Below are positions 1-45,640 of a stretch of 45,640 nucleotides of DNA, piece by piece. Location of the stretch: IMG/VR virus record IMGVR_UViG_3300027833_001544, positions 1-45,640 of that record. One strand, given 5' to 3'. Below the pieces are notes generated by a model. The model saw only the letters and a program-made list of their open reading frames with translations. It searched no databases and was not told where the DNA came from. Numbering within the stretch: position 1 is the stretch's first letter; each line of letters opens with the position of its first letter. This DNA comes from a virus. A program made the position numbers and the translations under genes.

Positions 1-27
1 GATCAGTATCCAGATTTAGATGAATAA
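1..27 (+). CDS. C-terminal end of an upstream gene (partial)
   Basis: The first eight codons are open in frame 1 and end at a TAA, giving a tail DQYPDLDE. The next gene starts 45 bases later on the same strand. This is the usual gene spacing here, so it is probably the end of a virion gene lying mostly outside the window. Nothing about its function can be said. Confidence 0.4.
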   Translation, partial: DQYPDLDE

Positions 28-72
28 AAATAACACTAACTTTTCAGACAAATACATTAAAGGATGGCAAAA

Positions 73-783
73 ATGAGCGCGTTAGATGATCTTAAAAAAA
101 TGCTCCAAGAAGCGCAAGACCAGCAAAATATAATTATTAAAGAACAAATTGCAGGTCAGCCAAAACCAGACACAAGTGTTGTTCAAAAAACAACTAATTA
201 TTTAAATAGCTCAGGCAAGAATGACGGCTTACCGGCAGATCCTAAAAATATTGAGTCACAAAGATGGAATGATCCACTAACTAAACAAGTAACAGGTGAT
301 TTTGTTACAAAAAAAGAAATGAATGATAGTTATGGGTTATTCTTACAACGTATTCAGCAACAGATGTCAACCATGTCAGGCGGCGGTGAAGTTAAATTAA
401 GAATGCTTGATGATGTTGATCGTTCTACTATTGCAGATGGGCTATTTTTAAAATATCAAGCATCAACGCGCAAGTTTGTTTTTTCTAGTCAAGAACATGA
501 AGAATCCCAAGTTGGTGCGGTAGGTGTAACTTCTTCAACATACGAGTTAAACTCTGCAGATTCATATGTCGGTGTTAATTATGCTGGAGAAGTTACTATT
601 ACATTACCTTCGGTTGATGTCGCAAACGGAAGATTAGTGTATATCAAAGACGAAAGTGGTGCTGCAGAAACAAACCCGATTGCCGTACTAGGCACAGTAG
701 ATAATGATGCCGGTGGATTTACACTACAAATCAATAACGGTTCAGTCACATTAATTTATAGAGAAGGATGGAGAATAGTATGA
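73..783 (+). CDS. Putative virion protein, unknown function
   Basis: A 236-residue protein with no domain I can name. The start at 73 (MSALDDLKKM) is preferred to the in-frame ATG at 64, because AAAGG at 59-63 sits 9 bases from 73 but directly abuts 64. The first 100 residues are polar and Gln-rich and look helical. The C-terminal 100 residues are Ser/Thr/Gly/Val-rich and beta-like, with a stretch (YVGVNYAGEVTITLPS) reminiscent of phage fibre or neck decoration domains. Its stop overlaps the start of a conserved marine-phage virion protein by an ATGA junction, so a structural role is likely by context only. Confidence 0.6.
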   Translation: MSALDDLKKMLQEAQDQQNIIIKEQIAGQPKPDTSVVQKTTNYLNSSGKNDGLPADPKNIESQRWNDPLTKQVTGDFVTKKEMNDSYGLFLQRIQQQMSTMSGGGEVKLRMLDDVDRSTIADGLFLKYQASTRKFVFSSQEHEESQVGAVGVTSSTYELNSADSYVGVNYAGEVTITLPSVDVANGRLVYIKDESGAAETNPIAVLGTVDNDAGGFTLQINNGSVTLIYREGWRIV

Positions 784-2081
784 GTCATTTATTTAATAAC
801 AACCAAGAAATTAAAAACGACGAAGGCAATCCGATCCCCGTTGTCGGCACTACAGCAAATCCTTGGGGTAGAACAGTATTAACTGTCGACGATGATACAG
901 TTCAACACACTTCGCGCAATCGTCGTAAAGTTTCTACATATGAAATTACAGACTTTGCTACGTTTCCGTTTAGTAAAAATGAGAACGACTTTGATGAGCA
1001 AATTACTGGAACTGCATCTTCTACACACCAGCCGTACTTAGGAATGGTTCAACTATCCGTTGGAGGTAGTGCTAGCGATGAAGTTATTCGTCAAACAAGA
1101 CGAGTTCAGAGGTACTTGCCAGGCCGTACTAATGAAACATCATTTGCTGTTATTTTGGATGGAGTTGCAGCAGGTGTTAGAACAAGAGTTGGTGTATTCG
1201 ATGCATATAACGGTGCTTACTTTGAACACGATGGTACTGATTACTATTGCGTGATACGTAGAAACACAGCCGGTGGTGTCGTTGAAGAACGATTTGCTAG
1301 GGCAAATTGGTCTGATGATAAGCTAGATGGCACAGGCCCTAGTGGAATTACTATTGACTTTGATATGATACAAGTGATGGTAATTGAATATGAGTGGTAT
1401 GGTGCTGGTCAAGTAGAGTGGAAGTTTGTTATCAACAATAACGCATTCTCTGTTCACAAAACAAATCATGCTAACTACCATGACCATACTTGGGCATCAT
1501 ATGGTTCATTCCCTATTAGGTATGAATTGACTAACGTCACTGGTGCTACTGGTACTCATACAATGCTTCAAGGATCACATTCATTCTTGACAGAAGGCAC
1601 AACTACTCTATTGGGTAAGCAGTTGAGTATCTCAAGTCCAACCGCTGGTTATAATCTTGCTACTGCTGGAACATTTTATCCTGTCGTGGCGATCAGATTA
1701 AAAAGTACTGCGTTGAATTCGGTGGTTCTTCCAGATGAATACGCTGCGGGCCTATTAGACAAAACCGATATGTTTGTTAGAGTTATTGAAAGACCGACAA
1801 CAGTAACTGGTGGAACGTGGATAAGTGCTGGAGCAGAATCGCCATTGGAGTATAATCTCACGGCAACAAGTTACACTGGTGGCACTATTGCAAGTACAAA
1901 GTTTATTTCTGAAAAACAAATGGGCGCTGCATTAGTATTTCCAGAAAGGTCAATTACTCAGATCGGTAGAAAAACTACTACAGTAATAGGAGATACATCA
2001 GAAGTATTCTTGATTGCTGCTGCAGCAACCGATGACGCTAAAGATGCCTGGGTTTCACTCGGTTGGATTGAAGTTCGATAA
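780..2081 (+). CDS. Conserved phage virion/fibre-like protein
   Basis: A 433-residue protein. The start at 780 overlaps the previous stop (ATGA) and has GGAG 7 bases upstream. The central region (VIEYEWYGAGQVEWKFVIN, and DGTDYYCVIRRN before it) resembles a conserved segment of putative tail or head fibre proteins found widely in marine T4-like phages, where it sits among structural genes. The protein is rich in Gly/Thr/Ser and beta-like throughout, with no membrane segment or enzyme motif. It is most likely a virion surface protein. The family recognition is from memory of the motif, and which virion part it belongs to is not decidable here. Confidence 0.6.
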   Translation: MSHLFNNNQEIKNDEGNPIPVVGTTANPWGRTVLTVDDDTVQHTSRNRRKVSTYEITDFATFPFSKNENDFDEQITGTASSTHQPYLGMVQLSVGGSASDEVIRQTRRVQRYLPGRTNETSFAVILDGVAAGVRTRVGVFDAYNGAYFEHDGTDYYCVIRRNTAGGVVEERFARANWSDDKLDGTGPSGITIDFDMIQVMVIEYEWYGAGQVEWKFVINNNAFSVHKTNHANYHDHTWASYGSFPIRYELTNVTGATGTHTMLQGSHSFLTEGTTTLLGKQLSISSPTAGYNLATAGTFYPVVAIRLKSTALNSVVLPDEYAAGLLDKTDMFVRVIERPTTVTGGTWISAGAESPLEYNLTATSYTGGTIASTKFISEKQMGAALVFPERSITQIGRKTTTVIGDTSEVFLIAAAATDDAKDAWVSLGWIEVR

Positions 2082-2229
2082 ACAATAGTTTTAAATAACA
2101 AACATGTCAAAATGTCACATATTCCATAAGTGACTAACGGCTATATCAAATAAGTAACCCTTGTTTACCCATTTCCATAATAAATAATATTGTAGAAACA
2201 ATAAAACATTTATTAGGAAAGGGAATTCC

Positions 2230-2508
2230 GTGTTACACATTAACAACATTTCATCACAGTCATCCATTCTCGCAGTTGCAGCCTACAAGGTTGTAATGTT
2301 CTTTGAAAATCGTTCAGCAGCAATTGCTAAATGGAAAGAACAGCGCGAAACATTTAAATCCCTCCACAAACTAACAGACAGAGAACTGAACGACATCGGC
2401 ATTAGCCGTGGTGATATTCGTTCTATTGCTAATGATACTTGGGAAGATAATAATCTTCGTGATAGATCCCCAGTACGCATGAACCCTAACATGAGAGGTT
2501 TCGTATAA
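2230..2508 (+). CDS. DUF1127 domain protein
   Basis: A 92-residue protein with a GTG start preceded by AGGAAAGGG. Residues about 33-60 (KSLHKLTDRELNDIGISRGDI) match the DUF1127 (YjiS-like) signature of a basic helix followed by L-x-D-x-x-L-x-D-I-G-I-x-R. DUF1127 proteins are common in Alphaproteobacteria; some bind RNA and affect phosphate or carbon metabolism (family knowledge). The gene opens a chain of five tiny genes with TAATG overlaps. The 148 bases upstream hold no convincing sigma-70 promoter, only an AATAAATA at 2179-2186 that is one base from the late consensus. A host-derived regulator is my inference. Confidence 0.8.
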   Translation: MLHINNISSQSSILAVAAYKVVMFFENRSAAIAKWKEQRETFKSLHKLTDRELNDIGISRGDIRSIANDTWEDNNLRDRSPVRMNPNMRGFV

Positions 2509-2702
2509 TGGAATTAGCTAATACACAACACGTAAGCAACCCTTTAAAAACAATTTTAAAAGTATTAAGTAAAGCAATCGTAGCAACAGGAATGTTTCTA
2601 TGGGCATTTGGTGAATCAGCAGGTCGAGCAAGAGCTGCTAGTGAGTTATACCGTCAAGGGTATGTAGAAGAAGCAAGAAGATTAATGTTGGAGAGTAAAT
2701 AA
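2508..2702 (+). CDS. Small single-TM protein, unknown
   Basis: A 64-residue protein overlapping its neighbours by one base at each end (TAATG). A hydrophobic segment at about residues 18-36 ([17 protein letters not shown]) is followed by a charged amphipathic tail ([18 protein letters not shown]). The tail resembles those of small host proteins often found beside DUF1127 genes. I do not recognise a named family. Its place between DUF1127 and the AtpE-like gene suggests the cassette acts at the inner membrane. Confidence 0.6.
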
Positions 2703-2923
2703 TGACTGGTGATATAGCAACAATGGGCGCGTTAATTGGCGCAGGGTTAGCAACGTTTGGTATGGGCGGTGCAGCCATTGCAGTAGGAATGATTGTAGGA
2801 AGTGTATTAAAAGTAATGCCAAAGAAACCAGATACAGGTACAATGTTTGTAGGTGTAGCATTTGCAGAGGCATTAGGTATCTTTGCATTCTTGGTAGCCC
2901 TATTATTAATGTTCGCAATATAA
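2702..2923 (+). CDS. F0 ATP synthase subunit c-like proteolipid
   Basis: A 73-residue hairpin of two hydrophobic helices (about 8-39 and 48-73). Helix 1 carries the glycine-rich pattern of F0 subunit c ([17 protein letters not shown]). The loop has K41-K42-P43-D44 where E. coli has R41-Q42-P43-D44. Helix 2 has FAEALGIF, the alphaproteobacterial form of the segment with the proton-binding carboxylate, here E56. From the first G of GLA to the loop proline the spacing equals that of alphaproteobacterial c subunits as I recall them. From the loop proline to the carboxylate it is about 5 residues shorter, and the loop Arg is Lys. It could be a working c subunit, a c-ring poison, or a small proteolipid that only resembles c. 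No other ATP synthase gene is in the window. Confidence 0.6.
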
Positions 2924-3144
2924 TGGTCGGCGAACAACATATGGAAATATCAGCACAGGTAGTGCAGAAGTTAGGTTTCTATATGTTTGTAATTATGACT
3001 TCACTTATGGTAATATGTATAGCATTTGGATTTTATGCTGTTATTCAAAAATTCAACGAACCAAACTGGAAAGAAGTATGCATCGCAAAAGGCGGTGTAC
3101 CAGTACAGTTAGAGAAATCATTCTTTGACTGTAAAAAGATGTAA
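2923..3144 (+). CDS. Small membrane protein, unknown
   Basis: A 73-residue protein starting on a TAATG overlap with the AtpE-like gene; an in-frame ATG at 2941 is an alternative start. One strong transmembrane segment (about residues 18-43, YMFVIMTSLMVICIAFGFYAV) precedes a polar tail with two cysteines (EVCIAKGG and FFDCKK). No family recognised. The tail could face the periplasm and form a disulfide, but this is only a guess from the cysteines. Confidence 0.55.
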   Translation: MVGEQHMEISAQVVQKLGFYMFVIMTSLMVICIAFGFYAVIQKFNEPNWKEVCIAKGGVPVQLEKSFFDCKKM

Positions 3145-3159
3145 GAAAGAGGAAACACA

Positions 3160-3294
3160 ATGTTTACAAGATTTTTAAAACTAATGGAATATAGAAGTTA
3201 CTGTATGAGTATTCAACAGTTAAGAGATATGGGCATGCACGACAAAGCCGATGAAATCTCAGAATTCAAACACAACATGTACAAAACAAGTTAG
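3160..3294 (+). CDS. Very small basic protein (44 aa)
   Basis: ATG preceded by GAAAGAGG 6 bases upstream, open for 44 codons and ended by TAG. The sequence (FTRFLKLMEYRSYCMSIQQL then RDMGMHDKADEISEF) is a short basic amphipathic helix, loosely like the second half of DUF1127 proteins. It is the last gene of the 2230-3294 cassette. Support is the good ribosome binding site and tight packing, not homology. Confidence 0.45.
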   Translation: MFTRFLKLMEYRSYCMSIQQLRDMGMHDKADEISEFKHNMYKTS

Positions 3295-3317
3295 TATATA
3301 ATAACTCTTAAAAAACT

Positions 3318-3325
3318 TATAAATA
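3318..3325 (+). promoter_or_regulatory. T4-type late promoter TATAAATA
   Basis: Exact match to the T4 late promoter core. By T4 spacing, transcription would start near 3331, inside the left arm of the hairpin at 3329-3350, and read the glycan cassette starting at 3376. A late transcript would therefore lack the first base pairs of that terminator-like stem. Confidence 0.6.
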
Positions 3326-3328
3326 AAA

Positions 3329-3356
3329 GGTAGGCATTAAGTTGTCTGCCTTTTTT
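3329..3356 (+). terminator. Rho-independent terminator
   Basis: An 8-bp stem, 3329-3336 with 3343-3350 (two G-T pairs), a 6-base loop and a run of six T at 3351-3356. It would end transcripts from the 2230-3294 cassette. It overlaps the start region of the late promoter at 3318. Confidence 0.7.
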
Positions 3357-3375
3357 GATTCAACGGAGATATATT

Positions 3376-3939
3376 ATGGGAAGAATACGTGATAGAGGTA
3401 ATGACGGCGGAAATGTTTATAGATGGCAAACATTAGCTAACTTCGTTAACACTAATGGCTGGACAAAAGGCGCAGAGCTTGGTATCCACGATGGTGTTAA
3501 TTTTAAATTCTTAATTAACAATTGTCCAAAATTACATATGATTGGCGTAGACTTATACGAGGCACAGCCAGATAACGGTGGACCAGAGAAATGGACACCC
3601 GGAGAACACGGACATGCTTGGGATCATATCAAATACTATAATGATTTACGAGAGTTTGAAGAATACAATCCAGACAGAGTTGATATTATAAAAGACTATA
3701 CTACTGAAGCAGCCAAGACGGTTGACGACAAGAGTTTAGATTTTGTATTTGTCGATGCTGACCATGGATACGAAGGTTGCCTAAGAGATATTAAAGCTTG
3801 GGATAGTAAAGTAAGAGATGGCGGTATTATGTTTGGGCATGATATACATTTCCCTACTGTCAAACAAGCAGTGACAGAGTTTTATGGAGAGAACTCTTGG
3901 AACGTAGAAGACGATTTTATTTGGTGGGTACAGAAGTGA
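3376..3939 (+). CDS. Class I SAM-dependent methyltransferase (type 24-like)
   Basis: A 187-residue protein. The start at 3376 is chosen for GGAGAT 8 bases upstream; a longer reading with an upstream non-ATG start is less likely. Motif I is KGAELGIHDG (about residue 33), followed by MIGVDLYEA. A late acidic motif DFVFVDADHGYEGCLRDI and the strand GGIMFGHDIH are typical of Methyltransf_24 enzymes, which often act in sugar and surface polymer synthesis. It leads a four-gene overlapping run with two glycosyltransferases and a sulfotransferase, so O-methylation of a sugar is a reasonable inference. The substrate is unknown. Confidence 0.75.
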   Translation: MGRIRDRGNDGGNVYRWQTLANFVNTNGWTKGAELGIHDGVNFKFLINNCPKLHMIGVDLYEAQPDNGGPEKWTPGEHGHAWDHIKYYNDLREFEEYNPDRVDIIKDYTTEAAKTVDDKSLDFVFVDADHGYEGCLRDIKAWDSKVRDGGIMFGHDIHFPTVKQAVTEFYGENSWNVEDDFIWWVQK

Positions 3940-4586
3940 ATATCCCAAAGAAATTAGGTCAGATATGGGTTGGCCCTCGTCCTGCACCACTTCAATGGAT
4001 GCATACTTGGCGAGACAAACATCCTGAGTGGAACTATACAATATTTACTGATGAAATGTTGCGTTCTCGTAAATGGCATAATAGTCATTTGATTGAACAC
4101 TATTATAATACAGGTAAGTTCCCAGGCGTATCAGATCTTATTAGATATGAATTGTTATATGAGCATGGTGGCTTTTGGCCTGAGGCTGATATGACTTGTT
4201 TAGAAAATACAGATGAGCTATTTACATCACCAGAAAATTACGCTTATTCTTGTTATGAGAACGAAAACCTATCTACACCAAATATTCAACCAATCATGGC
4301 ATGTAATCCTGAGAATGTATTCGCCAAACATGTTATTGATACACTCCATAAATTAAAACCAACTGATTTGAAACCAGAACCTTTTAGATCCACGGGTAAT
4401 CTATTTTTATCTAAGCACCACCCAAGCTTTAAACACATGATAACTATATGGCCAAGCCATTATTTTATTCCGTTGTTTTATATCGGTGGTGCAAAAAGAT
4501 ATGATGGACCTGATAAAGTTTATGCAGACCACAAATGGGGATCCACTGGTCATGCGAATAGTATAACATATGATAAGGGTATATAA
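3936..4586 (+). CDS. Glycosyltransferase, sugar-binding DXD family (GT32-like)
   Basis: A 216-residue protein with a GTG start (GTGA overlap with the methyltransferase stop). The N-terminus IPKKLGQIWVG, the Trp-rich HPEWNYTIFTDE, and SDLIRYELLYEHGGFWPEADM match the Gly_transf_sug (OCH1-like) fold. The usual Y-G-G-x-Y-x-D-x-D is here H-G-G-F-W-P-E-A-D, so the first Asp of the DXD is a Glu. This could alter metal binding or donor choice. It is probably part of the surface-glycan cassette, and its late promoter suggests action late in infection or on the virion. Confidence 0.75.
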   Translation: MNIPKKLGQIWVGPRPAPLQWMHTWRDKHPEWNYTIFTDEMLRSRKWHNSHLIEHYYNTGKFPGVSDLIRYELLYEHGGFWPEADMTCLENTDELFTSPENYAYSCYENENLSTPNIQPIMACNPENVFAKHVIDTLHKLKPTDLKPEPFRSTGNLFLSKHHPSFKHMITIWPSHYFIPLFYIGGAKRYDGPDKVYADHKWGSTGHANSITYDKGI

Positions 4587-5257
4587 TGTACATATCTCAC
4601 AAATATAAATTGATATTTTTAAGAACACCAAAAACAGCAAGCAGCAGCTTATCCGAGTTCTTTATTAAAAACATTCCAGATCCTGATGCGATTTATACGC
4701 CAGTTGAGGACTCTAATATTCCAGCAACATTAAGTAAAAACATAATTGATAAGTATAAGATACACTTTAAATATTACCATTTTACATTACAGGATTTAGT
4801 TGATAATCGTATTATAACACCAATGGCTGCTATTCAATATAAATCTATTGCAGTAGTAAGAGATCCTGTTGATAGACAAAAAAGCTTTTACTATTTTTAT
4901 AAAAGATGGAAAAACAAAAATGTACCACCATCAGTAGAAGAATACAATTCTTGGACAACAAGAGGCTCATTTATTGGTGAACCAAACTCTGGTATATTAC
5001 AATCTGATATATTAAAGTATAACGGCGAAATCCGTGGTGAGTATTGGCTGTATGAAAATATAAACAACGATCTTAGCGCGCTTATGAGTGAATTAAATAT
5101 ACAAGTAACACATATGTTACCTCAACATAAAAATGATTTCAGAAAGAACCGTGATAACGAAATTTCGTTTGATGATAAAGCAATAGATAATATATTAAAA
5201 TACTTTGGTGATGATGTAACTTTGTATAATGAACTTGCTGAGGAAACATACGTATGA
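4586..5257 (+). CDS. Sulfotransferase-like protein
   Basis: A 223-residue protein beginning YISHKYKLIFLRTPKTASSS, which is the 5'-phosphosulfate loop of PAPS-dependent sulfotransferases (Sulfotransfer_2 type: P-K-x-A-S-S-S). The 3'-phosphate-binding stretch is SIAVVRDPVDRQKSFYYF at about residues 91-108. The length fits a minimal family member. It overlaps both neighbours, starting on the A of the glycosyltransferase stop. Sulfation of a sugar on the virion or cell surface is the likely job. Sulfotransferases are unusual in phages, and a second one is fused to a GT17 domain at 26055. Confidence 0.7.
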   Translation: MYISHKYKLIFLRTPKTASSSLSEFFIKNIPDPDAIYTPVEDSNIPATLSKNIIDKYKIHFKYYHFTLQDLVDNRIITPMAAIQYKSIAVVRDPVDRQKSFYYFYKRWKNKNVPPSVEEYNSWTTRGSFIGEPNSGILQSDILKYNGEIRGEYWLYENINNDLSALMSELNIQVTHMLPQHKNDFRKNRDNEISFDDKAIDNILKYFGDDVTLYNELAEETYV

Positions 5258-5937
5258 AGGCATATATTCTAAAAATCAATACAGAGCTATCAATGGAATA
5301 CGCAAAGATTGCAGCTGACTCTTGTGATAAAGTTGGATTGCCTTGGGAATATCATTTAGGATATAGTAATCAAACAGGCAAGTCAGCATTCCGAGATTTA
5401 AATATACCTGGGTTGCCAACTGAACCTTATAAGCATATTGAAAACCCATATACTGCACACAAAGCTTTTTGTTGTACCGCTGGTCATTTCGCTATATGGA
5501 AAAGAATTGCTGAAGGTACTGATAACGTAGGGGTTGTACTTGAACACGACGCTATAATGCTACAGCCAATATCAATAGAAATACCAGAAAATACTATCGT
5601 GGTATTAGGATATAAAATAACCGATCCAAATAATTACGATCACGCTTCTGCTGGTCCTCCAACCGATTTAATTAGCATTGAAGGACATGAAGGTGCACAC
5701 GCCTACGCTATGACTAAGCGAACTGCTCAATTTTTGATTAAAGAATTATCTGAACAAGGTATACGAAGTGCGGTTGATAATGATTATTTTATAGTGCGCC
5801 AGCGGAGAACAGCTATCCCATTGCATATAGCATCACCAACTCCTGCCCTTGGATGGCTTAGAGAGTCAACTATATGGGGTAAATCGGCACAAGTTAACTA
5901 TCAATTCATACCCTCTTTTCAAAAATATTATAAATAG
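5254..5937 (+). CDS. Glycosyltransferase family 25-like (LPS-type)
   Basis: A 227-residue protein overlapping the sulfotransferase stop (ATGA). The start (KAYILKINTELSMEYAKIA), the segment CTAGHFAIWKRIAE at about residues 74-87, and VVLEHDAIM at about 96-104 match the GT25 layout (helix ahead of an E-x-D). A later GAHAYAMTKRTAQFLI matches the family's acceptor-side helix. GT25 enzymes transfer galactose or related sugars in LPS synthesis. It ends the late-transcribed surface cassette; its 3' end overlaps the late promoter for the next gene. Confidence 0.7.
   Translation: MKAYILKINTELSMEYAKIAADSCDKVGLPWEYHLGYSNQTGKSAFRDLNIPGLPTEPYKHIENPYTAHKAFCCTAGHFAIWKRIAEGTDNVGVVLEHDAIMLQPISIEIPENTIVVLGYKITDPNNYDHASAGPPTDLISIEGHEGAHAYAMTKRTAQFLIKELSEQGIRSAVDNDYFIVRQRRTAIPLHIASPTPALGWLRESTIWGKSAQVNYQFIPSFQKYYK
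5929..5936 (+). promoter_or_regulatory. T4-type late promoter TATAAATA
   Basis: Exact late core, overlapping the last codons of the GT25 gene. Predicted start near 5942, 27 bases before the ATG at 5969. It likely drives the whole 5969-10949 internal-protein run. Confidence 0.6.
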
Positions 5938-5968
5938 ATTTAAATCTAATATATTAGGATCTAAAAAA

Positions 5969-8212
5969 ATGGTTGACGAACCACAGCAAGACATTAATGA
6001 CCCAAAGAATAACGATGAAGTCGAAGCCAAACCTAAATCAAAGCCAAAAGAAAAGGCTGCTGAAAAAGGTAAAGACGGCAAGCGTAAAATTAAGAATTTT
6101 AAAGGGTTTGATGCAGGAAAATATATCGATGTTGAGCCAGTATTAAATGAAATGGCATCAACCAAACCCGCTGTTATAACTTTTGGAAGAATGAACCCAA
6201 TTACAGTTGGCCATGAAAAATTGGCTAATGCAGTTGCGAGTCAAGCCAAAAACAGTGGTGGTGTTGGTTATATTTACCTTTCACAATCACAAGATAAAAA
6301 CAAAAATCCATTAAGCTATAATGATAAAATTAAATATGCTCAAAAGGCGTTTGGTAAAATCGTTATTAAATCAAAAGCAAGAACTATTATTGAAGTGATG
6401 GCTGAGTTGAGTGGTAAACATAAAGATGTCATAGTAGTTGTTGGATCTGACAGAGTAAAAGAATTTGATAGATTACTAAACAAATATAATAAATCATCAG
6501 CAGGTTATATATTTAATAATATTACAGTTGTATCAGCAGGGCAACGCGATCCTGACGCCGAAGGTGTTAAGGGAATGTCTGGAACTAAAATGCGTGGGTT
6601 TGCCATGGATAATGATGTTAAGAGTTTTGCAACCGGATTACCAAGTAAATTGAAAACAACCGCAGCTGCGATATTAGCCGACGTGCGAAAGGGAATGAAC
6701 ATGTCAGAAGATAACGATAACGAATTTGAAAACATTGAAGATTTTGTAGAGGATACGGCAGAGCTTGACGAAGTTCTAGATCGTATGCAGCGAAGAGCTA
6801 TCGGTATTAGGATGCGTAAAAACAGATTTAAAATGAAACGTGGTAGAGAAAAAGCTGCTCGACGAACTGCAACCATGGAAATTCTAAAGAAACGGGCCCG
6901 CAAACAAGCAATAAGAAATCTTAAAGACCGTTTTGCAAAAAATAAACGATATGCTGATATGTCGTCTGGTGAAAAGATTGTAATTGATAAACGTGTTGCT
7001 AAATTCTCTAAACAAAGATTAGATGCAATGGCTCGAAAGCTATTACCAAAGGTTAAAGTTAAAGAGCGCGAACGTAAACTAGCCATGAATAAATCTAAGA
7101 ACGAAAGTCTAAACCTACAATTTGAAAACTTTGTAGCAGAAGCTCATAACCCAAAACATGTAAGAATGGCAGTAGGCATTGCCGCTGATAAAAAATATGG
7201 TAATAACATGTCAGGCGCATCAAAGGCTATTAATAAAATTGCTAAGGGTTTATCTGACCACCCTCAAGTTGCTGCGGTACTTAAACGTAAAAACGAAGAC
7301 TTAGAAGAGAACCATATTTGGGGACAACGTCAAGGTAAACGCCCTCATATGCTTTTAGATAGAAACGGTAAAACAAAATTTGATAAACGTTTCAAAATGT
7401 ATAGACCAAAACTTGATGAAAGCATTAACGAGTTTGACATTATACATATTACAGATTTAATGGAATCAACAGAGTCGTATATCAAAGAAGATGCTGCTGA
7501 TAAATCTCTGGCTAAAAAATCTGAGAAATCTGGTATGCCGCAAGGTGTTTTAAAACAAGTATATAACCGTGGCGTAGCTGCGTGGAAAACTGGTCATAGA
7601 CCTGGAACTACACCAGAGCAATGGGGACATGCAAGAGTTAATTCTTTTATAACCAAATCTTCTGGTACATGGGGCAAAGCTGATAAAGACTTAGCTTCCA
7701 AAGTACGCAAAGAAGAAGTTGAACTTGAAGAAAATTATAAAATTACTAAAATGTATAATCCAACAACGAAAAAATCTCGTACAGCTGGGAAGAGTACAGC
7801 AACATTCGCTGTACATACACATGATCGTAAATACTTTAAAGAGTTTCCAAATCAAAAAGATGCTCAAAACCATATGAAATCTCTTGGTAAAAAAGAAGAA
7901 GCTGAACTTGATGAAATGGATTTCTCTATTAAATCAGTAAAGAAATCTGGATTATCAAATCTTAAAAAAGCAAACAACTTTGATAAATTAAAATCAGATA
8001 TTGCTAAAATGAGAGACAAACTTAATAAAGATAAAGGTCTCAAAACTGAAGCAGAGATTAATGAGCTAGACAAGGATACGCTTGCTAACTATGCTAATAA
8101 AGCAGTTAAAGATAAAGAAGATGCAAAGTATTCTAAAGATAGCGCTCAAAATTCTAAAACAGCTAATTTTACTCGTAAAATGTTAAAAAGCGATAAGGAA
8201 AGCAAAGAATGA
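5969..8212 (+). CDS. Nucleotidyltransferase fused to basic and repeat-rich phage domains
   Basis: A 747-residue protein; the start at 5969 has AGGA 9 bases upstream. After a Lys/Glu-rich head, residues 67-240 form a cytidylyltransferase-like domain: ITFGRMNP, T-V-G-H at 79-82 (the HxGH motif with Thr for the first His), VVVGSDRVKEF, and GMSGTKMR at 202-209 in place of ISSTxxR. Residues 270-375 are highly basic, with R/K-rich helices ending KLLPKVK, as in a protein widespread in marine T4-like phages. Residues 508-580 match a conserved phage segment (SGMPQGVLKQVYNRG, DUF5872-like). Acidic L-x-E motifs (LNEM, FVAEA, LEEN, LDEM, INEL) resemble gp21 prohead-protease sites, so it may be cut and packaged. 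Nucleotide substrate unknown. Confidence 0.75.
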   Translation: MVDEPQQDINDPKNNDEVEAKPKSKPKEKAAEKGKDGKRKIKNFKGFDAGKYIDVEPVLNEMASTKPAVITFGRMNPITVGHEKLANAVASQAKNSGGVGYIYLSQSQDKNKNPLSYNDKIKYAQKAFGKIVIKSKARTIIEVMAELSGKHKDVIVVVGSDRVKEFDRLLNKYNKSSAGYIFNNITVVSAGQRDPDAEGVKGMSGTKMRGFAMDNDVKSFATGLPSKLKTTAAAILADVRKGMNMSEDNDNEFENIEDFVEDTAELDEVLDRMQRRAIGIRMRKNRFKMKRGREKAARRTATMEILKKRARKQAIRNLKDRFAKNKRYADMSSGEKIVIDKRVAKFSKQRLDAMARKLLPKVKVKERERKLAMNKSKNESLNLQFENFVAEAHNPKHVRMAVGIAADKKYGNNMSGASKAINKIAKGLSDHPQVAAVLKRKNEDLEENHIWGQRQGKRPHMLLDRNGKTKFDKRFKMYRPKLDESINEFDIIHITDLMESTESYIKEDAADKSLAKKSEKSGMPQGVLKQVYNRGVAAWKTGHRPGTTPEQWGHARVNSFITKSSGTWGKADKDLASKVRKEEVELEENYKITKMYNPTTKKSRTAGKSTATFAVHTHDRKYFKEFPNQKDAQNHMKSLGKKEEAELDEMDFSIKSVKKSGLSNLKKANNFDKLKSDIAKMRDKLNKDKGLKTEAEINELDKDTLANYANKAVKDKEDAKYSKDSAQNSKTANFTRKMLKSDKESKE

Positions 8213-8418
8213 AAAAGTTTAAAGCATTCGTAAAGGCAGGTGCTGGTGACGTAGGCACTGACGAACTCGTTAAAACTCTTAAAGATGACACTCCAATGGC
8301 AGAAGCCTGTTGGGACTCACATAAACAAGTAGGTATGAAGAAAAAAGGAAACAAAATGGTTCCTAATTGCGTACCTAAAAACGAAGATGCCGAATACGAT
8401 AACGAGTTTGGCGGTTAA
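8209..8418 (+). CDS. Small conserved phage protein with MKKFKAF leader
   Basis: A 69-residue protein overlapping the stop of the large upstream gene (ATGA). The start MKKFKAFVKAG is a variant of the shared leader of the next six genes but lacks the Glu at position 10. The C-terminal part (CWDSHKQVGMKKKGNKMVP then NCVP) is a short motif I recognise from many phage genomes without known function. It may be a member of the putative packaged-protein family whose leader is not cleaved. Confidence 0.65.
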   Translation: MKKFKAFVKAGAGDVGTDELVKTLKDDTPMAEACWDSHKQVGMKKKGNKMVPNCVPKNEDAEYDNEFGG

Positions 8419-8419
8419 T

Positions 8420-8869
8420 GTGTTACGGTTTAAACAATATATGACTGAATATACTGTTAAGTCAATGGCAAAATACCATGAAATAACAGGCACAGAATTT
8501 ATTAAGCCTAAGGTTAAAGTATTAAAGTTACCAACAAAAAACGTAACTGATAATGATTTAATATATGCTCAATTAATGTATGGTCACCTAGAAAGCTATC
8601 AGTATGCGGATCTTGCATTTCCGGGTTCTACCAGAAAGACTAATACGTGGTTTAGTAAATATTCTAAAATAGCCAAAATATATGGCGAAGAAAACGACGC
8701 AGGCGACCATTTATCTGTTATGAGAAAAGTTGTTGAAATGACTAGTCAACGTAGTAAAAACTATAAATTAAATGGTAGAGAATGGAAATCTAGTAAACAA
8801 GGTAAAGCTTGGGATGCATGGGAAACTGAGCAAAGAAAAATTTATCCGGAGCAATGGCGCGATGATTAG
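8420..8869 (+). CDS. Putative capsid-targeted internal protein
   Basis: A 149-residue protein. The GTG at 8420 is chosen because it yields MLRFKQYMTE, matching the leader of the following genes, and begins two bases after the previous stop; a longer reading would run into the previous gene. The body (FPGSTRKTNTWFSKYSKI, then REWKSSKQGKAWDAWETEQR) is basic and unrecognised. Under the T4 internal-protein model it would be brought into the prohead and cut after Glu10. Confidence 0.6.
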   Translation: MLRFKQYMTEYTVKSMAKYHEITGTEFIKPKVKVLKLPTKNVTDNDLIYAQLMYGHLESYQYADLAFPGSTRKTNTWFSKYSKIAKIYGEENDAGDHLSVMRKVVEMTSQRSKNYKLNGREWKSSKQGKAWDAWETEQRKIYPEQWRDD

Positions 8870-9218
8870 GTTTAAGGCGCATTTAAATGAAGCGGTGGAT
8901 AGACCACCTAAATGGAAAAAAGATACTAGCGATGGCGAAGGTGGTGCTCAAATTATTGAATTCCCGAAGACTAAGGTTAAGTACAGGGTTTCAAAGTTCC
9001 TTGATACTGGTGACCGTCATAAAGGTGAATGGAATGTAGAAGGCTGGGATACGCGTCGTAAGGAATGGGTATGGGATGAAACTCTCGCTCCAAAGGCTTG
9101 GGCAAAAGAGCTTTGTATATACCGAGGTCAGTTTAAACACGATCAGTACGGATCACCAATTAAAAAACAACAAATTACAGATTATAGTAAAACATTTAAA
9201 TTTGACGGGCATTACTAA
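8862..9218 (+). CDS. Putative capsid-targeted internal protein
   Basis: A 118-residue protein. The start at 8862, inside the end of the previous gene, gives MIRFKAHLNE followed by AVDRPPKWKKD; GGAG lies 10 bases upstream. The body is Trp- and Lys-rich (WNVEGWDTRRKEWVWDE, KAWAKELCIYRGQFK) and looks like a compact basic domain. No family recognised. The leader fits the (L/I)-x-E cut pattern of T4 gp21 at L8-N9-E10. Confidence 0.6.
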   Translation: MIRFKAHLNEAVDRPPKWKKDTSDGEGGAQIIEFPKTKVKYRVSKFLDTGDRHKGEWNVEGWDTRRKEWVWDETLAPKAWAKELCIYRGQFKHDQYGSPIKKQQITDYSKTFKFDGHY

Positions 9219-9511
9219 TGAAAAGTTTTAAACAATATATTTCCGAAGGTATTAGAATTAAGTATATTCGCGACAAGAATATGGGAGTGCTTAAGATGCA
9301 GGATACTAAACAAAAATCTTGGGTTGAACTCCGTGGTAAGCCAAACTTTGAAACAAAATACGATGCTAAAGATCCGCTACACAAAGCCATAACTGCATTA
9401 CGCAAATCTGTTAATGTATCTGAGCTTATGAATGGCGAGCCCGTAGGTATTAATCCAAAACATCCTGACGCTAAAAAAGCGCTCGCAGCAATAAAGAAGC
9501 TAATGAAATGA
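9218..9511 (+). CDS. Putative capsid-targeted internal protein
   Basis: A 97-residue protein whose ATG shares its A with the previous stop (TAATG). It begins MKSFKQYISE, with I8-S9-E10 as a possible gp21 site. The remaining 87 residues are basic and of unknown function, ending in a small helix (KKALAAIKKLMK). Size, charge and leader all resemble T4 internal proteins IPI-IPIII (comparison from knowledge of T4). Confidence 0.6.
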   Translation: MKSFKQYISEGIRIKYIRDKNMGVLKMQDTKQKSWVELRGKPNFETKYDAKDPLHKAITALRKSVNVSELMNGEPVGINPKHPDAKKALAAIKKLMK

Positions 9512-10305
9512 AAAGATTTAAAACATACATAAATGAAATGTTTAACAAGGTTCATCCTACGCTTAAAAAAGAATTAGGAAGCCACGGTGATCACGCTATT
9601 GGAATGGCTGGATCAGATAAAGGTGTTGCAGTATCATTTGATAGACCTAAAGATTCTAATGCTTTAAAAAAGCAAATGTCTCAACACGGTTATAAAAATG
9701 TAACCAAAACAAAAAGTGGTTTAGCTGGTCATAATCATGTATATCATTTTAGCGAAAGTGTAAATGAAGAAACTGGAGACTTAAACGAAAGTGCACTAAC
9801 CGCACTTAGAGTTGCGACGAAAGCCCATTCTGGTCAAACGCGAAAAAGCGGTGGTAAATATATTGAGCATCCAAAAGAAGTTGCTCGATTTGTAAAAAAG
9901 TTTAAGAAATCAAACAATCTTTCGGCATTAGTACAGGCGGCGTATTTACACGATACTATTGAAGATACTGACACTACATATGCAGATTTAGTTAAACAGT
10001 TTGGAGCTCTTGTGGCTGACATGGTTAAAGAATTAACTACTGATAAACAAGCATCCGATGCTATTGGTAAAGGCGAGTACATTGCTAATAAAATGGCTAA
10101 GATGTCAAGTTGGTCACTAGTTATTAAACTTGCTGATAGATTAGCAAACGTGCAGGATATTGATACACGACCAGCAGCTTTCCAGAAAAAATATGCTGCA
10201 GACACTACTCTAGCAATAAAGCGTTTAAGATCTGACAGATATTTAAGTAAAACTCATAATAAAATCATTTCAGATATTGAAAAGAAAATTAAGGAATACG
10301 TATAA
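9508..10305 (+). CDS. RelA/SpoT-MESH1-type HD hydrolase with capsid-targeting-like leader
   Basis: A 265-residue protein. Residues 1-10 are MKRFKTYINE, the shared leader. Residues about 96-265 match the HD hydrolase domain of RelA/SpoT and small alarmone hydrolases (MESH1). Matches are RKSGGKYIEHPKEVA (H121), AAYLHDTIEDTDTT (H148, D149, E152, D153) and LVIKLADRLANVQDI (D210). The four expected metal ligands and the E-D catalytic pair are all present, and no synthetase domain follows. Known members remove the 3'-pyrophosphate from (p)ppGpp; MESH1 also dephosphorylates NADPH. A second possible protease site (DLNES, about 91-95) would free the HD domain. Co-location with other leader-bearing genes suggests packaging and injection; that part is inference. 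Confidence 0.8.
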   Translation: MKRFKTYINEMFNKVHPTLKKELGSHGDHAIGMAGSDKGVAVSFDRPKDSNALKKQMSQHGYKNVTKTKSGLAGHNHVYHFSESVNEETGDLNESALTALRVATKAHSGQTRKSGGKYIEHPKEVARFVKKFKKSNNLSALVQAAYLHDTIEDTDTTYADLVKQFGALVADMVKELTTDKQASDAIGKGEYIANKMAKMSSWSLVIKLADRLANVQDIDTRPAAFQKKYAADTTLAIKRLRSDRYLSKTHNKIISDIEKKIKEYV

Positions 10306-10949
10306 TGAAAAGTTTTAAAACACATATTAGTGAATTATATACTATCGGACATACGAGATCCTATGATGCTGGCGCCAATCGAGCAAAGCAAAATGTAAAA
10401 CATGGTTCAACTGATCCAAAGGATAAAAGATTTGGTACTAAACTCGGTGGTCAAAAAGGTGAGCATGGGGGTGCAGCATATAAAACTCCGGAAGATGCTA
10501 CTAAAGGCGCTAAGGCGTTAAAGAAAGAATTTCCGGGCAGAAAATACAGTGTATATAAAATGAAAGGTGATTTCGATAAAGACACTTATCATAGCAATAA
10601 AACTGGTATGAACCATGTAAAAAAAGATACTGAAATTACTCATAAAGTAGCTCATAATGTATCAGAAGAAAAAGATCCACGTTTAAAAAGAGCTGGCGTA
10701 GCCGGTTTTAATAAAGCTAAGGGGACTCCTTCGCATTCAACTAAAAGCCATATCGTTGTTGCTAAAGATGGTGATAAGGTAAAAACAATTCGTTTTGGTG
10801 AGCAAGGTGCTTCTACTGCAGGTGATCCTAAAAAAGGTGAGTCTGATAAGATGAAAGCAAAACGTAAATCATTTAAGGCACGCCACGGTAAAAACATTGC
10901 TAAGGGTAAAATGTCAGCTGCGTATTGGGCTGATAAGGTCAAATGGTAA
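10305..10949 (+). CDS. Putative capsid-targeted protein, DUF6321-like C-terminus
   Basis: A 214-residue protein with TAATG overlap and leader MKSFKTHISE. The C-terminal 90 residues (RLKRAGVAGFNKAKGTPSH, then TIRFGEQG, then KSFKARHGKNIAKGKMSAAYWA) are a basic domain seen in many phage genomes. I believe it is DUF6321, sometimes found as a stand-alone protein of unknown function. The middle (KTPEDATKGAKALKKEFPGRKY) looks like a second small domain. High Lys and His content fits a DNA-associated packaged protein. Confidence 0.65.
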   Translation: MKSFKTHISELYTIGHTRSYDAGANRAKQNVKHGSTDPKDKRFGTKLGGQKGEHGGAAYKTPEDATKGAKALKKEFPGRKYSVYKMKGDFDKDTYHSNKTGMNHVKKDTEITHKVAHNVSEEKDPRLKRAGVAGFNKAKGTPSHSTKSHIVVAKDGDKVKTIRFGEQGASTAGDPKKGESDKMKAKRKSFKARHGKNIAKGKMSAAYWADKVKW

Positions 10950-10955
10950 TTTTTT

Positions 10956-10963
10956 TATAAATA
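10956..10963 (+). promoter_or_regulatory. T4-type late promoter TATAAATA
   Basis: Exact late core in the 39-base gap before the 10989 gene, following a T-run. Predicted start near 10969, about 20 bases before the ATG. Confidence 0.6.
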
Positions 10964-10988
10964 AAGTAAATATTAAAGGAATACAGAA

Positions 10989-12656
10989 ATGAAAAGCTTT
11001 AAAAAACATTTTAATGAAACAAAAGACACACATTGTTCAGATGAATGCTGTGGCGCTGATGTTAAAGCTGAAGATTGCGATTGTTCTGCAGATTGCCCAC
11101 ATTGTAACTGCAATTCAGTTAAAGAAGCAGTGGAACCAGATTTAGATGAAGCTCTATTAGGTGAAGAAAGAGAATCTTATTATAGTTCTAAGAAGCATGC
11201 TTATAAGCCAAAGAGAAAAGAGTATGATCCACATAAAGTAGCAACTCAAGCGCATTTACAACACGCGCACGACTTCCATGATGTTGAAACTGATAAAGGA
11301 TACGATCGTTACCAGACATCTCGTCAAACGGTGCCTCATCACAAAGCTCAAGTAGGACACTTACATAAAGCCATGAAGGCTAATGCTACAGGTGATAAAG
11401 CTGCTTTAAAAAAGCATATGCATGATTACCATCATGGCAATGAAAATCATAAAATTAACAAATCTGGTACTTATCCGCATGCACACCATTTGCCTCATCA
11501 CGGCAGTTCCAATGTAAATGAAACATTTGATCCTAAACATCCAAAGGTTATGGCTGCTCGTAAAGCGGTCAAAAGTGGTACCTACAATGGTAATGTAGAC
11601 CGAAATGGTAATGCTATTGTACACATTGACGGTAAACCTCACACAGTAACTAAAGGCGATCCTGCTGCAAAGAATGAAGCACTTGATGAAATAAGTATGG
11701 ACACACTATCGAGCTACAAAGATAAAGCCAAGTATAGTAGAGACAAAGCTCAGAACTCAGCAGATGCTAACTATATGAGAGGCACAAAAGGTAGTGGTGG
11801 TAAAAACGATCCGGATATTAAAACGATGCAAAAACGTGATCGCGGTAAAGAATTATACTATAGTAATATAACTAATAAGCTAAGAAAACAATTAGCGGAT
11901 AAAAAAGAAGACGTTCAACTTGATGAATTATCACCTGCAACTTTAAAAAGCTATAAGAAAAAGTCATTAAAACAATACAAGCAATCAGCTAATAAAAGAA
12001 TGGCTGGTGGCGGAGATTATGGATCAGCGACAAAGGCAGCGCAAGACAAGCATCAAAAGAGATTTGATAAACGCCATAAAGGCATTGGTTCAGAAATTAA
12101 ACGTACAACCGATGATGATATTCACTTAAAAGATCCAAAAGGTCTTGTAAGAAAAAATCCAAAAGCAAATTCTATGACAGGCAAACCAGCTCCTTATAAA
12201 AATAGAGCTGAAAGTTTAGATGTCGATACATACGAATCAATGAACGAAGCTATTATCGACATTATTAACGAAAATAATATTACTATAGAAGAACTAGAAA
12301 ATATGACTGAAGAAGAACTTCAGGAATTATTACGTACTACTGGTAAAGTTATTGGTGGAACAGCAAAGGCTGCATATGGGCTTTCAAGGCTTGCAGGAAG
12401 AGGCATTAAAGCAGTAGGAAAAGCTGCGGTGATGAATAAACAAGGTAATGTTCGTGGCACGCAGGCGGCTAAAACCGACGCAGCAAAAGCTAAAAATGAC
12501 AAACTTCAGTCTACATTAGACAGTATACGAGATAAAAGAAGAGATAATGTTAAACAGAAACTTGCTATAAGAACATCTAATAGATTGAAAAGACAAATAG
12601 ACAGATCTAAGGCGAAGCTGAAACAAACTCAAAATAAACCAAAACCAAGTAATTAA
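10989..12656 (+). CDS. Large putative capsid-targeted Cys/His-rich repeat protein
   Basis: A 555-residue protein with leader MKSFKKHFNE and an AAAGGA ribosome site. Residues 16-41 hold eight cysteines in CC, CxC and CPHCNC clusters, suggesting bound metal. Residues 70-171 are very His-rich. Two copies of a module, D-E-[IL]-S-x-x-T-L-x-S-Y with a Lys-rich tail, begin near residues 233 and 312; a third copy ends the 5969 protein. Residues 425-447 are strongly acidic (IEELENMTEEELQELL). The last 100 residues are very basic, histone-like and Lys/Arg/Ala-rich. Repeated L-D-E/L-x-E motifs may be prohead-protease sites, so it may be a polyprotein of packaged peptides. No enzyme domain recognised. 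Confidence 0.65.
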   Translation: MKSFKKHFNETKDTHCSDECCGADVKAEDCDCSADCPHCNCNSVKEAVEPDLDEALLGEERESYYSSKKHAYKPKRKEYDPHKVATQAHLQHAHDFHDVETDKGYDRYQTSRQTVPHHKAQVGHLHKAMKANATGDKAALKKHMHDYHHGNENHKINKSGTYPHAHHLPHHGSSNVNETFDPKHPKVMAARKAVKSGTYNGNVDRNGNAIVHIDGKPHTVTKGDPAAKNEALDEISMDTLSSYKDKAKYSRDKAQNSADANYMRGTKGSGGKNDPDIKTMQKRDRGKELYYSNITNKLRKQLADKKEDVQLDELSPATLKSYKKKSLKQYKQSANKRMAGGGDYGSATKAAQDKHQKRFDKRHKGIGSEIKRTTDDDIHLKDPKGLVRKNPKANSMTGKPAPYKNRAESLDVDTYESMNEAIIDIINENNITIEELENMTEEELQELLRTTGKVIGGTAKAAYGLSRLAGRGIKAVGKAAVMNKQGNVRGTQAAKTDAAKAKNDKLQSTLDSIRDKRRDNVKQKLAIRTSNRLKRQIDRSKAKLKQTQNKPKPSN

Positions 12657-12680
12657 TAAACCTCATTAAGGAGAACTACA

Positions 12681-12986
12681 ATGGGATCATGGGCAAAACT
12701 AGATAACGCGGCATCAGCACCAAAATGGCTGTCTGCAACTGCATCTAATCCAAACAAATCAAACGATAAAGATAACGCAGTTTTCGTTTCTGACGAAGAA
12801 GCAGCATTAGCATCTAACCGAGCAAAAGGTCTTACAGGACCGGGTTGGTGGTCATATCACACAGCTAACAGCCGTCACTTTGCGGAATGTTTAGTACCAA
12901 TGAAGGGCGGAACATGTGCAAACGCTGATGTTGGTGACTTAGGTGTTAGTGGTACAGGCGACGATGCAGTAGCTGAAGATACATAA
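12681..12986 (+). CDS. Small virion-type protein
   Basis: A 101-residue protein with AAGGAG 8 bases upstream. It is rich in Ala/Gly/Ser/Asp with a Trp-Trp pair (GPGWWSYHT), begins MGSWAKLDNA and has no membrane segment or enzyme motif. The strong ribosome site suggests high expression. A minor head or decoration protein is plausible from context only. Confidence 0.55.
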   Translation: MGSWAKLDNAASAPKWLSATASNPNKSNDKDNAVFVSDEEAALASNRAKGLTGPGWWSYHTANSRHFAECLVPMKGGTCANADVGDLGVSGTGDDAVAEDT

Positions 12987-12992
12987 AACATT

Positions 12993-13367
12993 ATGATATT
13001 AACAGAATCAACCTTTCTGTTATTTGCTTCGAAGTATTACGACAATCCAAATTGTACCGATACCGTCGAATTTTATGAGGACTTGAAGAGATTTCAGTAT
13101 TTACGTAAACTATTTGGTAGATACAAACAAGATAATGATTTGAAAGAAAGGCTGATTCTGAATCACTTGATCGTTATATATAATATCTTTGGACCAGAAG
13201 CAACTAACATGCTTTTTATGAAACTACATGAATACCACGAATTTTTAAAACCATTTGTGGTATATTTAAACTTTATGCCTAGCGTCGTTTCTTACGACGA
13301 ATATGTCATACATAAAGATAGTATAGAATCAGATAAATACATTAGCGAACTGCTAAAAGGAATATAA
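12993..13367 (+). CDS. Conserved marine T4-like phage protein (DUF7207-like)
   Basis: A 124-residue helical protein. The stretch EFYEDLKRFQYLRKLFGRYK followed by LKERLILNHLIVIYNIFG matches a protein I recognise from cyanophage and pelagiphage T4-like genomes, always near the next gene. Function unknown. It has no clear ribosome site and sits 6 bases after the previous stop, so it is probably translated by coupling. Confidence 0.65.
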   Translation: MILTESTFLLFASKYYDNPNCTDTVEFYEDLKRFQYLRKLFGRYKQDNDLKERLILNHLIVIYNIFGPEATNMLFMKLHEYHEFLKPFVVYLNFMPSVVSYDEYVIHKDSIESDKYISELLKGI

Positions 13368-13369
13368 AC

Positions 13370-14095
13370 ATGGTTGTAGATCTATTTATGGTATACCAAT
13401 TTATCCGTCGTCTAGCAACTCCATTTGAAAAGTGGGATGCATATAAAGAAGGCATTATTGATAAAGATGGTAAAGTACTAATTAAATCAAAAGATTTAAA
13501 TACTAAAAAACAACGTGCCGCATGGCGTATCTTTGATCGTATGATTGCTAACCTGAAGAAATTACTCGCCAAAGTCCCAGGTGGTAGTTCAAAACTAGCA
13601 TCATATGCAGCTGCTCTCTTTTTGATTAGAGAATATAAAGCATTTACTGATGAGGATATGTTTTTAAACGAAGATATTACTGATAACCAATTAGATGAAT
13701 CAATGGTATTATTTTCTAGTAGATATAACTATTATAACACACTTGCAGAGAATGTCAATAGAAAAAATGAAGCTTTCGGCAGAGCAAGATTTAAACAGCA
13801 GTTAGCTAAACGCGGAATGGATGTTGATAAGATCCACAATCAAAACGTTAAAGATGCCGAAGCTGCAAAGAAAAGACGAGAAAGAGCATCATCTGATTTA
13901 AAATCATTTAGACAAAAGAATAACATTGATGCAAAACCAGAAATACAAGAAGAGCCAGTAAATAATGTTGGTGGCGGAAATATAGCTGGTATGGATGGCG
14001 GTCATATGTCTAAAGCAGGGCAAAAGAAATGGACGTCAGGTAATAAGAGTTCAAAAAAGAAAAGACTAAGAGATATTATGGGAGACAATAAATGA
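13370..14095 (+). CDS. Conserved T4-like phage structural-type protein
   Basis: A 241-residue protein with AAAAGG ahead of the start. The N-terminal half (VYQFIRRLATPFEKWDAYK, GIIDKDGKVLIKSKDL, LLAKVPGGSSKLASYAAALF) matches a conserved protein of marine T4-like phages located among head and tail genes. The C-terminal half is Lys/Arg-rich and probably unstructured, ending KSSKKKRLRDIMGDNK. Function unknown; expected to be a virion or morphogenesis protein. Confidence 0.65.
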   Translation: MVVDLFMVYQFIRRLATPFEKWDAYKEGIIDKDGKVLIKSKDLNTKKQRAAWRIFDRMIANLKKLLAKVPGGSSKLASYAAALFLIREYKAFTDEDMFLNEDITDNQLDESMVLFSSRYNYYNTLAENVNRKNEAFGRARFKQQLAKRGMDVDKIHNQNVKDAEAAKKRRERASSDLKSFRQKNNIDAKPEIQEEPVNNVGGGNIAGMDGGHMSKAGQKKWTSGNKSSKKKRLRDIMGDNK

Positions 14096-14940
14096 TTACT
14101 TTAGAACAATTTAGTGCAATGATTCCTTCAAATAAAGAACCAGAGCTTTGGTATGAATCAGCGGTTCCAATGTTTGAAAAATATGAAATCAATACAAATA
14201 ACCGCGTTGCTGGCTTTATGGCACAGTGCGCGCATGAGTCGTTAGACTTTACAAGATTAGTAGAAAACCTTAATTATTCAGAAAAGGCTTTGAACTCAGT
14301 GTTCGGCCGTTATTTTGGAAAAGGAAAACGTGATGCAAAAGAATATGCAAGAGACCAAGAAAAAATCGCAAACTATGTCTACCAAGATGAGTTTAGGTCC
14401 AAACGAGGAGCCTTGGGAAACGTTAATCCCGGCGATGGCTGGCTCTTTAGGGGTCGAGGTATCAAGCAGCTTACAGGCAGAAATAATTACACACAATTCG
14501 CAAATACGGTTGACTTAACGGCCGAGGAAGCTGCAGAGTATGTATCAACACCAACGGGTGCTATTGAGTCTGCATGTTGGTTTTGGGCTACAAACAAATT
14601 AGAAAAGTTTGCTGACAAGGGCGATAATAAAGGATTGACTAAAAAGATTAACGGTGGTACTATTGGTTTAGAAGACCGTAATCGTCGCTGGGATGAAGCG
14701 TTAGCAATCCTTGGCGGTAAAGCACCAGCCCCTAAGAAAACATCTACAAATGCAGTACGTACTCTACGTAAAGGTATGCAAGGTGATGATGTTAAAAAGA
14801 TGCAAAAGGCTATTGGCGTAACAGCTGATGGTGATTTTGGATTTGGAACTCTTACTGCTGTTAAAAAATGGCAAAATGTAAATGGATTGGTTGCTGACGG
14901 TATCGTAGGACCATCTACACAATCCAAAATGTTTAAATAG
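14092..14940 (+). CDS. Endolysin: GH19 domain plus peptidoglycan-binding domain
   Basis: A 282-residue protein overlapping the previous stop (ATGA). Residues 1-207 form a glycoside hydrolase 19 (chitinase-like lysozyme) domain: AQCAHESLDFTRLVENLNYS with the expected catalytic Glu at 49 and a second at 58, then PGDGWLFRGRGIKQLTGRNN. Residues 222-282 form a PG_binding_1 domain (LRKGMQGDDVKKMQKAIG, then DGDFGFGTL, DGIVGPSTQ). No signal peptide is visible, so it would rely on a holin. Spanin genes lie about 400 bases downstream, consistent with a lysis region. Confidence 0.88.
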   Translation: MITLEQFSAMIPSNKEPELWYESAVPMFEKYEINTNNRVAGFMAQCAHESLDFTRLVENLNYSEKALNSVFGRYFGKGKRDAKEYARDQEKIANYVYQDEFRSKRGALGNVNPGDGWLFRGRGIKQLTGRNNYTQFANTVDLTAEEAAEYVSTPTGAIESACWFWATNKLEKFADKGDNKGLTKKINGGTIGLEDRNRRWDEALAILGGKAPAPKKTSTNAVRTLRKGMQGDDVKKMQKAIGVTADGDFGFGTLTAVKKWQNVNGLVADGIVGPSTQSKMFK

Positions 14941-14947
14941 ATAAATA
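14940..14947 (+). promoter_or_regulatory. Late promoter variant GATAAATA
   Basis: One base from the T4 late core, just after the endolysin stop and 40 bases ahead of the gp67-like core gene, whose ribosome site AAAAAGGAGA is very strong. A prohead core protein would need late expression. Confidence 0.4.
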
Positions 14948-14986
14948 GAATATAATAATACTGAATTTAACAAAAAGGAGATAGCA

Positions 14987-15349
14987 ATGTCTTTAGAAAA
15001 AATTATCAAAGAAGCGTTGGACAAAAATCCATTAGAAATGAAAGACGCATTCGCAGAAGAAATGCAAACTCGTATCGCTGCTGCTTTAGAAGAAAAATAC
15101 AAATCAGCATTAGCTGAGGATCTTGAAGAAGCAAAAGACGACGATGATGAAGACAAAGATGAAGATGATGACGACGACGATGACGACGACGATGATGATT
15201 CTGACTCGGACGATGATAAAATCGGCGCTGACATGAAAAAACTAAACGCATCTTGTACAAAAACAGAAATGTACGGCAAGATGAAAGAAAAGTATGGCTG
15301 CGATAAAGCTAAATTTGAAGGCTTATACGCATCATATTGCTCAAAGTAA
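14987..15349 (+). CDS. Acidic prohead core protein, gp67-like
   Basis: A 120-residue protein starting SLEKIIKEALDKNPLEMKDA. It has a helical N-terminus with AEEMQTRIAAALEEKYK, then an Asp-rich tract at about residues 51-77. This organisation resembles the T4 prohead core protein gp67 (PIP), whose C-terminal half is an Asp/Glu tract. Marine phages add a C-terminal segment with paired cysteines (ASCTKTEMYGKMKEKYGC), seen here. The similarity is in composition and layout, so the call is moderate. It sits between lysis genes, not beside other core genes. Confidence 0.5.
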   Translation: MSLEKIIKEALDKNPLEMKDAFAEEMQTRIAAALEEKYKSALAEDLEEAKDDDDEDKDEDDDDDDDDDDDDSDSDDDKIGADMKKLNASCTKTEMYGKMKEKYGCDKAKFEGLYASYCSK

Positions 15350-15361
15350 TAGGGTGATAAC

Positions 15362-15805
15362 ATGGCGAAATTATATCTATTAATTATCGTATGCGGACTA
15401 TTTGCAGGTATAGGATATGGCGCCAAACAGTATTATGATTGGTCTGAGGAAACAATAAGTGTTCTTCGGACCAATAATGTTAAACTGGTATCTGCAGCCG
15501 AAACATTACAAAATACCGTAGACACCATGGTTGCTGACGCACAACGTAACGAAACATTAAACCAAAATCTTACGAAACAATTAGCAGAGTCGCGTGAGTA
15601 TTTAAATACATTGCGTAACAAGTTTGCTCGCATTGATTTAGATATGGAAGCTTTAACTGACCCTGTAGATTTAGAAGAAAGAGTACAGAATGCAGTTAAC
15701 AGACTTATTGACGAAATCGCTAAAGATACTACTCCTCCTTCCGATGCTGATGATACTAACAGCGTGTCTGAGCCAGCCGGAACCGGTAGTAGTAACTCAG
15801 ACTGA
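15362..15805 (+). CDS. Inner-membrane spanin (Rz-like)
   Basis: A 147-residue protein with an N-terminal membrane anchor (residues 3-20, KLYLLIIVCGLFAGIGYG) followed by a long polar helix with coiled-coil character (VSAAETLQNTVDTMVADAQR, QLAESREYLNTLRNKF). This is the layout of i-spanins. The gene for a lipoprotein starts inside its 3' end in another frame (15690), the classic Rz/Rz1 nesting. Together they would join inner and outer membranes at the last step of Gram-negative lysis. Confidence 0.75.
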   Translation: MAKLYLLIIVCGLFAGIGYGAKQYYDWSEETISVLRTNNVKLVSAAETLQNTVDTMVADAQRNETLNQNLTKQLAESREYLNTLRNKFARIDLDMEALTDPVDLEERVQNAVNRLIDEIAKDTTPPSDADDTNSVSEPAGTGSSNSD

Positions 15806-16064
15806 ATATCAAAAACAAAACATTCCTATACAAGCAAGACCCCCACTTGTTGATTTTCCACCAATGGAATGGATGATTATTACTGAAGATAACCTTGATG
15901 AAAAAGTAAATGAACTCAAATCAAAATCAGGTAACTTCGTAGTGTTTGCCGTTAGTTCAAAAGGTTATGAAAACCTTGCTATTGGAATCGGTGAATTGCG
16001 CCGATATATAAATGAACAAAAAGCGATAATTGTTTACTATGAAGAGGCTTTGGCAGATAAATAA
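15690..16064 (+). CDS. Outer-membrane spanin lipoprotein (Rz1-like)
   Basis: A 124-residue protein in a different frame, overlapping the last 116 bases of the Rz-like gene. A signal peptide ends in a lipobox (LMILTAC, Cys at about residue 26). A Pro-rich stretch follows (QPEP, QARPPLVDFPP). It is longer than lambda Rz1 because a folded tail (VNELKSKSGNFVVFAVSSKG) is added. Rz1-type lipoproteins act in the outer membrane with the i-spanin. The lipobox and nested position are direct observations; the function is family knowledge. Confidence 0.78.
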   Translation: MQLTDLLTKSLKILLLLPMLMILTACLSQPEPVVVTQTEYQKQNIPIQARPPLVDFPPMEWMIITEDNLDEKVNELKSKSGNFVVFAVSSKGYENLAIGIGELRRYINEQKAIIVYYEEALADK

Positions 16065-16163
16065 TAGTGACAAATTATATTATTTCTAGTGTGATTAAAT
16101 TATAATCATGGAGTTGGCCACTAGCCTCCGTTATCAAAAGGCACACACGATTGGAATAATATT

Positions 16164-16655
16164 TTGGCCACTGAGAAAAATTGGGAAACCGATATTCGCT
16201 TGATTCAGAGCGATATTAAACAAATTCAAAAGTTCTTTAACAAGGTTGAAACATCAATGGATGTTATGGTTGACCTTAGTAAGAATGTTGCTGTTCAGTC
16301 AGAAGTGATTGCTTTTACTAAAGAAAAGCTCGAAGAAATTGAAAGAACAGTTGACGAAACTAGGCGTAATGAAGATTTACGTTTACAAGTATTGAGCGAT
16401 AGGTTAGAAGAGTACAGACGGTCGTCACGTGGAGACCATGAAAAACTTGCGCAGCACAACGCTGAAAAACGAGCTATGAGTAATAAAGAAATACTTGAAA
16501 AGCTTGAAGTAATGGAGCGTGGCTTGCATTCTCGTATAAACGAACAAACAAAAAAGATTTCAACATTAGAAAACTGGCGTTACTATATTATGGGTGTAAG
16601 TGGTGTTATTATGTTTTTCTTTGCAAAGTGGTCGTGGCCGGACATGTTTAGTTGA
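16164..16655 (+). CDS. Coiled-coil protein with C-terminal membrane anchor (holin-like candidate)
   Basis: A 163-residue protein starting at TTG (MATEKNWETD). No ATG or GTG lies between this point and the in-frame stop at 16122. Residues 10-130 are charged helix with heptad-like spacing. Residues about 139-158 are a membrane segment (WRYYIMGVSGVIMFFFAKW) at the extreme C-terminus. This layout recalls XhlA-type hemolysin/holin accessory proteins. With the endolysin and spanins upstream and no other holin visible, it is a candidate for holin or antiholin. The 98 bases before it hold no clear promoter. Confidence 0.5.
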   Translation: MATEKNWETDIRLIQSDIKQIQKFFNKVETSMDVMVDLSKNVAVQSEVIAFTKEKLEEIERTVDETRRNEDLRLQVLSDRLEEYRRSSRGDHEKLAQHNAEKRAMSNKEILEKLEVMERGLHSRINEQTKKISTLENWRYYIMGVSGVIMFFFAKWSWPDMFS

Positions 16656-16680
16656 CATACAATTAAATCTGTGATATACT
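16652..16680 (+). promoter_or_regulatory. Sigma-70 promoter P1 upstream of primase
   Basis: TTGACA at 16652-16657, 17-base spacer, TATACT at 16675-16680. It is a near-perfect host promoter overlapping the end of the previous gene. Confidence 0.75.
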
Positions 16681-16690
16681 AAATTAACCG

Positions 16691-16718
16691 TTGACATTAT
16701 CTGCTTATATGTTATAAT
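16691..16718 (+). promoter_or_regulatory. Sigma-70 promoter P2 upstream of primase
   Basis: TTGACA at 16691-16696, 16-base spacer, TATAAT at 16713-16718. It is tandem to the promoter 39 bases upstream and starts the replication/nucleotide block. Confidence 0.75.
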
Positions 16719-16745
16719 GGTTATATTCAATATGGAAAGTATATA

Positions 16746-17765
16746 ATGGTAGATTTTGTTGATATTCAGTATGCGCAGATGTTATCTGGTAGACTCGATA
16801 ATTTTAAAATACGTAACACAAATCCTTATAAAATTAATTTTCGGTGTCCTATTTGTGGTGACTCACAAAAGAGCCGATCTAAGGCCCGTGGATGGCTGTT
16901 GGAACGTGATAATAAGTTCTCCTACTATTGCCATAACTGCGGTGCTTCTCAGGGCTTCTCGTTCTTTCTAAAGGGCCAAGATCAGCAATTATACAATGAT
17001 TATATTGCTGATAAGTTTGTAGGTAAAGCCAACAATACTATCAAGGATACCAAAGAAAAAGCTGTTGACGATAGTAAATTTAAAACAAAAGCGCCCGCAT
17101 TTAATAAAACAAATCCCCTTTCCAAGATTAAAAAGATTAGTCAATTAAAGTTTGACCATCCAGTTAAACGTTATATTGAACAACGTAAAATACCTACGAG
17201 CCACCATTATCGTTTGTACTATGCTCCTAAGTTTAAAACATGGATCAACAGTATTATACCAGATAAATTTCCAAACTTTAAAAAAGATGAGCCACGTTTA
17301 ATCATACCATTCCTTGATGAAAGTGGTAATTGCTTTGGTGTATCAGCTCGTGGATTTGATCCTGATGGAATTAGATATATAACTATATTGTTTGAAGAAA
17401 GGCCGAAGATTTTTGGTTTAGATAAAGTTGATTTCAGTCAGCCTTATTATATTGTTGAAGGTGCTATTGATAGTATGTTCCTTGAAAATGCTATTTCTAT
17501 GAATGGTGCTGAAGGCAATGGTAACTCTGCTAGTGAAAATGCGATATACGTATTTGATGCAGAGCCACGTAATAAGGAAATTTGCGATCGCATGGAAAAA
17601 GTAATTAAAGCTGGTTATAAAGTTTGTATATGGCCAGAAAACGTTCCTGCGAAAGACATCAACGATATCTACATGAAAGGGTTTGATCCAGAAAAAATGA
17701 TAGAAGAAAATATCTACCAAGGTTTGGTAGCTGAATTGAAATTTGCTAATTGGAGGAAATCGTGA
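16746..17765 (+). CDS. DNA primase (T4 gp61-like)
   Basis: A 339-residue protein, close to T4 gp61 length. Residues about 35-66 form a zinc-binding motif (CPICGDS ... CHNCGASQGF) as in bacterial and phage primases. The catalytic TOPRIM region shows YYIVEGAIDSMFLENA followed by YVFDAEPRNKEI, supplying the Glu and Asp metal ligands. It makes RNA primers for lagging-strand synthesis with the phage helicase, which is not in this window. Tandem sigma-70 promoters upstream indicate early expression. A GTG-started 51-codon gene overlaps its stop. Confidence 0.85.
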   Translation: MVDFVDIQYAQMLSGRLDNFKIRNTNPYKINFRCPICGDSQKSRSKARGWLLERDNKFSYYCHNCGASQGFSFFLKGQDQQLYNDYIADKFVGKANNTIKDTKEKAVDDSKFKTKAPAFNKTNPLSKIKKISQLKFDHPVKRYIEQRKIPTSHHYRLYYAPKFKTWINSIIPDKFPNFKKDEPRLIIPFLDESGNCFGVSARGFDPDGIRYITILFEERPKIFGLDKVDFSQPYYIVEGAIDSMFLENAISMNGAEGNGNSASENAIYVFDAEPRNKEICDRMEKVIKAGYKVCIWPENVPAKDINDIYMKGFDPEKMIEENIYQGLVAELKFANWRKS

Positions 17766-17917
17766 ACTTACTCAATTTAAAACCAGAATTAATAGAAAAC
17801 ATAATTAAAACACTTGAACCGTCGAAAGATAAAGAATGGCTTGAGCTACAGTTTAAAGAACAGCAAACAGGTGGCGCATGGAAAGCCCGCCTCCGAGAAC
17901 AAGGATACGTAATATGA
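17762..17917 (+). CDS. Small protein between primase and thyX (51 aa)
   Basis: GTG start overlapping the primase stop, preceded by GGAGG at 17752-17756, and ending on an ATGA overlap with thyX. The product (LNLKPELIENIIKTLEPSKD, then LELQFKEQQTGGAWKARLRE) is helical and charged with no known family. Strong ribosome site plus overlaps at both ends support a real gene. Confidence 0.6.
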   Translation: MNLLNLKPELIENIIKTLEPSKDKEWLELQFKEQQTGGAWKARLREQGYVI

Positions 17918-18582
17918 AAGCTAGACTAATTGCCTACTCACAGCCAGTAAAAGGTGAAGTTATTGGATTAGATGATGTACAAGATTTGATTGCGTATTGC
18001 GCAAGAGTGTCAAATCCGTCAAACCAGTTGAACCAAGAAACGGCGCCTAAGCTACTTAATTACTTGGCAAAACATTCTCATTGGTCTCCATTTGAAATGG
18101 CTAACGCTACATTGGAAATTGAAACAACTCGCGATATTGCACGTCAGATGCTACGTCACCGTTCATTTGCCTTCCAAGAGTTTAGTCAACGCTATGCTGA
18201 TATTCGTGACTTAGATAATAAAATGGTTGTTCGTAAAGCTCGATTACAAGATCCAAAAAATCGCCAAAACAGTGTTATGACTGATGATGTAGCACTGCAC
18301 ATGGCTTGGGAAGTTCATCAACGTGGTGTATGGCAGGAAGCTATGAAATCATATGCATGGGCTATTGAAAATGGTATTGCAAAAGAACAGGCTCGTGCTA
18401 TCTTACCTGAAGGTAATACACCAAGTCGTTTATATATGCAAGGTTCTATTCGTTCATGGATCCATTATATTGAATTACGTTCGTCTAATGGAACACAACA
18501 AGAACATATGGATATTGCTATCGCCTGCGCCGAAGCTATTACAAAAATCTTTCCGTCTATGGAAAATTTTATTGAAAAATAA
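17914..18582 (+). CDS. thyX: Flavin-dependent thymidylate synthase
   Basis: A 222-residue protein. The start at 17914 gives MKARLIAYS; an upstream in-frame reading would overlap the small preceding gene. The ThyX signature RHRSFAFQEFSQRYAD is at residues 81-96, with R81, H82, R83 and S91-R93-Y94 in the expected places. HSHWSPFEM, the first flavin-contact region, is at 54-62. The C-terminus IRSWIHYIELRSSNGTQQEH is conserved. ThyX converts dUMP to dTMP using CH2-THF, FAD and NADPH. It belongs with the adjacent ribonucleotide reductase genes in dNTP supply. Confidence 0.92.
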   Translation: MKARLIAYSQPVKGEVIGLDDVQDLIAYCARVSNPSNQLNQETAPKLLNYLAKHSHWSPFEMANATLEIETTRDIARQMLRHRSFAFQEFSQRYADIRDLDNKMVVRKARLQDPKNRQNSVMTDDVALHMAWEVHQRGVWQEAMKSYAWAIENGIAKEQARAILPEGNTPSRLYMQGSIRSWIHYIELRSSNGTQQEHMDIAIACAEAITKIFPSMENFIEK

Positions 18583-18607
18583 TGTTTCCAAAAATAATTT
18601 ATTTTTA

Positions 18608-18636
18608 TTGACATTTGCGTCAATATATGGTATAGT
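18608..18636 (+). promoter_or_regulatory. Sigma-70 promoter of the nrd operon
   Basis: TTGACA at 18608-18613, 17-base spacer, TATAGT at 18631-18636. The resulting leader before nrdB is about 115 bases, the longest in the window. Confidence 0.75.
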
Positions 18637-18640
18637 AAGT

Positions 18641-18648
18641 TATAAATA
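18641..18648 (+). promoter_or_regulatory. T4-type late promoter TATAAATA
   Basis: Exact late core placed 4 bases after the early -10 box. It may allow nrdB-nrdA-hemA transcription to continue late in infection. Confidence 0.45.
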
Positions 18649-18700
18649 CAGCTACCAGTTGACTCCAGCGGTCAATGAATATCCAATTAGAATAAGCAAT

Positions 18701-18721
18701 GTAGTGCCCTTTGGGTACCAC
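18701..18721 (+). promoter_or_regulatory. Leader hairpin upstream of nrdB
   Basis: 18701-18709 pairs with 18713-18721 (9 positions, one A-C mismatch, one G-T) around a TTT loop. No long T-run follows, so it is not a standard terminator. It may affect mRNA stability or regulation in the long nrd leader. I see no match to a known riboswitch. Confidence 0.35.
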
Positions 18722-18759
18722 TTTGTTTACACACATTAACATATAAAGAGGCGCCAAGG

Positions 18760-20052
18760 ATGTTAGAAAATACCCAACCAATTTCCAATGTAATAGAATT
18801 ACCTAGACTAGTTAGTTATGTAACTAAAAGGAACGGAACCACGAAGGATTTCGACAAAGATAAAATTACGTTTGCAGTAGATAAAGCAATGAAAGGTATT
18901 GGAATCAGAAGTAAAAACTTATCAAGTGAAATTACTTCAGAGGTAGTTGAAGCTATCAACAATGAATCAACTGATGTTATCGTAGACGTTGATACTATTC
19001 ACAAGACAGTTGAAAATGTTATTATGGATATGGGATTACACGATTTGGCGCGTGAATATATCTTGTTTCGTTATAACAATAAACCTGACATTTTTCGTAA
19101 ACGTGCAGCGTTAAAGCCATATGAGTACCCACAATTAGTTGAATACACTGATGCTATTCGACATTCATATTGGGTACATACAGAGTTCAATTACTCTTCA
19201 GATATCCAAGATATGAAAGTTAAAATGTCAGAACCAGAAGTTGAAATCGTAAAGAAAGCTATGTTGGCTATTTCTCAGATTGAGGTCGCGGTTAAAACAT
19301 TTTGGGCAAAGATTGGCGATCGTTTCCCTAAGCCAGAAGTAGCAGCAGTAGGAATTACATTTGGCGAATCAGAAGTACGTCATGCTGATGCGTATTCAAA
19401 TCTAATTGAAATAATGGGTCTTAACGAAGAGTTTGAAAAGGTAGTTGAAGTACCGGCTATGAAAAAGCGTATTGCTTACCTTGAGCAATCAATTGGTGCC
19501 CCAGCAGATGATAAAGACTATTTCCACAAAATTATTCTATTCTCTATGTTTGTGGAAAACGTTTCATTGTTTAGCCAATTCCTTATTATGATGGCTTTCA
19601 ATAAACATAAGAATGTACTCAAAGGTATTTCAAACGCCGTTGAAGCTACATCAAAAGAAGAAGATATTCACGCTCGTTTTGGTTTTGAACTAGTGAATAT
19701 TATTAGAGAAGAAAACCCGGATTGGTTCGACAAAGACAGTAACGCAGAAGTTAATCGTCTATGTCGCGACGCATTCAAAGCAGAGTCTGCAATCGTTGAT
19801 TGGATTTATGGCGACCACGATTTAGACTTTTTACCAAAAGCAACAGTGAAAGAATTCCTAAAGCATCGTTTCAATCAATCGTTGAAAGCTATTGATATGA
19901 AGCCTTTATATGAGGTAGACGAAGAGGCGGTCGCAAGTACTGACTGGTTTGTAGAAGAAATCCTGAGTACCAAAAATGTTGACTTTTTCGTCAAGCGTTC
20001 AACCGCTTATTCAAAGAAAACCAAGGCCTTCACCGAGGATGACCTTTTTTAG
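18760..20052 (+). CDS. nrdB: Class I ribonucleotide reductase beta subunit with N-terminal ATP-cone
   Basis: A 430-residue protein. Residues about 14-107 are an ATP-cone (VTKRNGTTKDFDKDKITFAV, then VDTIHKTVENVIMDMGLHDL), normally found on the large subunit. Residues 130-400 are the beta fold: E175 as first iron ligand, FGESEVRHADAY with E205, H208 and radical Tyr212, MFVENVSL with E266, and EEDIHARFG with E301 and H304. ATP-cone NrdB proteins are known, with dATP control acting through beta (Leeuwenhoekiella type). The partner NrdA lacks a cone, which fits. An early promoter and a long leader precede it; nrdA follows after 11 bases. Confidence 0.9.
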   Translation: MLENTQPISNVIELPRLVSYVTKRNGTTKDFDKDKITFAVDKAMKGIGIRSKNLSSEITSEVVEAINNESTDVIVDVDTIHKTVENVIMDMGLHDLAREYILFRYNNKPDIFRKRAALKPYEYPQLVEYTDAIRHSYWVHTEFNYSSDIQDMKVKMSEPEVEIVKKAMLAISQIEVAVKTFWAKIGDRFPKPEVAAVGITFGESEVRHADAYSNLIEIMGLNEEFEKVVEVPAMKKRIAYLEQSIGAPADDKDYFHKIILFSMFVENVSLFSQFLIMMAFNKHKNVLKGISNAVEATSKEEDIHARFGFELVNIIREENPDWFDKDSNAEVNRLCRDAFKAESAIVDWIYGDHDLDFLPKATVKEFLKHRFNQSLKAIDMKPLYEVDEEAVASTDWFVEEILSTKNVDFFVKRSTAYSKKTKAFTEDDLF

Positions 20053-20063
20053 AAAGATATATT

Positions 20064-21764
20064 ATGAGAAAATACAAAAAATTCTATTGGCTAAATGATG
20101 ACTCCAAGACATTCTTGTCACGAGGTTATCTAGCAGAAAAAGAAAAGCCACAAGACAGAATACGTTTTATTGCTGATAAAGCTGAATGGTATTTAAAGGA
20201 CATGGCAAAGACAAAAACAGGTAAAGCCAACTACGATGGCTTTGCTGATAAATTTTATGACTATATGAGTCGTGGATTTTATTCATTAGCATCACCTATT
20301 TGGGCTAACTATGGTAAAGAACGAGGTTTACCAGTATCATGTTTTGGTTCGTACATTGATGATAGTATGCAAGCCATTTTGTTTGGTCATGCCGAAAATG
20401 GTATGTTAATGAAAAACGGTGGTGGTACATCAGGTTACTTTGGTGCAATCAGGCATCGTGGTGCTGGTATCAGAGACTCAGGTGAGTCTTCAGGTTCAGT
20501 ACACTTCATGCAGATGTATGATACATTGGCGTCAGTTGTATCTCAAGGTTCAGTACGTCGTGGTTTCTTTGCTGCATACCAAGATATTGAACATCCAGAT
20601 GCTGATGAGTTTTTAGATATTGGTACAGAAGGTAATCCTATACAAGGGTTGACAACTGGTATCAATGTTAGTAATAAATTCATTGATGAAATGAAAGCTG
20701 GAGATCCTGATAAGCGTAGACTATGGGCAAAGGTACTACAACGTCGTTCTGAAATTGGTTTCCCTTATATTCTGTTTTCAGATAACGTAAACGATGGTCG
20801 ACCACAAGTATATAAAGATAAGGATATGAGAGTACACGCTTCAAATATGTGTGCTGAAATTGCATTACCATCTTCACATGAAGAAACATTCACATGCGTA
20901 TTATCATCGCTTAATGTTTTACATTGGGACGAGATTAAAGACACAGATGCAATTGAAACATTGACTATGTTCCTTGACACAGTATGTGAAGAATTTGTTC
21001 GTAAAACAGCTGGTCAAATCTACATGAAACGTGCGCGTGATTTTGCTATGAAACACCGTGCTCTTGGCGCTGGTATTTTAGGATGGCATTCTCATTTACA
21101 ATCTAAAATGATTTCATTTGAGTCAAAAGAAGCTGCTCAGTTAAACCTCGAAATTGCTAAAACAATGCAGGAAAAATCATACGAGGCTTCTCGTCAGATG
21201 GCCAAAACATTAGGTGAACCAGAATTACTTGAAGGTTATGGAATGCGTAATACTACAACGATGGCTATTGCTCCTACCAAATCATCAAGCTTTATTCTTG
21301 GCCAAGTATCTCAATCTATTGAACCAGAATTTTCCAACGCTTATGTTAAAGATTTAGCTAAAATGAAAGTTACTATTCGTAATCCATATTTAAAAGAATT
21401 ATTAATAGCAAAAGAAAAAGATACACCAGACGTATGGGAGTCAATCAAAAATAGAGATGGCTCAGTTCAACACCTTGAGTTCTTAACTGAAGAAGAACGT
21501 TCAGTATTTAAAACATTCTCAGAAATTAGTCCAAATACTATTATTGACCAAGCTGCTATTCGACAAGAATACATTGACCAATCTCAAAGTTTAAACCTGA
21601 TGCTTGACCCAGATATGACAGTTAAAGATATTAACGCACTATATCTATATGCAAATGAGATGGGTGTGAAAAGTTTATATTACGCTTACTCAATGTCAGC
21701 AGCTCAATCGTTAACTCGTAAACGCGTTTCTATGGGCGCAGATTGCGCGGCATGTGAAGCTTAA
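20064..21764 (+). CDS. nrdA: Class I ribonucleotide reductase alpha subunit, no ATP-cone
   Basis: A 566-residue protein, about 190 shorter than T4 or E. coli NrdA because the N-terminal ATP-cone is absent. All catalytic groups are visible: C93 (GLPVSCFGS) paired with C278 (TFTCVLSSLN), N261-C263-E265 (NMCAEI), radical-path Y539-Y540 (SLYYAYSMS), and a C-terminal C561-x-x-C564 redox pair for glutaredoxin or thioredoxin. It reduces ribonucleotides with the NrdB encoded just upstream. A glutaredoxin gene at 34031 may serve as reductant. hemA begins 4 bases after its stop. Confidence 0.93.
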   Translation: MRKYKKFYWLNDDSKTFLSRGYLAEKEKPQDRIRFIADKAEWYLKDMAKTKTGKANYDGFADKFYDYMSRGFYSLASPIWANYGKERGLPVSCFGSYIDDSMQAILFGHAENGMLMKNGGGTSGYFGAIRHRGAGIRDSGESSGSVHFMQMYDTLASVVSQGSVRRGFFAAYQDIEHPDADEFLDIGTEGNPIQGLTTGINVSNKFIDEMKAGDPDKRRLWAKVLQRRSEIGFPYILFSDNVNDGRPQVYKDKDMRVHASNMCAEIALPSSHEETFTCVLSSLNVLHWDEIKDTDAIETLTMFLDTVCEEFVRKTAGQIYMKRARDFAMKHRALGAGILGWHSHLQSKMISFESKEAAQLNLEIAKTMQEKSYEASRQMAKTLGEPELLEGYGMRNTTTMAIAPTKSSSFILGQVSQSIEPEFSNAYVKDLAKMKVTIRNPYLKELLIAKEKDTPDVWESIKNRDGSVQHLEFLTEEERSVFKTFSEISPNTIIDQAAIRQEYIDQSQSLNLMLDPDMTVKDINALYLYANEMGVKSLYYAYSMSAAQSLTRKRVSMGADCAACEA

Positions 21765-21767
21765 ATT

Positions 21768-22964
21768 ATGAACTATTTGAAATATTTTGAAAATACAGTT
21801 AAAGAATTTAAAGCCGATGGCAGATACAGAGTCTTTAACGATATACTTAGAGAGCGAGGGGTTTTCCCTCGCTCAATCTGGTACGGTAAGTATGGGCCAA
21901 AAAATATAGTAAATTGGTGCTCAAACGACTACTTAGGTATGGGACAAAACCAATATGTTATAGATGCTATGCATACAGCTCTAGATCAAACTGGTGCTGG
22001 CTCAGGAGGTACTCGCAATATTGGCGGTACATCACATTACCACGTTACACTAGAACGCACTTTGTCTAAACTCCACAATACAGAAGCAGCTCTGGTATTT
22101 ACTAGCGCGTATGTTGCGAATGAATGGTCACTTATTGCTTTATCTAAAATTATACCAGACTTATGTTTTATTTCTGACAGTAAAAACCATGCCTCAATTA
22201 TTATGGGTATGGTAAACAGCAGAGCAGAAAAACTAATATTTGAACATAATGATATGGCTGATTTAGAGAAGAAACTTAAACTGGCTATCAAACGTAAACT
22301 TAATCCTGTAATTGTATTTGAGTCAATATATTCAATGGATGGAGATGTATCACCTATAAAATCTATAATTGATCTGGCGTATAAATATAAGGCAATGACT
22401 TATATAGATGAAGTTCATGCAGTAGGTCTTTATGGTAAAACCGGCGCTGGGTACTGTGAAGAGCTAAACTTATATTCTGATAGTATCGACATCATCAACG
22501 GTACATTAGGCAAAGCATACGGCGTCCAAGGAGGTTACATTGCAGGTAATCAAACAATTATTGACGCTATTAGATCGACTGCCAGTGGCTTCATATTCAC
22601 TACCAGTATGTCACCAGTCATATGTGCTGGGGCTCTCGCCAGTATAAATTATCTAAAGGATCACAATTCCCTTAGAGAAAAACATCAAGAACGTGTTGCC
22701 AAACTCAAAGGCATGCTTATTGATGCAGGAATAAACATTCATCCGAACGCTTGTACTCACATTCTACCAGTGATGGTCAATGATGCGTTTAAATGCAAAG
22801 AAGCTTCGGATAGATTGATAAACGAATTCGGTATATACATACAACCGATTAATTCTCCAACAGTGGAGCAAGGTACAGAGCGATTACGTATCGCACCTAC
22901 TCCATACCATACCGATATAATGATGGTAGAATTAGTCGAAGCTCTGAAAGAAGTATTAAAATGA
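21768..22964 (+). CDS. hemA: 5-aminolevulinate synthase
   Basis: A 398-residue protein of full family length. It follows alphaproteobacterial ALAS closely: [27 protein letters not shown] (53-60), [17 protein letters not shown] (76-92), [19 protein letters not shown] (185-193), [12 protein letters not shown] (D214, H217), and [14 protein letters not shown] with the PLP lysine K249. The C-terminal [15 protein letters not shown] is also conserved. It condenses glycine and succinyl-CoA to 5-aminolevulinate, the first step of heme synthesis by the C4 route. No other heme synthesis gene is in the window. It lies 4 bases after nrdA and overlaps the next gene's alternative start. Related alpha-oxoamine synthases (KBL, BioF) are less likely given the ALAS-specific spacing. 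Confidence 0.9.
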
Positions 22965-23005
22965 ATCAATTAGAAAATGCTTTTTTCAGCAAAAAGGAAA
23001 ATATT

Positions 23006-23440
23006 ATGGTTAAGATTAAAAAAGCCTTTTGGTTTGTACTAGGCATCCTCTTGGTAGGCGTTGCCTATCTTGGTGTAATACTGCCCGGACTACCATGGAG
23101 TACACCTATTTTAGGGGCAACGTTTTGCTTTGCCAAGTCCTCCGACCGTTTACACAACTGGATTATGAACCATCCGAGGTTTGGTCCGTTTGTTAAAAAC
23201 TGGTCAAAACTAAGAGTTTACCCTCAAAAAGCAAAATACTTAATGGTTGCAGTAATGTCAACATCATTAGGATTTATGTTCTTTGGAACAGGAAATGTAA
23301 AAGCAACATTATACATGTTTATTACATTCGCATTAATCGTTATTTGGGCATGGCGTTACCCAGGTAGTAAAGCGGAAGCAGAACGTCGACTTGAAGCTGG
23401 TGAAAAAATTGGCTGGTTAAAGAACAAGGAAAAGAAATGA
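23006..23440 (+). CDS. DUF454/YbaN-like inner-membrane protein
   Basis: A 144-residue protein; the start at 23006 follows AAAAAGGAAA. An in-frame ATG at 22961, overlapping the hemA stop, is an alternative that would add 15 residues. The sequence VLGILLVGVAYLGVILPGLP, then FCFAKSSDRLHNWIMNHPRFGPFVKNW, is the DUF454 (YbaN) signature; three to four membrane segments follow. The function of the family is not established. Its position between hemA and a porin-like gene suggests a link to tetrapyrrole or envelope traffic, but that is inference. Confidence 0.78.
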   Translation: MVKIKKAFWFVLGILLVGVAYLGVILPGLPWSTPILGATFCFAKSSDRLHNWIMNHPRFGPFVKNWSKLRVYPQKAKYLMVAVMSTSLGFMFFGTGNVKATLYMFITFALIVIWAWRYPGSKAEAERRLEAGEKIGWLKNKEKK

Positions 23441-24381
23441 AAACACTTACAAGTACTATTATCGCATCACTTATGGCATCAGGTGCCATGGCTGGTGGAC
23501 ACGATCAAACAGAAGCAAAAGACGGTCCTTTTATTAATGGTACATTTGAAATCTACATTGACGATACGAATACGGAAGGTCATGTTGATACACGATTTGA
23601 AGCAGTAGGCGGATATGAAACAGAACTTGAGCACCCATTCGCGGATTGGGCTGGATTTTCTGCTAAGTTTGATACTAACTATGCATTAGATCGTACATTA
23701 GATAATACAATTACTGAGAAACAAATGGGTCTTGGTATTGGTGGTGCGAGATTGTATATTGGTGAAACAGACGTACAACGTTTAGGTTTTGCTAAGACAT
23801 CAAAAATTGGTGCACCAGTTATTATTACGAAAAAGAACTCGCGTATTGACCACCAAGAAAAGATTGCTCTTACATTTGGTGGATGGGGATATAACGATGA
23901 GTTTGCATTCAACAGTTATCGTTTACAAAGAGATATGCCATACGCTGGTGTAGTCGCTTGGGATCCAGAAACAAAAGCAATGTATTACGGTGTAACAGCT
24001 CGTGCAAAAATTGTTGACGTATCATATATGCAAATTGATACACAAGACGGTGAAACGCAAAAAGGTATGTCAATCGGTACATCTTTACATCGAATGGGTA
24101 TTCCAATCGGTCTAGGATATGAGCAATGGGAAGATAAAGAAAATACTCGTAAAGATTATGGTATTATGTATAACTATAGTAAAGAATTAATGTTTACTGC
24201 GCATAATGTAACGGATGATGATTTAGGATTTACATATAACTATATCGCAGCTATCCATACAAAAGGTCCAGTTGAACTAGGTCTTTATTACCATAATGAT
24301 AAAGTACAAGTAAATCCATGGACTCGCCAAACATCGAACATTGAAGATAGTGTAAAGGCAACAATTAAATATAAATTTTAA
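23437..24381 (+). CDS. Outer-membrane porin-like beta-barrel protein
   Basis: A 314-residue protein with ATGA overlap. It has a clear Sec signal peptide (KTLTSTIIASLMASGAMAG, cut near residue 20). The rest shows alternating polar/hydrophobic strands with Gly and aromatic residues (GTFEIYIDDTNTEG, VDVSYMQIDTQ, LGLYYHNDKVQ) and ends KATIKYKF. A C-terminal Phe is the outer-membrane insertion signal. The length fits a 12-16-stranded barrel of general porin type. Phage porins (the lambdoid lc/nmpC type) can replace host receptors and block superinfection. Here it could also import a substrate used by the neighbouring metabolic genes. Confidence 0.75.
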   Translation: MKTLTSTIIASLMASGAMAGGHDQTEAKDGPFINGTFEIYIDDTNTEGHVDTRFEAVGGYETELEHPFADWAGFSAKFDTNYALDRTLDNTITEKQMGLGIGGARLYIGETDVQRLGFAKTSKIGAPVIITKKNSRIDHQEKIALTFGGWGYNDEFAFNSYRLQRDMPYAGVVAWDPETKAMYYGVTARAKIVDVSYMQIDTQDGETQKGMSIGTSLHRMGIPIGLGYEQWEDKENTRKDYGIMYNYSKELMFTAHNVTDDDLGFTYNYIAAIHTKGPVELGLYYHNDKVQVNPWTRQTSNIEDSVKATIKYKF

Positions 24382-24382
24382 T

Positions 24383-24390
24383 TATAAATA
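24383..24390 (+). promoter_or_regulatory. T4-type late promoter TATAAATA
   Basis: Exact late core starting 2 bases after the porin stop. Predicted start near 24396, so the transcript would begin a few bases ahead of the UUCG hairpin at 24401 and read the sugar module at 24455. Confidence 0.55.
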
Positions 24391-24400
24391 AACTTAACAA

Positions 24401-24422
24401 GCCTCTCAGTTCGCTGGGAGGC
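24401..24422 (+). terminator. UUCG hairpin, terminator or 5' stabiliser
   Basis: A 9-bp stem (24401-24409 with 24414-24422, one G-T pair) closing a TTCG tetraloop, among the most stable hairpins possible. Only a weak T-run follows. It may stop the nrd-hemA-porin transcript, and it would also form the 5' end of a late transcript from 24383. Confidence 0.65.
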
Positions 24423-24454
24423 TCTTACACTATGATTTTGATGAAGGAGATATT

Positions 24455-25480
24455 ATGTCAAAAAGAATTCTGATTACCGGCGGTGGTGGTTTTATCGCGC
24501 ACCACTTAATTAACCAAGTACTTAAACAAACCGACTGGGAAATTATTACAGTTGACCGTTTGGATTATAGCGGTAATTTAAACAGATTACATGATCTCTT
24601 ACAAGAACGTACTGCAGAAGAACGCAAACGTCTTCGTACAATTTTCCACGATTTAAAAGCTGAATTTAATCCAATGCTCGTTGCAGATATTGGACCAATT
24701 GATATTGTAGCTCACTTGGCTGCAGGTTCACACGTAGATCGTTCTATTGATTTTCCAATGGAATTTGTTATGGATAATGTTGTTGGTACATGTAACATTT
24801 TAGAGTTTGCCCGTAAACAAGAAAACCTTGAACGCTTCCTATATTTCTCAACTGATGAAGTATTTGGACCAGCGCCAGAAGGTGTTAACTATGATGAATA
24901 CGATCGCTATAATTCAACTAATCCGTACTCGGCTTCAAAGGCTGGTGCTGAAGAACTTTGTGTAGCCTATCAAAACTCTTATGATATGCCAATTTATATT
25001 ACACATACTATGAATGTATTTGGCGAAAGACAGCATCCCGAGAAATTTATTCCTATGACTATTCGTAATGTACGAGATGGTGGTAAGGTAACAATCCATA
25101 GTGATGCGTCAAAAACAATCCCAGGATCTCGTCATTATATCCATGCCGAAGATGTGGCAGATGCAACACTGTTTCTATTAGAACACGAAGGTACATTAAA
25201 CATTACCAACAACGCTGGCGTTAAATGTCCAAAGTTTAATATCTGTGGTGCAACTGAATTGAATAACCTAGAGTTAGCTCAAATGATTGCTGATGCTCAA
25301 GGTAAGCCACTTAATTATGAGTTTATGGATTTCCATAGTTCTCGACCTGGGCATGATTTACGATATGCTTTAAGTGGTAATAGAATGAAAGAAATGGGAT
25401 GGGAACCAAAGCCAGTACAAGAACGTATTGCTGAGGTAGTTAATTGGACATTAGACAACAGAAGGTGGTTAGACATATGA
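24455..25480 (+). CDS. dTDP-glucose 4,6-dehydratase-like NAD-dependent epimerase/dehydratase
   Basis: A 341-residue short-chain dehydrogenase of extended type. It has the N-terminal nucleotide motif ITGGGGFIAHH, HLAAGSHVDRSIDFP, FSTDEVFGPAPEG with the T-D-E triad of 4,6-dehydratases, and the catalytic YSASKAGAEEL. PFRxxDxR-type C-terminal features appear as SSRPGHDLRYAL. It is expected to make a 4-keto-6-deoxy NDP-sugar. The next gene overlaps by 4 bases. It is the first gene after the UUCG hairpin, with a GAAGGAG ribosome site. The exact sugar nucleotide cannot be told. Confidence 0.85.
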   Translation: MSKRILITGGGGFIAHHLINQVLKQTDWEIITVDRLDYSGNLNRLHDLLQERTAEERKRLRTIFHDLKAEFNPMLVADIGPIDIVAHLAAGSHVDRSIDFPMEFVMDNVVGTCNILEFARKQENLERFLYFSTDEVFGPAPEGVNYDEYDRYNSTNPYSASKAGAEELCVAYQNSYDMPIYITHTMNVFGERQHPEKFIPMTIRNVRDGGKVTIHSDASKTIPGSRHYIHAEDVADATLFLLEHEGTLNITNNAGVKCPKFNICGATELNNLELAQMIADAQGKPLNYEFMDFHSSRPGHDLRYALSGNRMKEMGWEPKPVQERIAEVVNWTLDNRRWLDI

Positions 25481-26055
25481 GTTTCGTACAATTTATAGAA
25501 GGCGAATATAATAACGCCAAGAATACATTTTCCGATATTAACGAGCATCTTGAGTTGCTATTTAATTTAGGAATGGAATGTGAACATATTACAGAGATGG
25601 GAGTGCGTGATGGTCAAAGTACCAAAGCATTCCTTAATACCAATGCAGCTTTGAGATCATATGATATTGAATTGAACTGGGAAGTAAGTGAGTTATTTAA
25701 ACGAGCTAAAACCGTAGGTAAAGATGTTGTATACGAAAAGGCAAACGTACTAAATATTGATATAGAACAAACTGATTTACTCTTTATTGATACATGGCAC
25801 TCTGGTTCACAATTAAAACGTGAGCTAGCAATGCATGGTAATAAAGCAAATAAGTTCCTTGTTTTCCATGATACTCAAACATATGGCTGCAGAGATGAAA
25901 AAGAAAACTGGAGAGATTTCGCTGATAAACGACCAATGCCTAATGAAGGTTTAATTGGACCAATCGTTAACTTTGTTATTAACAATCCTGAGTGGAGATT
26001 TAAAGAATTCCGAACTAATAATAACGGACTTACTGTACTTGAGAGGACCAAGTAA
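25477..26055 (+). CDS. Methyltransferase-like protein (CmcI-like fold)
   Basis: A 192-residue protein with an ATGA overlap at 25477. An SAM-binding-like strand ITEMGVRDGQSTKAFL is at about residues 37-52. DLLFIDTWHSGSQLKRELAM follows at about 105-124, and FLVFHDTQTYGCRDE at about 133-147. The pattern H-S-G/H-D-T is like cephalosporin hydroxylase/methyltransferase-type proteins found in sugar clusters. Its close link to the dehydratase and GT17 genes suggests sugar O-methylation. Confidence 0.6.
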   Translation: MSFVQFIEGEYNNAKNTFSDINEHLELLFNLGMECEHITEMGVRDGQSTKAFLNTNAALRSYDIELNWEVSELFKRAKTVGKDVVYEKANVLNIDIEQTDLLFIDTWHSGSQLKRELAMHGNKANKFLVFHDTQTYGCRDEKENWRDFADKRPMPNEGLIGPIVNFVINNPEWRFKEFRTNNNGLTVLERTK

Positions 26056-27596
26056 TGATTGTTGATTGCTTTCCATTTTTTGCTCCTACTGGAGTTGAAC
26101 TCTTAAAACTTAGGGTTAATCTTTTAAAAGATGTAGTGGATAAGTTTATTATTGTTGAGTCTAATAAAACACACAGCGGTAAACCAGTTGAACGTAAATT
26201 TTTAGAGATTGCACGTCAACAAGGTTTGCCAATGGAAAGGATCCATTATGTTGAACATGACATCGCTGAACAAGAAGACTTAGAAATATTAAAAGTTGAT
26301 AGAATTAATGCTGGAGCAAATAGAGATAGTGAAAACTCTTTATATGCTAGAGTACGTGAACGTCTACAAAAAGATGCTGTCATGCAAGCAATGGATAACT
26401 TTAATGACGATGATGTATTCATATATGGTGATGCAGATGAAATCATTAAACCAGAGAATGTTAAATGGGTTGCTCAGATGTGTAGAGGTAATCCTGAAAT
26501 TATTCTTAAAATACCATTGGCGTATTTACAAGGGCGCGCAGATTTAAGAGCATTTAATACTGATGGCAGCCATGTAGTTTGGTGGAAAGCCATGTTCTTT
26601 GCAACTAAAAAACAAATTATGGAAACATCTGTAAATAGAATACGATGTGGCGCCATGCATTACCCTGTTCGATGGCCGACACACCAAAATAAAATCATTC
26701 AGGATATGGGTTGGCACTTTGCATGGATGGGTGGAGCTGAAACTCGTAAAGTTAAAGCCGACTCTTTTGCACATGCCTATGACTCATTTAAATGGATGGA
26801 AGATATTAGAGGTTATAGTGAATATTCCAAACTTGACGAGAGTTTAATGGAAGAGGGACCAGCGCCAGACGGAAATAATACTCATATCTTAAAAAGATTT
26901 CCAATTAATAAATTACCAGAGTTAGCACTTAACGATCCTGAGATTAGAGAATTCCTATTACCTACAACCAAATTAGATAAAGACTTTCAATTTAATAAGT
27001 GTAATTGCTTTTGGTGTCAAAAGCTTAAGTTCCCGTTAATGTATAACCTTGATGGTAAACAAAATTGGTTTGAAATACCAAGAAGTTGTAGTGTAACCGT
27101 TAAAGAAACATTCCCAGATCGTAAACAAGTGTTTAGAGATACTGACGAATATGATGATGCAAGAGGTAGACCACTTGTTGTTTACTCAGATCCTGTTGAA
27201 AGGTTCGTTTCGTGTATTAATGCTTATGTTACTGAAAAGCAAAGGTATTACCATTATGGTGAAGATATATTTGCTACATTTGGTGTTGAACTGAGTAAAT
27301 GTACTAAACAGGAAAAGATTGATTACTTCTTTGCAAATTTACATAAAATTGGTTCAGCACATCAATTACACCATTTCCATCCACAAGCATTGTTTATTGA
27401 TATAGATAAATTTGTTGGATTTACAGTAATTAAAAAACATGATGTATGCAGCCATTTTGGAATAACACATAAGCTAAATCAAACTAAAAAAGAAATAACT
27501 GAAAAAGATTTTAGTAAAGAGCAAATCGAGTTTATTAAAAACGTTTATAAAGTAGACTATGACTTTTACGAGAAGTACGGCAATGAAGGTCCATAA
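26055..27596 (+). CDS. GT17 glycosyltransferase fused to a sulfotransferase-like domain
   Basis: A 513-residue two-domain protein. Residues 1-310 are a family 17 glycosyltransferase: MIVDCFPFFAPTGVELLKLR, FIIVESNKTHSGKP, NDDDVFIYGDADEI with D126-A-D128, and MGWHFAWMGGAE. Residues about 330-513 look like a sulfotransferase: a CNCFWC pair, NWFEIPRSCSVTVKETF in place of the PAPS P-loop, VVYSDPVERFVSCINAY as the 3'-phosphate site, and a typical end VYKVDYDFYEKYG. Such an enzyme could add a GlcNAc-like sugar and sulfate it. The P-loop Lys-Thr of classical enzymes is replaced by Arg-Ser-Cys, so activity is uncertain. The fusion seems unusual. Confidence 0.75.
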   Translation: MIVDCFPFFAPTGVELLKLRVNLLKDVVDKFIIVESNKTHSGKPVERKFLEIARQQGLPMERIHYVEHDIAEQEDLEILKVDRINAGANRDSENSLYARVRERLQKDAVMQAMDNFNDDDVFIYGDADEIIKPENVKWVAQMCRGNPEIILKIPLAYLQGRADLRAFNTDGSHVVWWKAMFFATKKQIMETSVNRIRCGAMHYPVRWPTHQNKIIQDMGWHFAWMGGAETRKVKADSFAHAYDSFKWMEDIRGYSEYSKLDESLMEEGPAPDGNNTHILKRFPINKLPELALNDPEIREFLLPTTKLDKDFQFNKCNCFWCQKLKFPLMYNLDGKQNWFEIPRSCSVTVKETFPDRKQVFRDTDEYDDARGRPLVVYSDPVERFVSCINAYVTEKQRYYHYGEDIFATFGVELSKCTKQEKIDYFFANLHKIGSAHQLHHFHPQALFIDIDKFVGFTVIKKHDVCSHFGITHKLNQTKKEITEKDFSKEQIEFIKNVYKVDYDFYEKYGNEGP

Positions 27597-27831
27597 AGGT
27601 GCGGCAAGTATAGACATTCTTAGATTAGAGATTAAAGAACTAAACAAAGATATAAATGCATGTTATAATGAAATGGATACATTACGAAATCAAAATATGA
27701 TGCTACTCGAAGTATTAACAGATCTGACTGGTGACGAAAGTTATTGGTCAGATCAAGCCAAAGCATCAGGTTTAGTTTTTAAACTAACAAACGTTTTAAC
27801 TCAAATAAAAAGTAACTTTGGCCATAATTAG
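27583..27831 (+). CDS. Small coiled-coil protein, unknown
   Basis: An 82-residue protein; the start at 27583 lies inside the end of the GT17 gene in another frame. Residues 12-45 are a predicted coiled coil (LRLEIKELNKDINACYNEMD). The remainder is helical. No family recognised. Confidence 0.55.
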   Translation: MKVHKGAASIDILRLEIKELNKDINACYNEMDTLRNQNMMLLEVLTDLTGDESYWSDQAKASGLVFKLTNVLTQIKSNFGHN

Positions 27832-27834
27832 CTA

Positions 27835-27863
27835 TTGACATTTAGTATAGAATCGGTTATATT
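27835..27863 (+). promoter_or_regulatory. Repeated early promoter cassette (copy 1)
   Basis: TTGACA at 27835-27840, 17-base spacer containing ATAGAATCGGT, TATATT at 27858-27863, then AGAATCAACAAATATAA. Part of a family of near-identical promoters in this window (also at 30600, 34310, 34940, 36405, 40675, 41127). It drives the SleB-like gene. Confidence 0.85.
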
Positions 27864-27895
27864 AGAATCAACAAATATAACATTGAGGCTAAATT

Positions 27896-28411
27896 ATGAA
27901 AATTAAAACGGCAATTTGCGCACTTCTTATCAATACGACTGCCTTCGGCGGGTTCATTTATACGGGCTCCAAACTGAACGCTCAGGACCTCCAAGATACA
28001 TTAATTGAGTTTCACTCAAAAGAGCTCGAGTGTATGGCTCTAAACATCTATTACGAGACCAGAGCAGCCTCTCTGATTGATGCAATATCAGTATCTGATG
28101 TGGTATTAAATCGTGTTGAAAGTTCGCGTTATCCTTCAACTGTTTGTGATGTAGTACATGACGGTTATAAGCCTGGTCGTAAGACATGTCAGTTCTCTTG
28201 GTATTGCGATGGCAAATCAGATGTACCACAAGATGATGAATCTTGGGAAAAGTCACGTAAACATGCTCGTGATATGTATGTACATAGAGAACATCGTGGC
28301 ATTACAGAAAGCGCAACACATTATCATGCTACATACGTATCCCCTTATTGGGCACCGTCTATGCATAGAGTAGCACGTATGGGTTCACACATCTTTTATA
28401 GAGAAGACTAA
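27896..28411 (+). CDS. Cell wall hydrolase, SleB-type, with N-terminal export signal
   Basis: A 171-residue protein. Residues 1-30 form a signal peptide or anchor (KIKTAICALLINTTAFGGFI). The rest is a Hydrolase_2 (SleB) domain: ELECMALNIYYETRAA with the expected catalytic Glu region, SDVVLNRVESSRYPSTVCDV, KTCQFSWYCDG, and ATHYHATYVSPYWA. SleB enzymes are lytic transglycosylases acting on peptidoglycan. It sits directly behind an early promoter, unlike the late GH19 endolysin. It may remodel the wall early, for instance for host resistance to superinfection or particle entry, or serve as an exported lysin. Confidence 0.85.
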   Translation: MKIKTAICALLINTTAFGGFIYTGSKLNAQDLQDTLIEFHSKELECMALNIYYETRAASLIDAISVSDVVLNRVESSRYPSTVCDVVHDGYKPGRKTCQFSWYCDGKSDVPQDDESWEKSRKHARDMYVHREHRGITESATHYHATYVSPYWAPSMHRVARMGSHIFYRED

Positions 28412-28412
28412 T

Positions 28413-28541
28413 ATGGTACAGATTAAAGCATATTGGAAGGACAAAAAAGTTAATAAATACTTCGCATGCAGTATTGATGCGCAAGAATATCGAGAATGGC
28501 TTGATGCAAGATATGCTAAAGTCATTTGGATAAATCATTAA
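28413..28541 (+). CDS. Small protein (42 aa), unknown
   Basis: ATG directly after the SleB stop, 42 codons, TAA. The product (QIKAYWKDKKVNKYFACSID, then EYREWLDARYAKVIW) is small and Trp/Tyr-rich. Supported by tight packing and the SD of the next gene right behind it; no homology seen. Confidence 0.45.
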   Translation: MVQIKAYWKDKKVNKYFACSIDAQEYREWLDARYAKVIWINH

Positions 28542-28551
28542 GGAGACTTAA

Positions 28552-28869
28552 ATGTCAGATGAACGTTATGTAGTAACGACCGTCATTTCAACACACAGAA
28601 TGCGTTATGCTATTCCTGTCAGTGCACTAGAAAAAGATGGTGAGTTGCCAACAATCCCAGAAGCTATTGAATGGACGAACGACTCAGTAACTATGGAAGA
28701 AGTAAAAGAATTTTCTCAGCATTGGATGGGCGAGAATATCGTTGATACATTTGTGTTAGATGAAGAACGTGTTATTCAATTATTTGATAGAGATAATCCT
28801 CATGTAGCTAATATGACTAAAGAAGAAAAACTTAAACAAATCCATAATTGGAAAGAAAAAACAAAATGA
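28552..28869 (+). CDS. Hypothetical phage protein, unknown
   Basis: A 105-residue acidic protein with AAGGAG 8 bases upstream. The segment RYVVTTVISTHRMRYAIPVS at the start looks like a beta hairpin, and the rest is helical with many Glu/Asp. No family recognised. Its stop overlaps the dehydrogenase start (ATGA). Confidence 0.6.
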   Translation: MSDERYVVTTVISTHRMRYAIPVSALEKDGELPTIPEAIEWTNDSVTMEEVKEFSQHWMGENIVDTFVLDEERVIQLFDRDNPHVANMTKEEKLKQIHNWKEKTK

Positions 28870-29618
28870 ACATCGTAATATGCGGACACGGTTTTGTTGG
28901 TAAGGCTCACGGATTAGTATTATCATCAAACCACGATATTAAAGTATGGGATCCAAATTTAGGATATAAAGATAAATCAGTATTTAAAAATGCTGATGCT
29001 GTTATCATTGCAGTGGCAACACCAGAAGGTGAAGATGGTGAATGCAATATGAGAAATGTATATGATTGCGCAGAATTATGCGATAAAGAAACTCCTGTGT
29101 TAATAAAATCAACCATAAGCCTCGAAGGTTGGAGATTACTAAAGGTCCGACCTAATGCTGACAAATTAACTTTTTCACCAGAGTATTTACGGGCAGCCCA
29201 TGCATTTGAAGATTTTAAAAGCCATACATCAATTTCTATAGGTGGTGGTGATACTAGCTTTTGGATTGATATATTGTCAAATTCGTTAGGTGTACGTGTT
29301 GATATTAAAGATCCTGAGGTTTTAATTTTAACTAAATGTTTTCGTAATGCATTCTTAGCAACAAAGGTAGCTTTCTTTAATCAAATATATGATATGGCAA
29401 AAAGAGCAGATGTTGATCCTGCTGAAGTATTAATGAATGTAAGCGATGATCCTCGTATTGGTAAAAGCCATACATATGTTAATGAAGACGACCGTGGCTT
29501 TGGTGGACATTGTTTTCCTAAAGATACGAGTGCTATTGTACATAGTGCAAATAAATCAGGCTATGATTTGAGTTTAATAAATGAAGCAGTTAGATATAAT
29601 AAAGGAATACGTGAATGA
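28866..29618 (+). CDS. UDP-glucose/GDP-mannose dehydrogenase-like protein (short)
   Basis: A 250-residue protein. It has a Rossmann start NIVICGHGFVGKAHGLVLS, DAVIIAVATPEGEDG, and LIKSTISLEGW. TFSPEYLRAAHAFEDFKSH follows, in place of the usual sequence after S-P-E-F-L. The catalytic region GFGGHCFPKD is present with its Cys. The C-terminal UDP-binding domain of full-length enzymes (about 390-430 residues) is missing, as in some phage versions. It would oxidise an NDP-sugar to a uronate. Given the truncation, dimerisation or donor specificity may differ. Confidence 0.8.
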   Translation: MNIVICGHGFVGKAHGLVLSSNHDIKVWDPNLGYKDKSVFKNADAVIIAVATPEGEDGECNMRNVYDCAELCDKETPVLIKSTISLEGWRLLKVRPNADKLTFSPEYLRAAHAFEDFKSHTSISIGGGDTSFWIDILSNSLGVRVDIKDPEVLILTKCFRNAFLATKVAFFNQIYDMAKRADVDPAEVLMNVSDDPRIGKSHTYVNEDDRGFGGHCFPKDTSAIVHSANKSGYDLSLINEAVRYNKGIRE

Positions 29619-29824
29619 GTAAAATAGAATATAATGATGTCTGCCAAATGACTAGTACCCTTACAGATGTATCAGTTGAGGTTGAGGCAGATAACATGAA
29701 GCCTGGAATTTCCTTTGAAGCTTGGGTAGCAAATCAACGAATTAAGTTGCGTTGGAATGGTAAGATATATGTTGGCAGAGTAGCCAATATGGAATTTACA
29801 TCCATGGGCCCTAAAGAATTATGA
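29615..29824 (+). CDS. Small protein, unknown (69 aa)
   Basis: A 69-residue protein with ATGA overlap to the dehydrogenase and a 4-base overlap with the next gene. The middle (VSVEVEADNMKPGISFEAWV, then KLRWNGKIYVGRVANMEF) has beta-strand character like a small SH3-like domain. No family recognised. Confidence 0.6.
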   Translation: MSKIEYNDVCQMTSTLTDVSVEVEADNMKPGISFEAWVANQRIKLRWNGKIYVGRVANMEFTSMGPKEL

Positions 29825-30228
29825 TTGTTGGTTTTACAGCATCTGCATTTGATTTGCTCCATGCAGGTCATGTTCAAATGTTGCGCGAAGCAAAAAGCCA
29901 ATGTGACTATTTGATATGTGGATTGCAAACAGATCCAAGCTTAGATAGAAAAGAAAAGAATAAACCAATCCAAACTGTAGTTGAGCGATATACGCAGCTT
30001 AAGGCATTATCATATGTTGATGAAATTATTCCATATAACACTGAGGAAGACTTAAAAGACTTGTTGACATTATATGCAATTGATGTTAGAATATTAGGAG
30101 TGGAATATAAAACTCAAGAGTTTACTGGTAAGGATATATGCCAAAAGCGTGGCATTGATTTATATTTTAATAAAAGGGATCACCGGTTCAGTACGAGTGA
30201 TCTAAGAAAGAGAGTTTGTAATGACTGA
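29821..30228 (+). CDS. Cytidylyltransferase (glycerol-3-phosphate/TagD-like)
   Basis: A 135-residue protein of the single-domain length typical of TagD and RfaE C-domain enzymes. Motifs are GFTASAFDLLHAGHVQML (HxGH as H-A-G-H), the nucleotide-side CDYLICGLQTDPS, and RFSTSDLRKRV in place of the RTxGISTT motif. It would make a CDP- or NDP-activated polyol or sugar. Position among sugar genes fits surface polymer synthesis. Confidence 0.82.
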   Translation: MIVGFTASAFDLLHAGHVQMLREAKSQCDYLICGLQTDPSLDRKEKNKPIQTVVERYTQLKALSYVDEIIPYNTEEDLKDLLTLYAIDVRILGVEYKTQEFTGKDICQKRGIDLYFNKRDHRFSTSDLRKRVCND

Positions 30229-30400
30229 AGGACCATTTAAAAGCGCATTTGAATCAGACGTTGATGGCGTTATTCGTAGAGAAATTGTAACATATCGTAT
30301 GAAAGGTGATGTAATGATTAAAGAAACAGCAACACGAGATTATTATAAATCTGGTGATTACCATGATAGTGTTTCAACTCAACCATTGGTGTCGCGATGA
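30221..30400 (+). CDS. Small protein (59 aa), unknown
   Basis: ATG at 30221 inside the 3' end of the cytidylyltransferase gene, 59 codons, ending in an ATGA overlap with the next gene. The product (TEGPFKSAFESDVDGVIRRE, then TATRDYYKSGDYHDSVS) contains a motif like short host-takeover peptides of marine phages. No function known. Confidence 0.55.
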   Translation: MTEGPFKSAFESDVDGVIRREIVTYRMKGDVMIKETATRDYYKSGDYHDSVSTQPLVSR

Positions 30401-30591
30401 TAGAAGCACGTATACCATATGATGTAAATAAAGTTATGCAAGAAGACTTAAAACTAATTGATGTTATACAAGTATTGGCTAACGAGGAAACAAATCCTAT
30501 TGCTAAAAAGACATTGCGAAAAGTAATTAGTAGGCTTATTAATTTAACCAGTAAAGCACATACTCGTGGTCATTGGACTGGAAGTGAGTAA
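30397..30591 (+). CDS. Small protein (64 aa), unknown
   Basis: ATGA overlap at its start; 64 residues, mainly helical (KVMQEDLKLIDVIQVLANEE, KKTLRKVISRLINLTSK). No family recognised. The next early promoter begins 9 bases after its stop. Confidence 0.55.
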   Translation: MIEARIPYDVNKVMQEDLKLIDVIQVLANEETNPIAKKTLRKVISRLINLTSKAHTRGHWTGSE

Positions 30592-30599
30592 ATTAGCTA

Positions 30600-30628
30600 T
30601 TGACATTCCTTGTATTTTTGTTTATAAT
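30600..30628 (+). promoter_or_regulatory. Repeated early promoter cassette (copy 2)
   Basis: TTGACA at 30600-30605, 17-base spacer, perfect TATAAT at 30623-30628, then AGAATCAGTAAACAAAGGA. Flanks (GCTATTGACATT, AGAATCA) match the family, though the spacer lacks ATAGAATCGGT. Confidence 0.82.
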
Positions 30629-30651
30629 AGAATCAGTAAACAAAGGAATAC

Positions 30652-30834
30652 ATGATGGTAAGTCATATTTGGTCAATAGTAGTTATCACCTTAATGGAAG
30701 GCGATGTACATAACTATTCATATATTAAAGATTACGAAGATCGTTTTACATGCGAAATAAATAAAGCTGTGTTTGAAACACATTTTGGTCCATTTGCTGA
30801 TAACGAAAAAGTAAGGTGCTTAATTAAATCGTGA
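30652..30834 (+). CDS. Small protein (60 aa), unknown
   Basis: First gene behind the 30600 promoter, with AAAGGA upstream. ATG at 30652 or 30655. The product (SHIWSIVVITLMEGDVHNYS, then CEINKAVFETHFGPF) has a weakly hydrophobic start and two cysteines. The carbamoyltransferase GTG overlaps its stop. Confidence 0.55.
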   Translation: MMVSHIWSIVVITLMEGDVHNYSYIKDYEDRFTCEINKAVFETHFGPFADNEKVRCLIKS

Positions 30835-32192
30835 ACAAAATATTAGGTCTAAGCGAAGGATTTCACGACGCTGGCGCCACGTTAATCCAAAACGGTAAAA
30901 TATTATCAGCTACCCATGCTGAAAGAATAAGTCGTGTTAAAAATGATAGATGGTTACATTATACCCAAATAGAATATGCTGATACCACTGCCTTTTACGA
31001 AAAGGATTGGTTAAAAAGAACACGCCAAATATATGCTAGACAACCTTATGCAAAGCCACGTATTAAAACAGATGTTTCTTTTTACCATCACCAGTCTCAT
31101 GCCGCGGCAGGTTTCTATACATCAAAATTTGACGAATGTAACATATTAGTCGTTGACGCTATTGGTGAATGGGATACTATTTCTATTTGGAAAGGCTTTA
31201 CTAAAAACAACAAACCAAAAATGAAAAAGATTAAATCATTTAAATATCCATACTCAATTGGATTGTTTTATTCAGCAATTACAAAGTACATTGGTTTAAG
31301 ACCGATGGAAGATGAATATATAACAATGGGTATGGCTGGTTATGGTGATCCTACTGATTCGTTATTAATGGAAAATATACTAAAGAATGTTAATTGTCAT
31401 AAAGGTTTACCTGACCTACCAGAGTTACGTCATATAAGTAAAGAAGATATGGCTGCCTCTGCTCAAAGTGTTATTGAACGTGAACTTACTAAATTGGTAT
31501 TAAACCATTGCCCTTCACGTAATCTTGTTATGATGGGTGGTGTGGCTCTTAATTGTGTTGCTAATAGTAAAATAGCAGGACTAGGTAAAAATATTTGGAT
31601 TATGCCAAACCCAGGTGATTGTGGATCGTCTCTTGGTGCAGCTGCGTTAGCGTATGGTAAAAAATTAAAATGGGTTGATCCATACCTTGGAACGGATATA
31701 AAAAATGATATTAAAATTAAAGAAGTTGTTAAGCATCTTATTGACCATAGTTATTGTGGTATTGCAAATGGTCGTAGTGAGTTTGGCCCTCGTGCCCTTG
31801 GCAATCGTAGCCTTATCGCTGACCCTAGACGAGATATTAAGGACACTATTAATCAAGTTAAACGGCGACAACAATTTCGACCCTTTGGACCTGCGATCTT
31901 GGAAGAATACGCTGATGAATATTTCAAAGGACCAATGAACGAATATATGCAATTCGTAGCAAAAGCAAAACATGATTATAAATCAGTAACACATGTTGAT
32001 GGCACTTCTCGAGTTCAAATAGTTAAACCGGATTGTAAATCAGTTATACGACCTATCCTTGAAGAATGGTATGAGCAAACAGGATGCCCAATGTTATTAA
32101 ATACAAGTTTAAACATCAAAGGTCAGCCAATGGTTGATACTTGGGAAGATGCATTATCATTTCAAAAGGAATATAATGTCAAAGTCTTCTAA
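30831..32192 (+). CDS. Carbamoyltransferase (NodU/CmcH family)
   Basis: A 453-residue protein, GTG start overlapping the previous stop. N-terminal Kae1-like part: GLSEGFHDAGATLIQNGKIL, AERISRVKNDRW, HHQSHAAAGFY with metal-binding His, VVDAIGEWDT. Then GMAGYGDP, MMGGVALNCVANSKI, and NPGDCGSSLGAA. The C-terminal YrdC-like carbamoyl part shows RSEFGPRALGNRSLIADPR and FRPFGPAILEEY. It transfers carbamoyl from carbamoyl phosphate via ATP to a hydroxyl on a sugar or antibiotic. It is about 100 residues shorter than NodU. It lies in the sugar module and probably decorates a glycan. Confidence 0.88.
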   Translation: MNKILGLSEGFHDAGATLIQNGKILSATHAERISRVKNDRWLHYTQIEYADTTAFYEKDWLKRTRQIYARQPYAKPRIKTDVSFYHHQSHAAAGFYTSKFDECNILVVDAIGEWDTISIWKGFTKNNKPKMKKIKSFKYPYSIGLFYSAITKYIGLRPMEDEYITMGMAGYGDPTDSLLMENILKNVNCHKGLPDLPELRHISKEDMAASAQSVIERELTKLVLNHCPSRNLVMMGGVALNCVANSKIAGLGKNIWIMPNPGDCGSSLGAAALAYGKKLKWVDPYLGTDIKNDIKIKEVVKHLIDHSYCGIANGRSEFGPRALGNRSLIADPRRDIKDTINQVKRRQQFRPFGPAILEEYADEYFKGPMNEYMQFVAKAKHDYKSVTHVDGTSRVQIVKPDCKSVIRPILEEWYEQTGCPMLLNTSLNIKGQPMVDTWEDALSFQKEYNVKVF

Positions 32193-33012
32193 GTATATTT
32201 TAGCTGCTGGGTGTAGTTTTACTGATCCTAATTTTAAATCTAGGCCGCACCCAGATATGGATACATCCTTTCCTAAATGGCCTGAGATATTAGGAGAGTA
32301 TTTAGATTTAAAAGCAATAAATCTTGGATTTTCCGGCACATCAAACGAATACATTACTAATAATGTAACACAACACATATTAAAGAACCACAAAAAGATA
32401 GAGTTAGTTGCGATAGGATGGACAGAAATACAAAGATTTACACTTTATAACGAGTTATCGTTTAATCCAAATACTATATTATTCCGTCCTGATGCACCAC
32501 AACGTTTCCATAACGAATCTGCAAGAGAGCTTTACAGGTACATATATGACGAGTATTTGATTTCTCACTCTTATAATATTTCTGACCCTGCAAAATGGAA
32601 TACGCCAACTCACGAAAACTTATTTACATGGCAGGTAAGAATGTGGTTCAACCAAATGTTTCAAATACAAGAAATGTGTAAATTATATGATATTAAGTTT
32701 GTAATGGCACCATTATGTGGTTCTATAGAAATAGGAAGATACCGGCAATCATTAAATATGATTAAAGGTGTTTTTAATTTTACGTATGAACAGTGGGCTA
32801 TGATGTATGAGAAAATTAATGAACTATACGATTTAGATCCAAAGCATTATTGGGGTTACCCGTTTCTAAAGGCACTAGACGGCGATATTATGGCTCAGAA
32901 TATTAATGTTAAGGAATACCGAATATCAAATGAAGATGTGCATCCTAATGCAAATGGCCACGAATGGATAGCGAGAGAATTTTATGAGTTATATGAAAAA
33001 GTTTATTCTTAA
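32176..33012 (+). CDS. SGNH-hydrolase-like protein
   Basis: A 278-residue protein; the start at 32176 (AAAGGA upstream) overlaps the carbamoyltransferase end. N-terminal AAGCSFTDPNF is a block I-like G-x-S. NLGFSGTSNEYITNNV follows at about 47-62 in place of block II, then VAIGWTEIQRF (block III region), with NEDVHPNANGHEWIA near the C-terminus supplying the D-x-x-H pair. Such proteins remove or add acyl groups on polysaccharides. The activity is not certain, but the sugar-cluster context supports an acetyl-esterase or transferase role. Confidence 0.7.
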   Translation: MSKSSKYILAAGCSFTDPNFKSRPHPDMDTSFPKWPEILGEYLDLKAINLGFSGTSNEYITNNVTQHILKNHKKIELVAIGWTEIQRFTLYNELSFNPNTILFRPDAPQRFHNESARELYRYIYDEYLISHSYNISDPAKWNTPTHENLFTWQVRMWFNQMFQIQEMCKLYDIKFVMAPLCGSIEIGRYRQSLNMIKGVFNFTYEQWAMMYEKINELYDLDPKHYWGYPFLKALDGDIMAQNINVKEYRISNEDVHPNANGHEWIAREFYELYEKVYS

Positions 33013-33106
33013 ACTAAAATTTAAATACAGAATATTTAAAATGCGTTTTAAGAAATCAGAAATTAAACGTGATGATGATAAAGGATTTATATATGAAGAT
33101 GAATAG
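32993..33106 (+). CDS. Very small basic peptide (37 aa)
   Basis: An ATG inside the end of the SGNH gene opens 37 codons (KKFILKLKFKYRIFKMRFKK, then SEIKRDDDKGF) and ends inside the next gene's start region. It is strongly basic in its first half. Both ends overlap neighbours, so it may be translated, but support is positional only. Confidence 0.35.
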   Translation: MKKFILKLKFKYRIFKMRFKKSEIKRDDDKGFIYEDE

Positions 33107-33803
33107 ATATATTTTTGATGTTGATGGTACACTTACGCCAAGCCGACAAAAAATGGATCCCAAGTTTAAACATTTCTTTTTAAAGTTTATGGAAACCCAT
33201 AAGGTATGGTTGGTAACAGGATCTGACTATGCTAAAACAAAAGAACAACTTGGCGCAGACATTACTGAAAATGTAGTTACATGTTATAATTGCAGTGGAT
33301 CTGAAACAAGACATCATGGTAAAATTGTTAATGCTTCGAGTTGGACATTACCTGACGATGCACGATCGTGGCTTGATATGCAGCTTTTATTATCAGAATT
33401 TAAATTGCGTACAGGTAATCATATCGAGGAACGTCGTGGCTGTATTAATTATAGTATCGTTGGTAGGAACGCTACGTTTAAAGAACGCAATACATATATT
33501 GAATACGATAAGAAAAATAGAGAAAGAAGTAATTTAGCTAATACGTTTAATTACATTTTTGGTAAAGAATCATTAGGTCTCCACGCAGCGATTGGCGGTG
33601 AGACTGGTTTGGATATATATCCTATAGGTAAAGATAAATCGCAAATACTTGAAGACTTCAACGAAGATGATAACATACATTTCTTTGGAGATAAAATGGA
33701 TATGAGTGGCAATGATTATCCACTAGCAGTAGCAAATAAAGCAGGAACCAATCACCACGTAAAAGATTGGCAGCACACATTTAAAATATTGAGGAGTTTA
33801 TAA
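33093..33803 (+). CDS. Phosphomannomutase-like HAD hydrolase
   Basis: A 236-residue protein; the start at 33093 follows AAAGG by 8 bases. HAD motif I FDVDGTLTPSR is near residue 6; motif II is LVTGSD. The cap region (NCSGSETRHHGK, NYSIVGRNATFKERN) and IGGETGLDIYPIGKDKSQIL plus HFFGDKMDMSGND match eukaryotic-type PMM enzymes. PMM converts mannose-6-P to mannose-1-P for GDP-mannose supply. The length equals that of the family. It completes the sugar-nucleotide genes of the module. A sugar phosphatase is the alternative. Confidence 0.78.
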   Translation: MKMNRYIFDVDGTLTPSRQKMDPKFKHFFLKFMETHKVWLVTGSDYAKTKEQLGADITENVVTCYNCSGSETRHHGKIVNASSWTLPDDARSWLDMQLLLSEFKLRTGNHIEERRGCINYSIVGRNATFKERNTYIEYDKKNRERSNLANTFNYIFGKESLGLHAAIGGETGLDIYPIGKDKSQILEDFNEDDNIHFFGDKMDMSGNDYPLAVANKAGTNHHVKDWQHTFKILRSL

Positions 33804-34031
33804 ATGTTTACAATAGAAATGGATTGGGATGAAACAGCAATCACAGTCTTAGACCAAACAGGCGAAAATGAAGATGTACAATTTTTAATTTATGACGATG
33901 TGGCTTACATACGCCAATTTGATAATGATACAAATAGGTTTAGTGTAATTACAATGTCGCCAGATCAAATTGGAGAAATTATCGCATCAATGAACTTGCC
34001 GGAAGGCGCATATTTAATGGGAGAAAGATAA
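33804..34031 (+). CDS. Small acidic protein, unknown (75 aa)
   Basis: Begins directly after the PMM-like stop, with GAGG 10 bases upstream. A beta-rich acidic protein (WDETAITVLDQTGENEDVQF, YIRQFDNDTNRFSVITMSPD). I recognise the type from marine phages but have no function for it. Its stop overlaps the glutaredoxin ATG. Confidence 0.6.
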   Translation: MFTIEMDWDETAITVLDQTGENEDVQFLIYDDVAYIRQFDNDTNRFSVITMSPDQIGEIIASMNLPEGAYLMGER

Positions 34032-34285
34032 TGATTTTAATATACGGAACACCTACCTGTGGTTTTTGTTTAAGAGCTAAAAAGTTAGCAGCACGTTACG
34101 ATTTACCACATGAATATAAAGATATTACATACTCTGCAAATAGAGATGAAATGATTAAACGACTCGGTAAAGAAGCCAAAACAGTTCCTCAGATTTTTTG
34201 GTATGGTAAACATATTGGTGGTTATAATGAATTTGCCTCAGAAATAGAAAATACTCGTAGTGGTGGAGACGGCGACTTAAATTAA
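34031..34285 (+). CDS. Glutaredoxin
   Basis: An 84-residue protein of thioredoxin fold with active site TPTCGFC (C10, C13), the cis-Pro loop KTVPQIF, and the GG pair IGGYNEF. This is a standard glutaredoxin/NrdC type. It probably supplies electrons to the phage ribonucleotide reductase, whose alpha subunit keeps its C-terminal CxxC. Glutathione dependence is assumed from family membership. TAATG overlap with the preceding gene. Confidence 0.88.
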   Translation: MILIYGTPTCGFCLRAKKLAARYDLPHEYKDITYSANRDEMIKRLGKEAKTVPQIFWYGKHIGGYNEFASEIENTRSGGDGDLN

Positions 34286-34309
34286 TTTGAAATTAAATCA
34301 AATTAACTA

Positions 34310-34338
34310 TTGACATTTGATATAGAATCGGTTATATT
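34310..34338 (+). promoter_or_regulatory. Repeated early promoter cassette (copy 3)
   Basis: TTGACA at 34310-34315, 17-base spacer ending ATAGAATCGGT, TATATT at 34333-34338, then AGTATTAACAAATATAAAAG. Nearly identical to copy 1 over more than 50 bases. Confidence 0.85.
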
Positions 34339-34368
34339 AGTATTAACAAATATAAAAGGAATCATTAA

Positions 34369-34560
34369 ATGCATAAGATACTATCAACTAAAGTTGGTTT
34401 AATCGCTGAAATCTTATTATTCAACTGTGAGTCAACATGGGATACAGTAAAACCATCGCTTGAAAAACAGTCAATTTCAGAACTTAAGGATCATCTATTT
34501 TACGATCTTACTGAGGGTACTATGTACACATACTCATATTCAAATGAGTTAGCATTATGA
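34369..34560 (+). CDS. Small early protein (63 aa), unknown
   Basis: First gene behind the 34310 promoter, AAAGGA upstream. The product (STKVGLIAEILLFNCESTWD, then SISELKDHLFYDLTEG) is helical and acidic. The next gene overlaps by an ATGA junction. No family recognised. Confidence 0.6.
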   Translation: MHKILSTKVGLIAEILLFNCESTWDTVKPSLEKQSISELKDHLFYDLTEGTMYTYSYSNELAL

Positions 34561-34943
34561 GTACTTTTTCAACTGAAATATTTTCAGATCTTCATAAAGA
34601 TGCGTTTGGTTACCGTCCTCAAAGCGACCATCCTTTTTATTCTTCAAGTGACGATGATAAACAGTCTTGCTGGGATTACACAGTTAAGCAATTGGAAATC
34701 CGTGAGCTTGAAGAAAAAGAAGCTGAGGATGAAGCCGTTAAGCAATTTAAGATAGATATGTTTAGTATCAACTTAATGGATACAAATGTGCAGGCTTTGG
34801 CTCGAATGGTAGATGTTAATACTCTAGAGCATGACCAAGCTATCGAACATTGGGTATGGTCCTTTGGTATCTTGTTTACTCCATTCGGTAAAGAAATTGT
34901 TGAAACTTTAAAAAATATGAAATTAACTCAAGTTAGCTATTGA
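34557..34943 (+). CDS. Acidic early protein (128 aa), unknown
   Basis: 128 residues, strongly acidic in the middle (KQLEIRELEEKEAEDEAVKQ), Trp- and Phe-rich toward the end (EHWVWSFGILFTPFGKE). No family recognised. Its stop codon TGA is part of the -35 box of the next promoter (TTGACA 34940-34945). Confidence 0.6.
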   Translation: MSTFSTEIFSDLHKDAFGYRPQSDHPFYSSSDDDKQSCWDYTVKQLEIRELEEKEAEDEAVKQFKIDMFSINLMDTNVQALARMVDVNTLEHDQAIEHWVWSFGILFTPFGKEIVETLKNMKLTQVSY

Positions 34944-34968
34944 CATTCTCAATAGAATAGGTTATATT
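34940..34968 (+). promoter_or_regulatory. Repeated early promoter cassette (copy 4)
   Basis: TTGACA at 34940-34945, 17-base spacer with ATAGAATAGGT, TATATT at 34963-34968, then AGAATCAACAAACAAGGAA. The -35 box contains the upstream gene's stop. Confidence 0.85.
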
Positions 34969-34993
34969 AGAATCAACAAACAAGGAATATAAC

Positions 34994-35254
34994 ATGTCTT
35001 ACCAAATGACTAATCTAAATACAGACCAATTCATCACTTCAGATGTTGTCTTTTCGTTTCAAAAAGCAATTGCAGATAAGTTCAACATGTCATATAACTT
35101 TGGCACAACATACTTTTGGAATTTCGTTTCAGCTGATATGCATATGGATCTTTCAAAAAAATATGATAGCACATACATTGATGAGTCTTTTGACTTCTTG
35201 GTTGAGTGTGAAATTGAAGATCGTATGGTCGAAATGTATGATGGGATTGAATAA
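34994..35254 (+). CDS. Small early protein (86 aa), unknown
   Basis: First gene behind the 34940 promoter, with AAGGA about 10 bases upstream. Aromatic and acidic (FNMSYNFGTTYFWNFVSADM, ESFDFLVECEIEDRMVEMYD). No family recognised; likely an early host-interaction gene by position. Confidence 0.6.
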   Translation: MSYQMTNLNTDQFITSDVVFSFQKAIADKFNMSYNFGTTYFWNFVSADMHMDLSKKYDSTYIDESFDFLVECEIEDRMVEMYDGIE

Positions 35255-35587
35255 ATGAGTATGCATATGATACGTGGTGTTCAAGTCCACGGAAAGATGA
35301 AAAAGAAACTAACACCAAAGGATCGTTTGGCTGCTATCGAGCACGAGAAGTTCCTTAAGAAAATGGGTGTTGGTAAAACTAAAGCTCGGAATACAAATAC
35401 TATTCCAGATTACGCATCTAAAAATAAAACACCTCTCAGCAATAAGGTTGCTGAGCACGGTCCAGCTCGAGAAAGCACTCAATATACTGGTGATTATATT
35501 ATAGGTATTGGACAGATGCATAAGTCTAATGGTGTTCCTATTACACGTAAAGAGGATGCTGTTGCTATAGCAAACATGAGGAGATGA
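35255..35587 (+). CDS. Conserved marine phage protein, unknown (110 aa)
   Basis: Starts immediately after the previous stop. The sequence MIRGVQVHGKMKKKLTPKDR followed by EHEKFLKKMGV, and the C-terminal YTGDYIIGIGQMHKSNGVPI, is a pattern I know from many cyanophage and pelagiphage T4-like genomes, without assigned function. The protein is basic, with a flexible middle. Confidence 0.65.
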   Translation: MSMHMIRGVQVHGKMKKKLTPKDRLAAIEHEKFLKKMGVGKTKARNTNTIPDYASKNKTPLSNKVAEHGPARESTQYTGDYIIGIGQMHKSNGVPITRKEDAVAIANMRR

Positions 35588-35588
35588 T

Positions 35589-35780
35589 ATGAAAACAACA
35601 TGGGTAGATCCACCTAAAGGATGGGCATATGGTTTTCCAAAGGCTTTACCAAATCCGCTGCCACAACCTTGGAGTTTAACTCTTTGGTTGATTTCAGAAG
35701 GTTATCCAGAAATTGAACTAGCAAAGTTTGGCGATTTCTTTCAATACGTAAGGCAATGGGAAGTAGATGATGAATCGTAA
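35589..35780 (+). CDS. Small Trp/Pro-rich protein (63 aa), unknown
   Basis: GAGGAG is 6 bases upstream. The sequence TWVDPPKGWAYGFPKALPNP followed by LPQPWSLTLWLISEGYPEIE is Pro- and Trp-rich, a type seen in marine phages. No function known. Overlaps the next small gene. Confidence 0.55.
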   Translation: MKTTWVDPPKGWAYGFPKALPNPLPQPWSLTLWLISEGYPEIELAKFGDFFQYVRQWEVDDES

Positions 35781-35943
35781 TAACCCTTATACCGATGTAA
35801 CTCGAGTTGAAGTTATAGACAATAACGGACGCTCATATGTTAAGTATGATGTGGTTGCAACTTCTACTTCATTGCAAGATGATGGTAAAACTTTAAAAAT
35901 ATTCGTTACCTTTGAAGAAGAAGAGGAAATCTGTATAGATTGA
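35770..35943 (+). CDS. Small protein (57 aa), unknown
   Basis: ATG at 35770 (or in-frame 35767) within the end of the preceding gene, ended by TGA at 35941-35943. Beta-like and acidic (TRVEVIDNNGRSYVKYDVVA, KIFVTFEEEEEICID). Its stop lies within the regulatory hairpin/late promoter region of the endonuclease gene. Confidence 0.5.
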   Translation: MNRNNPYTDVTRVEVIDNNGRSYVKYDVVATSTSLQDDGKTLKIFVTFEEEEEICID

Positions 35944-35970
35944 TAAATAACTCTATTACTATGGAGTTAT
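35942..35970 (+). promoter_or_regulatory. Late promoter variant overlapping an RBS-sequestering hairpin
   Basis: GATAAATA at 35942-35949 is one base from the T4 late core. A perfect 7-bp stem pairs 35947-35953 with 35964-35970 around a 10-base loop. The only ribosome site of the next gene, GGAG at 35963-35966, lies at the loop end and in the right arm. A transcript started upstream would hide it. A late transcript started near 35955 would lack the left arm and leave it free. T4 uses this arrangement for several genes, including I-TevI. Confidence 0.6.
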
Positions 35971-35973
35971 TAA

Positions 35974-36408
35974 ATGTGGCACTACAAAGGTGAGGAATTC
36001 ACCTCAGAAATGATTGGTGATTATATTGGATTTGTTTATATAATCACTGATGGTTCCAACGATAGAAAATATATCGGTAAAAAGATTTTCAAATCAAAAA
36101 GAAAACTTCCACCTCTTAAAGGCAAAACCCGCAAGAGGACCAAAATAGTTGAGTCAGATTGGATGAAATATTATGGTTCATCAGAAGAAGTTAAACTTAT
36201 GGTTGAGGAAAAAGGCGTAGATAACTTTTACCGAGAAATAATCCACCTTTGTGATAAAAAAGGCGAAATGGGTTACCTCGAACTTTACGAGCAAATAACA
36301 CGCCATGCTCTATTAGATGATTCATATTATAATGGTATATGCCAAGCCAAAATCCATCGTAGCCACGTTAAAGGATTAAAATGGCTTATGGATGAAAATA
36401 ACTATTGA
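35974..36408 (+). CDS. GIY-YIG endonuclease, SegE-like
   Basis: A 144-residue protein. The GIY-YIG core appears as GDYIGFVYIITDGSNDRKYI then GKK, with the motif in the variant form F-V-Y ... K-Y-I-G. KLPPLKGKTRKRTKIVESDW and KYYGSSEEVKLMVEEKGVDN match the N-terminal domain of T4 SegE, and many phages carry it alone. The C-terminus (YYNGICQAKIHRSHVKGL) is conserved. It probably cuts DNA as a homing endonuclease or in host DNA breakdown. Its stop codon is inside the -35 box of the following promoter. The RBS is buried in a hairpin. Confidence 0.82.
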   Translation: MWHYKGEEFTSEMIGDYIGFVYIITDGSNDRKYIGKKIFKSKRKLPPLKGKTRKRTKIVESDWMKYYGSSEEVKLMVEEKGVDNFYREIIHLCDKKGEMGYLELYEQITRHALLDDSYYNGICQAKIHRSHVKGLKWLMDENNY

Positions 36409-36433
36409 CATTTCCCTACAATTGGTTTATATT
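36405..36433 (+). promoter_or_regulatory. Repeated early promoter cassette (copy 5)
   Basis: TTGACA at 36405-36410, 17-base spacer, TATATT at 36428-36433, then AGTATTAATAAGGAATC. The -35 box supplies the TGA stop of the endonuclease gene. Confidence 0.83.
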
Positions 36434-36455
36434 AGTATTAATAAGGAATCAATCT

Positions 36456-36695
36456 ATGGAGCATATTATGATTATCAAACGTTCATCAGCATATAGCGGT
36501 AAAGTCCGCCAAAAGAATATCCCTGTAGATCCACAGGATTGGGCCATGTATCAAGGTGGCTTTGGATCTATACATGAGGTTATGCCTTATCTTACAAACG
36601 AAGACCGCGAATTTATTTTGTCAGGTATGGTACCGTCAGAATGGACAGAGGCCTGTGCAGAAATCAATGCAATCGTGGAAGATACTTTTGCATGA
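36456..36695 (+). CDS. Small early protein (79 aa), unknown
   Basis: The start at 36456 is chosen for AAGGA 8 bases upstream; a longer in-frame reading would begin inside the promoter. Product IIKRSSAYSGKVRQKNIPVD, then QDWAMYQGGF and EDREFILSGMVPSEWTEAC. This pattern is familiar from marine phages but has no assigned function. The kinase gene overlaps its stop (ATGA). Confidence 0.6.
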   Translation: MEHIMIIKRSSAYSGKVRQKNIPVDPQDWAMYQGGFGSIHEVMPYLTNEDREFILSGMVPSEWTEACAEINAIVEDTFA

Positions 36696-37333
36696 TAGTT
36701 TTGTTTAATGGTCCTCCTCGGTCAGGTAAAGATGCCGCAGCCGATTACTTTAAAGATAAAGGTTGGAAACATCTCTCGTTCAAATATCAATTGTACAAAG
36801 AAACAGCAAGATACTTTGATGTTGATTACGATTGGTTTATGGAACGTTATGATGATCGTAGTGTAAAAGAAGTTCCACATATGGATCTTGGTCATATGTC
36901 ATGCCGTGAAGCTATGATATACGTATCAGAAATAATAGTAAAACCTAAACGTGGTTTGGATTACTTTGGTAACCAAGTTGCTAATGAAATTGATTTGAAT
37001 AAAAATTACGCAATTTCTGACGGTGGCTTTGTTGACGAACTCATACCGATTATAAATAAAATTGGAGATAACAATTTCGTACTTGTTCAGTTAACTCGAG
37101 ATGGTTGTGATTATTCAACAGACTCTCGTAGATATTTTGATGGCGATGTCCAACAGGAATATATAAATTCCCATCGTACAGAAATAAACAAAAAGTATGT
37201 GTTACCTCATAAGTTTAACGTAAAGACTTATCGGATTCACAACAATTCATCTATTGAATCATTTTATTCGGTGTTAGAGCAAATACATAAGAAAGAGTTT
37301 TATGGAAAAGGATCGCAAAGCAGAGCAGCCTAA
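36692..37333 (+). CDS. Deoxynucleoside monophosphate kinase-like P-loop protein
   Basis: A 213-residue protein starting at 36692 (MIVLFNGPPRSGKDAAADYF), a Walker A with G-P-P-R-S-G-K-D similar to T4 gp1. Following features are KHLSFKYQLYKETARYFDVD, a lid-like MSCREAMIYVSEIIVKPKRG, and AISDGGFVDELIPI. The length is near that of T4 dNMP kinase (241). It would convert dNMPs to dNDPs for phage DNA synthesis. The similarity is in the P-loop and layout, so substrate range is uncertain. Confidence 0.75.
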   Translation: MIVLFNGPPRSGKDAAADYFKDKGWKHLSFKYQLYKETARYFDVDYDWFMERYDDRSVKEVPHMDLGHMSCREAMIYVSEIIVKPKRGLDYFGNQVANEIDLNKNYAISDGGFVDELIPIINKIGDNNFVLVQLTRDGCDYSTDSRRYFDGDVQQEYINSHRTEINKKYVLPHKFNVKTYRIHNNSSIESFYSVLEQIHKKEFYGKGSQSRAA

Positions 37334-37541
37334 AGCGGCAAAGAAACCAATATTTTATGAAAACCCCTACGATATAGAAACATTTTTTGAAGGTATGAAT
37401 ATAGCAATGAACCATGGAAAAGAATTCCAATACGTTGATAGATTTATTACTCATATGCGAATAGATCCATTACAAGACACTGCTGACATATCGTTTAAGG
37501 TTTTAAGCCACGATTTAAAATTATTAGAATACACTGAATAA
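37302..37541 (+). CDS. Small protein (79 aa), unknown
   Basis: Starts inside the last 32 bases of the kinase gene. Helical (YENPYDIETFFEGMNIAMNH, FITHMRIDPLQDTADISFKV) with a basic head. No family recognised. The late promoter at 37543 follows its stop. Confidence 0.55.
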   Translation: MEKDRKAEQPKAAKKPIFYENPYDIETFFEGMNIAMNHGKEFQYVDRFITHMRIDPLQDTADISFKVLSHDLKLLEYTE

Positions 37542-37542
37542 G

Positions 37543-37550
37543 TATAAATA
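37543..37550 (+). promoter_or_regulatory. T4-type late promoter TATAAATA
   Basis: Exact late core 2 bases after a stop codon and 30 bases before the ATG at 37580. No hairpin nearby. Confidence 0.6.
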
Positions 37551-37579
37551 AAACTGTTGAAAATGAAAAGGAATACATT

Positions 37580-37837
37580 ATGGAAATCAACAAAGAAACT
37601 ACAATCGCACAATTAGTCGCAGGCCCATGTGACGTAGTGTTTACAAAGAAAAACGGTGATAAGCGCGAAATGCGTTGTACACTAGAAGCTTCAATGCTTC
37701 CTCCTCAGCTTCCACTTGAGGAAGGTCAGGAAAAACAAACACGTAAAGTTAACCCAGATGTTCTAGCAGTCTTTGATCTTGAAGCACAAGGCTGGCGTTC
37801 ATTCCGATGGGATAGCCTACAATCAGTTAATACATAA
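37580..37837 (+). CDS. DUF2693-like SH3-fold phage protein
   Basis: An 85-residue protein with AAAGGA upstream. The pattern VVFTKKNGDKREMRCTLEAS, then VNPDVLAVFDLEAQGWRSFR, matches a short conserved protein of T4-like cyanophages (DUF2693). It is thought to have an SH3-like fold and has no known role. It is transcribed from its own late promoter. Confidence 0.7.
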   Translation: MEINKETTIAQLVAGPCDVVFTKKNGDKREMRCTLEASMLPPQLPLEEGQEKQTRKVNPDVLAVFDLEAQGWRSFRWDSLQSVNT

Positions 37838-37852
37838 TTTGGAGCTTAATAA

Positions 37853-38812
37853 ATGAGTATGATTCATAAAGGTCATATTGTCGAAACAGAACTGTCTAAG
37901 AACTCAAAAGGCGGAACTGAAATGATGCGAAAACGCGTACTCGACAATGTTGATTTTGACTTGCTATCAAACGCAGCAATTCATTTTTCACGTCCAAGGG
38001 AAATCCCTAATGACGTTAAACTAAATATTTTATATTGCCACGATCTCGCTGAAGATCCAGAAAATGCTGTTCTAAAGGATGGTGGTTGGGAAACGTTCGA
38101 CCATTTTGTTTTCGTAACACAGTGGCAACGGGATCAATACATTACATATTATGGATTACCATACTCAAAATGTACAGTGATTCCAAACGCGGTAGAGAAA
38201 GAATTTTTGGCACCAGAGGATATGAGTCATACAGGTAAAGTACGATTTATCTACCACACAACTCCACATCGTGGATTGGAATTACTATATCCAATCTTTG
38301 ACGAACTAAGTAAACATCACGACAATATCCATCTCGATGTCTATTCATCATTTGCTATATATGGTTGGGCACAAAGAGATGATCCATATGTCGGTTTATT
38401 TACAGAAATTCATAACCATCCAAATATGACGTATCATGGATCAGTTCCAAATGCTCAAATTATCAAAGCGTTGGAAACTGCAGATGTATTCTTATATCCA
38501 AACATTTGGAAAGAAACGTCATGTATTGCTCTTATTGAAGCAATTAAATCTGGTGTGTTATGTATCCATCCAAACTATGGTGCTTTAACAGAAGTATCTC
38601 AAGGTCAAACATTAATGTATGATTATAGTGAGGATAACAATACGAATGCAAACGCTGCCTATAGTATTGCTGACCAAGTGTTAAACACTCAAAAGGAAGA
38701 TAACGAATTCCTTAAGCGTTTCACTACATCGGACCGTGCATTCTTATCTAAAAACAGCATCCCAATTTTTGCAAATAGTTGGAACAAACTATTAAAGGAA
38801 CTTAATGGCTGA
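37853..38812 (+). CDS. Glycosyltransferase, GT-B (group 1/GT4-like)
   Basis: A 319-residue protein. The N-terminal half includes KGGTEMMRKRVLDNVDFDLL and FDHFVFVTQWQRDQYITYYG then KCTVIPNAVEKEF. The C-terminal half has VRFIYHTTPHRGLELLYPIF and the donor-binding region VFLYPNIWKETSCIALIEAI (E-x7-E equivalent E-T-S-C-I-A-L-I-E). It is retained in T4-like marine phages and probably transfers a sugar to DNA or a surface glycan. Which acceptor is used is not visible. It overlaps the next gene by 8 bases. Confidence 0.82.
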   Translation: MSMIHKGHIVETELSKNSKGGTEMMRKRVLDNVDFDLLSNAAIHFSRPREIPNDVKLNILYCHDLAEDPENAVLKDGGWETFDHFVFVTQWQRDQYITYYGLPYSKCTVIPNAVEKEFLAPEDMSHTGKVRFIYHTTPHRGLELLYPIFDELSKHHDNIHLDVYSSFAIYGWAQRDDPYVGLFTEIHNHPNMTYHGSVPNAQIIKALETADVFLYPNIWKETSCIALIEAIKSGVLCIHPNYGALTEVSQGQTLMYDYSEDNNTNANAAYSIADQVLNTQKEDNEFLKRFTTSDRAFLSKNSIPIFANSWNKLLKELNG

Positions 38813-39167
38813 TATTATAGAATTTCCAAAGGACAAACAAAATGGCCCACCTCAATCTAAAGAAGAAGTCGCTGAAAAGTTACTTGAATTTAAATTGGGT
38901 CACGCAGACCAGATTGCAGAAGTCCTTTGGCAATATGTATTAACTGAGCTTATTAGAGCTGGATGTATATTTGGCGTAGACGAAGCAGCGGAGCAAAATA
39001 AACACTTCCCTGCGATGGTCTTGGTCTTAGAGGCAATCAAATCACTTCACCTGTCAACTTATGGGATACATCATCCTTTACAAGACTTTGCTGCAGATTC
39101 AATTAATATTGATGATTATAGTGAAGAACGTGAAATAACAGTTGACATTGACGAAGATATAGATTAA
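38805..39167 (+). CDS. Conserved phage protein, unknown (120 aa)
   Basis: A helical, acidic protein (KEEVAEKLLEFKLGHADQIA, AMVLVLEAIKSLHLSTYGIH) with an Asp/Glu-rich tail (ITVDIDEDID). Similar small proteins precede RNase H in marine T4-like phages, as I recall. No function. Confidence 0.6.
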   Translation: MADIIEFPKDKQNGPPQSKEEVAEKLLEFKLGHADQIAEVLWQYVLTELIRAGCIFGVDEAAEQNKHFPAMVLVLEAIKSLHLSTYGIHHPLQDFAADSINIDDYSEEREITVDIDEDID

Positions 39168-39204
39168 GATAGATCTATAAATTAAATTATAACAGAGAAT
39201 CAAA

Positions 39205-40065
39205 ATGGCTATATTAGTAGACTACAATCAGGTTATCTTAGCCTCGCTGTTCGCGAGTATTGGTAACCACCACAACATTGAAATAGACGAGAATATTATT
39301 CGTCACATGTTTTTAAATTCAATACGACATAATCGCAAAAAGTTTCATAAAGACTTTGGTGAAATCGTAATTTGCGCTGATGGTAAAAATACATGGCGCA
39401 GAGAAGCATATGCTTATTATAAAGGTAATCGCAAAAAATCACGCGACGAGTCTGATTTAGATTGGAATAACCTTTTTAGTATTATGAATACTATTCGTGA
39501 TGAGCTCCGAGAGCACTTCCCATATAAAGTAATTCATATTGACCATTGCGAAGCCGATGATATTATCGGTACCATTTGCCATGACGAAGGCACTGAACTA
39601 AATATGGGATCAGAACAATACCTAGTTTTGTCAGCTGATAAAGATTTTATTCAGCTTCAAACATATGCCAACGTTCAACAATTTGATCCAATTCGTAAAC
39701 GTTGGATTAAAAACGATAATCCATCTATGTACCTTGAAGAACATATTTTAAAAGGTGATACTGGTGATGGTGTACCAAATATCTTATCACCAGATAATTG
39801 TTTAGCAATTGGGCAGAGACAAAAACCAATGACTCAGAAACGTCTTGCTCAATATAAAGGTGGTACAGATGAAATGGACGAGGAAACATTACGTCGTTTT
39901 CATAGAAACAAAATGATGATTGACCTTACACAAATTCCTCAAAAATACCAAGAGCAAATTCGTTCTGAATTTAACAAAGAAAAAGACGTTGGACGGTCTC
40001 AATTGTTTAACTTCTTTATTCAAAAGAAACTTAAAAACTTAGTTACAGACATACAGGATTTCTAA
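39205..40065 (+). CDS. rnh: RNase H (T4 Rnh-like 5'-3' exonuclease)
   Basis: A 286-residue protein, near T4 RNase H length (305). FEN/5'-exonuclease motifs are LVDYNQVILA (first Asp), ICADGKNTWRREAYAYYKGN then RKKSRDESD, HIDHCEADDIIGTI (metal-binding acidic cluster), LSADKDFIQL, and LKGDTGDGVPNILSP. It removes RNA primers and flaps behind the lagging strand. Upstream bases 39176-39183 (TATAAATT) are one base from a late core. The following gene overlaps by one base. Confidence 0.88.
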   Translation: MAILVDYNQVILASLFASIGNHHNIEIDENIIRHMFLNSIRHNRKKFHKDFGEIVICADGKNTWRREAYAYYKGNRKKSRDESDLDWNNLFSIMNTIRDELREHFPYKVIHIDHCEADDIIGTICHDEGTELNMGSEQYLVLSADKDFIQLQTYANVQQFDPIRKRWIKNDNPSMYLEEHILKGDTGDGVPNILSPDNCLAIGQRQKPMTQKRLAQYKGGTDEMDEETLRRFHRNKMMIDLTQIPQKYQEQIRSEFNKEKDVGRSQLFNFFIQKKLKNLVTDIQDF

Positions 40066-40493
40066 TGGCAATACGCAGATCAATTTCAGAAATAATTAAC
40101 CACTGCTCTACAATTAAAAGTAAGAGTGAAAAGGTCGCATGGTTACAGGAGAACACTTCTCAGCCACTGCAGGTTGTGCTAAAGAATATATATGATAGTA
40201 GGGTTGAATTTTTAATACCTGATACACCTCCACCTTGGACTCTTAATGAGTTTGAGAACGAGGCAAAATCACTATTATTTAGAGAAGCTCGTCGACTTAA
40301 TATTTTTATTAAAGGTGGAGGATATGATAACTTAAACACGATTAAACGTGAACAACTATTCATTAGTTTACTTGAGGATGTGGATAATGATGATGCCAAA
40401 CTATTGGCTAATCACATGATTTCTCATACTCCAATAAAAGGTTTAACTAAAGCAGTAGTAAATGAAGCTTTTCCAAATTTAATAGAAGAATAG
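40065..40493 (+). CDS. DUF6433-like conserved phage protein
   Basis: A 142-residue protein, TAATG overlap with RNase H. ISEIINHCSTIKSKSEKVAW, VLKNIYDSRVEFLIPDTPPP, and LLANHMISHTPIKGLTKAVV match a conserved protein always found after RNase H in marine T4-like phages (DUF6433). Its function is unknown. Position equals that of replication-accessory genes such as 59 or dsbA in T4, but similarity to those is not evident. Confidence 0.68.
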   Translation: MAIRRSISEIINHCSTIKSKSEKVAWLQENTSQPLQVVLKNIYDSRVEFLIPDTPPPWTLNEFENEAKSLLFREARRLNIFIKGGGYDNLNTIKREQLFISLLEDVDNDDAKLLANHMISHTPIKGLTKAVVNEAFPNLIEE

Positions 40494-40497
40494 GTCT

Positions 40498-40671
40498 ATG
40501 GCAAAAACATTTAAAAAATTTCGTGAAGATTACGACGAATGGGACGAAGTAGGTGACGATGATGTATCGTTGAAAGAGCAACGCCTCAAAAATCGCAGAG
40601 ATCGTAAGCGAAATAAACGAGAAGAAAAGAATAAAACTTTTGATGAAAAAGTTGAAATTAAACGAAAATAA
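40498..40671 (+). CDS. Small highly charged protein (57 aa)
   Basis: ATG 4 bases after the previous stop, 57 codons. An acidic head (EDYDEWDEVGDDD) and a very basic tail (KNRRDRKRNKREEKNK) suggest nucleic-acid binding. Short proteins of this charge layout are common after RNase H in marine T4-like phages. The next promoter begins 3 bases after its stop. Confidence 0.6.
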   Translation: MAKTFKKFREDYDEWDEVGDDDVSLKEQRLKNRRDRKRNKREEKNKTFDEKVEIKRK

Positions 40672-40674
40672 CTA

Positions 40675-40703
40675 TTGACATTTGATGTCGAATCGGTTAT
40701 ATT
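40675..40703 (+). promoter_or_regulatory. Repeated early promoter cassette (copy 6)
   Basis: TTGACA at 40675-40680, 17-base spacer ending CGAATCGGT, TATATT at 40698-40703. Drives the 40738 gene. Confidence 0.83.
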
Positions 40704-40737
40704 GATTCTATAAGGTAAAACAAAAGGAATCAATACT

Positions 40738-41112
40738 ATGGGTACTTCATCAATGATCGGTTATATTAAAGAAGACGGCACGGTAGCTGCTACATATTGT
40801 CACTATGATGGTTATGTAGAGTATAACGGTCGTCTTCTTTTAGATTCATATAACACACCAGAAAGAGCAATGGAAGTTGCTAAAACTGGTTACATTTCTG
40901 GTCTAAAAGAAGACTTGGAAATTTCTAAATCAGAAGCTGTTCACAAAGAAGAACCTTCAGTATTTGATACCTCTTTAAATTTTATCAACGATGGCGACAC
41001 AACACATGGCGCTCAGTATCTTTACCTTTTTGATGGTGAAGACTGGTTGATTGCTTCAACTGAAAACTTAGAAAATCGTAAGTGGTCATTAGTTGAAGAT
41101 AATTTGAATTAA
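40738..41112 (+). CDS. Conserved early phage protein, unknown (124 aa)
   Basis: AAAGGAA upstream. SSMIGYIKEDGTVAATYCHY then DGYVEYNGRLLLDSY, and YLYLFDGEDWLIASTEN near the end. This is a small mixed fold I recognise from other phages and from some plasmids, without known function. It is the only gene between two promoter cassettes. Confidence 0.62.
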   Translation: MGTSSMIGYIKEDGTVAATYCHYDGYVEYNGRLLLDSYNTPERAMEVAKTGYISGLKEDLEISKSEAVHKEEPSVFDTSLNFINDGDTTHGAQYLYLFDGEDWLIASTENLENRKWSLVEDNLN

Positions 41113-41126
41113 AATCAAATTAGCTA

Positions 41127-41155
41127 TTGACATTGCTAATAGAATCGGTTATAAT
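41127..41155 (+). promoter_or_regulatory. Repeated early promoter cassette (copy 7)
   Basis: TTGACA at 41127-41132, 17-base spacer with ATAGAATCGGT, TATAAT at 41150-41155. Upstream bases AAATTAGCTA match other copies. Confidence 0.85.
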
Positions 41156-41190
41156 GTATATATCAAATGAAAACAAATAGGAATAATAAA

Positions 41191-41550
41191 ATGACAAAGA
41201 CAATTACAAAATTCGACAAACCAACACTTCGCAATCTTCGCATTGAAATGCAAGCATTGCTTGAGGCATATGGCGTTGAAACTAATTTGGAAATCTCAGT
41301 AGGAAACATGAGTTTCTCAGATGCTGAAGTCAATATTAAAGTCCAAGCAAAAGTAAAAGGTGCAGTTACTATGACTGACCGAATTCTTCAAATGGAAGTT
41401 GATCGTCTTGGTCTAAAAATGGTAAACTTTGCAGGTGATAAACTTGTAGAGTATAAAACACGAGCTCAAAAATACTCATTCGTATATGAGTCTCACGGAA
41501 AATTGTATAAGACTGACGAACGTGGTGTCGTAGCTAGGTTTGCAGCATAA
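41191..41550 (+). CDS. Conserved early phage protein, unknown (119 aa)
   Basis: The start at 41191 follows AGGA by 9 bases; an in-frame ATG at 41167 lacks a ribosome site. Sequence TLRNLRIEMQALLEAYGVET, EISVGNMSFSDAEVNIKVQA, and FVYESHGKLYKTDERGVVAR. A known small conserved phage protein type with no function assigned. Confidence 0.65.
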   Translation: MTKTITKFDKPTLRNLRIEMQALLEAYGVETNLEISVGNMSFSDAEVNIKVQAKVKGAVTMTDRILQMEVDRLGLKMVNFAGDKLVEYKTRAQKYSFVYESHGKLYKTDERGVVARFAA

Positions 41551-41566
41551 TAAGAAAGAATATAAT

Positions 41567-42145
41567 ATGAAATTAAACGAAAAATTAATACTTGTAGATT
41601 GTGATGGGGTATTGCTTGATTGGCAATACTCTTTCTATAAATGGATGGCTGAACGTGGCTATACTCCAGTCACTGACGGTGTTTATGACATGGGTAAAGT
41701 GTTTGACATGTCATACGATGAAGCCAAACAAATGTGTGAATACTTTAATTGTTCAGCTGCAATTGGTTGGTTAACACCTTTCCGAGATGCCGTAAAATAT
41801 GTACGTAAGTTACATGAGGATCATGGATTTGTATTCCATTGTATCACATCGTTATCTACAGATAAATACGCTGGTAAACTACGAACTAAAAACCTCGAAG
41901 CAATCTTCGGTAAAAAGGTTTTTGAAGAAGTAATTTGCTTAGAGTGTGGAGGCGATAAAGACGAAGCTTTAGAACCATACCGTGATAGTGGCTGCTTCTG
42001 GGTAGAAGATAAGGAAGAAAATGCCGATCTTGGTCTAGAACTTGGTTTAAACTCTGTCTTAATCCAACACGAACATAATAAAGATTATCGAGGAAATGCA
42101 ATTAAAGTTGCAAATTGGCGCGAAATCTATGAACTGATATTATAA
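41567..42145 (+). CDS. HAD-family 5'(3')-deoxyribonucleotidase-like
   Basis: A 192-residue protein; the start at 41567 follows AAGAAAG. HAD motif I is LVDCDGVLLDWQ. GWLTPFRDAVKYVRKL precedes motif II (HCITSLSTD), and CFWVEDKEENADLGLELGLN supplies the last acidic motif. This fits phage dNMP phosphatase-like HADs (NT5C family). The expected role is nucleotide pool control. Substrate not determined. Confidence 0.75.
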   Translation: MKLNEKLILVDCDGVLLDWQYSFYKWMAERGYTPVTDGVYDMGKVFDMSYDEAKQMCEYFNCSAAIGWLTPFRDAVKYVRKLHEDHGFVFHCITSLSTDKYAGKLRTKNLEAIFGKKVFEEVICLECGGDKDEALEPYRDSGCFWVEDKEENADLGLELGLNSVLIQHEHNKDYRGNAIKVANWREIYELIL

Positions 42146-42148
42146 ATA
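42141..42148 (+). promoter_or_regulatory. T4-type late promoter TATAAATA
   Basis: Exact late core overlapping the HAD stop, 21 bases before the TTG start at 42170. Confidence 0.55.
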
Positions 42149-42169
42149 TAACCATGGAAGGAAGTTTAA

Positions 42170-42406
42170 TTGCCCAGTTATACTTTTAAGAATATTGAAA
42201 CAGATGAAATTTTTGACTCGATCATGTCTATGGCCGAGAGGGAAACTTTCCTTACAGACAACCCTAACATAACACAATTAGTTGGAAGGCCACCATCAAT
42301 CGGTGACCCTATCCGTCTTGGCTTGAGAAAACCCGACGACGGATTTCGCGATGTACTAAGAAATGTTCAACATCATCACAAAAAGGATAACATCAATACT
42401 TGGTAG
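42170..42406 (+). CDS. Conserved T4-like phage protein (FmdB-like, no zinc ligands)
   Basis: A 78-residue protein with TTG start behind AAGGAAG. The sequence PSYTFKNIETDEIFDSIMSM, TDNPNITQLVGRPPSIGDPI, RLGLRKPDDGFRDVLRNV matches a small conserved protein of marine T4-like phages. The N-terminal strand resembles FmdB zinc-ribbon regulators but has no cysteine. Function unknown. Confidence 0.68.
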   Translation: MPSYTFKNIETDEIFDSIMSMAERETFLTDNPNITQLVGRPPSIGDPIRLGLRKPDDGFRDVLRNVQHHHKKDNINTW

Positions 42407-42424
42407 TATCCACTAGGAGGTTTC

Positions 42425-43177
42425 ATGGCAAAACAGCGCAAATTATCCCGCAAGGAAAAACGCAGAATAGAACGAGATCAGGATCATATGATGGGTATTT
42501 TAAACAATAAGTTTTCAATACGCAAAATAAAACCACTCACGCCCTCACAGGCAGATTTATTCGAGTCGTATAACGAAGGATATAATTTAGCAGCCATCGG
42601 AACAGCAGGTACAGGAAAAACAATGTGTGCTACATACTTGGCACTCAATGATGTACTACAGAAAGGAGAGTATGAAAAAGTCGTCATAATACGATCTGCA
42701 GTTCAGACTAGAGAGCAAGGTTTTATGCCGGGCACTCAGGCACAGAAAGAAGCGGTATTTGAAGCACCATATACCGATATCGTAAACGATCTATTCGATA
42801 GAAAAGATGCATATAATCTAATGAAATCAAAAGGAATGATTGAGTTTAAAACTTCGTCATTTGTCAGAGGATTAACCTTTGATAACGCAATCATAATCGT
42901 AGATGAATGTCAGTCAATGACTTATCACGAGCTTGATAGTATTATTACAAGAGTAGGACAATCATCAAAAATTATATTTTGTGGAGACACGAAACAAGAT
43001 GATTTAGCAACAAACAGAAATCGAGCTGATATTACAGGACTACACGATTTCCTTAAAGTCTTATATGCAATACCGTCTTTTGACGTCGTAAGATTTGGGA
43101 TTAATGACATTGTTCGCTCCGGATTAGTAAAGGAGTACATTATGGCGAAAGAACAAATACTCGAATATGTGGCATAA
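42425..43177 (+). CDS. phoH: PhoH-like ATPase
   Basis: A 250-residue protein with AGGAGG ahead of the start. PhoH signature: AIGTAGTGKTMCATYL (Walker A at about residues 58-68), AVQTREQGFMPGT, and NAIIIVDECQSMTYHELDSI (Walker B) with ITRVGQSSKIIFCGDTKQDD. PhoH is widespread in marine phages as a putative P-loop RNA helicase or phosphate-stress protein; its role in infection is not settled. Confidence 0.92.
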   Translation: MAKQRKLSRKEKRRIERDQDHMMGILNNKFSIRKIKPLTPSQADLFESYNEGYNLAAIGTAGTGKTMCATYLALNDVLQKGEYEKVVIIRSAVQTREQGFMPGTQAQKEAVFEAPYTDIVNDLFDRKDAYNLMKSKGMIEFKTSSFVRGLTFDNAIIIVDECQSMTYHELDSIITRVGQSSKIIFCGDTKQDDLATNRNRADITGLHDFLKVLYAIPSFDVVRFGINDIVRSGLVKEYIMAKEQILEYVA

Positions 43178-43182
43178 ATACA

Positions 43183-43190
43183 TATAAATA
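43183..43190 (+). promoter_or_regulatory. T4-type late promoter TATAAATA
   Basis: Exact late core 5 bases after the phoH stop. Predicted start near 43196, just ahead of the hairpin at 43201; it would read the PAAR and fibre genes. Confidence 0.6.
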
Positions 43191-43200
43191 AACTAAATAG

Positions 43201-43230
43201 AATGCCTTGGATTAGTTCTGAGGCATTTTT
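43201..43230 (+). terminator. Rho-independent terminator after phoH
   Basis: 43201-43207 pairs with 43221-43227 (7 bp, perfect) around a 13-base loop, ending in TTTTT (43226-43230). It ends the phoH transcript. Confidence 0.6.
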
Positions 43231-43245
43231 AGTAAAGGGAACAAA

Positions 43246-43539
43246 ATGCCAGAAGTTTCAACAACTGCGCATAGACATATCGGTCATGCATCACCAACGC
43301 CTAATCCGGCTCATCGTACAAACTATAAAGCCTCGCAATCAGCTGTGACGGTAGAAGGCAATGATGTTATCAGGCAAGGTGATTCAACGGGATGCGGAGA
43401 TCCAGTTGTTGGGTATTCAAGTAAAGTATTTGTTGGTGGTAAAGGTGTTCATCGTAAAGGTGACGCTACTGGAGGTCATGGATCTTGGCCTGCAAATGCA
43501 TCATCAGAAGGATCAAGTAAGGTAAACGCAGGTGGCTAA
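43246..43539 (+). CDS. PAAR-domain spike tip protein
   Basis: A 97-residue protein with AAAGGG upstream. His- and Gly-rich repeats (HRHIGHASPTPNPAHRTNYK, VIRQGDSTGCGDPVVGYSSK, VFVGGKGVHRKGDATGGHGS) fit the PAAR fold with metal-binding His and Cys. PAAR proteins form the sharp cap on phage gp5/VgrG spikes and help pierce the outer membrane. Late promoter upstream and structural genes downstream support a virion role. Confidence 0.8.
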   Translation: MPEVSTTAHRHIGHASPTPNPAHRTNYKASQSAVTVEGNDVIRQGDSTGCGDPVVGYSSKVFVGGKGVHRKGDATGGHGSWPANASSEGSSKVNAGG

Positions 43540-43921
43540 TCCAGACTATGCTACACTGTTACCGTTAATTGCGGCTGAAACAGATCCAGTAATTAAGCAG
43601 CAATTAATAGACCAATGTTACCAGTTTTTTGTTCCACTTACTGATGCTGAAAGAGAATTATTTGAATATTCAAGCTTTGATTATGTAGAAGATACTCCAG
43701 GATATGTAAACGCAAACGCGTCTTTACCATATGTTACAGTAGGTTACGTAGCAAACGGATATATTACTAGTACAGAACTGGCTGCAGCTGAACCATATGT
43801 TATTGAGAATTATGTGATAGAAGGTTATATAAATATAGAAAACGGAATTGGTATAACTAATGAAAGCGGCTGGTCTGCTTATGTTGGCGTATACTACAAT
43901 GATAACGGGGAAACGACATAA
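43532..43921 (+). CDS. Small structural-type protein, unknown (129 aa)
   Basis: GTG start inside the PAAR end. The sequence DYATLLPLIAAETDPVIKQQ then LIDQCYQFFVPLTDAERELF resembles a small protein found beside fibre or wedge genes in marine T4-like phages. The rest is Tyr/Asn/Gly-rich (YVTVGYVANGYITSTELAAA) and beta-like. Its stop overlaps the fibre gene start. Confidence 0.6.
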   Translation: MANPDYATLLPLIAAETDPVIKQQLIDQCYQFFVPLTDAERELFEYSSFDYVEDTPGYVNANASLPYVTVGYVANGYITSTELAAAEPYVIENYVIEGYINIENGIGITNESGWSAYVGVYYNDNGETT

Positions 43922-45640
43922 TGGCAATTACTAAACGCGGCGAAAAGGGTAGTGCTTTAACATACGACGAAATGGACGATAACTTTGATGCTATCACGCC
44001 ACAGACAAGTCCAACTGGAGCAGTTAAAATCCCCGCCGGTACAACAGGCCAGAGACCAACTGGTGAAGAAGGCCATTTACGATTTAACACTGCATCACAA
44101 CAATTTGAAGGATTTCAAGGAACTACTTGGTCAAGCATTGGTGGTGCTGGAGGCGGTGGCGGTGGAAGCCCAGGCGCGCAAGGTATTCAAGGTACTGATG
44201 GTAATGCTGGTCCTTCAGGAAACCCAGGTTTACAAGGTTCAACAGGTGACCCAGGGCTTGAAGGAGATCCAGGTCCACAAGGTATTACTGGTGGCGCTGG
44301 TGATGAAGGCCAACAAGGCGACCCAGGGATCCAAGGTCCAGCTGGTTCTGTTCAAGGTTTGCAAGGTACTATTGGTACTCAGGGATTTATAGGTACTGGT
44401 ATTCAAGGTACAACTGGTGCAGGTACTGATGGAGACGAAGGTGCTCAAGGTATCCAAGGTTCAGCCGGTTCTACACAGGGTACTCAGGGTTTAAGAGGAC
44501 CAGATGGTTCTGACGGTTTTGGTGCCCAAGGTGTAACCGGTTTACAAGGCGCTGCAGGTTCAGTTCAAGGTTTACAAGGTACTGTTGGTCCAGCAGGGTT
44601 TGGCTCACAAGGTATTCAAGGCATCCAAGGTATTGAAGGTCAACAAGGCGAAGACGGCGAACAGGGTTTACAAGGTAACGATGGAGCAGGTTCTCAAGGT
44701 ACTACTGGTTTCCAAGGCTTCCAAGGTACCGAAGGATTTCAAGGTAATGATGGTTTTGGATTACAAGGTTTACAAGGTCAACTTGGCAACGATGGACCAC
44801 AAGGTGTGCAAGGTAACTTCGGTTTACAAGGTACAACTGGCGTAGGTGCTGACGGTGTCCAAGGTATTATTGGTGTACAAGGTTTTCCTGGAGATGTTCA
44901 AGGTGTTCAAGGTGAAATTGGTGCCGGTCAACAAGGTACACAAGGTATTCTTGGGCCTATTGGTATACAAGGAAACTTTGGTCCAGAACTTCAAGGTGTT
45001 CAAGGTCAAGCTGGTTCAACGCAGGGTATTACTGGTGAACAAGGTGATGAAGGTGCACAGGGTACCCAAGGATTTATAGGTCCGTCATTACAGGGTGAGC
45101 AAGGTTTACAAGGTCAACCTGGGGTTGATGCAGCCGGTTTCCAAGGTGCTCAAGGCTTATTAGGTTTCCAAGGTACGCAAGGTTTTCAAGGACCAACTGC
45201 GTTCCAAGGTGTACAAGGATTTGGTGGACCAGGCGCGGTTGGTGTACAAGGTATTCAAGGCTTACAAGGATTTGTTGGTGAACAAGGTGATGACGGTATT
45301 GGTATACAAGGTACGTTTGGTATCCAAGGTACACAAGGTTTACGAGGAGAAACAGGATCTGAAGGTCCGGGTGGTTCTGGCGGTATTCAGGGTACGCAAG
45401 GTACACAAGGTGTTCAAGGTGTTTCCGAAGCTGGTACTCAAGGTATCCAAGGTTTACAATCCGTTCAAGGTTTGCAAGGTACAACGAGCCCAAATCCGCT
45501 GTTTGCTGCTAATGAAGATACTCCTACTGCTCAACCTGTAGCAACGGGTTCAAACGCAATTGCGCTAGGCGACTCATCAGATGCTTCGGGTGCTGACTCA
45601 CTTTCGTTTGGTAGAGATTCAACAGCAAGCGGAGCTGACT
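43921..45640 (+). CDS. Collagen-like tail fibre protein (3' end outside window)
   Basis: Open from the ATG at 43921 to the window end (573 codons, no stop). The N-terminus ([20 protein letters not shown]) is a short attachment domain common in marine phage fibres, followed by a beta segment ([20 protein letters not shown]). From about residue 80 a Gly-X-Y tract runs for over 400 residues, with Gln very common ([15 protein letters not shown], and so on), which would form a collagen triple helix. After it comes [20 protein letters not shown], like YadA/Hep_Hag head repeats of trimeric adhesins. This is a trimeric receptor fibre or tail-edge protein. The C-terminus, and thus the receptor-binding part, is not visible. 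Confidence 0.85.
44158..45485 (+). repeat. Collagen-like Gly-X-Y coding repeat
   Basis: The CAAGGT/CAAGGC hexamer (Gln-Gly) recurs dozens of times and codes a Gly-X-Y tract within the fibre gene. Such repeats can expand or shrink by recombination and are the reason for several spurious long open frames on both strands. Confidence 0.85.

Follow-up and report, generated by a model that had tools for sequence, protein, structure and literature searches.

Six consecutive genes of a viral genome fragment begin with one shared ten-residue leader, and the products of this array are very probably internal core proteins of a T4-type phage, one of those with marine bacterial hosts. They would be loaded into the head by a capsid targeting sequence (CTS), cut and delivered. 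The original CTS paper is reportedly that of Mullaney and Black from 1996. The fragment studied, hereafter the window, comprises the 45,640 nt of IMG/VR virus record IMGVR_UViG_3300027833_001544, positions 1-45,640. Packaging, cutting and delivery in the window phage are what we infer, as is the substrate of an HD enzyme encoded in the array.

Layout of the leader-gene array

The six leader genes occupy positions 8420-12656 of the plus strand, most neighbours overlap or abut, and the common leader pattern is M-x-x-F-K-x-(Y/H)-(I/L/M/F)-x-E (Table 1). All six decapeptides reported in an initial annotation were found in place on the plus strand, and the short gene at 8209 lacks Glu10, as had been claimed. 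The extent given there, 8209-11018, includes the six leaders, but the last gene does not end until 12656; the gene ahead of the array (5969-8212), which was left out, is part of the same system. It was also overlooked that the 5969 gene and several of the cargo bodies belong to multi-module proteins, the modules of which are joined at hydrophobic-x-Glu (h-x-E) sites, and that one cargo body is a predicted alarmone hydrolase. Both start codons that had been assigned because of the leader are borne out by relatives, which have ATG or GTG at the codon of the GTG start at 8420, and whose reading frame opens just a few codons ahead of the leader start at 8862.

Table 1 Features of the leader-gene array and the preceding gene (window coordinates).
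Position	Strand	Feature	Basis
5929..5936	+	TATAAATA ahead of 5969 gene	
5969..8212	+	cytidylyltransferase-type polyprotein: CTP_transf_like, Arg/Lys-rich stretch, DUF5824	PF01467, PF19141
7121..7141	+	internal FENFVAE, resembles CTS end; possible protease site	sequence
8209..8418	+	short gene, E10-less leader MKKFKAFVKA, CW..KQVGMKKK..VPNCVP module	
8420..8449	+	leader MLRFKQYMTE, GTG start	
8420..8869	+	leader gene; body without assigned function	
8862..8891	+	leader MIRFKAHLNE	
8862..9218	+	leader gene; body without assigned function, with distant relatives inside other proteins, behind h-x-E	
9218..9247	+	leader MKSFKQYISE	
9218..9511	+	leader gene; basic body, 87 aa	
9508..9537	+	leader MKRFKTYINE	
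9508..10305	+	leader, spacer module (84 aa), predicted HD alarmone-hydrolase domain	
9790..10302	+	HD (MESH1/small alarmone hydrolase) body, immediately behind DLNE	
10305..10334	+	leader MKSFKTHISE	
10305..10949	+	leader gene; phrog_7595 module at residues 122-214	
10956..10963	+	TATAAATA ahead of 10989 gene	
10989..11018	+	leader MKSFKKHFNE	
10989..12656	+	leader-bearing basic protein, 555 aa, polyprotein-like, 12 h-x-E sites	

That the bodies behind the leaders are unrelated to one another holds in general, with a few small exceptions in an all-against-all BLASTP of the bodies (best 9508 vs 10989, 40% over 62 aa, E 9e-4; also 9508 vs 8862, E 0.005). A stretch of 49 aa is common to the 5969 polyprotein and the 10989 protein (E 3e-5), both of which are multi-module. 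The CW..KQVGMKKK..VPNCVP module of the 8209 gene lies inside polyproteins at other loci, and this gene has a possible later cleavage site between MAE32 and ACW. In podo- and siphoviruses the phrog_7595 module of the 10305 gene is encoded by a gene of its own that has no leader.

Constraint on the leader

A strict motif, M..F[KRQ]..[ILMFV].E, searched on both strands with any start codon in ORFs of at least 40 aa, gave exactly six matches in the 45,640 bases, all of them the array genes. A chance origin is ruled out (6 observed vs 0.03 expected, the mean of 30 first-order Markov copies of the window, with a maximum of 1). Among 80 related loci the strict motif matched 132 times in forward and 0 times in reverse orientation, with at least one match in 62; the other 18 are counted against packaging. 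A wider motif applied to 233 related loci matched 471 times forward and 0 times reverse (0 in one Markov copy of the loci), and 26 body clusters carry the leader across these loci. Note that the loci are related, so these counts, and the 79/79 given further below, are not independent.

In the array itself, position 4 is F in all six leaders, while position 7 is Y in three and H in three, i.e., an aromatic ring throughout, yet in half of the cases not Y/F. The processing residues, a hydrophobic residue at 8 and Glu at 10, are present in 6/6 and fail in the 8209 gene. A collection of 196 distinct leader DNA sequences has F (194) or Y (2) at position 4 and Y (93), F (69) or H (34) at position 7, under a motif that limited position 4 to F/Y and position 7 to F/Y/H. 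Synonymous codons at the fixed positions vary (TTT 164/TTC 30; GAA 173/GAG 23), and a single recent gene duplication is ruled out by these varied codons together with the unrelated bodies. According to the T4 CTS map, targeting resides in positions 4 and 7 and processing in positions 8 and 10 (PMC9026906). The conserved positions 4, 7, 8 and 10 match those mapped in T4, in agreement with the earlier assignment of the leader as a T4-type CTS. Run on the whole T4 genome, the leader motif finds only ipII, ipIII and one short gene.

The alignment of leaders across relatives that the initial annotation had proposed was carried out for the 9218 family, whose members were chosen by the body alone, without a leader criterion. 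The start codon lies exactly ten codons ahead of the body in 53 of 63 members; a further seven have a short insert after the leader, which brings the bodies behind a leader to 60/63, and the other three are embedded after FSE, FNE or VVE. Constraint falls on positions 4, 7, 8, 9 and 10 (entropies 0.31, 0.50, 0.94, 0.94 and 0.00 for 18 distinct leaders), with values of 1.8-2.6 at positions 2, 3, 5 and 6. Although position 7 was left unrestricted here, it is Y or F in 18/18, and the E10/G11 junction is invariant across 21 aligned relatives. Among named phages the 9218 and 8862 proteins had no match, and the DNA from 7500 to 15000 no near-identical match.

Prohead protease, virion evidence and the HD body

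Judged from its genes, the source phage is of T4 type. The window encodes a gp61 homologue (38% to S-ShM2, 39% to S-SM1), which stands with the phrog_407 gene and the cytidylyltransferase in the same order as in S-ShM2/S-SM1, and a T4 RNase H C-terminal domain (PF09293) at 39205. The prohead protease gp21 (PF03420) is absent from the 45.6-kb fragment in a search in which control genomes also gave none, nor was it found in G001 (82 kb), the closest long relative of the window; of 22 parent contigs carrying related loci, 11 encode it. The complete phage C48C1 has both gp21 and leader genes, at two loci about 47 kb apart, and its gene just before gp21 is without a leader. Among the 80 loci with a phrog_7595 module, gp21 and gp23 each occur in 0 of 42 contigs of at least 15 kb. 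Since these contigs are fragments and C48C1 has about 47 kb between the two loci, we do not claim a correlation between leader and gp21. At three related loci (L092, L094, L095) the leader is found on the protein encoded between gp20 (portal) and gp21, and the gp23 maturation site is h-x-E in T4 and five relatives. The syntenic isolate HTVC008M has only atypical leader-like starts, which counts against packaging, as do the missing gp21 of the window and G001, the 0 of 42 contigs and the leaderless gene before gp21 in C48C1.

The 5969 protein (phrog_3041, 2e-82) is a homologue of cyanophage T4-GC190 (43% to S-SM1, 42% to S-ShM2), which begins with the leader in both cyanophages (MKKFSAFLNE in S-SM1). 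Virion mass spectrometry of S-SM1 detected gp21 and T4-GC190 (PMC3037559), and by analogy with this leader-bearing protein those of the window would be expected in the mature virion. The S-SM1 gene shares locus and gene order up to gp61 and the nrd genes; unlike the S-SM1 protein, with its N-terminal leader, the window homologue is longer, a polyprotein, and its own start has no clear leader. It contains 19 h-x-E sites, FENFVAE among them; ordinary genes have such sites too, and no general excess in polyproteins is claimed.

For the HD body encoded by 9508, sequence and fold comparison point to a (p)ppGpp/(p)ppApp hydrolase. A PDB profile search returned 3nr1 (E 1.4e-22) and Foldseek 6yvc (3.8e-7). 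The body combines the HD fold with the metal/catalytic motif H...HD..ED...ADR..N, and H121, H148, D149, E152, D153, D210 and N214 are invariant in 18 aligned sequences. It resembles MESH1/small alarmone hydrolases (3nr1, 5vxa, 6yvc) in fold (TM-score 0.83-0.84 by target length), identity (26-27%) and retention of HD..ED and ADR..N; unlike these enzymes, it is preceded by a leader and a spacer and is predicted head cargo. The HD enzymes of isolates begin at the domain and are leaderless in 6/6 cases. Possible, but rather unlikely, is that the HD body is inactive or has a different nucleotide as its substrate (NADPH, a CBASS- or CRISPR-type signal, dNTP). MESH1/SAH enzymes are promiscuous (PMC9765508), and phage HD enzymes have been proposed to counter several nucleotide signals (PMC7824862); against this stand the best sequence and fold matches, which are (p)ppGpp/(p)ppApp hydrolases or Rel/SpoT hydrolase domains, and the invariance of the motif residues in 18/18 sequences.

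An h-x-E directly precedes the HD body at 79 of 79 loci that have upstream residues, including two where the body sits inside a giant polyprotein. E10 is missing at 16 of 80 HD loci, where h-x-E nonetheless stands right before the body. For 13 of 80 HD bodies, which counts against packaging, the 20 codons upstream contain no F4 leader start; in some of these cases the leader lies at a greater distance or the sequence is truncated. The junctions at body starts suggest cleavage after residue 10 at the leader genes.

Proposed mechanism and relation to known systems

We propose that, during late head assembly, leader residues 4 and 7 anchor the protein in the prohead core, that a gp21-type prohead protease then cleaves behind the Glu with which the hydrophobic-x-Glu end (residues 8-10) closes, and that the basic body stays in the head alongside the DNA. 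Sites for this protease would also link the modules of larger proteins, so that a cargo module could have a leader of its own or form part of a polyprotein. Delivered together with the DNA, the bodies would act in the host ahead of phage transcription, and the HD body encoded by 9508 would at once damp the stringent response or an alarmone-based defence.

There is a small chance that the leader is instead a capsid or scaffold binding tag, uncut or cut in some proteins only, and that the bodies are structural (DNA condensing or scaffold) rather than host-acting. The bodies are basic (pI 9.3-10.1), several are without an enzyme motif, and E10 is missing in 8209 and at the 16 HD loci; however, Glu10 is the least variable residue, the E10-less loci keep h-x-E before the HD body, the junction is retained where the module lies inside a polyprotein, and enzyme bodies (the predicted alarmone hydrolase, a tRNA nucleotidyltransferase, a SAM-lyase-like protein) would be unexpected for a purely structural role. 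It is extremely improbable that recombination or a common translation-start cassette produced the similar starts and that the proteins are cytoplasmic and unpackaged: the six leaders are alike as DNA (ATG AAA AG. TTT AAA in four) and cargo turns over rapidly between near relatives (L001 vs the window), but amino acids are held only at positions 4, 7, 8, 9 and 10 while neighbouring codons and synonymous sites vary, the leader is also found on the protein encoded between portal and protease, and a leader protein is present in S-SM1 virions (PMC3037559).

The preferred reading, targeted loading followed by cleavage and delivery, is a known mechanism; what would be new is the modular and much wider cargo set. 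Like T4 IPI, IPII and IPIII, which carry a CTS cut by gp21, the array proteins have a ten-residue N-terminal leader with aromatic residues at 4 and 7, a hydrophobic residue at 8 and Glu at 10, and unrelated bodies behind it; the longer E10-less form of IPI (MKTFKEF...ITE/A; PMC9026906, PMC9958956) is seen here too. T4 has two exact leaders and IPI, the window six or seven in a row, and T4 differs from the 26 body clusters over 233 loci, the modules swapped into polyproteins and the predicted enzyme cargo. T4 Alt and the ejected phiKZ/SPN3US-like enzymes are head-carried, as is proposed for the array proteins, and have propeptides that the prohead protease cleaves behind x-x-Glu, but in SPN3US the propeptides are for the most part long, with A-x-E at the end, and the available text on that system describes no ten-residue CTS array (PMC5694885). 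Polyvalent proteins (Iyer et al. 2017), which are multi-domain, equipped with effector domains and delivered along with DNA, resemble what is proposed here; in contrast to them, h-x-E junctions separate the modules of the present proteins, single modules are found behind leaders as well, and 'capsid targeting' has 0 occurrences in the available text of that paper (PMC5512222). In the open-licence literature that our search covered, we found no report of CTS arrays in marine T4-type phages or of a CTS-tagged alarmone hydrolase.

On balance, marine T4-type phages probably own a general plug-in cargo system, in which a ten-codon leader or an h-x-E joint would suffice for head loading, protease release and co-delivery with DNA of more than 20 cargo families, including an alarmone hydrolase, a SAM-lyase-like protein and a tRNA nucleotidyltransferase. 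A host encounters head-carried proteins before any other product of the phage, yet few of them have been named outside the T-even phages. A ten-residue tag readable from sequence would turn 'hypothetical protein' genes of common marine phages into candidate injected effectors and predicts the exact mature N-terminus of each. The alarmone hydrolase, if carried in this way, would erase the host's starvation signal before any phage gene is read. Until now, the old idea of a ppGpp decrease brought about by marine phages in starved hosts has rested on mazG (PMC2984593); with a head-carried enzyme it would become directly testable. Phage HD alarmone enzymes have been proposed as counter-defence (PMC7824862), and no prior proposal of them as tagged head cargo was found in the open-licence literature.

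We also searched for TATAAATA, which we take to be the T4-type late-promoter consensus. The window contains 11 copies, all on the plus strand, vs 6.9 expected, and 11 of 100 shuffles reach 11, so that the window alone was dropped as evidence. Upstream of leader genes at the related loci, the motif is present in 31 of 233 distinct 60-mers vs about 2.6 expected.

The leader array and its T4-type setting

When all possible start codons on both strands were searched, exactly six matches to the motif M..F[KRQ]..[ILMFV].E were found in the window, all on the + strand at 8420-10989, against a mean of 0.03 in Markov copies of the window. The six decapeptides described in the initial annotation are all in place, real and beyond chance. 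The GTG start that it assigned to the 8420 gene is borne out by relatives of this gene, which carry ATG or GTG at that codon, and its start for the 8862 gene is the first usable one in those relatives whose frame opens just before it. The array genes lie head to tail, with few-base overlaps or small gaps, and the mature forms of their proteins are basic (pI 9.3 to 10.1), as expected of proteins held with DNA. That these leader proteins are packaged, as initially proposed, is the best-supported reading, and the leader very probably acts as a targeting plus cutting signal. The mechanism is already known, being that of the T4 internal proteins; new, as far as our searches of the open-access literature show, are the scale on which it is used, the swapping of modules with polyproteins and the kinds of cargo.

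The gene order of the window, a virus record of 45,640 bases, agrees, in part or as a whole, with that of the T4-type cyanophages S-SM1 and S-ShM2, Pelagibacter phage HTVC008M and phage C48C1. Common to them is the order cytidylyltransferase gene, run of variable genes, phrog_407 gene, primase gp61 and ribonucleotide reductase. Since this synteny is joined by the primase (38% identity with S-ShM2, 39% with S-SM1) and by a T4 RNase H C-terminal domain in the window, the array is placed in a T4-type genome, within the variable region that follows the gene for the cytidylyltransferase. The named relatives point to a marine host. Three genes ahead of the array would, judged by their similarities, make up a surface-sugar group that is unusual at a phage locus.

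The sequence TATAAATA, which we take to be the T4 late-promoter box, is located 33 bases ahead of the 5969 gene and 26 ahead of the 10989 gene. Upstream of leader genes in relatives it occurs in 31 of 233 distinct 60-mers (2.6 expected). Over the whole window its count is not above chance; all 11 copies are on the + (coding) strand, and the 233 related loci contain 352 forward versus 25 reverse copies.

Features of the window and of related sequences (L-numbers, loci related to the array)
Sequence	Coordinates	Strand	Feature	Start
Window	3364-5934		three genes resembling methyltransferase, sulfotransferase and family 25 glycosyltransferase	
Window	5969-8212	+	cytidylyltransferase-type polyprotein gene	
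Window	8209 (start)		short gene, no Glu10	MKKFKAFVKA
Window	8420, 8862, 9218, 9508, 10305, 10989 (starts)	+	six leader genes	
L021	1220-2446		DUF6267 protein with leader	
L060	5242-5829		leader protein, PF23780 (S-adenosylmethionine lyase family) above cut-off	MQSFKSFLGE
L065	8892-10100		poly(A) polymerase/tRNA nucleotidyltransferase with leader	MKSFICHLNE
L182	2063-2968		His-rich leader protein, ADP-ribosyltransferase match below cut-off	
T4 (NC_000866)	18966-19130	-	gene 61.1, 54-aa hypothetical protein	MKTFKEFIKE

Conservation of the leader and of the junction behind it

The 80 loci fetched via the gene for the HD body, the predicted alarmone hydrolase domain of the 9508 protein, contain 132 strict leaders in forward and none in reverse orientation, with at least one in 62 loci. 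A wider motif, in which the condition of Lys at position 5 was dropped and an aromatic residue or His required at position 7, was applied to 233 loci and yielded 471 forward matches; the reverse orientation gave no match, nor did one Markov copy. After removal of redundancy, the matches amount to 237 distinct bodies, which fall into 26 BLAST clusters and carry 169 different leaders. The motif is specific, because a scan of the whole T4 genome returned only ipII, ipIII and a single short gene, 61.1. As the sole T4 gene fitting the motif besides ipII and ipIII, 61.1 possibly encodes an overlooked core protein.

The 9218 family was gathered by its body, without selecting on the leader. A start codon is found exactly ten codons ahead of the body in 53 of 63 loci; seven have a leader plus a few extra residues and three carry the body inside a larger protein. 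Among the 18 distinct leaders, entropy is low at positions 10 (0.00), 4 (0.31), 7 (0.50) and 8 and 9 (0.94 each) and high at positions 2, 3, 5 and 6 (1.8-2.6). Codons at the constrained positions vary synonymously, and the leader is conserved as a signal in the protein. According to a review of T4 head work, the targeting of IPIII is governed by residues 4 and 7 and its processing by residues 8 and 10 (PMC9026906).

In the 9508 protein, the HD body begins at residue 95, directly behind DLNE. Hydrophobic-x-Glu (h-x-E), the presumed prohead protease site, stands immediately ahead of the HD body in all 79 related loci with upstream residues (LNE 59, INE 11, FNE 4, LDE 2, MNE, LRE and IKE one each). 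A leader start with Phe at position 4 occurs no more than 20 codons from the body in 67 of 80 loci, 51 with Glu at about position 10 and 16 without. In L060 and L061 the HD body resides behind LDE or LNE inside a giant protein, which in L060 opens with the cytidylyltransferase domain and in L061 with the Arg/Lys-rich stretch. The HD enzymes of isolates are leaderless in six of six cases and begin at the domain itself, and the predicted cut at DLNE would free exactly this form. The 10305 protein likewise ends in a module of 93 residues that is a free-standing gene in six isolates, leaderless in each; in a separate set of 80 loci holding this module, it is leaderless, leader-fused or part of larger proteins. 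A Glu-Gly junction is invariant in all 21 aligned 9218-family sequences, three of them embedded, but such junction counts are not independent trials, as the loci share ancestry; the weight of the evidence lies in the persistence of h-x-E through changes of context, even without a leader.

L001, a near relative with a 98% identical HD body, shows turnover of the leader genes: it has genes similar to 8420, 8862, 10305 and 10989, lacks 9218 and carries one additional leader gene of 254 aa. Its HD protein has neither the 84-aa spacer nor Glu10 and starts MKRFKEFTSHDLNE/SAL (slash, predicted cut), resembling the start of T4 IPI, MKTFKEFTSTTTPVSTITE/A, with Glu at residue 19. We would guess that the 8209 start is of this IPI kind, with a possible site at MAE32/A.

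Head genes and virion evidence

The gp21-type protease (PF03420), whose presence in the genome the initial annotation had proposed to check, was found in 11 of 22 parent contigs of related loci tested and in the complete C48C1 genome; none is present within the window or its 98%-identical relative G001, neither of which extends to one. In C48C1 the protease gene is located at 14.6 kb, and the region around 61-68 kb contains several leader genes. In the four contigs read, gp21 is followed by gp22 and gp23, and gp20 is present in three of the four stretches. Three of the four (L092, L094 and L095) encode a leader-bearing protein, starting MKTFKHIRE/A, MKTFKNLIAE/V and MKRFSELVME/V, respectively, in the interval from gp20 to gp21, which in T4 is occupied by gp67/gp68; no such protein is encoded there in L093 and C48C1. 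The gp23 maturation site is LTE in T4 and h-x-E in five aligned relatives.

Mass spectrometry of S-SM1 virions is reported to have identified 41 proteins, those newly detected including gp21 and a putative citidylyltransferase, T4-GC190 (PMC3037559). T4-GC190 starts MKKFSAFLNE in S-SM1 and MKKFSTFISE in S-ShM2 and is homologous to the window's 5969 protein (S-SM1, 43% over 215 aa). Within the 40 kb of S-SM1 that were read, no other forward match to the leader was found. T4-GC190 ties the leader to virion presence, though not to cutting.

Predicted cargo

Five of the array bodies are without assigned function. The sixth, the HD body, is predicted to be a small alarmone hydrolase on the basis of a profile match (human MESH1 3nr1, E 1.4e-22), its modelled fold and its invariant motif. 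The model has a pLDDT of about 90 over residues 95-265 and low confidence for leader and spacer; Foldseek gave 6yvc as best match (3.8e-7) and a TM of 0.84 by target for MESH1 5vxa. In a screen that covered 67 P. putida phages, roughly half are described as faring better and half worse without (p)ppGpp (PMC12814882). As the effect varies in this way, a gain from removing (p)ppGpp in the host of the window phage is a guess. Alarmones are also described as taking part in immunity against phages, and it has been proposed that phages use HD alarmone enzymes to counter it (PMC7824862).

Representatives of 20 of the 26 body clusters were scanned against Pfam, several without any match. DUF6267, poly(A) polymerase/tRNA nucleotidyltransferase, AAA/zeta-type kinase, the S-adenosylmethionine-lyase family (PF23780, 47.7 bits) and DUF6321 scored above the family cut-off; an ADP-ribosyltransferase exoenzyme family (20.3 versus 23.4 bits), HNH_3 and acid phosphatase fell below it and serve as leads only. 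Judged by these matches, the L060 leader protein is a candidate head-carried anti-restriction enzyme, and the L065 product may provide head-carried tRNA-end repair. The L182 protein is reminiscent in kind of T4 Alt. DUF6267 proteins with a leader comprise 25 distinct bodies and contain a KWDG motif, which we presume to be akin to the lysine motif of nucleotidyl-transfer ligases.

Follow-up and report, generated by a model that had tools for sequence, protein, structure and literature searches.

The window analysed here, the whole 45,640-nucleotide virus record IMGVR_UViG_3300027833_001544 from IMG/VR, contains a gene for an HD-domain protein with a short N-terminal leader, and raises the question of whether a T4-like marine phage may carry an alarmone hydrolase in its head and inject it with its DNA; that the hydrolase might be packaged and injected had been suggested in a preliminary description of the sequence. 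The features of the locus are listed in Table 1. We found that the RSH-type HD domain occupies residues 94-265 of the 265-residue protein, with no further domain C-terminal to it. The protein matched Pfam HD_4 over residues 99-233 (E 6.5e-16) and PHROG 990 (2.7e-29), with MESH1 and Rel as the best solved relatives of the HD domain, and AlphaFold modelled the HD part with a pLDDT near 90. Structural comparison with MESH1 (Foldseek, VIA-align), suggested in the preliminary description, ranked human MESH1 first (Z 22.4, rmsd 2.4, 168 residues), followed by the P. aeruginosa small alarmone hydrolase (SAH; Z 20.7) and then SpoT/Rel, the MESH1-NADPH and MESH1-PAPS complexes being the closest folds to the predicted structure. 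The six residues named earlier as evidence for a complete RelA/SpoT-MESH1 HD domain (H121, H148, D149, E152, D153 and D210), which comprise the catalytic His, the HDxxED motif and the Asp, are retained in the protein without exception and are invariant in an alignment of 27 sequences, as are R112, Y118 and N214. Catalytic residues remain invariant across relatives sharing 52-96% identity, and close pairs of relatives have dN/dS values of about 0.03-0.05. The reported absence of a synthetase also held: the HD domain runs to the last residue of the protein, 265, and RelA_SpoT synthetase (PF04607) was found neither in the window's record nor in the records of 16 relatives. A phage-encoded toxSAS with its own antitoxin was therefore rejected for these 17 records. 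Judged by domain, active site and predicted fold, the protein is a predicted stand-alone small alarmone hydrolase of the MESH1/SAH type; the fold and active site support a putative alarmone-hydrolase chemistry, but similarity of the HD fold does not fix the substrate.

Table 1. Features of the hydrolase locus and its flanks (window coordinates; a slash within a site marks the predicted cut)
Feature	Position	Strand	Basis
TATAAATA, T4-type late-promoter octamer, upstream of cargo cluster	5929..5936	+	
NMNAT/cytidylyltransferase-like polyprotein; internal xE/ sites (several possible Glu cuts); DUF5824 domain	5969..8212	+	
Small ORF, leader-like N-terminus MKKFKAFV	8209..8418	+	
Leader ORF, GTG start, (M)LRFKQYMTE	8420..8869	+	
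Leader ORF MIRFKAHLNE	8862..9218	+	
Leader ORF MKSFKQYISE, overlaps hydrolase gene start	9218..9511	+	
Putative small alarmone hydrolase with leader, 265 aa	9508..10305	+	ORF, domain, structure, alignment
Capsid-targeting-like leader MKRFKTYINE, residues 1-10, predicted cut after E10	9508..9537	+	T4 ipII/ipIII spacing; motif statistics
Swappable intermediate module, about residues 11-90	9538..9777	+	Comparison with relatives; low AlphaFold confidence
Conserved prohead-protease-type site L92-N93-E94/S95, directly before HD domain	9781..9792	+	Relatives, alignment
Predicted mature HD hydrolase domain, residues 96-265	9793..10302	+	AlphaFold pLDDT ~90; MESH1 Z 22.4
Leader ORF MKSFKTHISE, start overlaps hydrolase stop; C-terminal domain PHROG 7595	10305..10949	+	
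TATAAATA late-promoter octamer, 26 nt before next leader ORF	10956..10963	+	
Leader ORF MKSFKKHFNE, 555 aa	10989..12656	+	

The N-terminus resembles the capsid targeting sequence (CTS) of T4 internal proteins. The ten N-terminal residues of T4 IPIII suffice for packaging; within the CTS, targeting depends on positions 4 and 7 and processing on positions 8 and 10, and proteins fused to a CTS enter the head and are then delivered into the infected cell (PMC9026906). The hydrolase leader matches the sequence MKTYQEFIAE of ipII and ipIII at each of these positions (4, 7, 8 and 10), and one relative, L001, starts with MKRFKEFTS as compared with MKTFKEFTS in T4 ipI. The motif used in our searches, M..[FY]..[FYH][ILMTV] plus a Glu at positions 9-22, was defined with T4 and the window already in view, so that a fair test of it has to use the opposite strand, shuffled sequences and the remaining T4 genes as controls. 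Across 65 kb of T4 (two regions, 244 ORFs), it picked out ipI, ipII and ipIII and no others. It was present in five window ORFs, all on the plus strand, and in 237 plus-strand ORFs of 80 relative loci as against none of 1,866 on the minus strand, with a single occurrence among 3,674 shuffled ORFs, so the leader attributed earlier to the hydrolase is not a chance resemblance. Six tandem window ORFs (starts 8420, 8862, 9218, 9508, 10305 and 10989) have the exact leader spacing.

Between the leader and the enzyme, other relatives have a different module, or none, in place of hydrolase residues ~11-90, suggesting that N-terminal modules have been exchanged while the enzyme domain was retained. In all 54 distinct relatives, the HD domain is immediately preceded by [LIFM]xE[SND][AS], and E94 is invariant in the 27-sequence alignment. 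E10 and E94 are the predicted gp21-type cleavage sites of the protein, the latter being of a type resembling the cut in T4 gp23 (FLTE/A); gp23 proteins of related phages have LTE/AAP or SE/AAP at the position matching the T4 cut. The boundary of 96-265 drawn earlier for the HD domain corresponds almost exactly to the part that cleavage after E94 is predicted to free.

Among the 76 relatives with a complete N-terminus (of 80 loci), 60 carry the leader by the strict motif and 12 by a looser one; in the remaining four, missed by the pattern search, a leader was seen by eye, shifted by one residue or within a fused protein. The leader sequences have diverged widely while retaining the pattern, and in L060 and L061 the hydrolase domain lies inside an NMNAT-like polyprotein. 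By contrast, none of six control phage SAHs (pv27, BcepSauron, SSU5, Y3, 201phi2-1 and PHB04) has the leader or a pre-domain cut site, the HD domain starting at the first residue or after a short stretch. In the tree, the leader-bearing proteins together with L105 were separated from pv27/BcepSauron and cellular Rel with modest support (87/55). L105:4980, whose contig was assigned by binning to a Cyclobacteriaceae MAG and may come from a phage, is the nearest outside hydrolase relative and has a leader-like start, MSFKEFYITES. No close homologue was found in isolate phages, the best identity in phage records being below 60%. The scan of genome collections, in which most matches were to cellular Rel, did not indicate a host.

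The hydrolase gene shares overlapping starts and stops with both flanking leader ORFs. We found 11 copies of TATAAATA in the window, all on the plus strand, a total not clearly above chance. [TC]ATAAATA was present within 70 nt upstream of 18 of 165 leader ORFs, compared with 38 of 2,520 random plus-strand stretches (p 1.7e-9), an enrichment that is supportive only, since the random stretches were not matched gene starts. Genes for gp21 (PF03420) and gp23 (PF07068) were present in the same eight of the 16 relatives' records, all linear and often fragments; the window is itself a fragment, and gp21 is presumed for its phage from these relatives. Elsewhere in the window, the C-terminal domain of the leader protein next to the hydrolase, encoded at 10672-10950, resembles genes from Roseobacter and Celeribacter phages at the DNA level, which may hint at the host; an ORF at 21768-22964 appears by eye like 5-aminolevulinate synthase, which would point to an alphaproteobacterium as host; and collagen-like GxQG repeats were seen by eye in the translation of ~44000-45640, near the right end of the record.

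Proteins of several other kinds carry the leader in the relatives, including CCA-adding enzyme, SAM lyase, ADP-ribosyltransferase, SprT-like, zeta/PNK-like kinase, HNH and DUF6267 proteins. The SAM lyase of L060:5242-5826 starts with MQSFKSFLGE and may be compared with the leader-bearing virion SAM hydrolase of S-CREM2 described below. L019:9126-10064 and L007:1069-1965 belong to one cluster of leader-bearing proteins, of which the L019 member matches ADP-ribosyltransferase families, and L060:10994-12181 and L071:9077-9823 are a leader-bearing zeta-toxin/PNK-like kinase and a SprT-like metalloprotease, respectively. In some loci, the hydrolase gene is followed within ~0.6 kb by a gene for a CCA-adding enzyme (PolyA_pol) that also bears a leader (L037:9160, L040:1761, L041:9160, L047:8552, L062:2112, L064:8904, L065:8892, L066:8892, L068:8904 and L069:5186). 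As no more than 10 of the 63 loci with a long enough flank show this arrangement, the pair was rejected as a general rule, and a CCA enzyme downstream of the SAH in pv27 and BcepSauron was ruled out by eye. SAM-degrading enzymes are known anti-restriction activities and ADP-ribosyltransferases are the class of T4 Alt, so the cargo fits a role at entry.

Homologues of such cargo have been detected in virions. In the cyanophage S-CREM2, only two of 1,053 ORFs have the strict motif, gp6 (a SAM hydrolase, MKDFDSFLEE) and gp154 (cytidylyltransferase/NMNAT-like, MKNFSSFLTE), and both are in the published mass-spectrometry virion proteome (PMC10665884). With 52 of 219 proteins detected overall, this test is small (p 0.056), and the S-CREM2 authors considered that such detections may reflect contamination by abundant proteins (PMC10665884). 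In addition, S-SZBM1 gp140, whose N-terminus is MRFRQFIIEA and which belongs to the same NMNAT-like family as S-CREM2 gp154, was detected in virions (PMC9146016), and the virions of S-SM1 (PMC3037559) and of S-SCSM1 and S-CBWM1 (PMC9602691) contained NMNAT-like proteins. The window polyprotein at 5969-8212 is a member of this family and thus has cyanophage homologues that are virion proteins.

We infer that the hydrolase is packaged in the head and injected, and this is well supported by the match to the T4 CTS, the motif statistics, the conserved cut site, the leaderless controls and the virion proteins of S-CREM2. The preliminary description is very probably right about packaging: comparison with the T4 CTS, the conserved protease site, the gp21 and gp23 genes of related phages and the detection in virions of motif-bearing homologues of neighbouring cargo strongly support packaging in the head and release of the HD domain. 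The sequence comparisons are probably best explained if the protein is an internal head protein of a T4-like marine phage that is made late, cut, injected and able to remove 3'-pyrophosphates from host nucleotides. Specifically, the hydrolase would be synthesized late in infection and targeted by its ten N-terminal residues to the prohead core, where a gp21-type protease would cut once after the leader and again after E94, leaving the HD domain free in the head. The freed domain would be stored with the DNA, injected alongside it, and would hydrolyse the 3'-pyrophosphate of a host nucleotide in the first moments of infection, most likely (p)ppGpp and possibly (p)ppApp or pyrophosphorylated tRNA ends. 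A T4 head holds 40 Alt or ~360 IP molecules (PMC9026906); by arithmetic, with host and volume assumed, a T4-like dose would give 2-20 µM in a 0.03 fL cell and 0.07-0.6 µM in a 1 fL cell.

The packaged enzyme may instead be a pre-loaded antidote, acting not on bulk (p)ppGpp but on pyrophosphorylated tRNA 3'-CCA ends or (p)ppApp produced by toxSAS/CapRel-type immunity, a reading that we regard as tentative. It is consistent with the reversal of toxSAS tRNA modification by the SAH of phage SSU5, PaSpo (PMC11559606), with the anti-phage action of CapRel (PMC9712102) and with the CCA-adding enzyme downstream of the hydrolase in the ten loci above; however, neither the window nor 14 of the 17 records searched has that enzyme. 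With similar reserve, it is conceivable that marine T4-like phages carry an exchangeable, pre-made counter-defence kit on one CTS, consisting of alarmone hydrolase, CCA-adding enzyme, SAM lyase, ADP-ribosyltransferase and NMNAT, in which the hydrolase would undo toxSAS/CapRel-type alarmone/tRNA-pyrophosphorylation immunity at entry, before phage genes are expressed. A role like that of human MESH1, in which the packaged enzyme would be a phosphatase of NADPH (or PAPS) and alter host redox/nucleotide pools, perhaps together with its NMNAT-like neighbour, is unlikely: the MESH1-NADPH and MESH1-PAPS complexes are the closest folds and an NMNAT-like cargo gene is nearby, but the HD family match covers all RSH hydrolases and bacterial SAHs score nearly equally. 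An ordinary intracellular SAH, active late in the producing cell and with a leader unrelated to packaging, seems improbable, for although leaderless phage SAHs of such a kind exist, here the whole clade retains the leader and cut site, which it shares with unrelated cargo, including virion-detected proteins. Finally, IPIII affects T4 head assembly (PMC9026906), but the invariant catalytic residues, the strong purifying selection and the retention of the enzyme while N-terminal modules were exchanged make it very doubtful that the leader merely anchors a scaffold or filler whose enzyme activity is incidental.

A packaged, injected hydrolase would combine features of several known systems. It resembles T4 IPI, IPII and IPIII in its 10-residue N-terminal leader with aromatic residues at 4 and 7, a hydrophobic residue at 8 and Glu at 10; those proteins, however, are small and without assigned activity except for the anti-restriction function of IPI, whereas the hydrolase has a catalytic domain and a second cut site before it. 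Like T4 Alt, a head-carried and injected ADP-ribosyltransferase, it would be an enzyme delivered from the head, and an ADP-ribosyltransferase with a hydrolase-type leader is present in the relative L019, but the chemistry differs and the Alt propeptide is shorter and different. MESH1, the P. aeruginosa SAH and SSU5 PaSpo share its HD fold and active-site residues, yet the six phage SAHs examined lack its leader and pre-domain cut site. Polyvalent proteins and MuF toxins with RelA/SpoT domains are predicted to be injected alarmone enzymes, but carry synthetases rather than hydrolases (PMC5512222), and an HD-alarmone phosphodiesterase of jumbo phages is predicted to counter alarmone-based immunity, with no link to packaging in the part of that report consulted (PMC7824862). 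The preliminary description had considered virion-carried enzymatic effectors of this class to be new; virion-carried enzymes as such are not, given T4 Alt, but a virion-delivered or CTS-bearing alarmone hydrolase was not found in the literature searched, which excluded subscription journals and most preprints. CTS-packaged proteins, packaged enzymes and phage SAHs were each already known, and as far as the searched literature shows, their combination here is new.

Since the hydrolase appears to be tagged by a T4-type packing and injection peptide, the alarm could be cut off upon cell entry. If this is true, the phage would erase a signal of host alarm by means of an enzyme dose delivered with its DNA, and such a hydrolase would help against defences triggered ahead of early-gene expression. 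The 10-residue CTS may also serve as a readable tag, so that the effectors injected by marine T4-like phages, which are abundant and uncultured, could be listed from sequence alone.

Follow-up and report, generated by a model that had tools for sequence, protein, structure and literature searches.

The ALAS gene and its phage context

The window, the whole 45,640-base stretch of DNA analyzed here, is one IMG/VR virus record and represents a 45.6-kb fragment of a marine T4-like phage genome. Its phage genes include a T4-type primase, a T4-type RNase H, an endolysin, PhoH and virion structural genes, and it is colinear with an 81.9-kb virus record (G033), sharing gene order and 88.8% nucleotide identity over 15 kb. 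A series of plus-strand genes leads from the T4-type DNA primase (16746..17765) through three genes assigned by family match, namely the FAD-dependent thymidylate synthase ThyX (17878..18582) and the two subunits of a class I ribonucleotide reductase: the small subunit, with an N-terminal ATP-cone (18760..20052), and the large subunit NrdA of the TIGR02510 type (20064..21764). NrdA ends 3 bases before a gene for 5-aminolevulinate synthase (ALAS) of the phage valaS type (21768..22964, plus strand), which is followed by a predicted membrane protein of the DUF454 (YbaN) family (22961..23440, plus strand) and by a reading frame with a signal-peptide-like start (23437..24381, plus strand). The latter has no family match, was read by eye as a possible outer-membrane barrel, and lies 3' of DUF454 in some relatives only. 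In four related loci (L021, L026, L030, and L138), the upstream ribonucleotide reductase pair (window region 17878-21764) is replaced by another, larger NrdA and another NrdB, with the ALAS-DUF454 pair retained. Two further regions of the window, 3355-8212 and 24455-41550, are rich in genes of the sugar, sulfotransferase, glycosyltransferase, carbamoyltransferase, and cytidylyltransferase kinds, a large complement for modifying surfaces or DNA.

The ALAS reading frame starts with the ATG at 21768, ends with the stop codon at 22962-22964, and encodes 398 residues with no internal stops. The initial annotation described it as a full-length, probably functional ALAS with intact motifs and the PLP lysine K249, and both parts of this description were borne out. 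The protein matches the ALAS model TIGR01821 over residues 1-397 with 543.3 bits (cut-off 338.55); all 18 aligned viral members, the window's own included, likewise match the ALAS model. Among solved structures, its nearest matches are 7x98 (439 bits) and, further down, R. capsulatus ALAS (2bwn, 382.5 bits); bacterial and mitochondrial ALAS occupy the ranking from 439 to 328 bits, followed by the best KBL at 204 bits. The chance that the enzyme is instead an acyl-CoA:amino acid transferase of the KBL, BioF or serine palmitoyltransferase type is negligible: these enzymes share a superfamily with ALAS, and the protein reaches 309 bits against the KBL model, but the KBL and BioF scores (308.7 of a required 460 bits and 307.8 of 426.45) are more than 230 bits under the ALAS score, and the serine palmitoyltransferase model is likewise missed (309 bits or less). 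KBL/BioF identity was rejected on these scores. The ALAS active-site residues are also present, and in a tree that included KBL and BioF the window protein fell among alphaproteobacterial ALAS, with KBL and BioF outside on very long branches. The bacterial rows of that tree were picked by viral-ALAS patterns, so look-alikes are over-sampled in it.

Lys249 aligns with the PLP lysine of the R. capsulatus enzyme and is kept in all 79 distinct viral ALAS, a set from which viral rows shorter than 385 residues and rows identical in the last 300 residues were left out, and in all 36 alphaproteobacterial ALAS. The same 79 viral proteins are identical at Arg21, Thr82, Asn84, Ile85, Ser136, His141, Ser189, Asp214, His217, Lys249, Thr365, and Arg374, and these 12 active-site positions recur in 36/36 alphaproteobacterial proteins, apart from one gap at Arg21. 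By analogy with the R. capsulatus structure, Arg21, Thr82, Asn84, Ile85, Thr365, and Arg374 (window numbering) would be substrate residues, all of which accompany the PLP lysine in the window protein; Ser136, His141, Ser189, Asp214, and His217 align with active-site positions of the same structure. The dN/dS ratio against six phage relatives (0.059-0.093) indicates purifying selection. Judged from sequence, the gene is thus an intact ALAS and probably encodes a working enzyme.

The protein is a full-length homolog of alphaproteobacterial HemA/ALAS (R. capsulatus, PDB 2bwn) with the same active-site residues, from which it differs in being at most 60% identical to any ALAS found in 240 alphaproteobacterial genomes and in lacking the heme-feedback residues, having a lysine at the His342 position and no cysteine in its last 20 residues. 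Wegner et al. (2024, Nat Commun 15:8783; PMC11480375) take the absence of such residues in many phage enzymes as an argument for 5-aminolevulinate (ALA) supply past the host's control point. In our comparison this argument is weak, because the histidine is also missing in 34 of the 36 sampled alphaproteobacterial ALAS; its absence is neither phage-specific nor discriminating.

The nearest ALAS genes in a bacterial gene context are 56-62% identical to the window gene, which could suggest that the contig is bacterial or chimeric and the gene a host hemA. We consider this next to impossible, as phage genes flank ALAS on both sides, the same gene order recurs in the colinear virus record, and ALAS is known here from 79 distinct viral genes; bacterial contamination was rejected on the flanking genes and on G033. 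In the phages collection, no close relative of the window ALAS was found: the best of 19 matching records was 37.5% identical, and the annotated ones among them carry KBL or BioF labels.

Relation to known phage and bacterial ALAS

Phage ALAS as a gene kind is already published, and the window gene adds one more case. Wegner et al. reported phage alaS ('valaS') in marine and freshwater contigs, where it stands alone or, often, accompanies genes for heme oxygenase (hemO) and a bilin reductase, and placed it nearest to Pelagibacteraceae ALAS (~55%); the freshwater CB_2 valaS complemented an E. coli ALA auxotroph, and enzyme data were provided too. An entry-step enzyme is therefore not the different phage strategy that had been proposed for this gene. 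The present locus resembles the valaS described in that source in that it concerns ALAS of myovirus-type aquatic phages, with SAR11/Pelagibacteraceae proteins as closest bacterial kin, conserved active-site residues, and hemO and bilin reductase carried within its lineage as a cassette that has been broken up. It differs in that ALAS alone of these genes is seen on the window and in the DUF454 neighbor: the paper's main text names DUF454/YbaN nowhere, although its figures may display the gene without comment.

The main ALAS tree comprised 69 rows, of which 22 were labelled viral and 36 came from wider alphaproteobacterial searches, the published valaS sequences not being among them. All 22 viral rows, together with one bacterial row (L086), formed one starred group (97), so the window protein falls with the remaining phage enzymes and not with the bacterial ones, L086 being the sole bacterial intruder. 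Constraining the viral rows to one clade was not rejected (p-AU 0.84). The sister of this group is one SAR11 ALAS type (L087 and L255; joint group 99), while other SAR11 ALAS branch elsewhere. The same type gave the best match among the 240 alphaproteobacterial genomes (60%, next 56%). A plasmid-borne hemA of Rhizobium etli is 55% identical to the window ALAS, and neither hemO nor DUF454 is among its annotated neighbors. The intruding row (L086:5983-7170) comes from a Neisseriaceae genome (PsAf), where a phage-clade ALAS lies between bacterial genes with no DUF454 beside it and no DUF454 match anywhere in the genome; it is possibly a phage gene captured by a betaproteobacterium.

The gene had also been read as identifying an alphaproteobacterial host. 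Such a host is plausible, because both T4 core proteins that were compared have their nearest matches in Sinorhizobium phages (45-49%); the GC content of the window is about 36%, and a nucleotide similarity search for the host gave a single match of 0.7 kb, to Marine virus AG-345-L05, for which no host is named. ALAS by itself is no proof and was rejected as such, since PMC11480375 cites a valaS phage, TP6_1, for which a gammaproteobacterial host is proposed, and since the gene is rare in the closest bacterial group. In that group, a set of 147 genomes from the order of G070 (the genome holding L088), to which the SAR11 label is our assignment and whose genomes are of unestablished completeness, ALAS exceeded its family cut-off in 8 and HemB in 139 genomes, while glutamyl-tRNA reductase, GSA aminomutase, and DUF454 exceeded theirs in 0/147 each. 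Taken at face value, most of this putative SAR11 order would be without a recognizable ALA-forming enzyme, a point that needs checking. The tally does not fit the statement in PMC11480375 that Pelagibacteraceae use the Shemin pathway exclusively.

The DUF454 gene and its linkage to ALAS

Read from the ATG at 22961, which shares 4 bases with the end of ALAS, the DUF454 gene gives a protein of 159 residues; a start at ATG 23006 would give 144. The protein belongs to PF04304, which it matches with 97.9 bits (cut-off 35.1), and 41/41 aligned phage-linked DUF454 proteins match the family at E 0.001. It is set apart from the DUF454/YbaN proteins of the phages collection, where the 7 matching records are less than 33% identical to it and are apparently bacterial DNA. 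Its AF2 model is mostly helical with a mean pLDDT of 86. Comparison with solved structures by sequence gave no match at E up to 1, Foldseek gave none at E 0.001 or less, and the best VIA hit had a Z of 5.4, within the range that the tool deems common for helical models. Purifying selection acts on this gene as it does on ALAS (dN/dS 0.036-0.124).

Among the 79 distinct viral ALAS, DUF454 lies downstream in 69 and upstream in one; in four the contig ends less than 700 bases after ALAS, and five are without it, so that the pair is present in 70 of the 75 loci with enough flank. The two genes are separated by at most 60 bases in 52 of the 70 paired loci. In an initial scan of viral contigs, 76/80 loci had DUF454, the other four breaking off in ALAS itself or no more than 170 bases from it; a second scan, many contigs of which are shared with the first, found it in 70/79 newly numbered loci. 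The five exceptions (L157, L158, L163, L167, and L169) show no DUF454 in the 2.6-6.0 kb after ALAS. The pair occurs in two phage backgrounds with few or no other common neighbors, one T4-like and the other characterized by HNH, AlgH-like, and virion structural genes. Protein distances of ALAS and DUF454 are correlated across 70 loci (Mantel r 0.75, 0/2000 permutations as high), a correlation that shared phage descent alone could produce.

In bacterial context, DUF454 is beside none of 62 ALAS-like loci, which include two KBL-like ones (L142 and L143) and several truncated where their contigs end. These 62 remain from 67 loci on genome contigs after five with the pair (L082, L083, L084, L085, and L138) were set apart as phage, judged by gene order or by neighbors resembling viral loci. 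Recounting L084 and L085 as bacterial changes the tally to 2/64. The phage call is weakest for L084, because phosphate-transport-like genes are also present: on this 335-kb contig, binned as Neomarinimicrobiota, a phage-clade ALAS and DUF454 lie near phosphate-binding-like and permease-like genes, and the contig may be bacterial or may belong to a large phage. In L138, an iron-sulphur cluster biosynthesis gene (PF01521; 7185-7535) lies between ALAS and DUF454. Anywhere in the genome, DUF454 was found in 3 of the 24 genomes holding bacterial ALAS loci.

Published passages connect the family to iron or heme. DUF454/YbaN is placed in the Fur regulon in PMC7157518, predicted to belong to it in PMC3224099, described in PMC7970244 as induced under iron restriction, and noted in PMC12282271 to co-occur with T11SS loci in which haem oxygenase is found as well; the passages on DUF454 with heme state no function for it. 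From the linkage, we infer that DUF454 and ALAS may share a role in heme metabolism. Our tentative proposal is that in these phages ALAS and DUF454 work as a single unit, co-selected in two or more types of marine phage, with DUF454 as an unrecognized part of heme metabolism; that part might be, for instance, export, delivery to the membrane, or a safeguard against heme and porphyrin. It is quite possible, if somewhat short of an even chance, that DUF454 is a bystander and that the two genes, both in an auxiliary region, share only a position or a promoter. The family has no known function, the spacing widens to 0.8-2.6 kb in some relatives, and in G042, the one large record among the five exceptions, DUF454 is 35 kb from ALAS, all of which fits a bystander. 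Against it, the pair is kept in those 70 of 75 distinct loci despite differing other neighbors across the two phage backgrounds, and DUF454 is itself under purifying selection.

Possible role in tetrapyrrole metabolism during infection

The initial annotation had set an ALA-forming enzyme against the bilin genes known from other phages. The relatives of the window speak against such an alternative: G033 carries hemO (27064) and bilin reductase (27957) as well as ALAS (near 57273) and DUF454 (58526), hemO and bilin reductase lying ~7 kb to the left of the extrapolated match to the window's first base. Among 50 related records, hemO exceeded its family cut-off in 14 and bilin reductase in 14; the 36 records without a hemO match are in the majority short fragments. 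Of the nine records of at least 80 kb, seven carry both genes and two (G040 and G045) carry neither. No hemO or bilin reductase was found among the part of the window's reading frames that was scanned against Pfam or PHROGs.

We consider it likely that a working valaS supplies ALA during infection, that the heme so made probably feeds the phage hemO and bilin reductase, and that DUF454 most likely acts with ALAS. The phage enzyme would condense glycine and succinyl-CoA to 5-aminolevulinate in the infected cell. ALA formation being the committed and normally regulated step of tetrapyrrole synthesis, the enzyme would bypass the host's control point and could sustain tetrapyrrole flux after host gene expression drops. 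The resulting heme would probably go to the heme oxygenase and bilin reductase, presumably encoded elsewhere in the genome and off the window, whose presence in the lineage would link it to turnover into bilins and iron. The overlapping DUF454 gene would contribute a small membrane protein, most likely acting with ALAS in heme or iron handling. That this particular copy is active, which way flux would run, and what part DUF454 would play are inferred.

An alternative we regard as unlikely is that the main effect of ALAS is to deplete succinyl-CoA and glycine, or to produce a signal of bilin or porphyrin type, with heme supply incidental. Net heme may indeed not rise, because relatives carry hemO and bilin reductase, and PMC11480375 calls the co-occurrence of downstream enzymes enigmatic. 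A drain alone, however, leaves the co-occurrence with hemO, bilin reductase, and DUF454 unexplained, and this co-occurrence therefore argues for tetrapyrroles rather than a mere drain.

The window gene extends a published class of phage auxiliary genes. The class is common, with at least 585 related stretches in the second viral-contig scan. The less expected result is the DUF454 neighbor of phage ALAS, absent from the main text of PMC11480375. If the SAR11 tally is upheld, the route of heme synthesis in SAR11 and the role of phage ALAS there become directly testable, and, should the host prove to be SAR11-like, infection would bring in both an ALA-forming enzyme and a DUF454 protein that are mostly missing from that order. 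If the proposed partnership is true, a widespread, Fur-regulated orphan family of the inner membrane would gain a place in heme metabolism; the conserved DUF454 neighbor offers a concrete and cheap lead to the function of this orphan membrane family induced at low iron.
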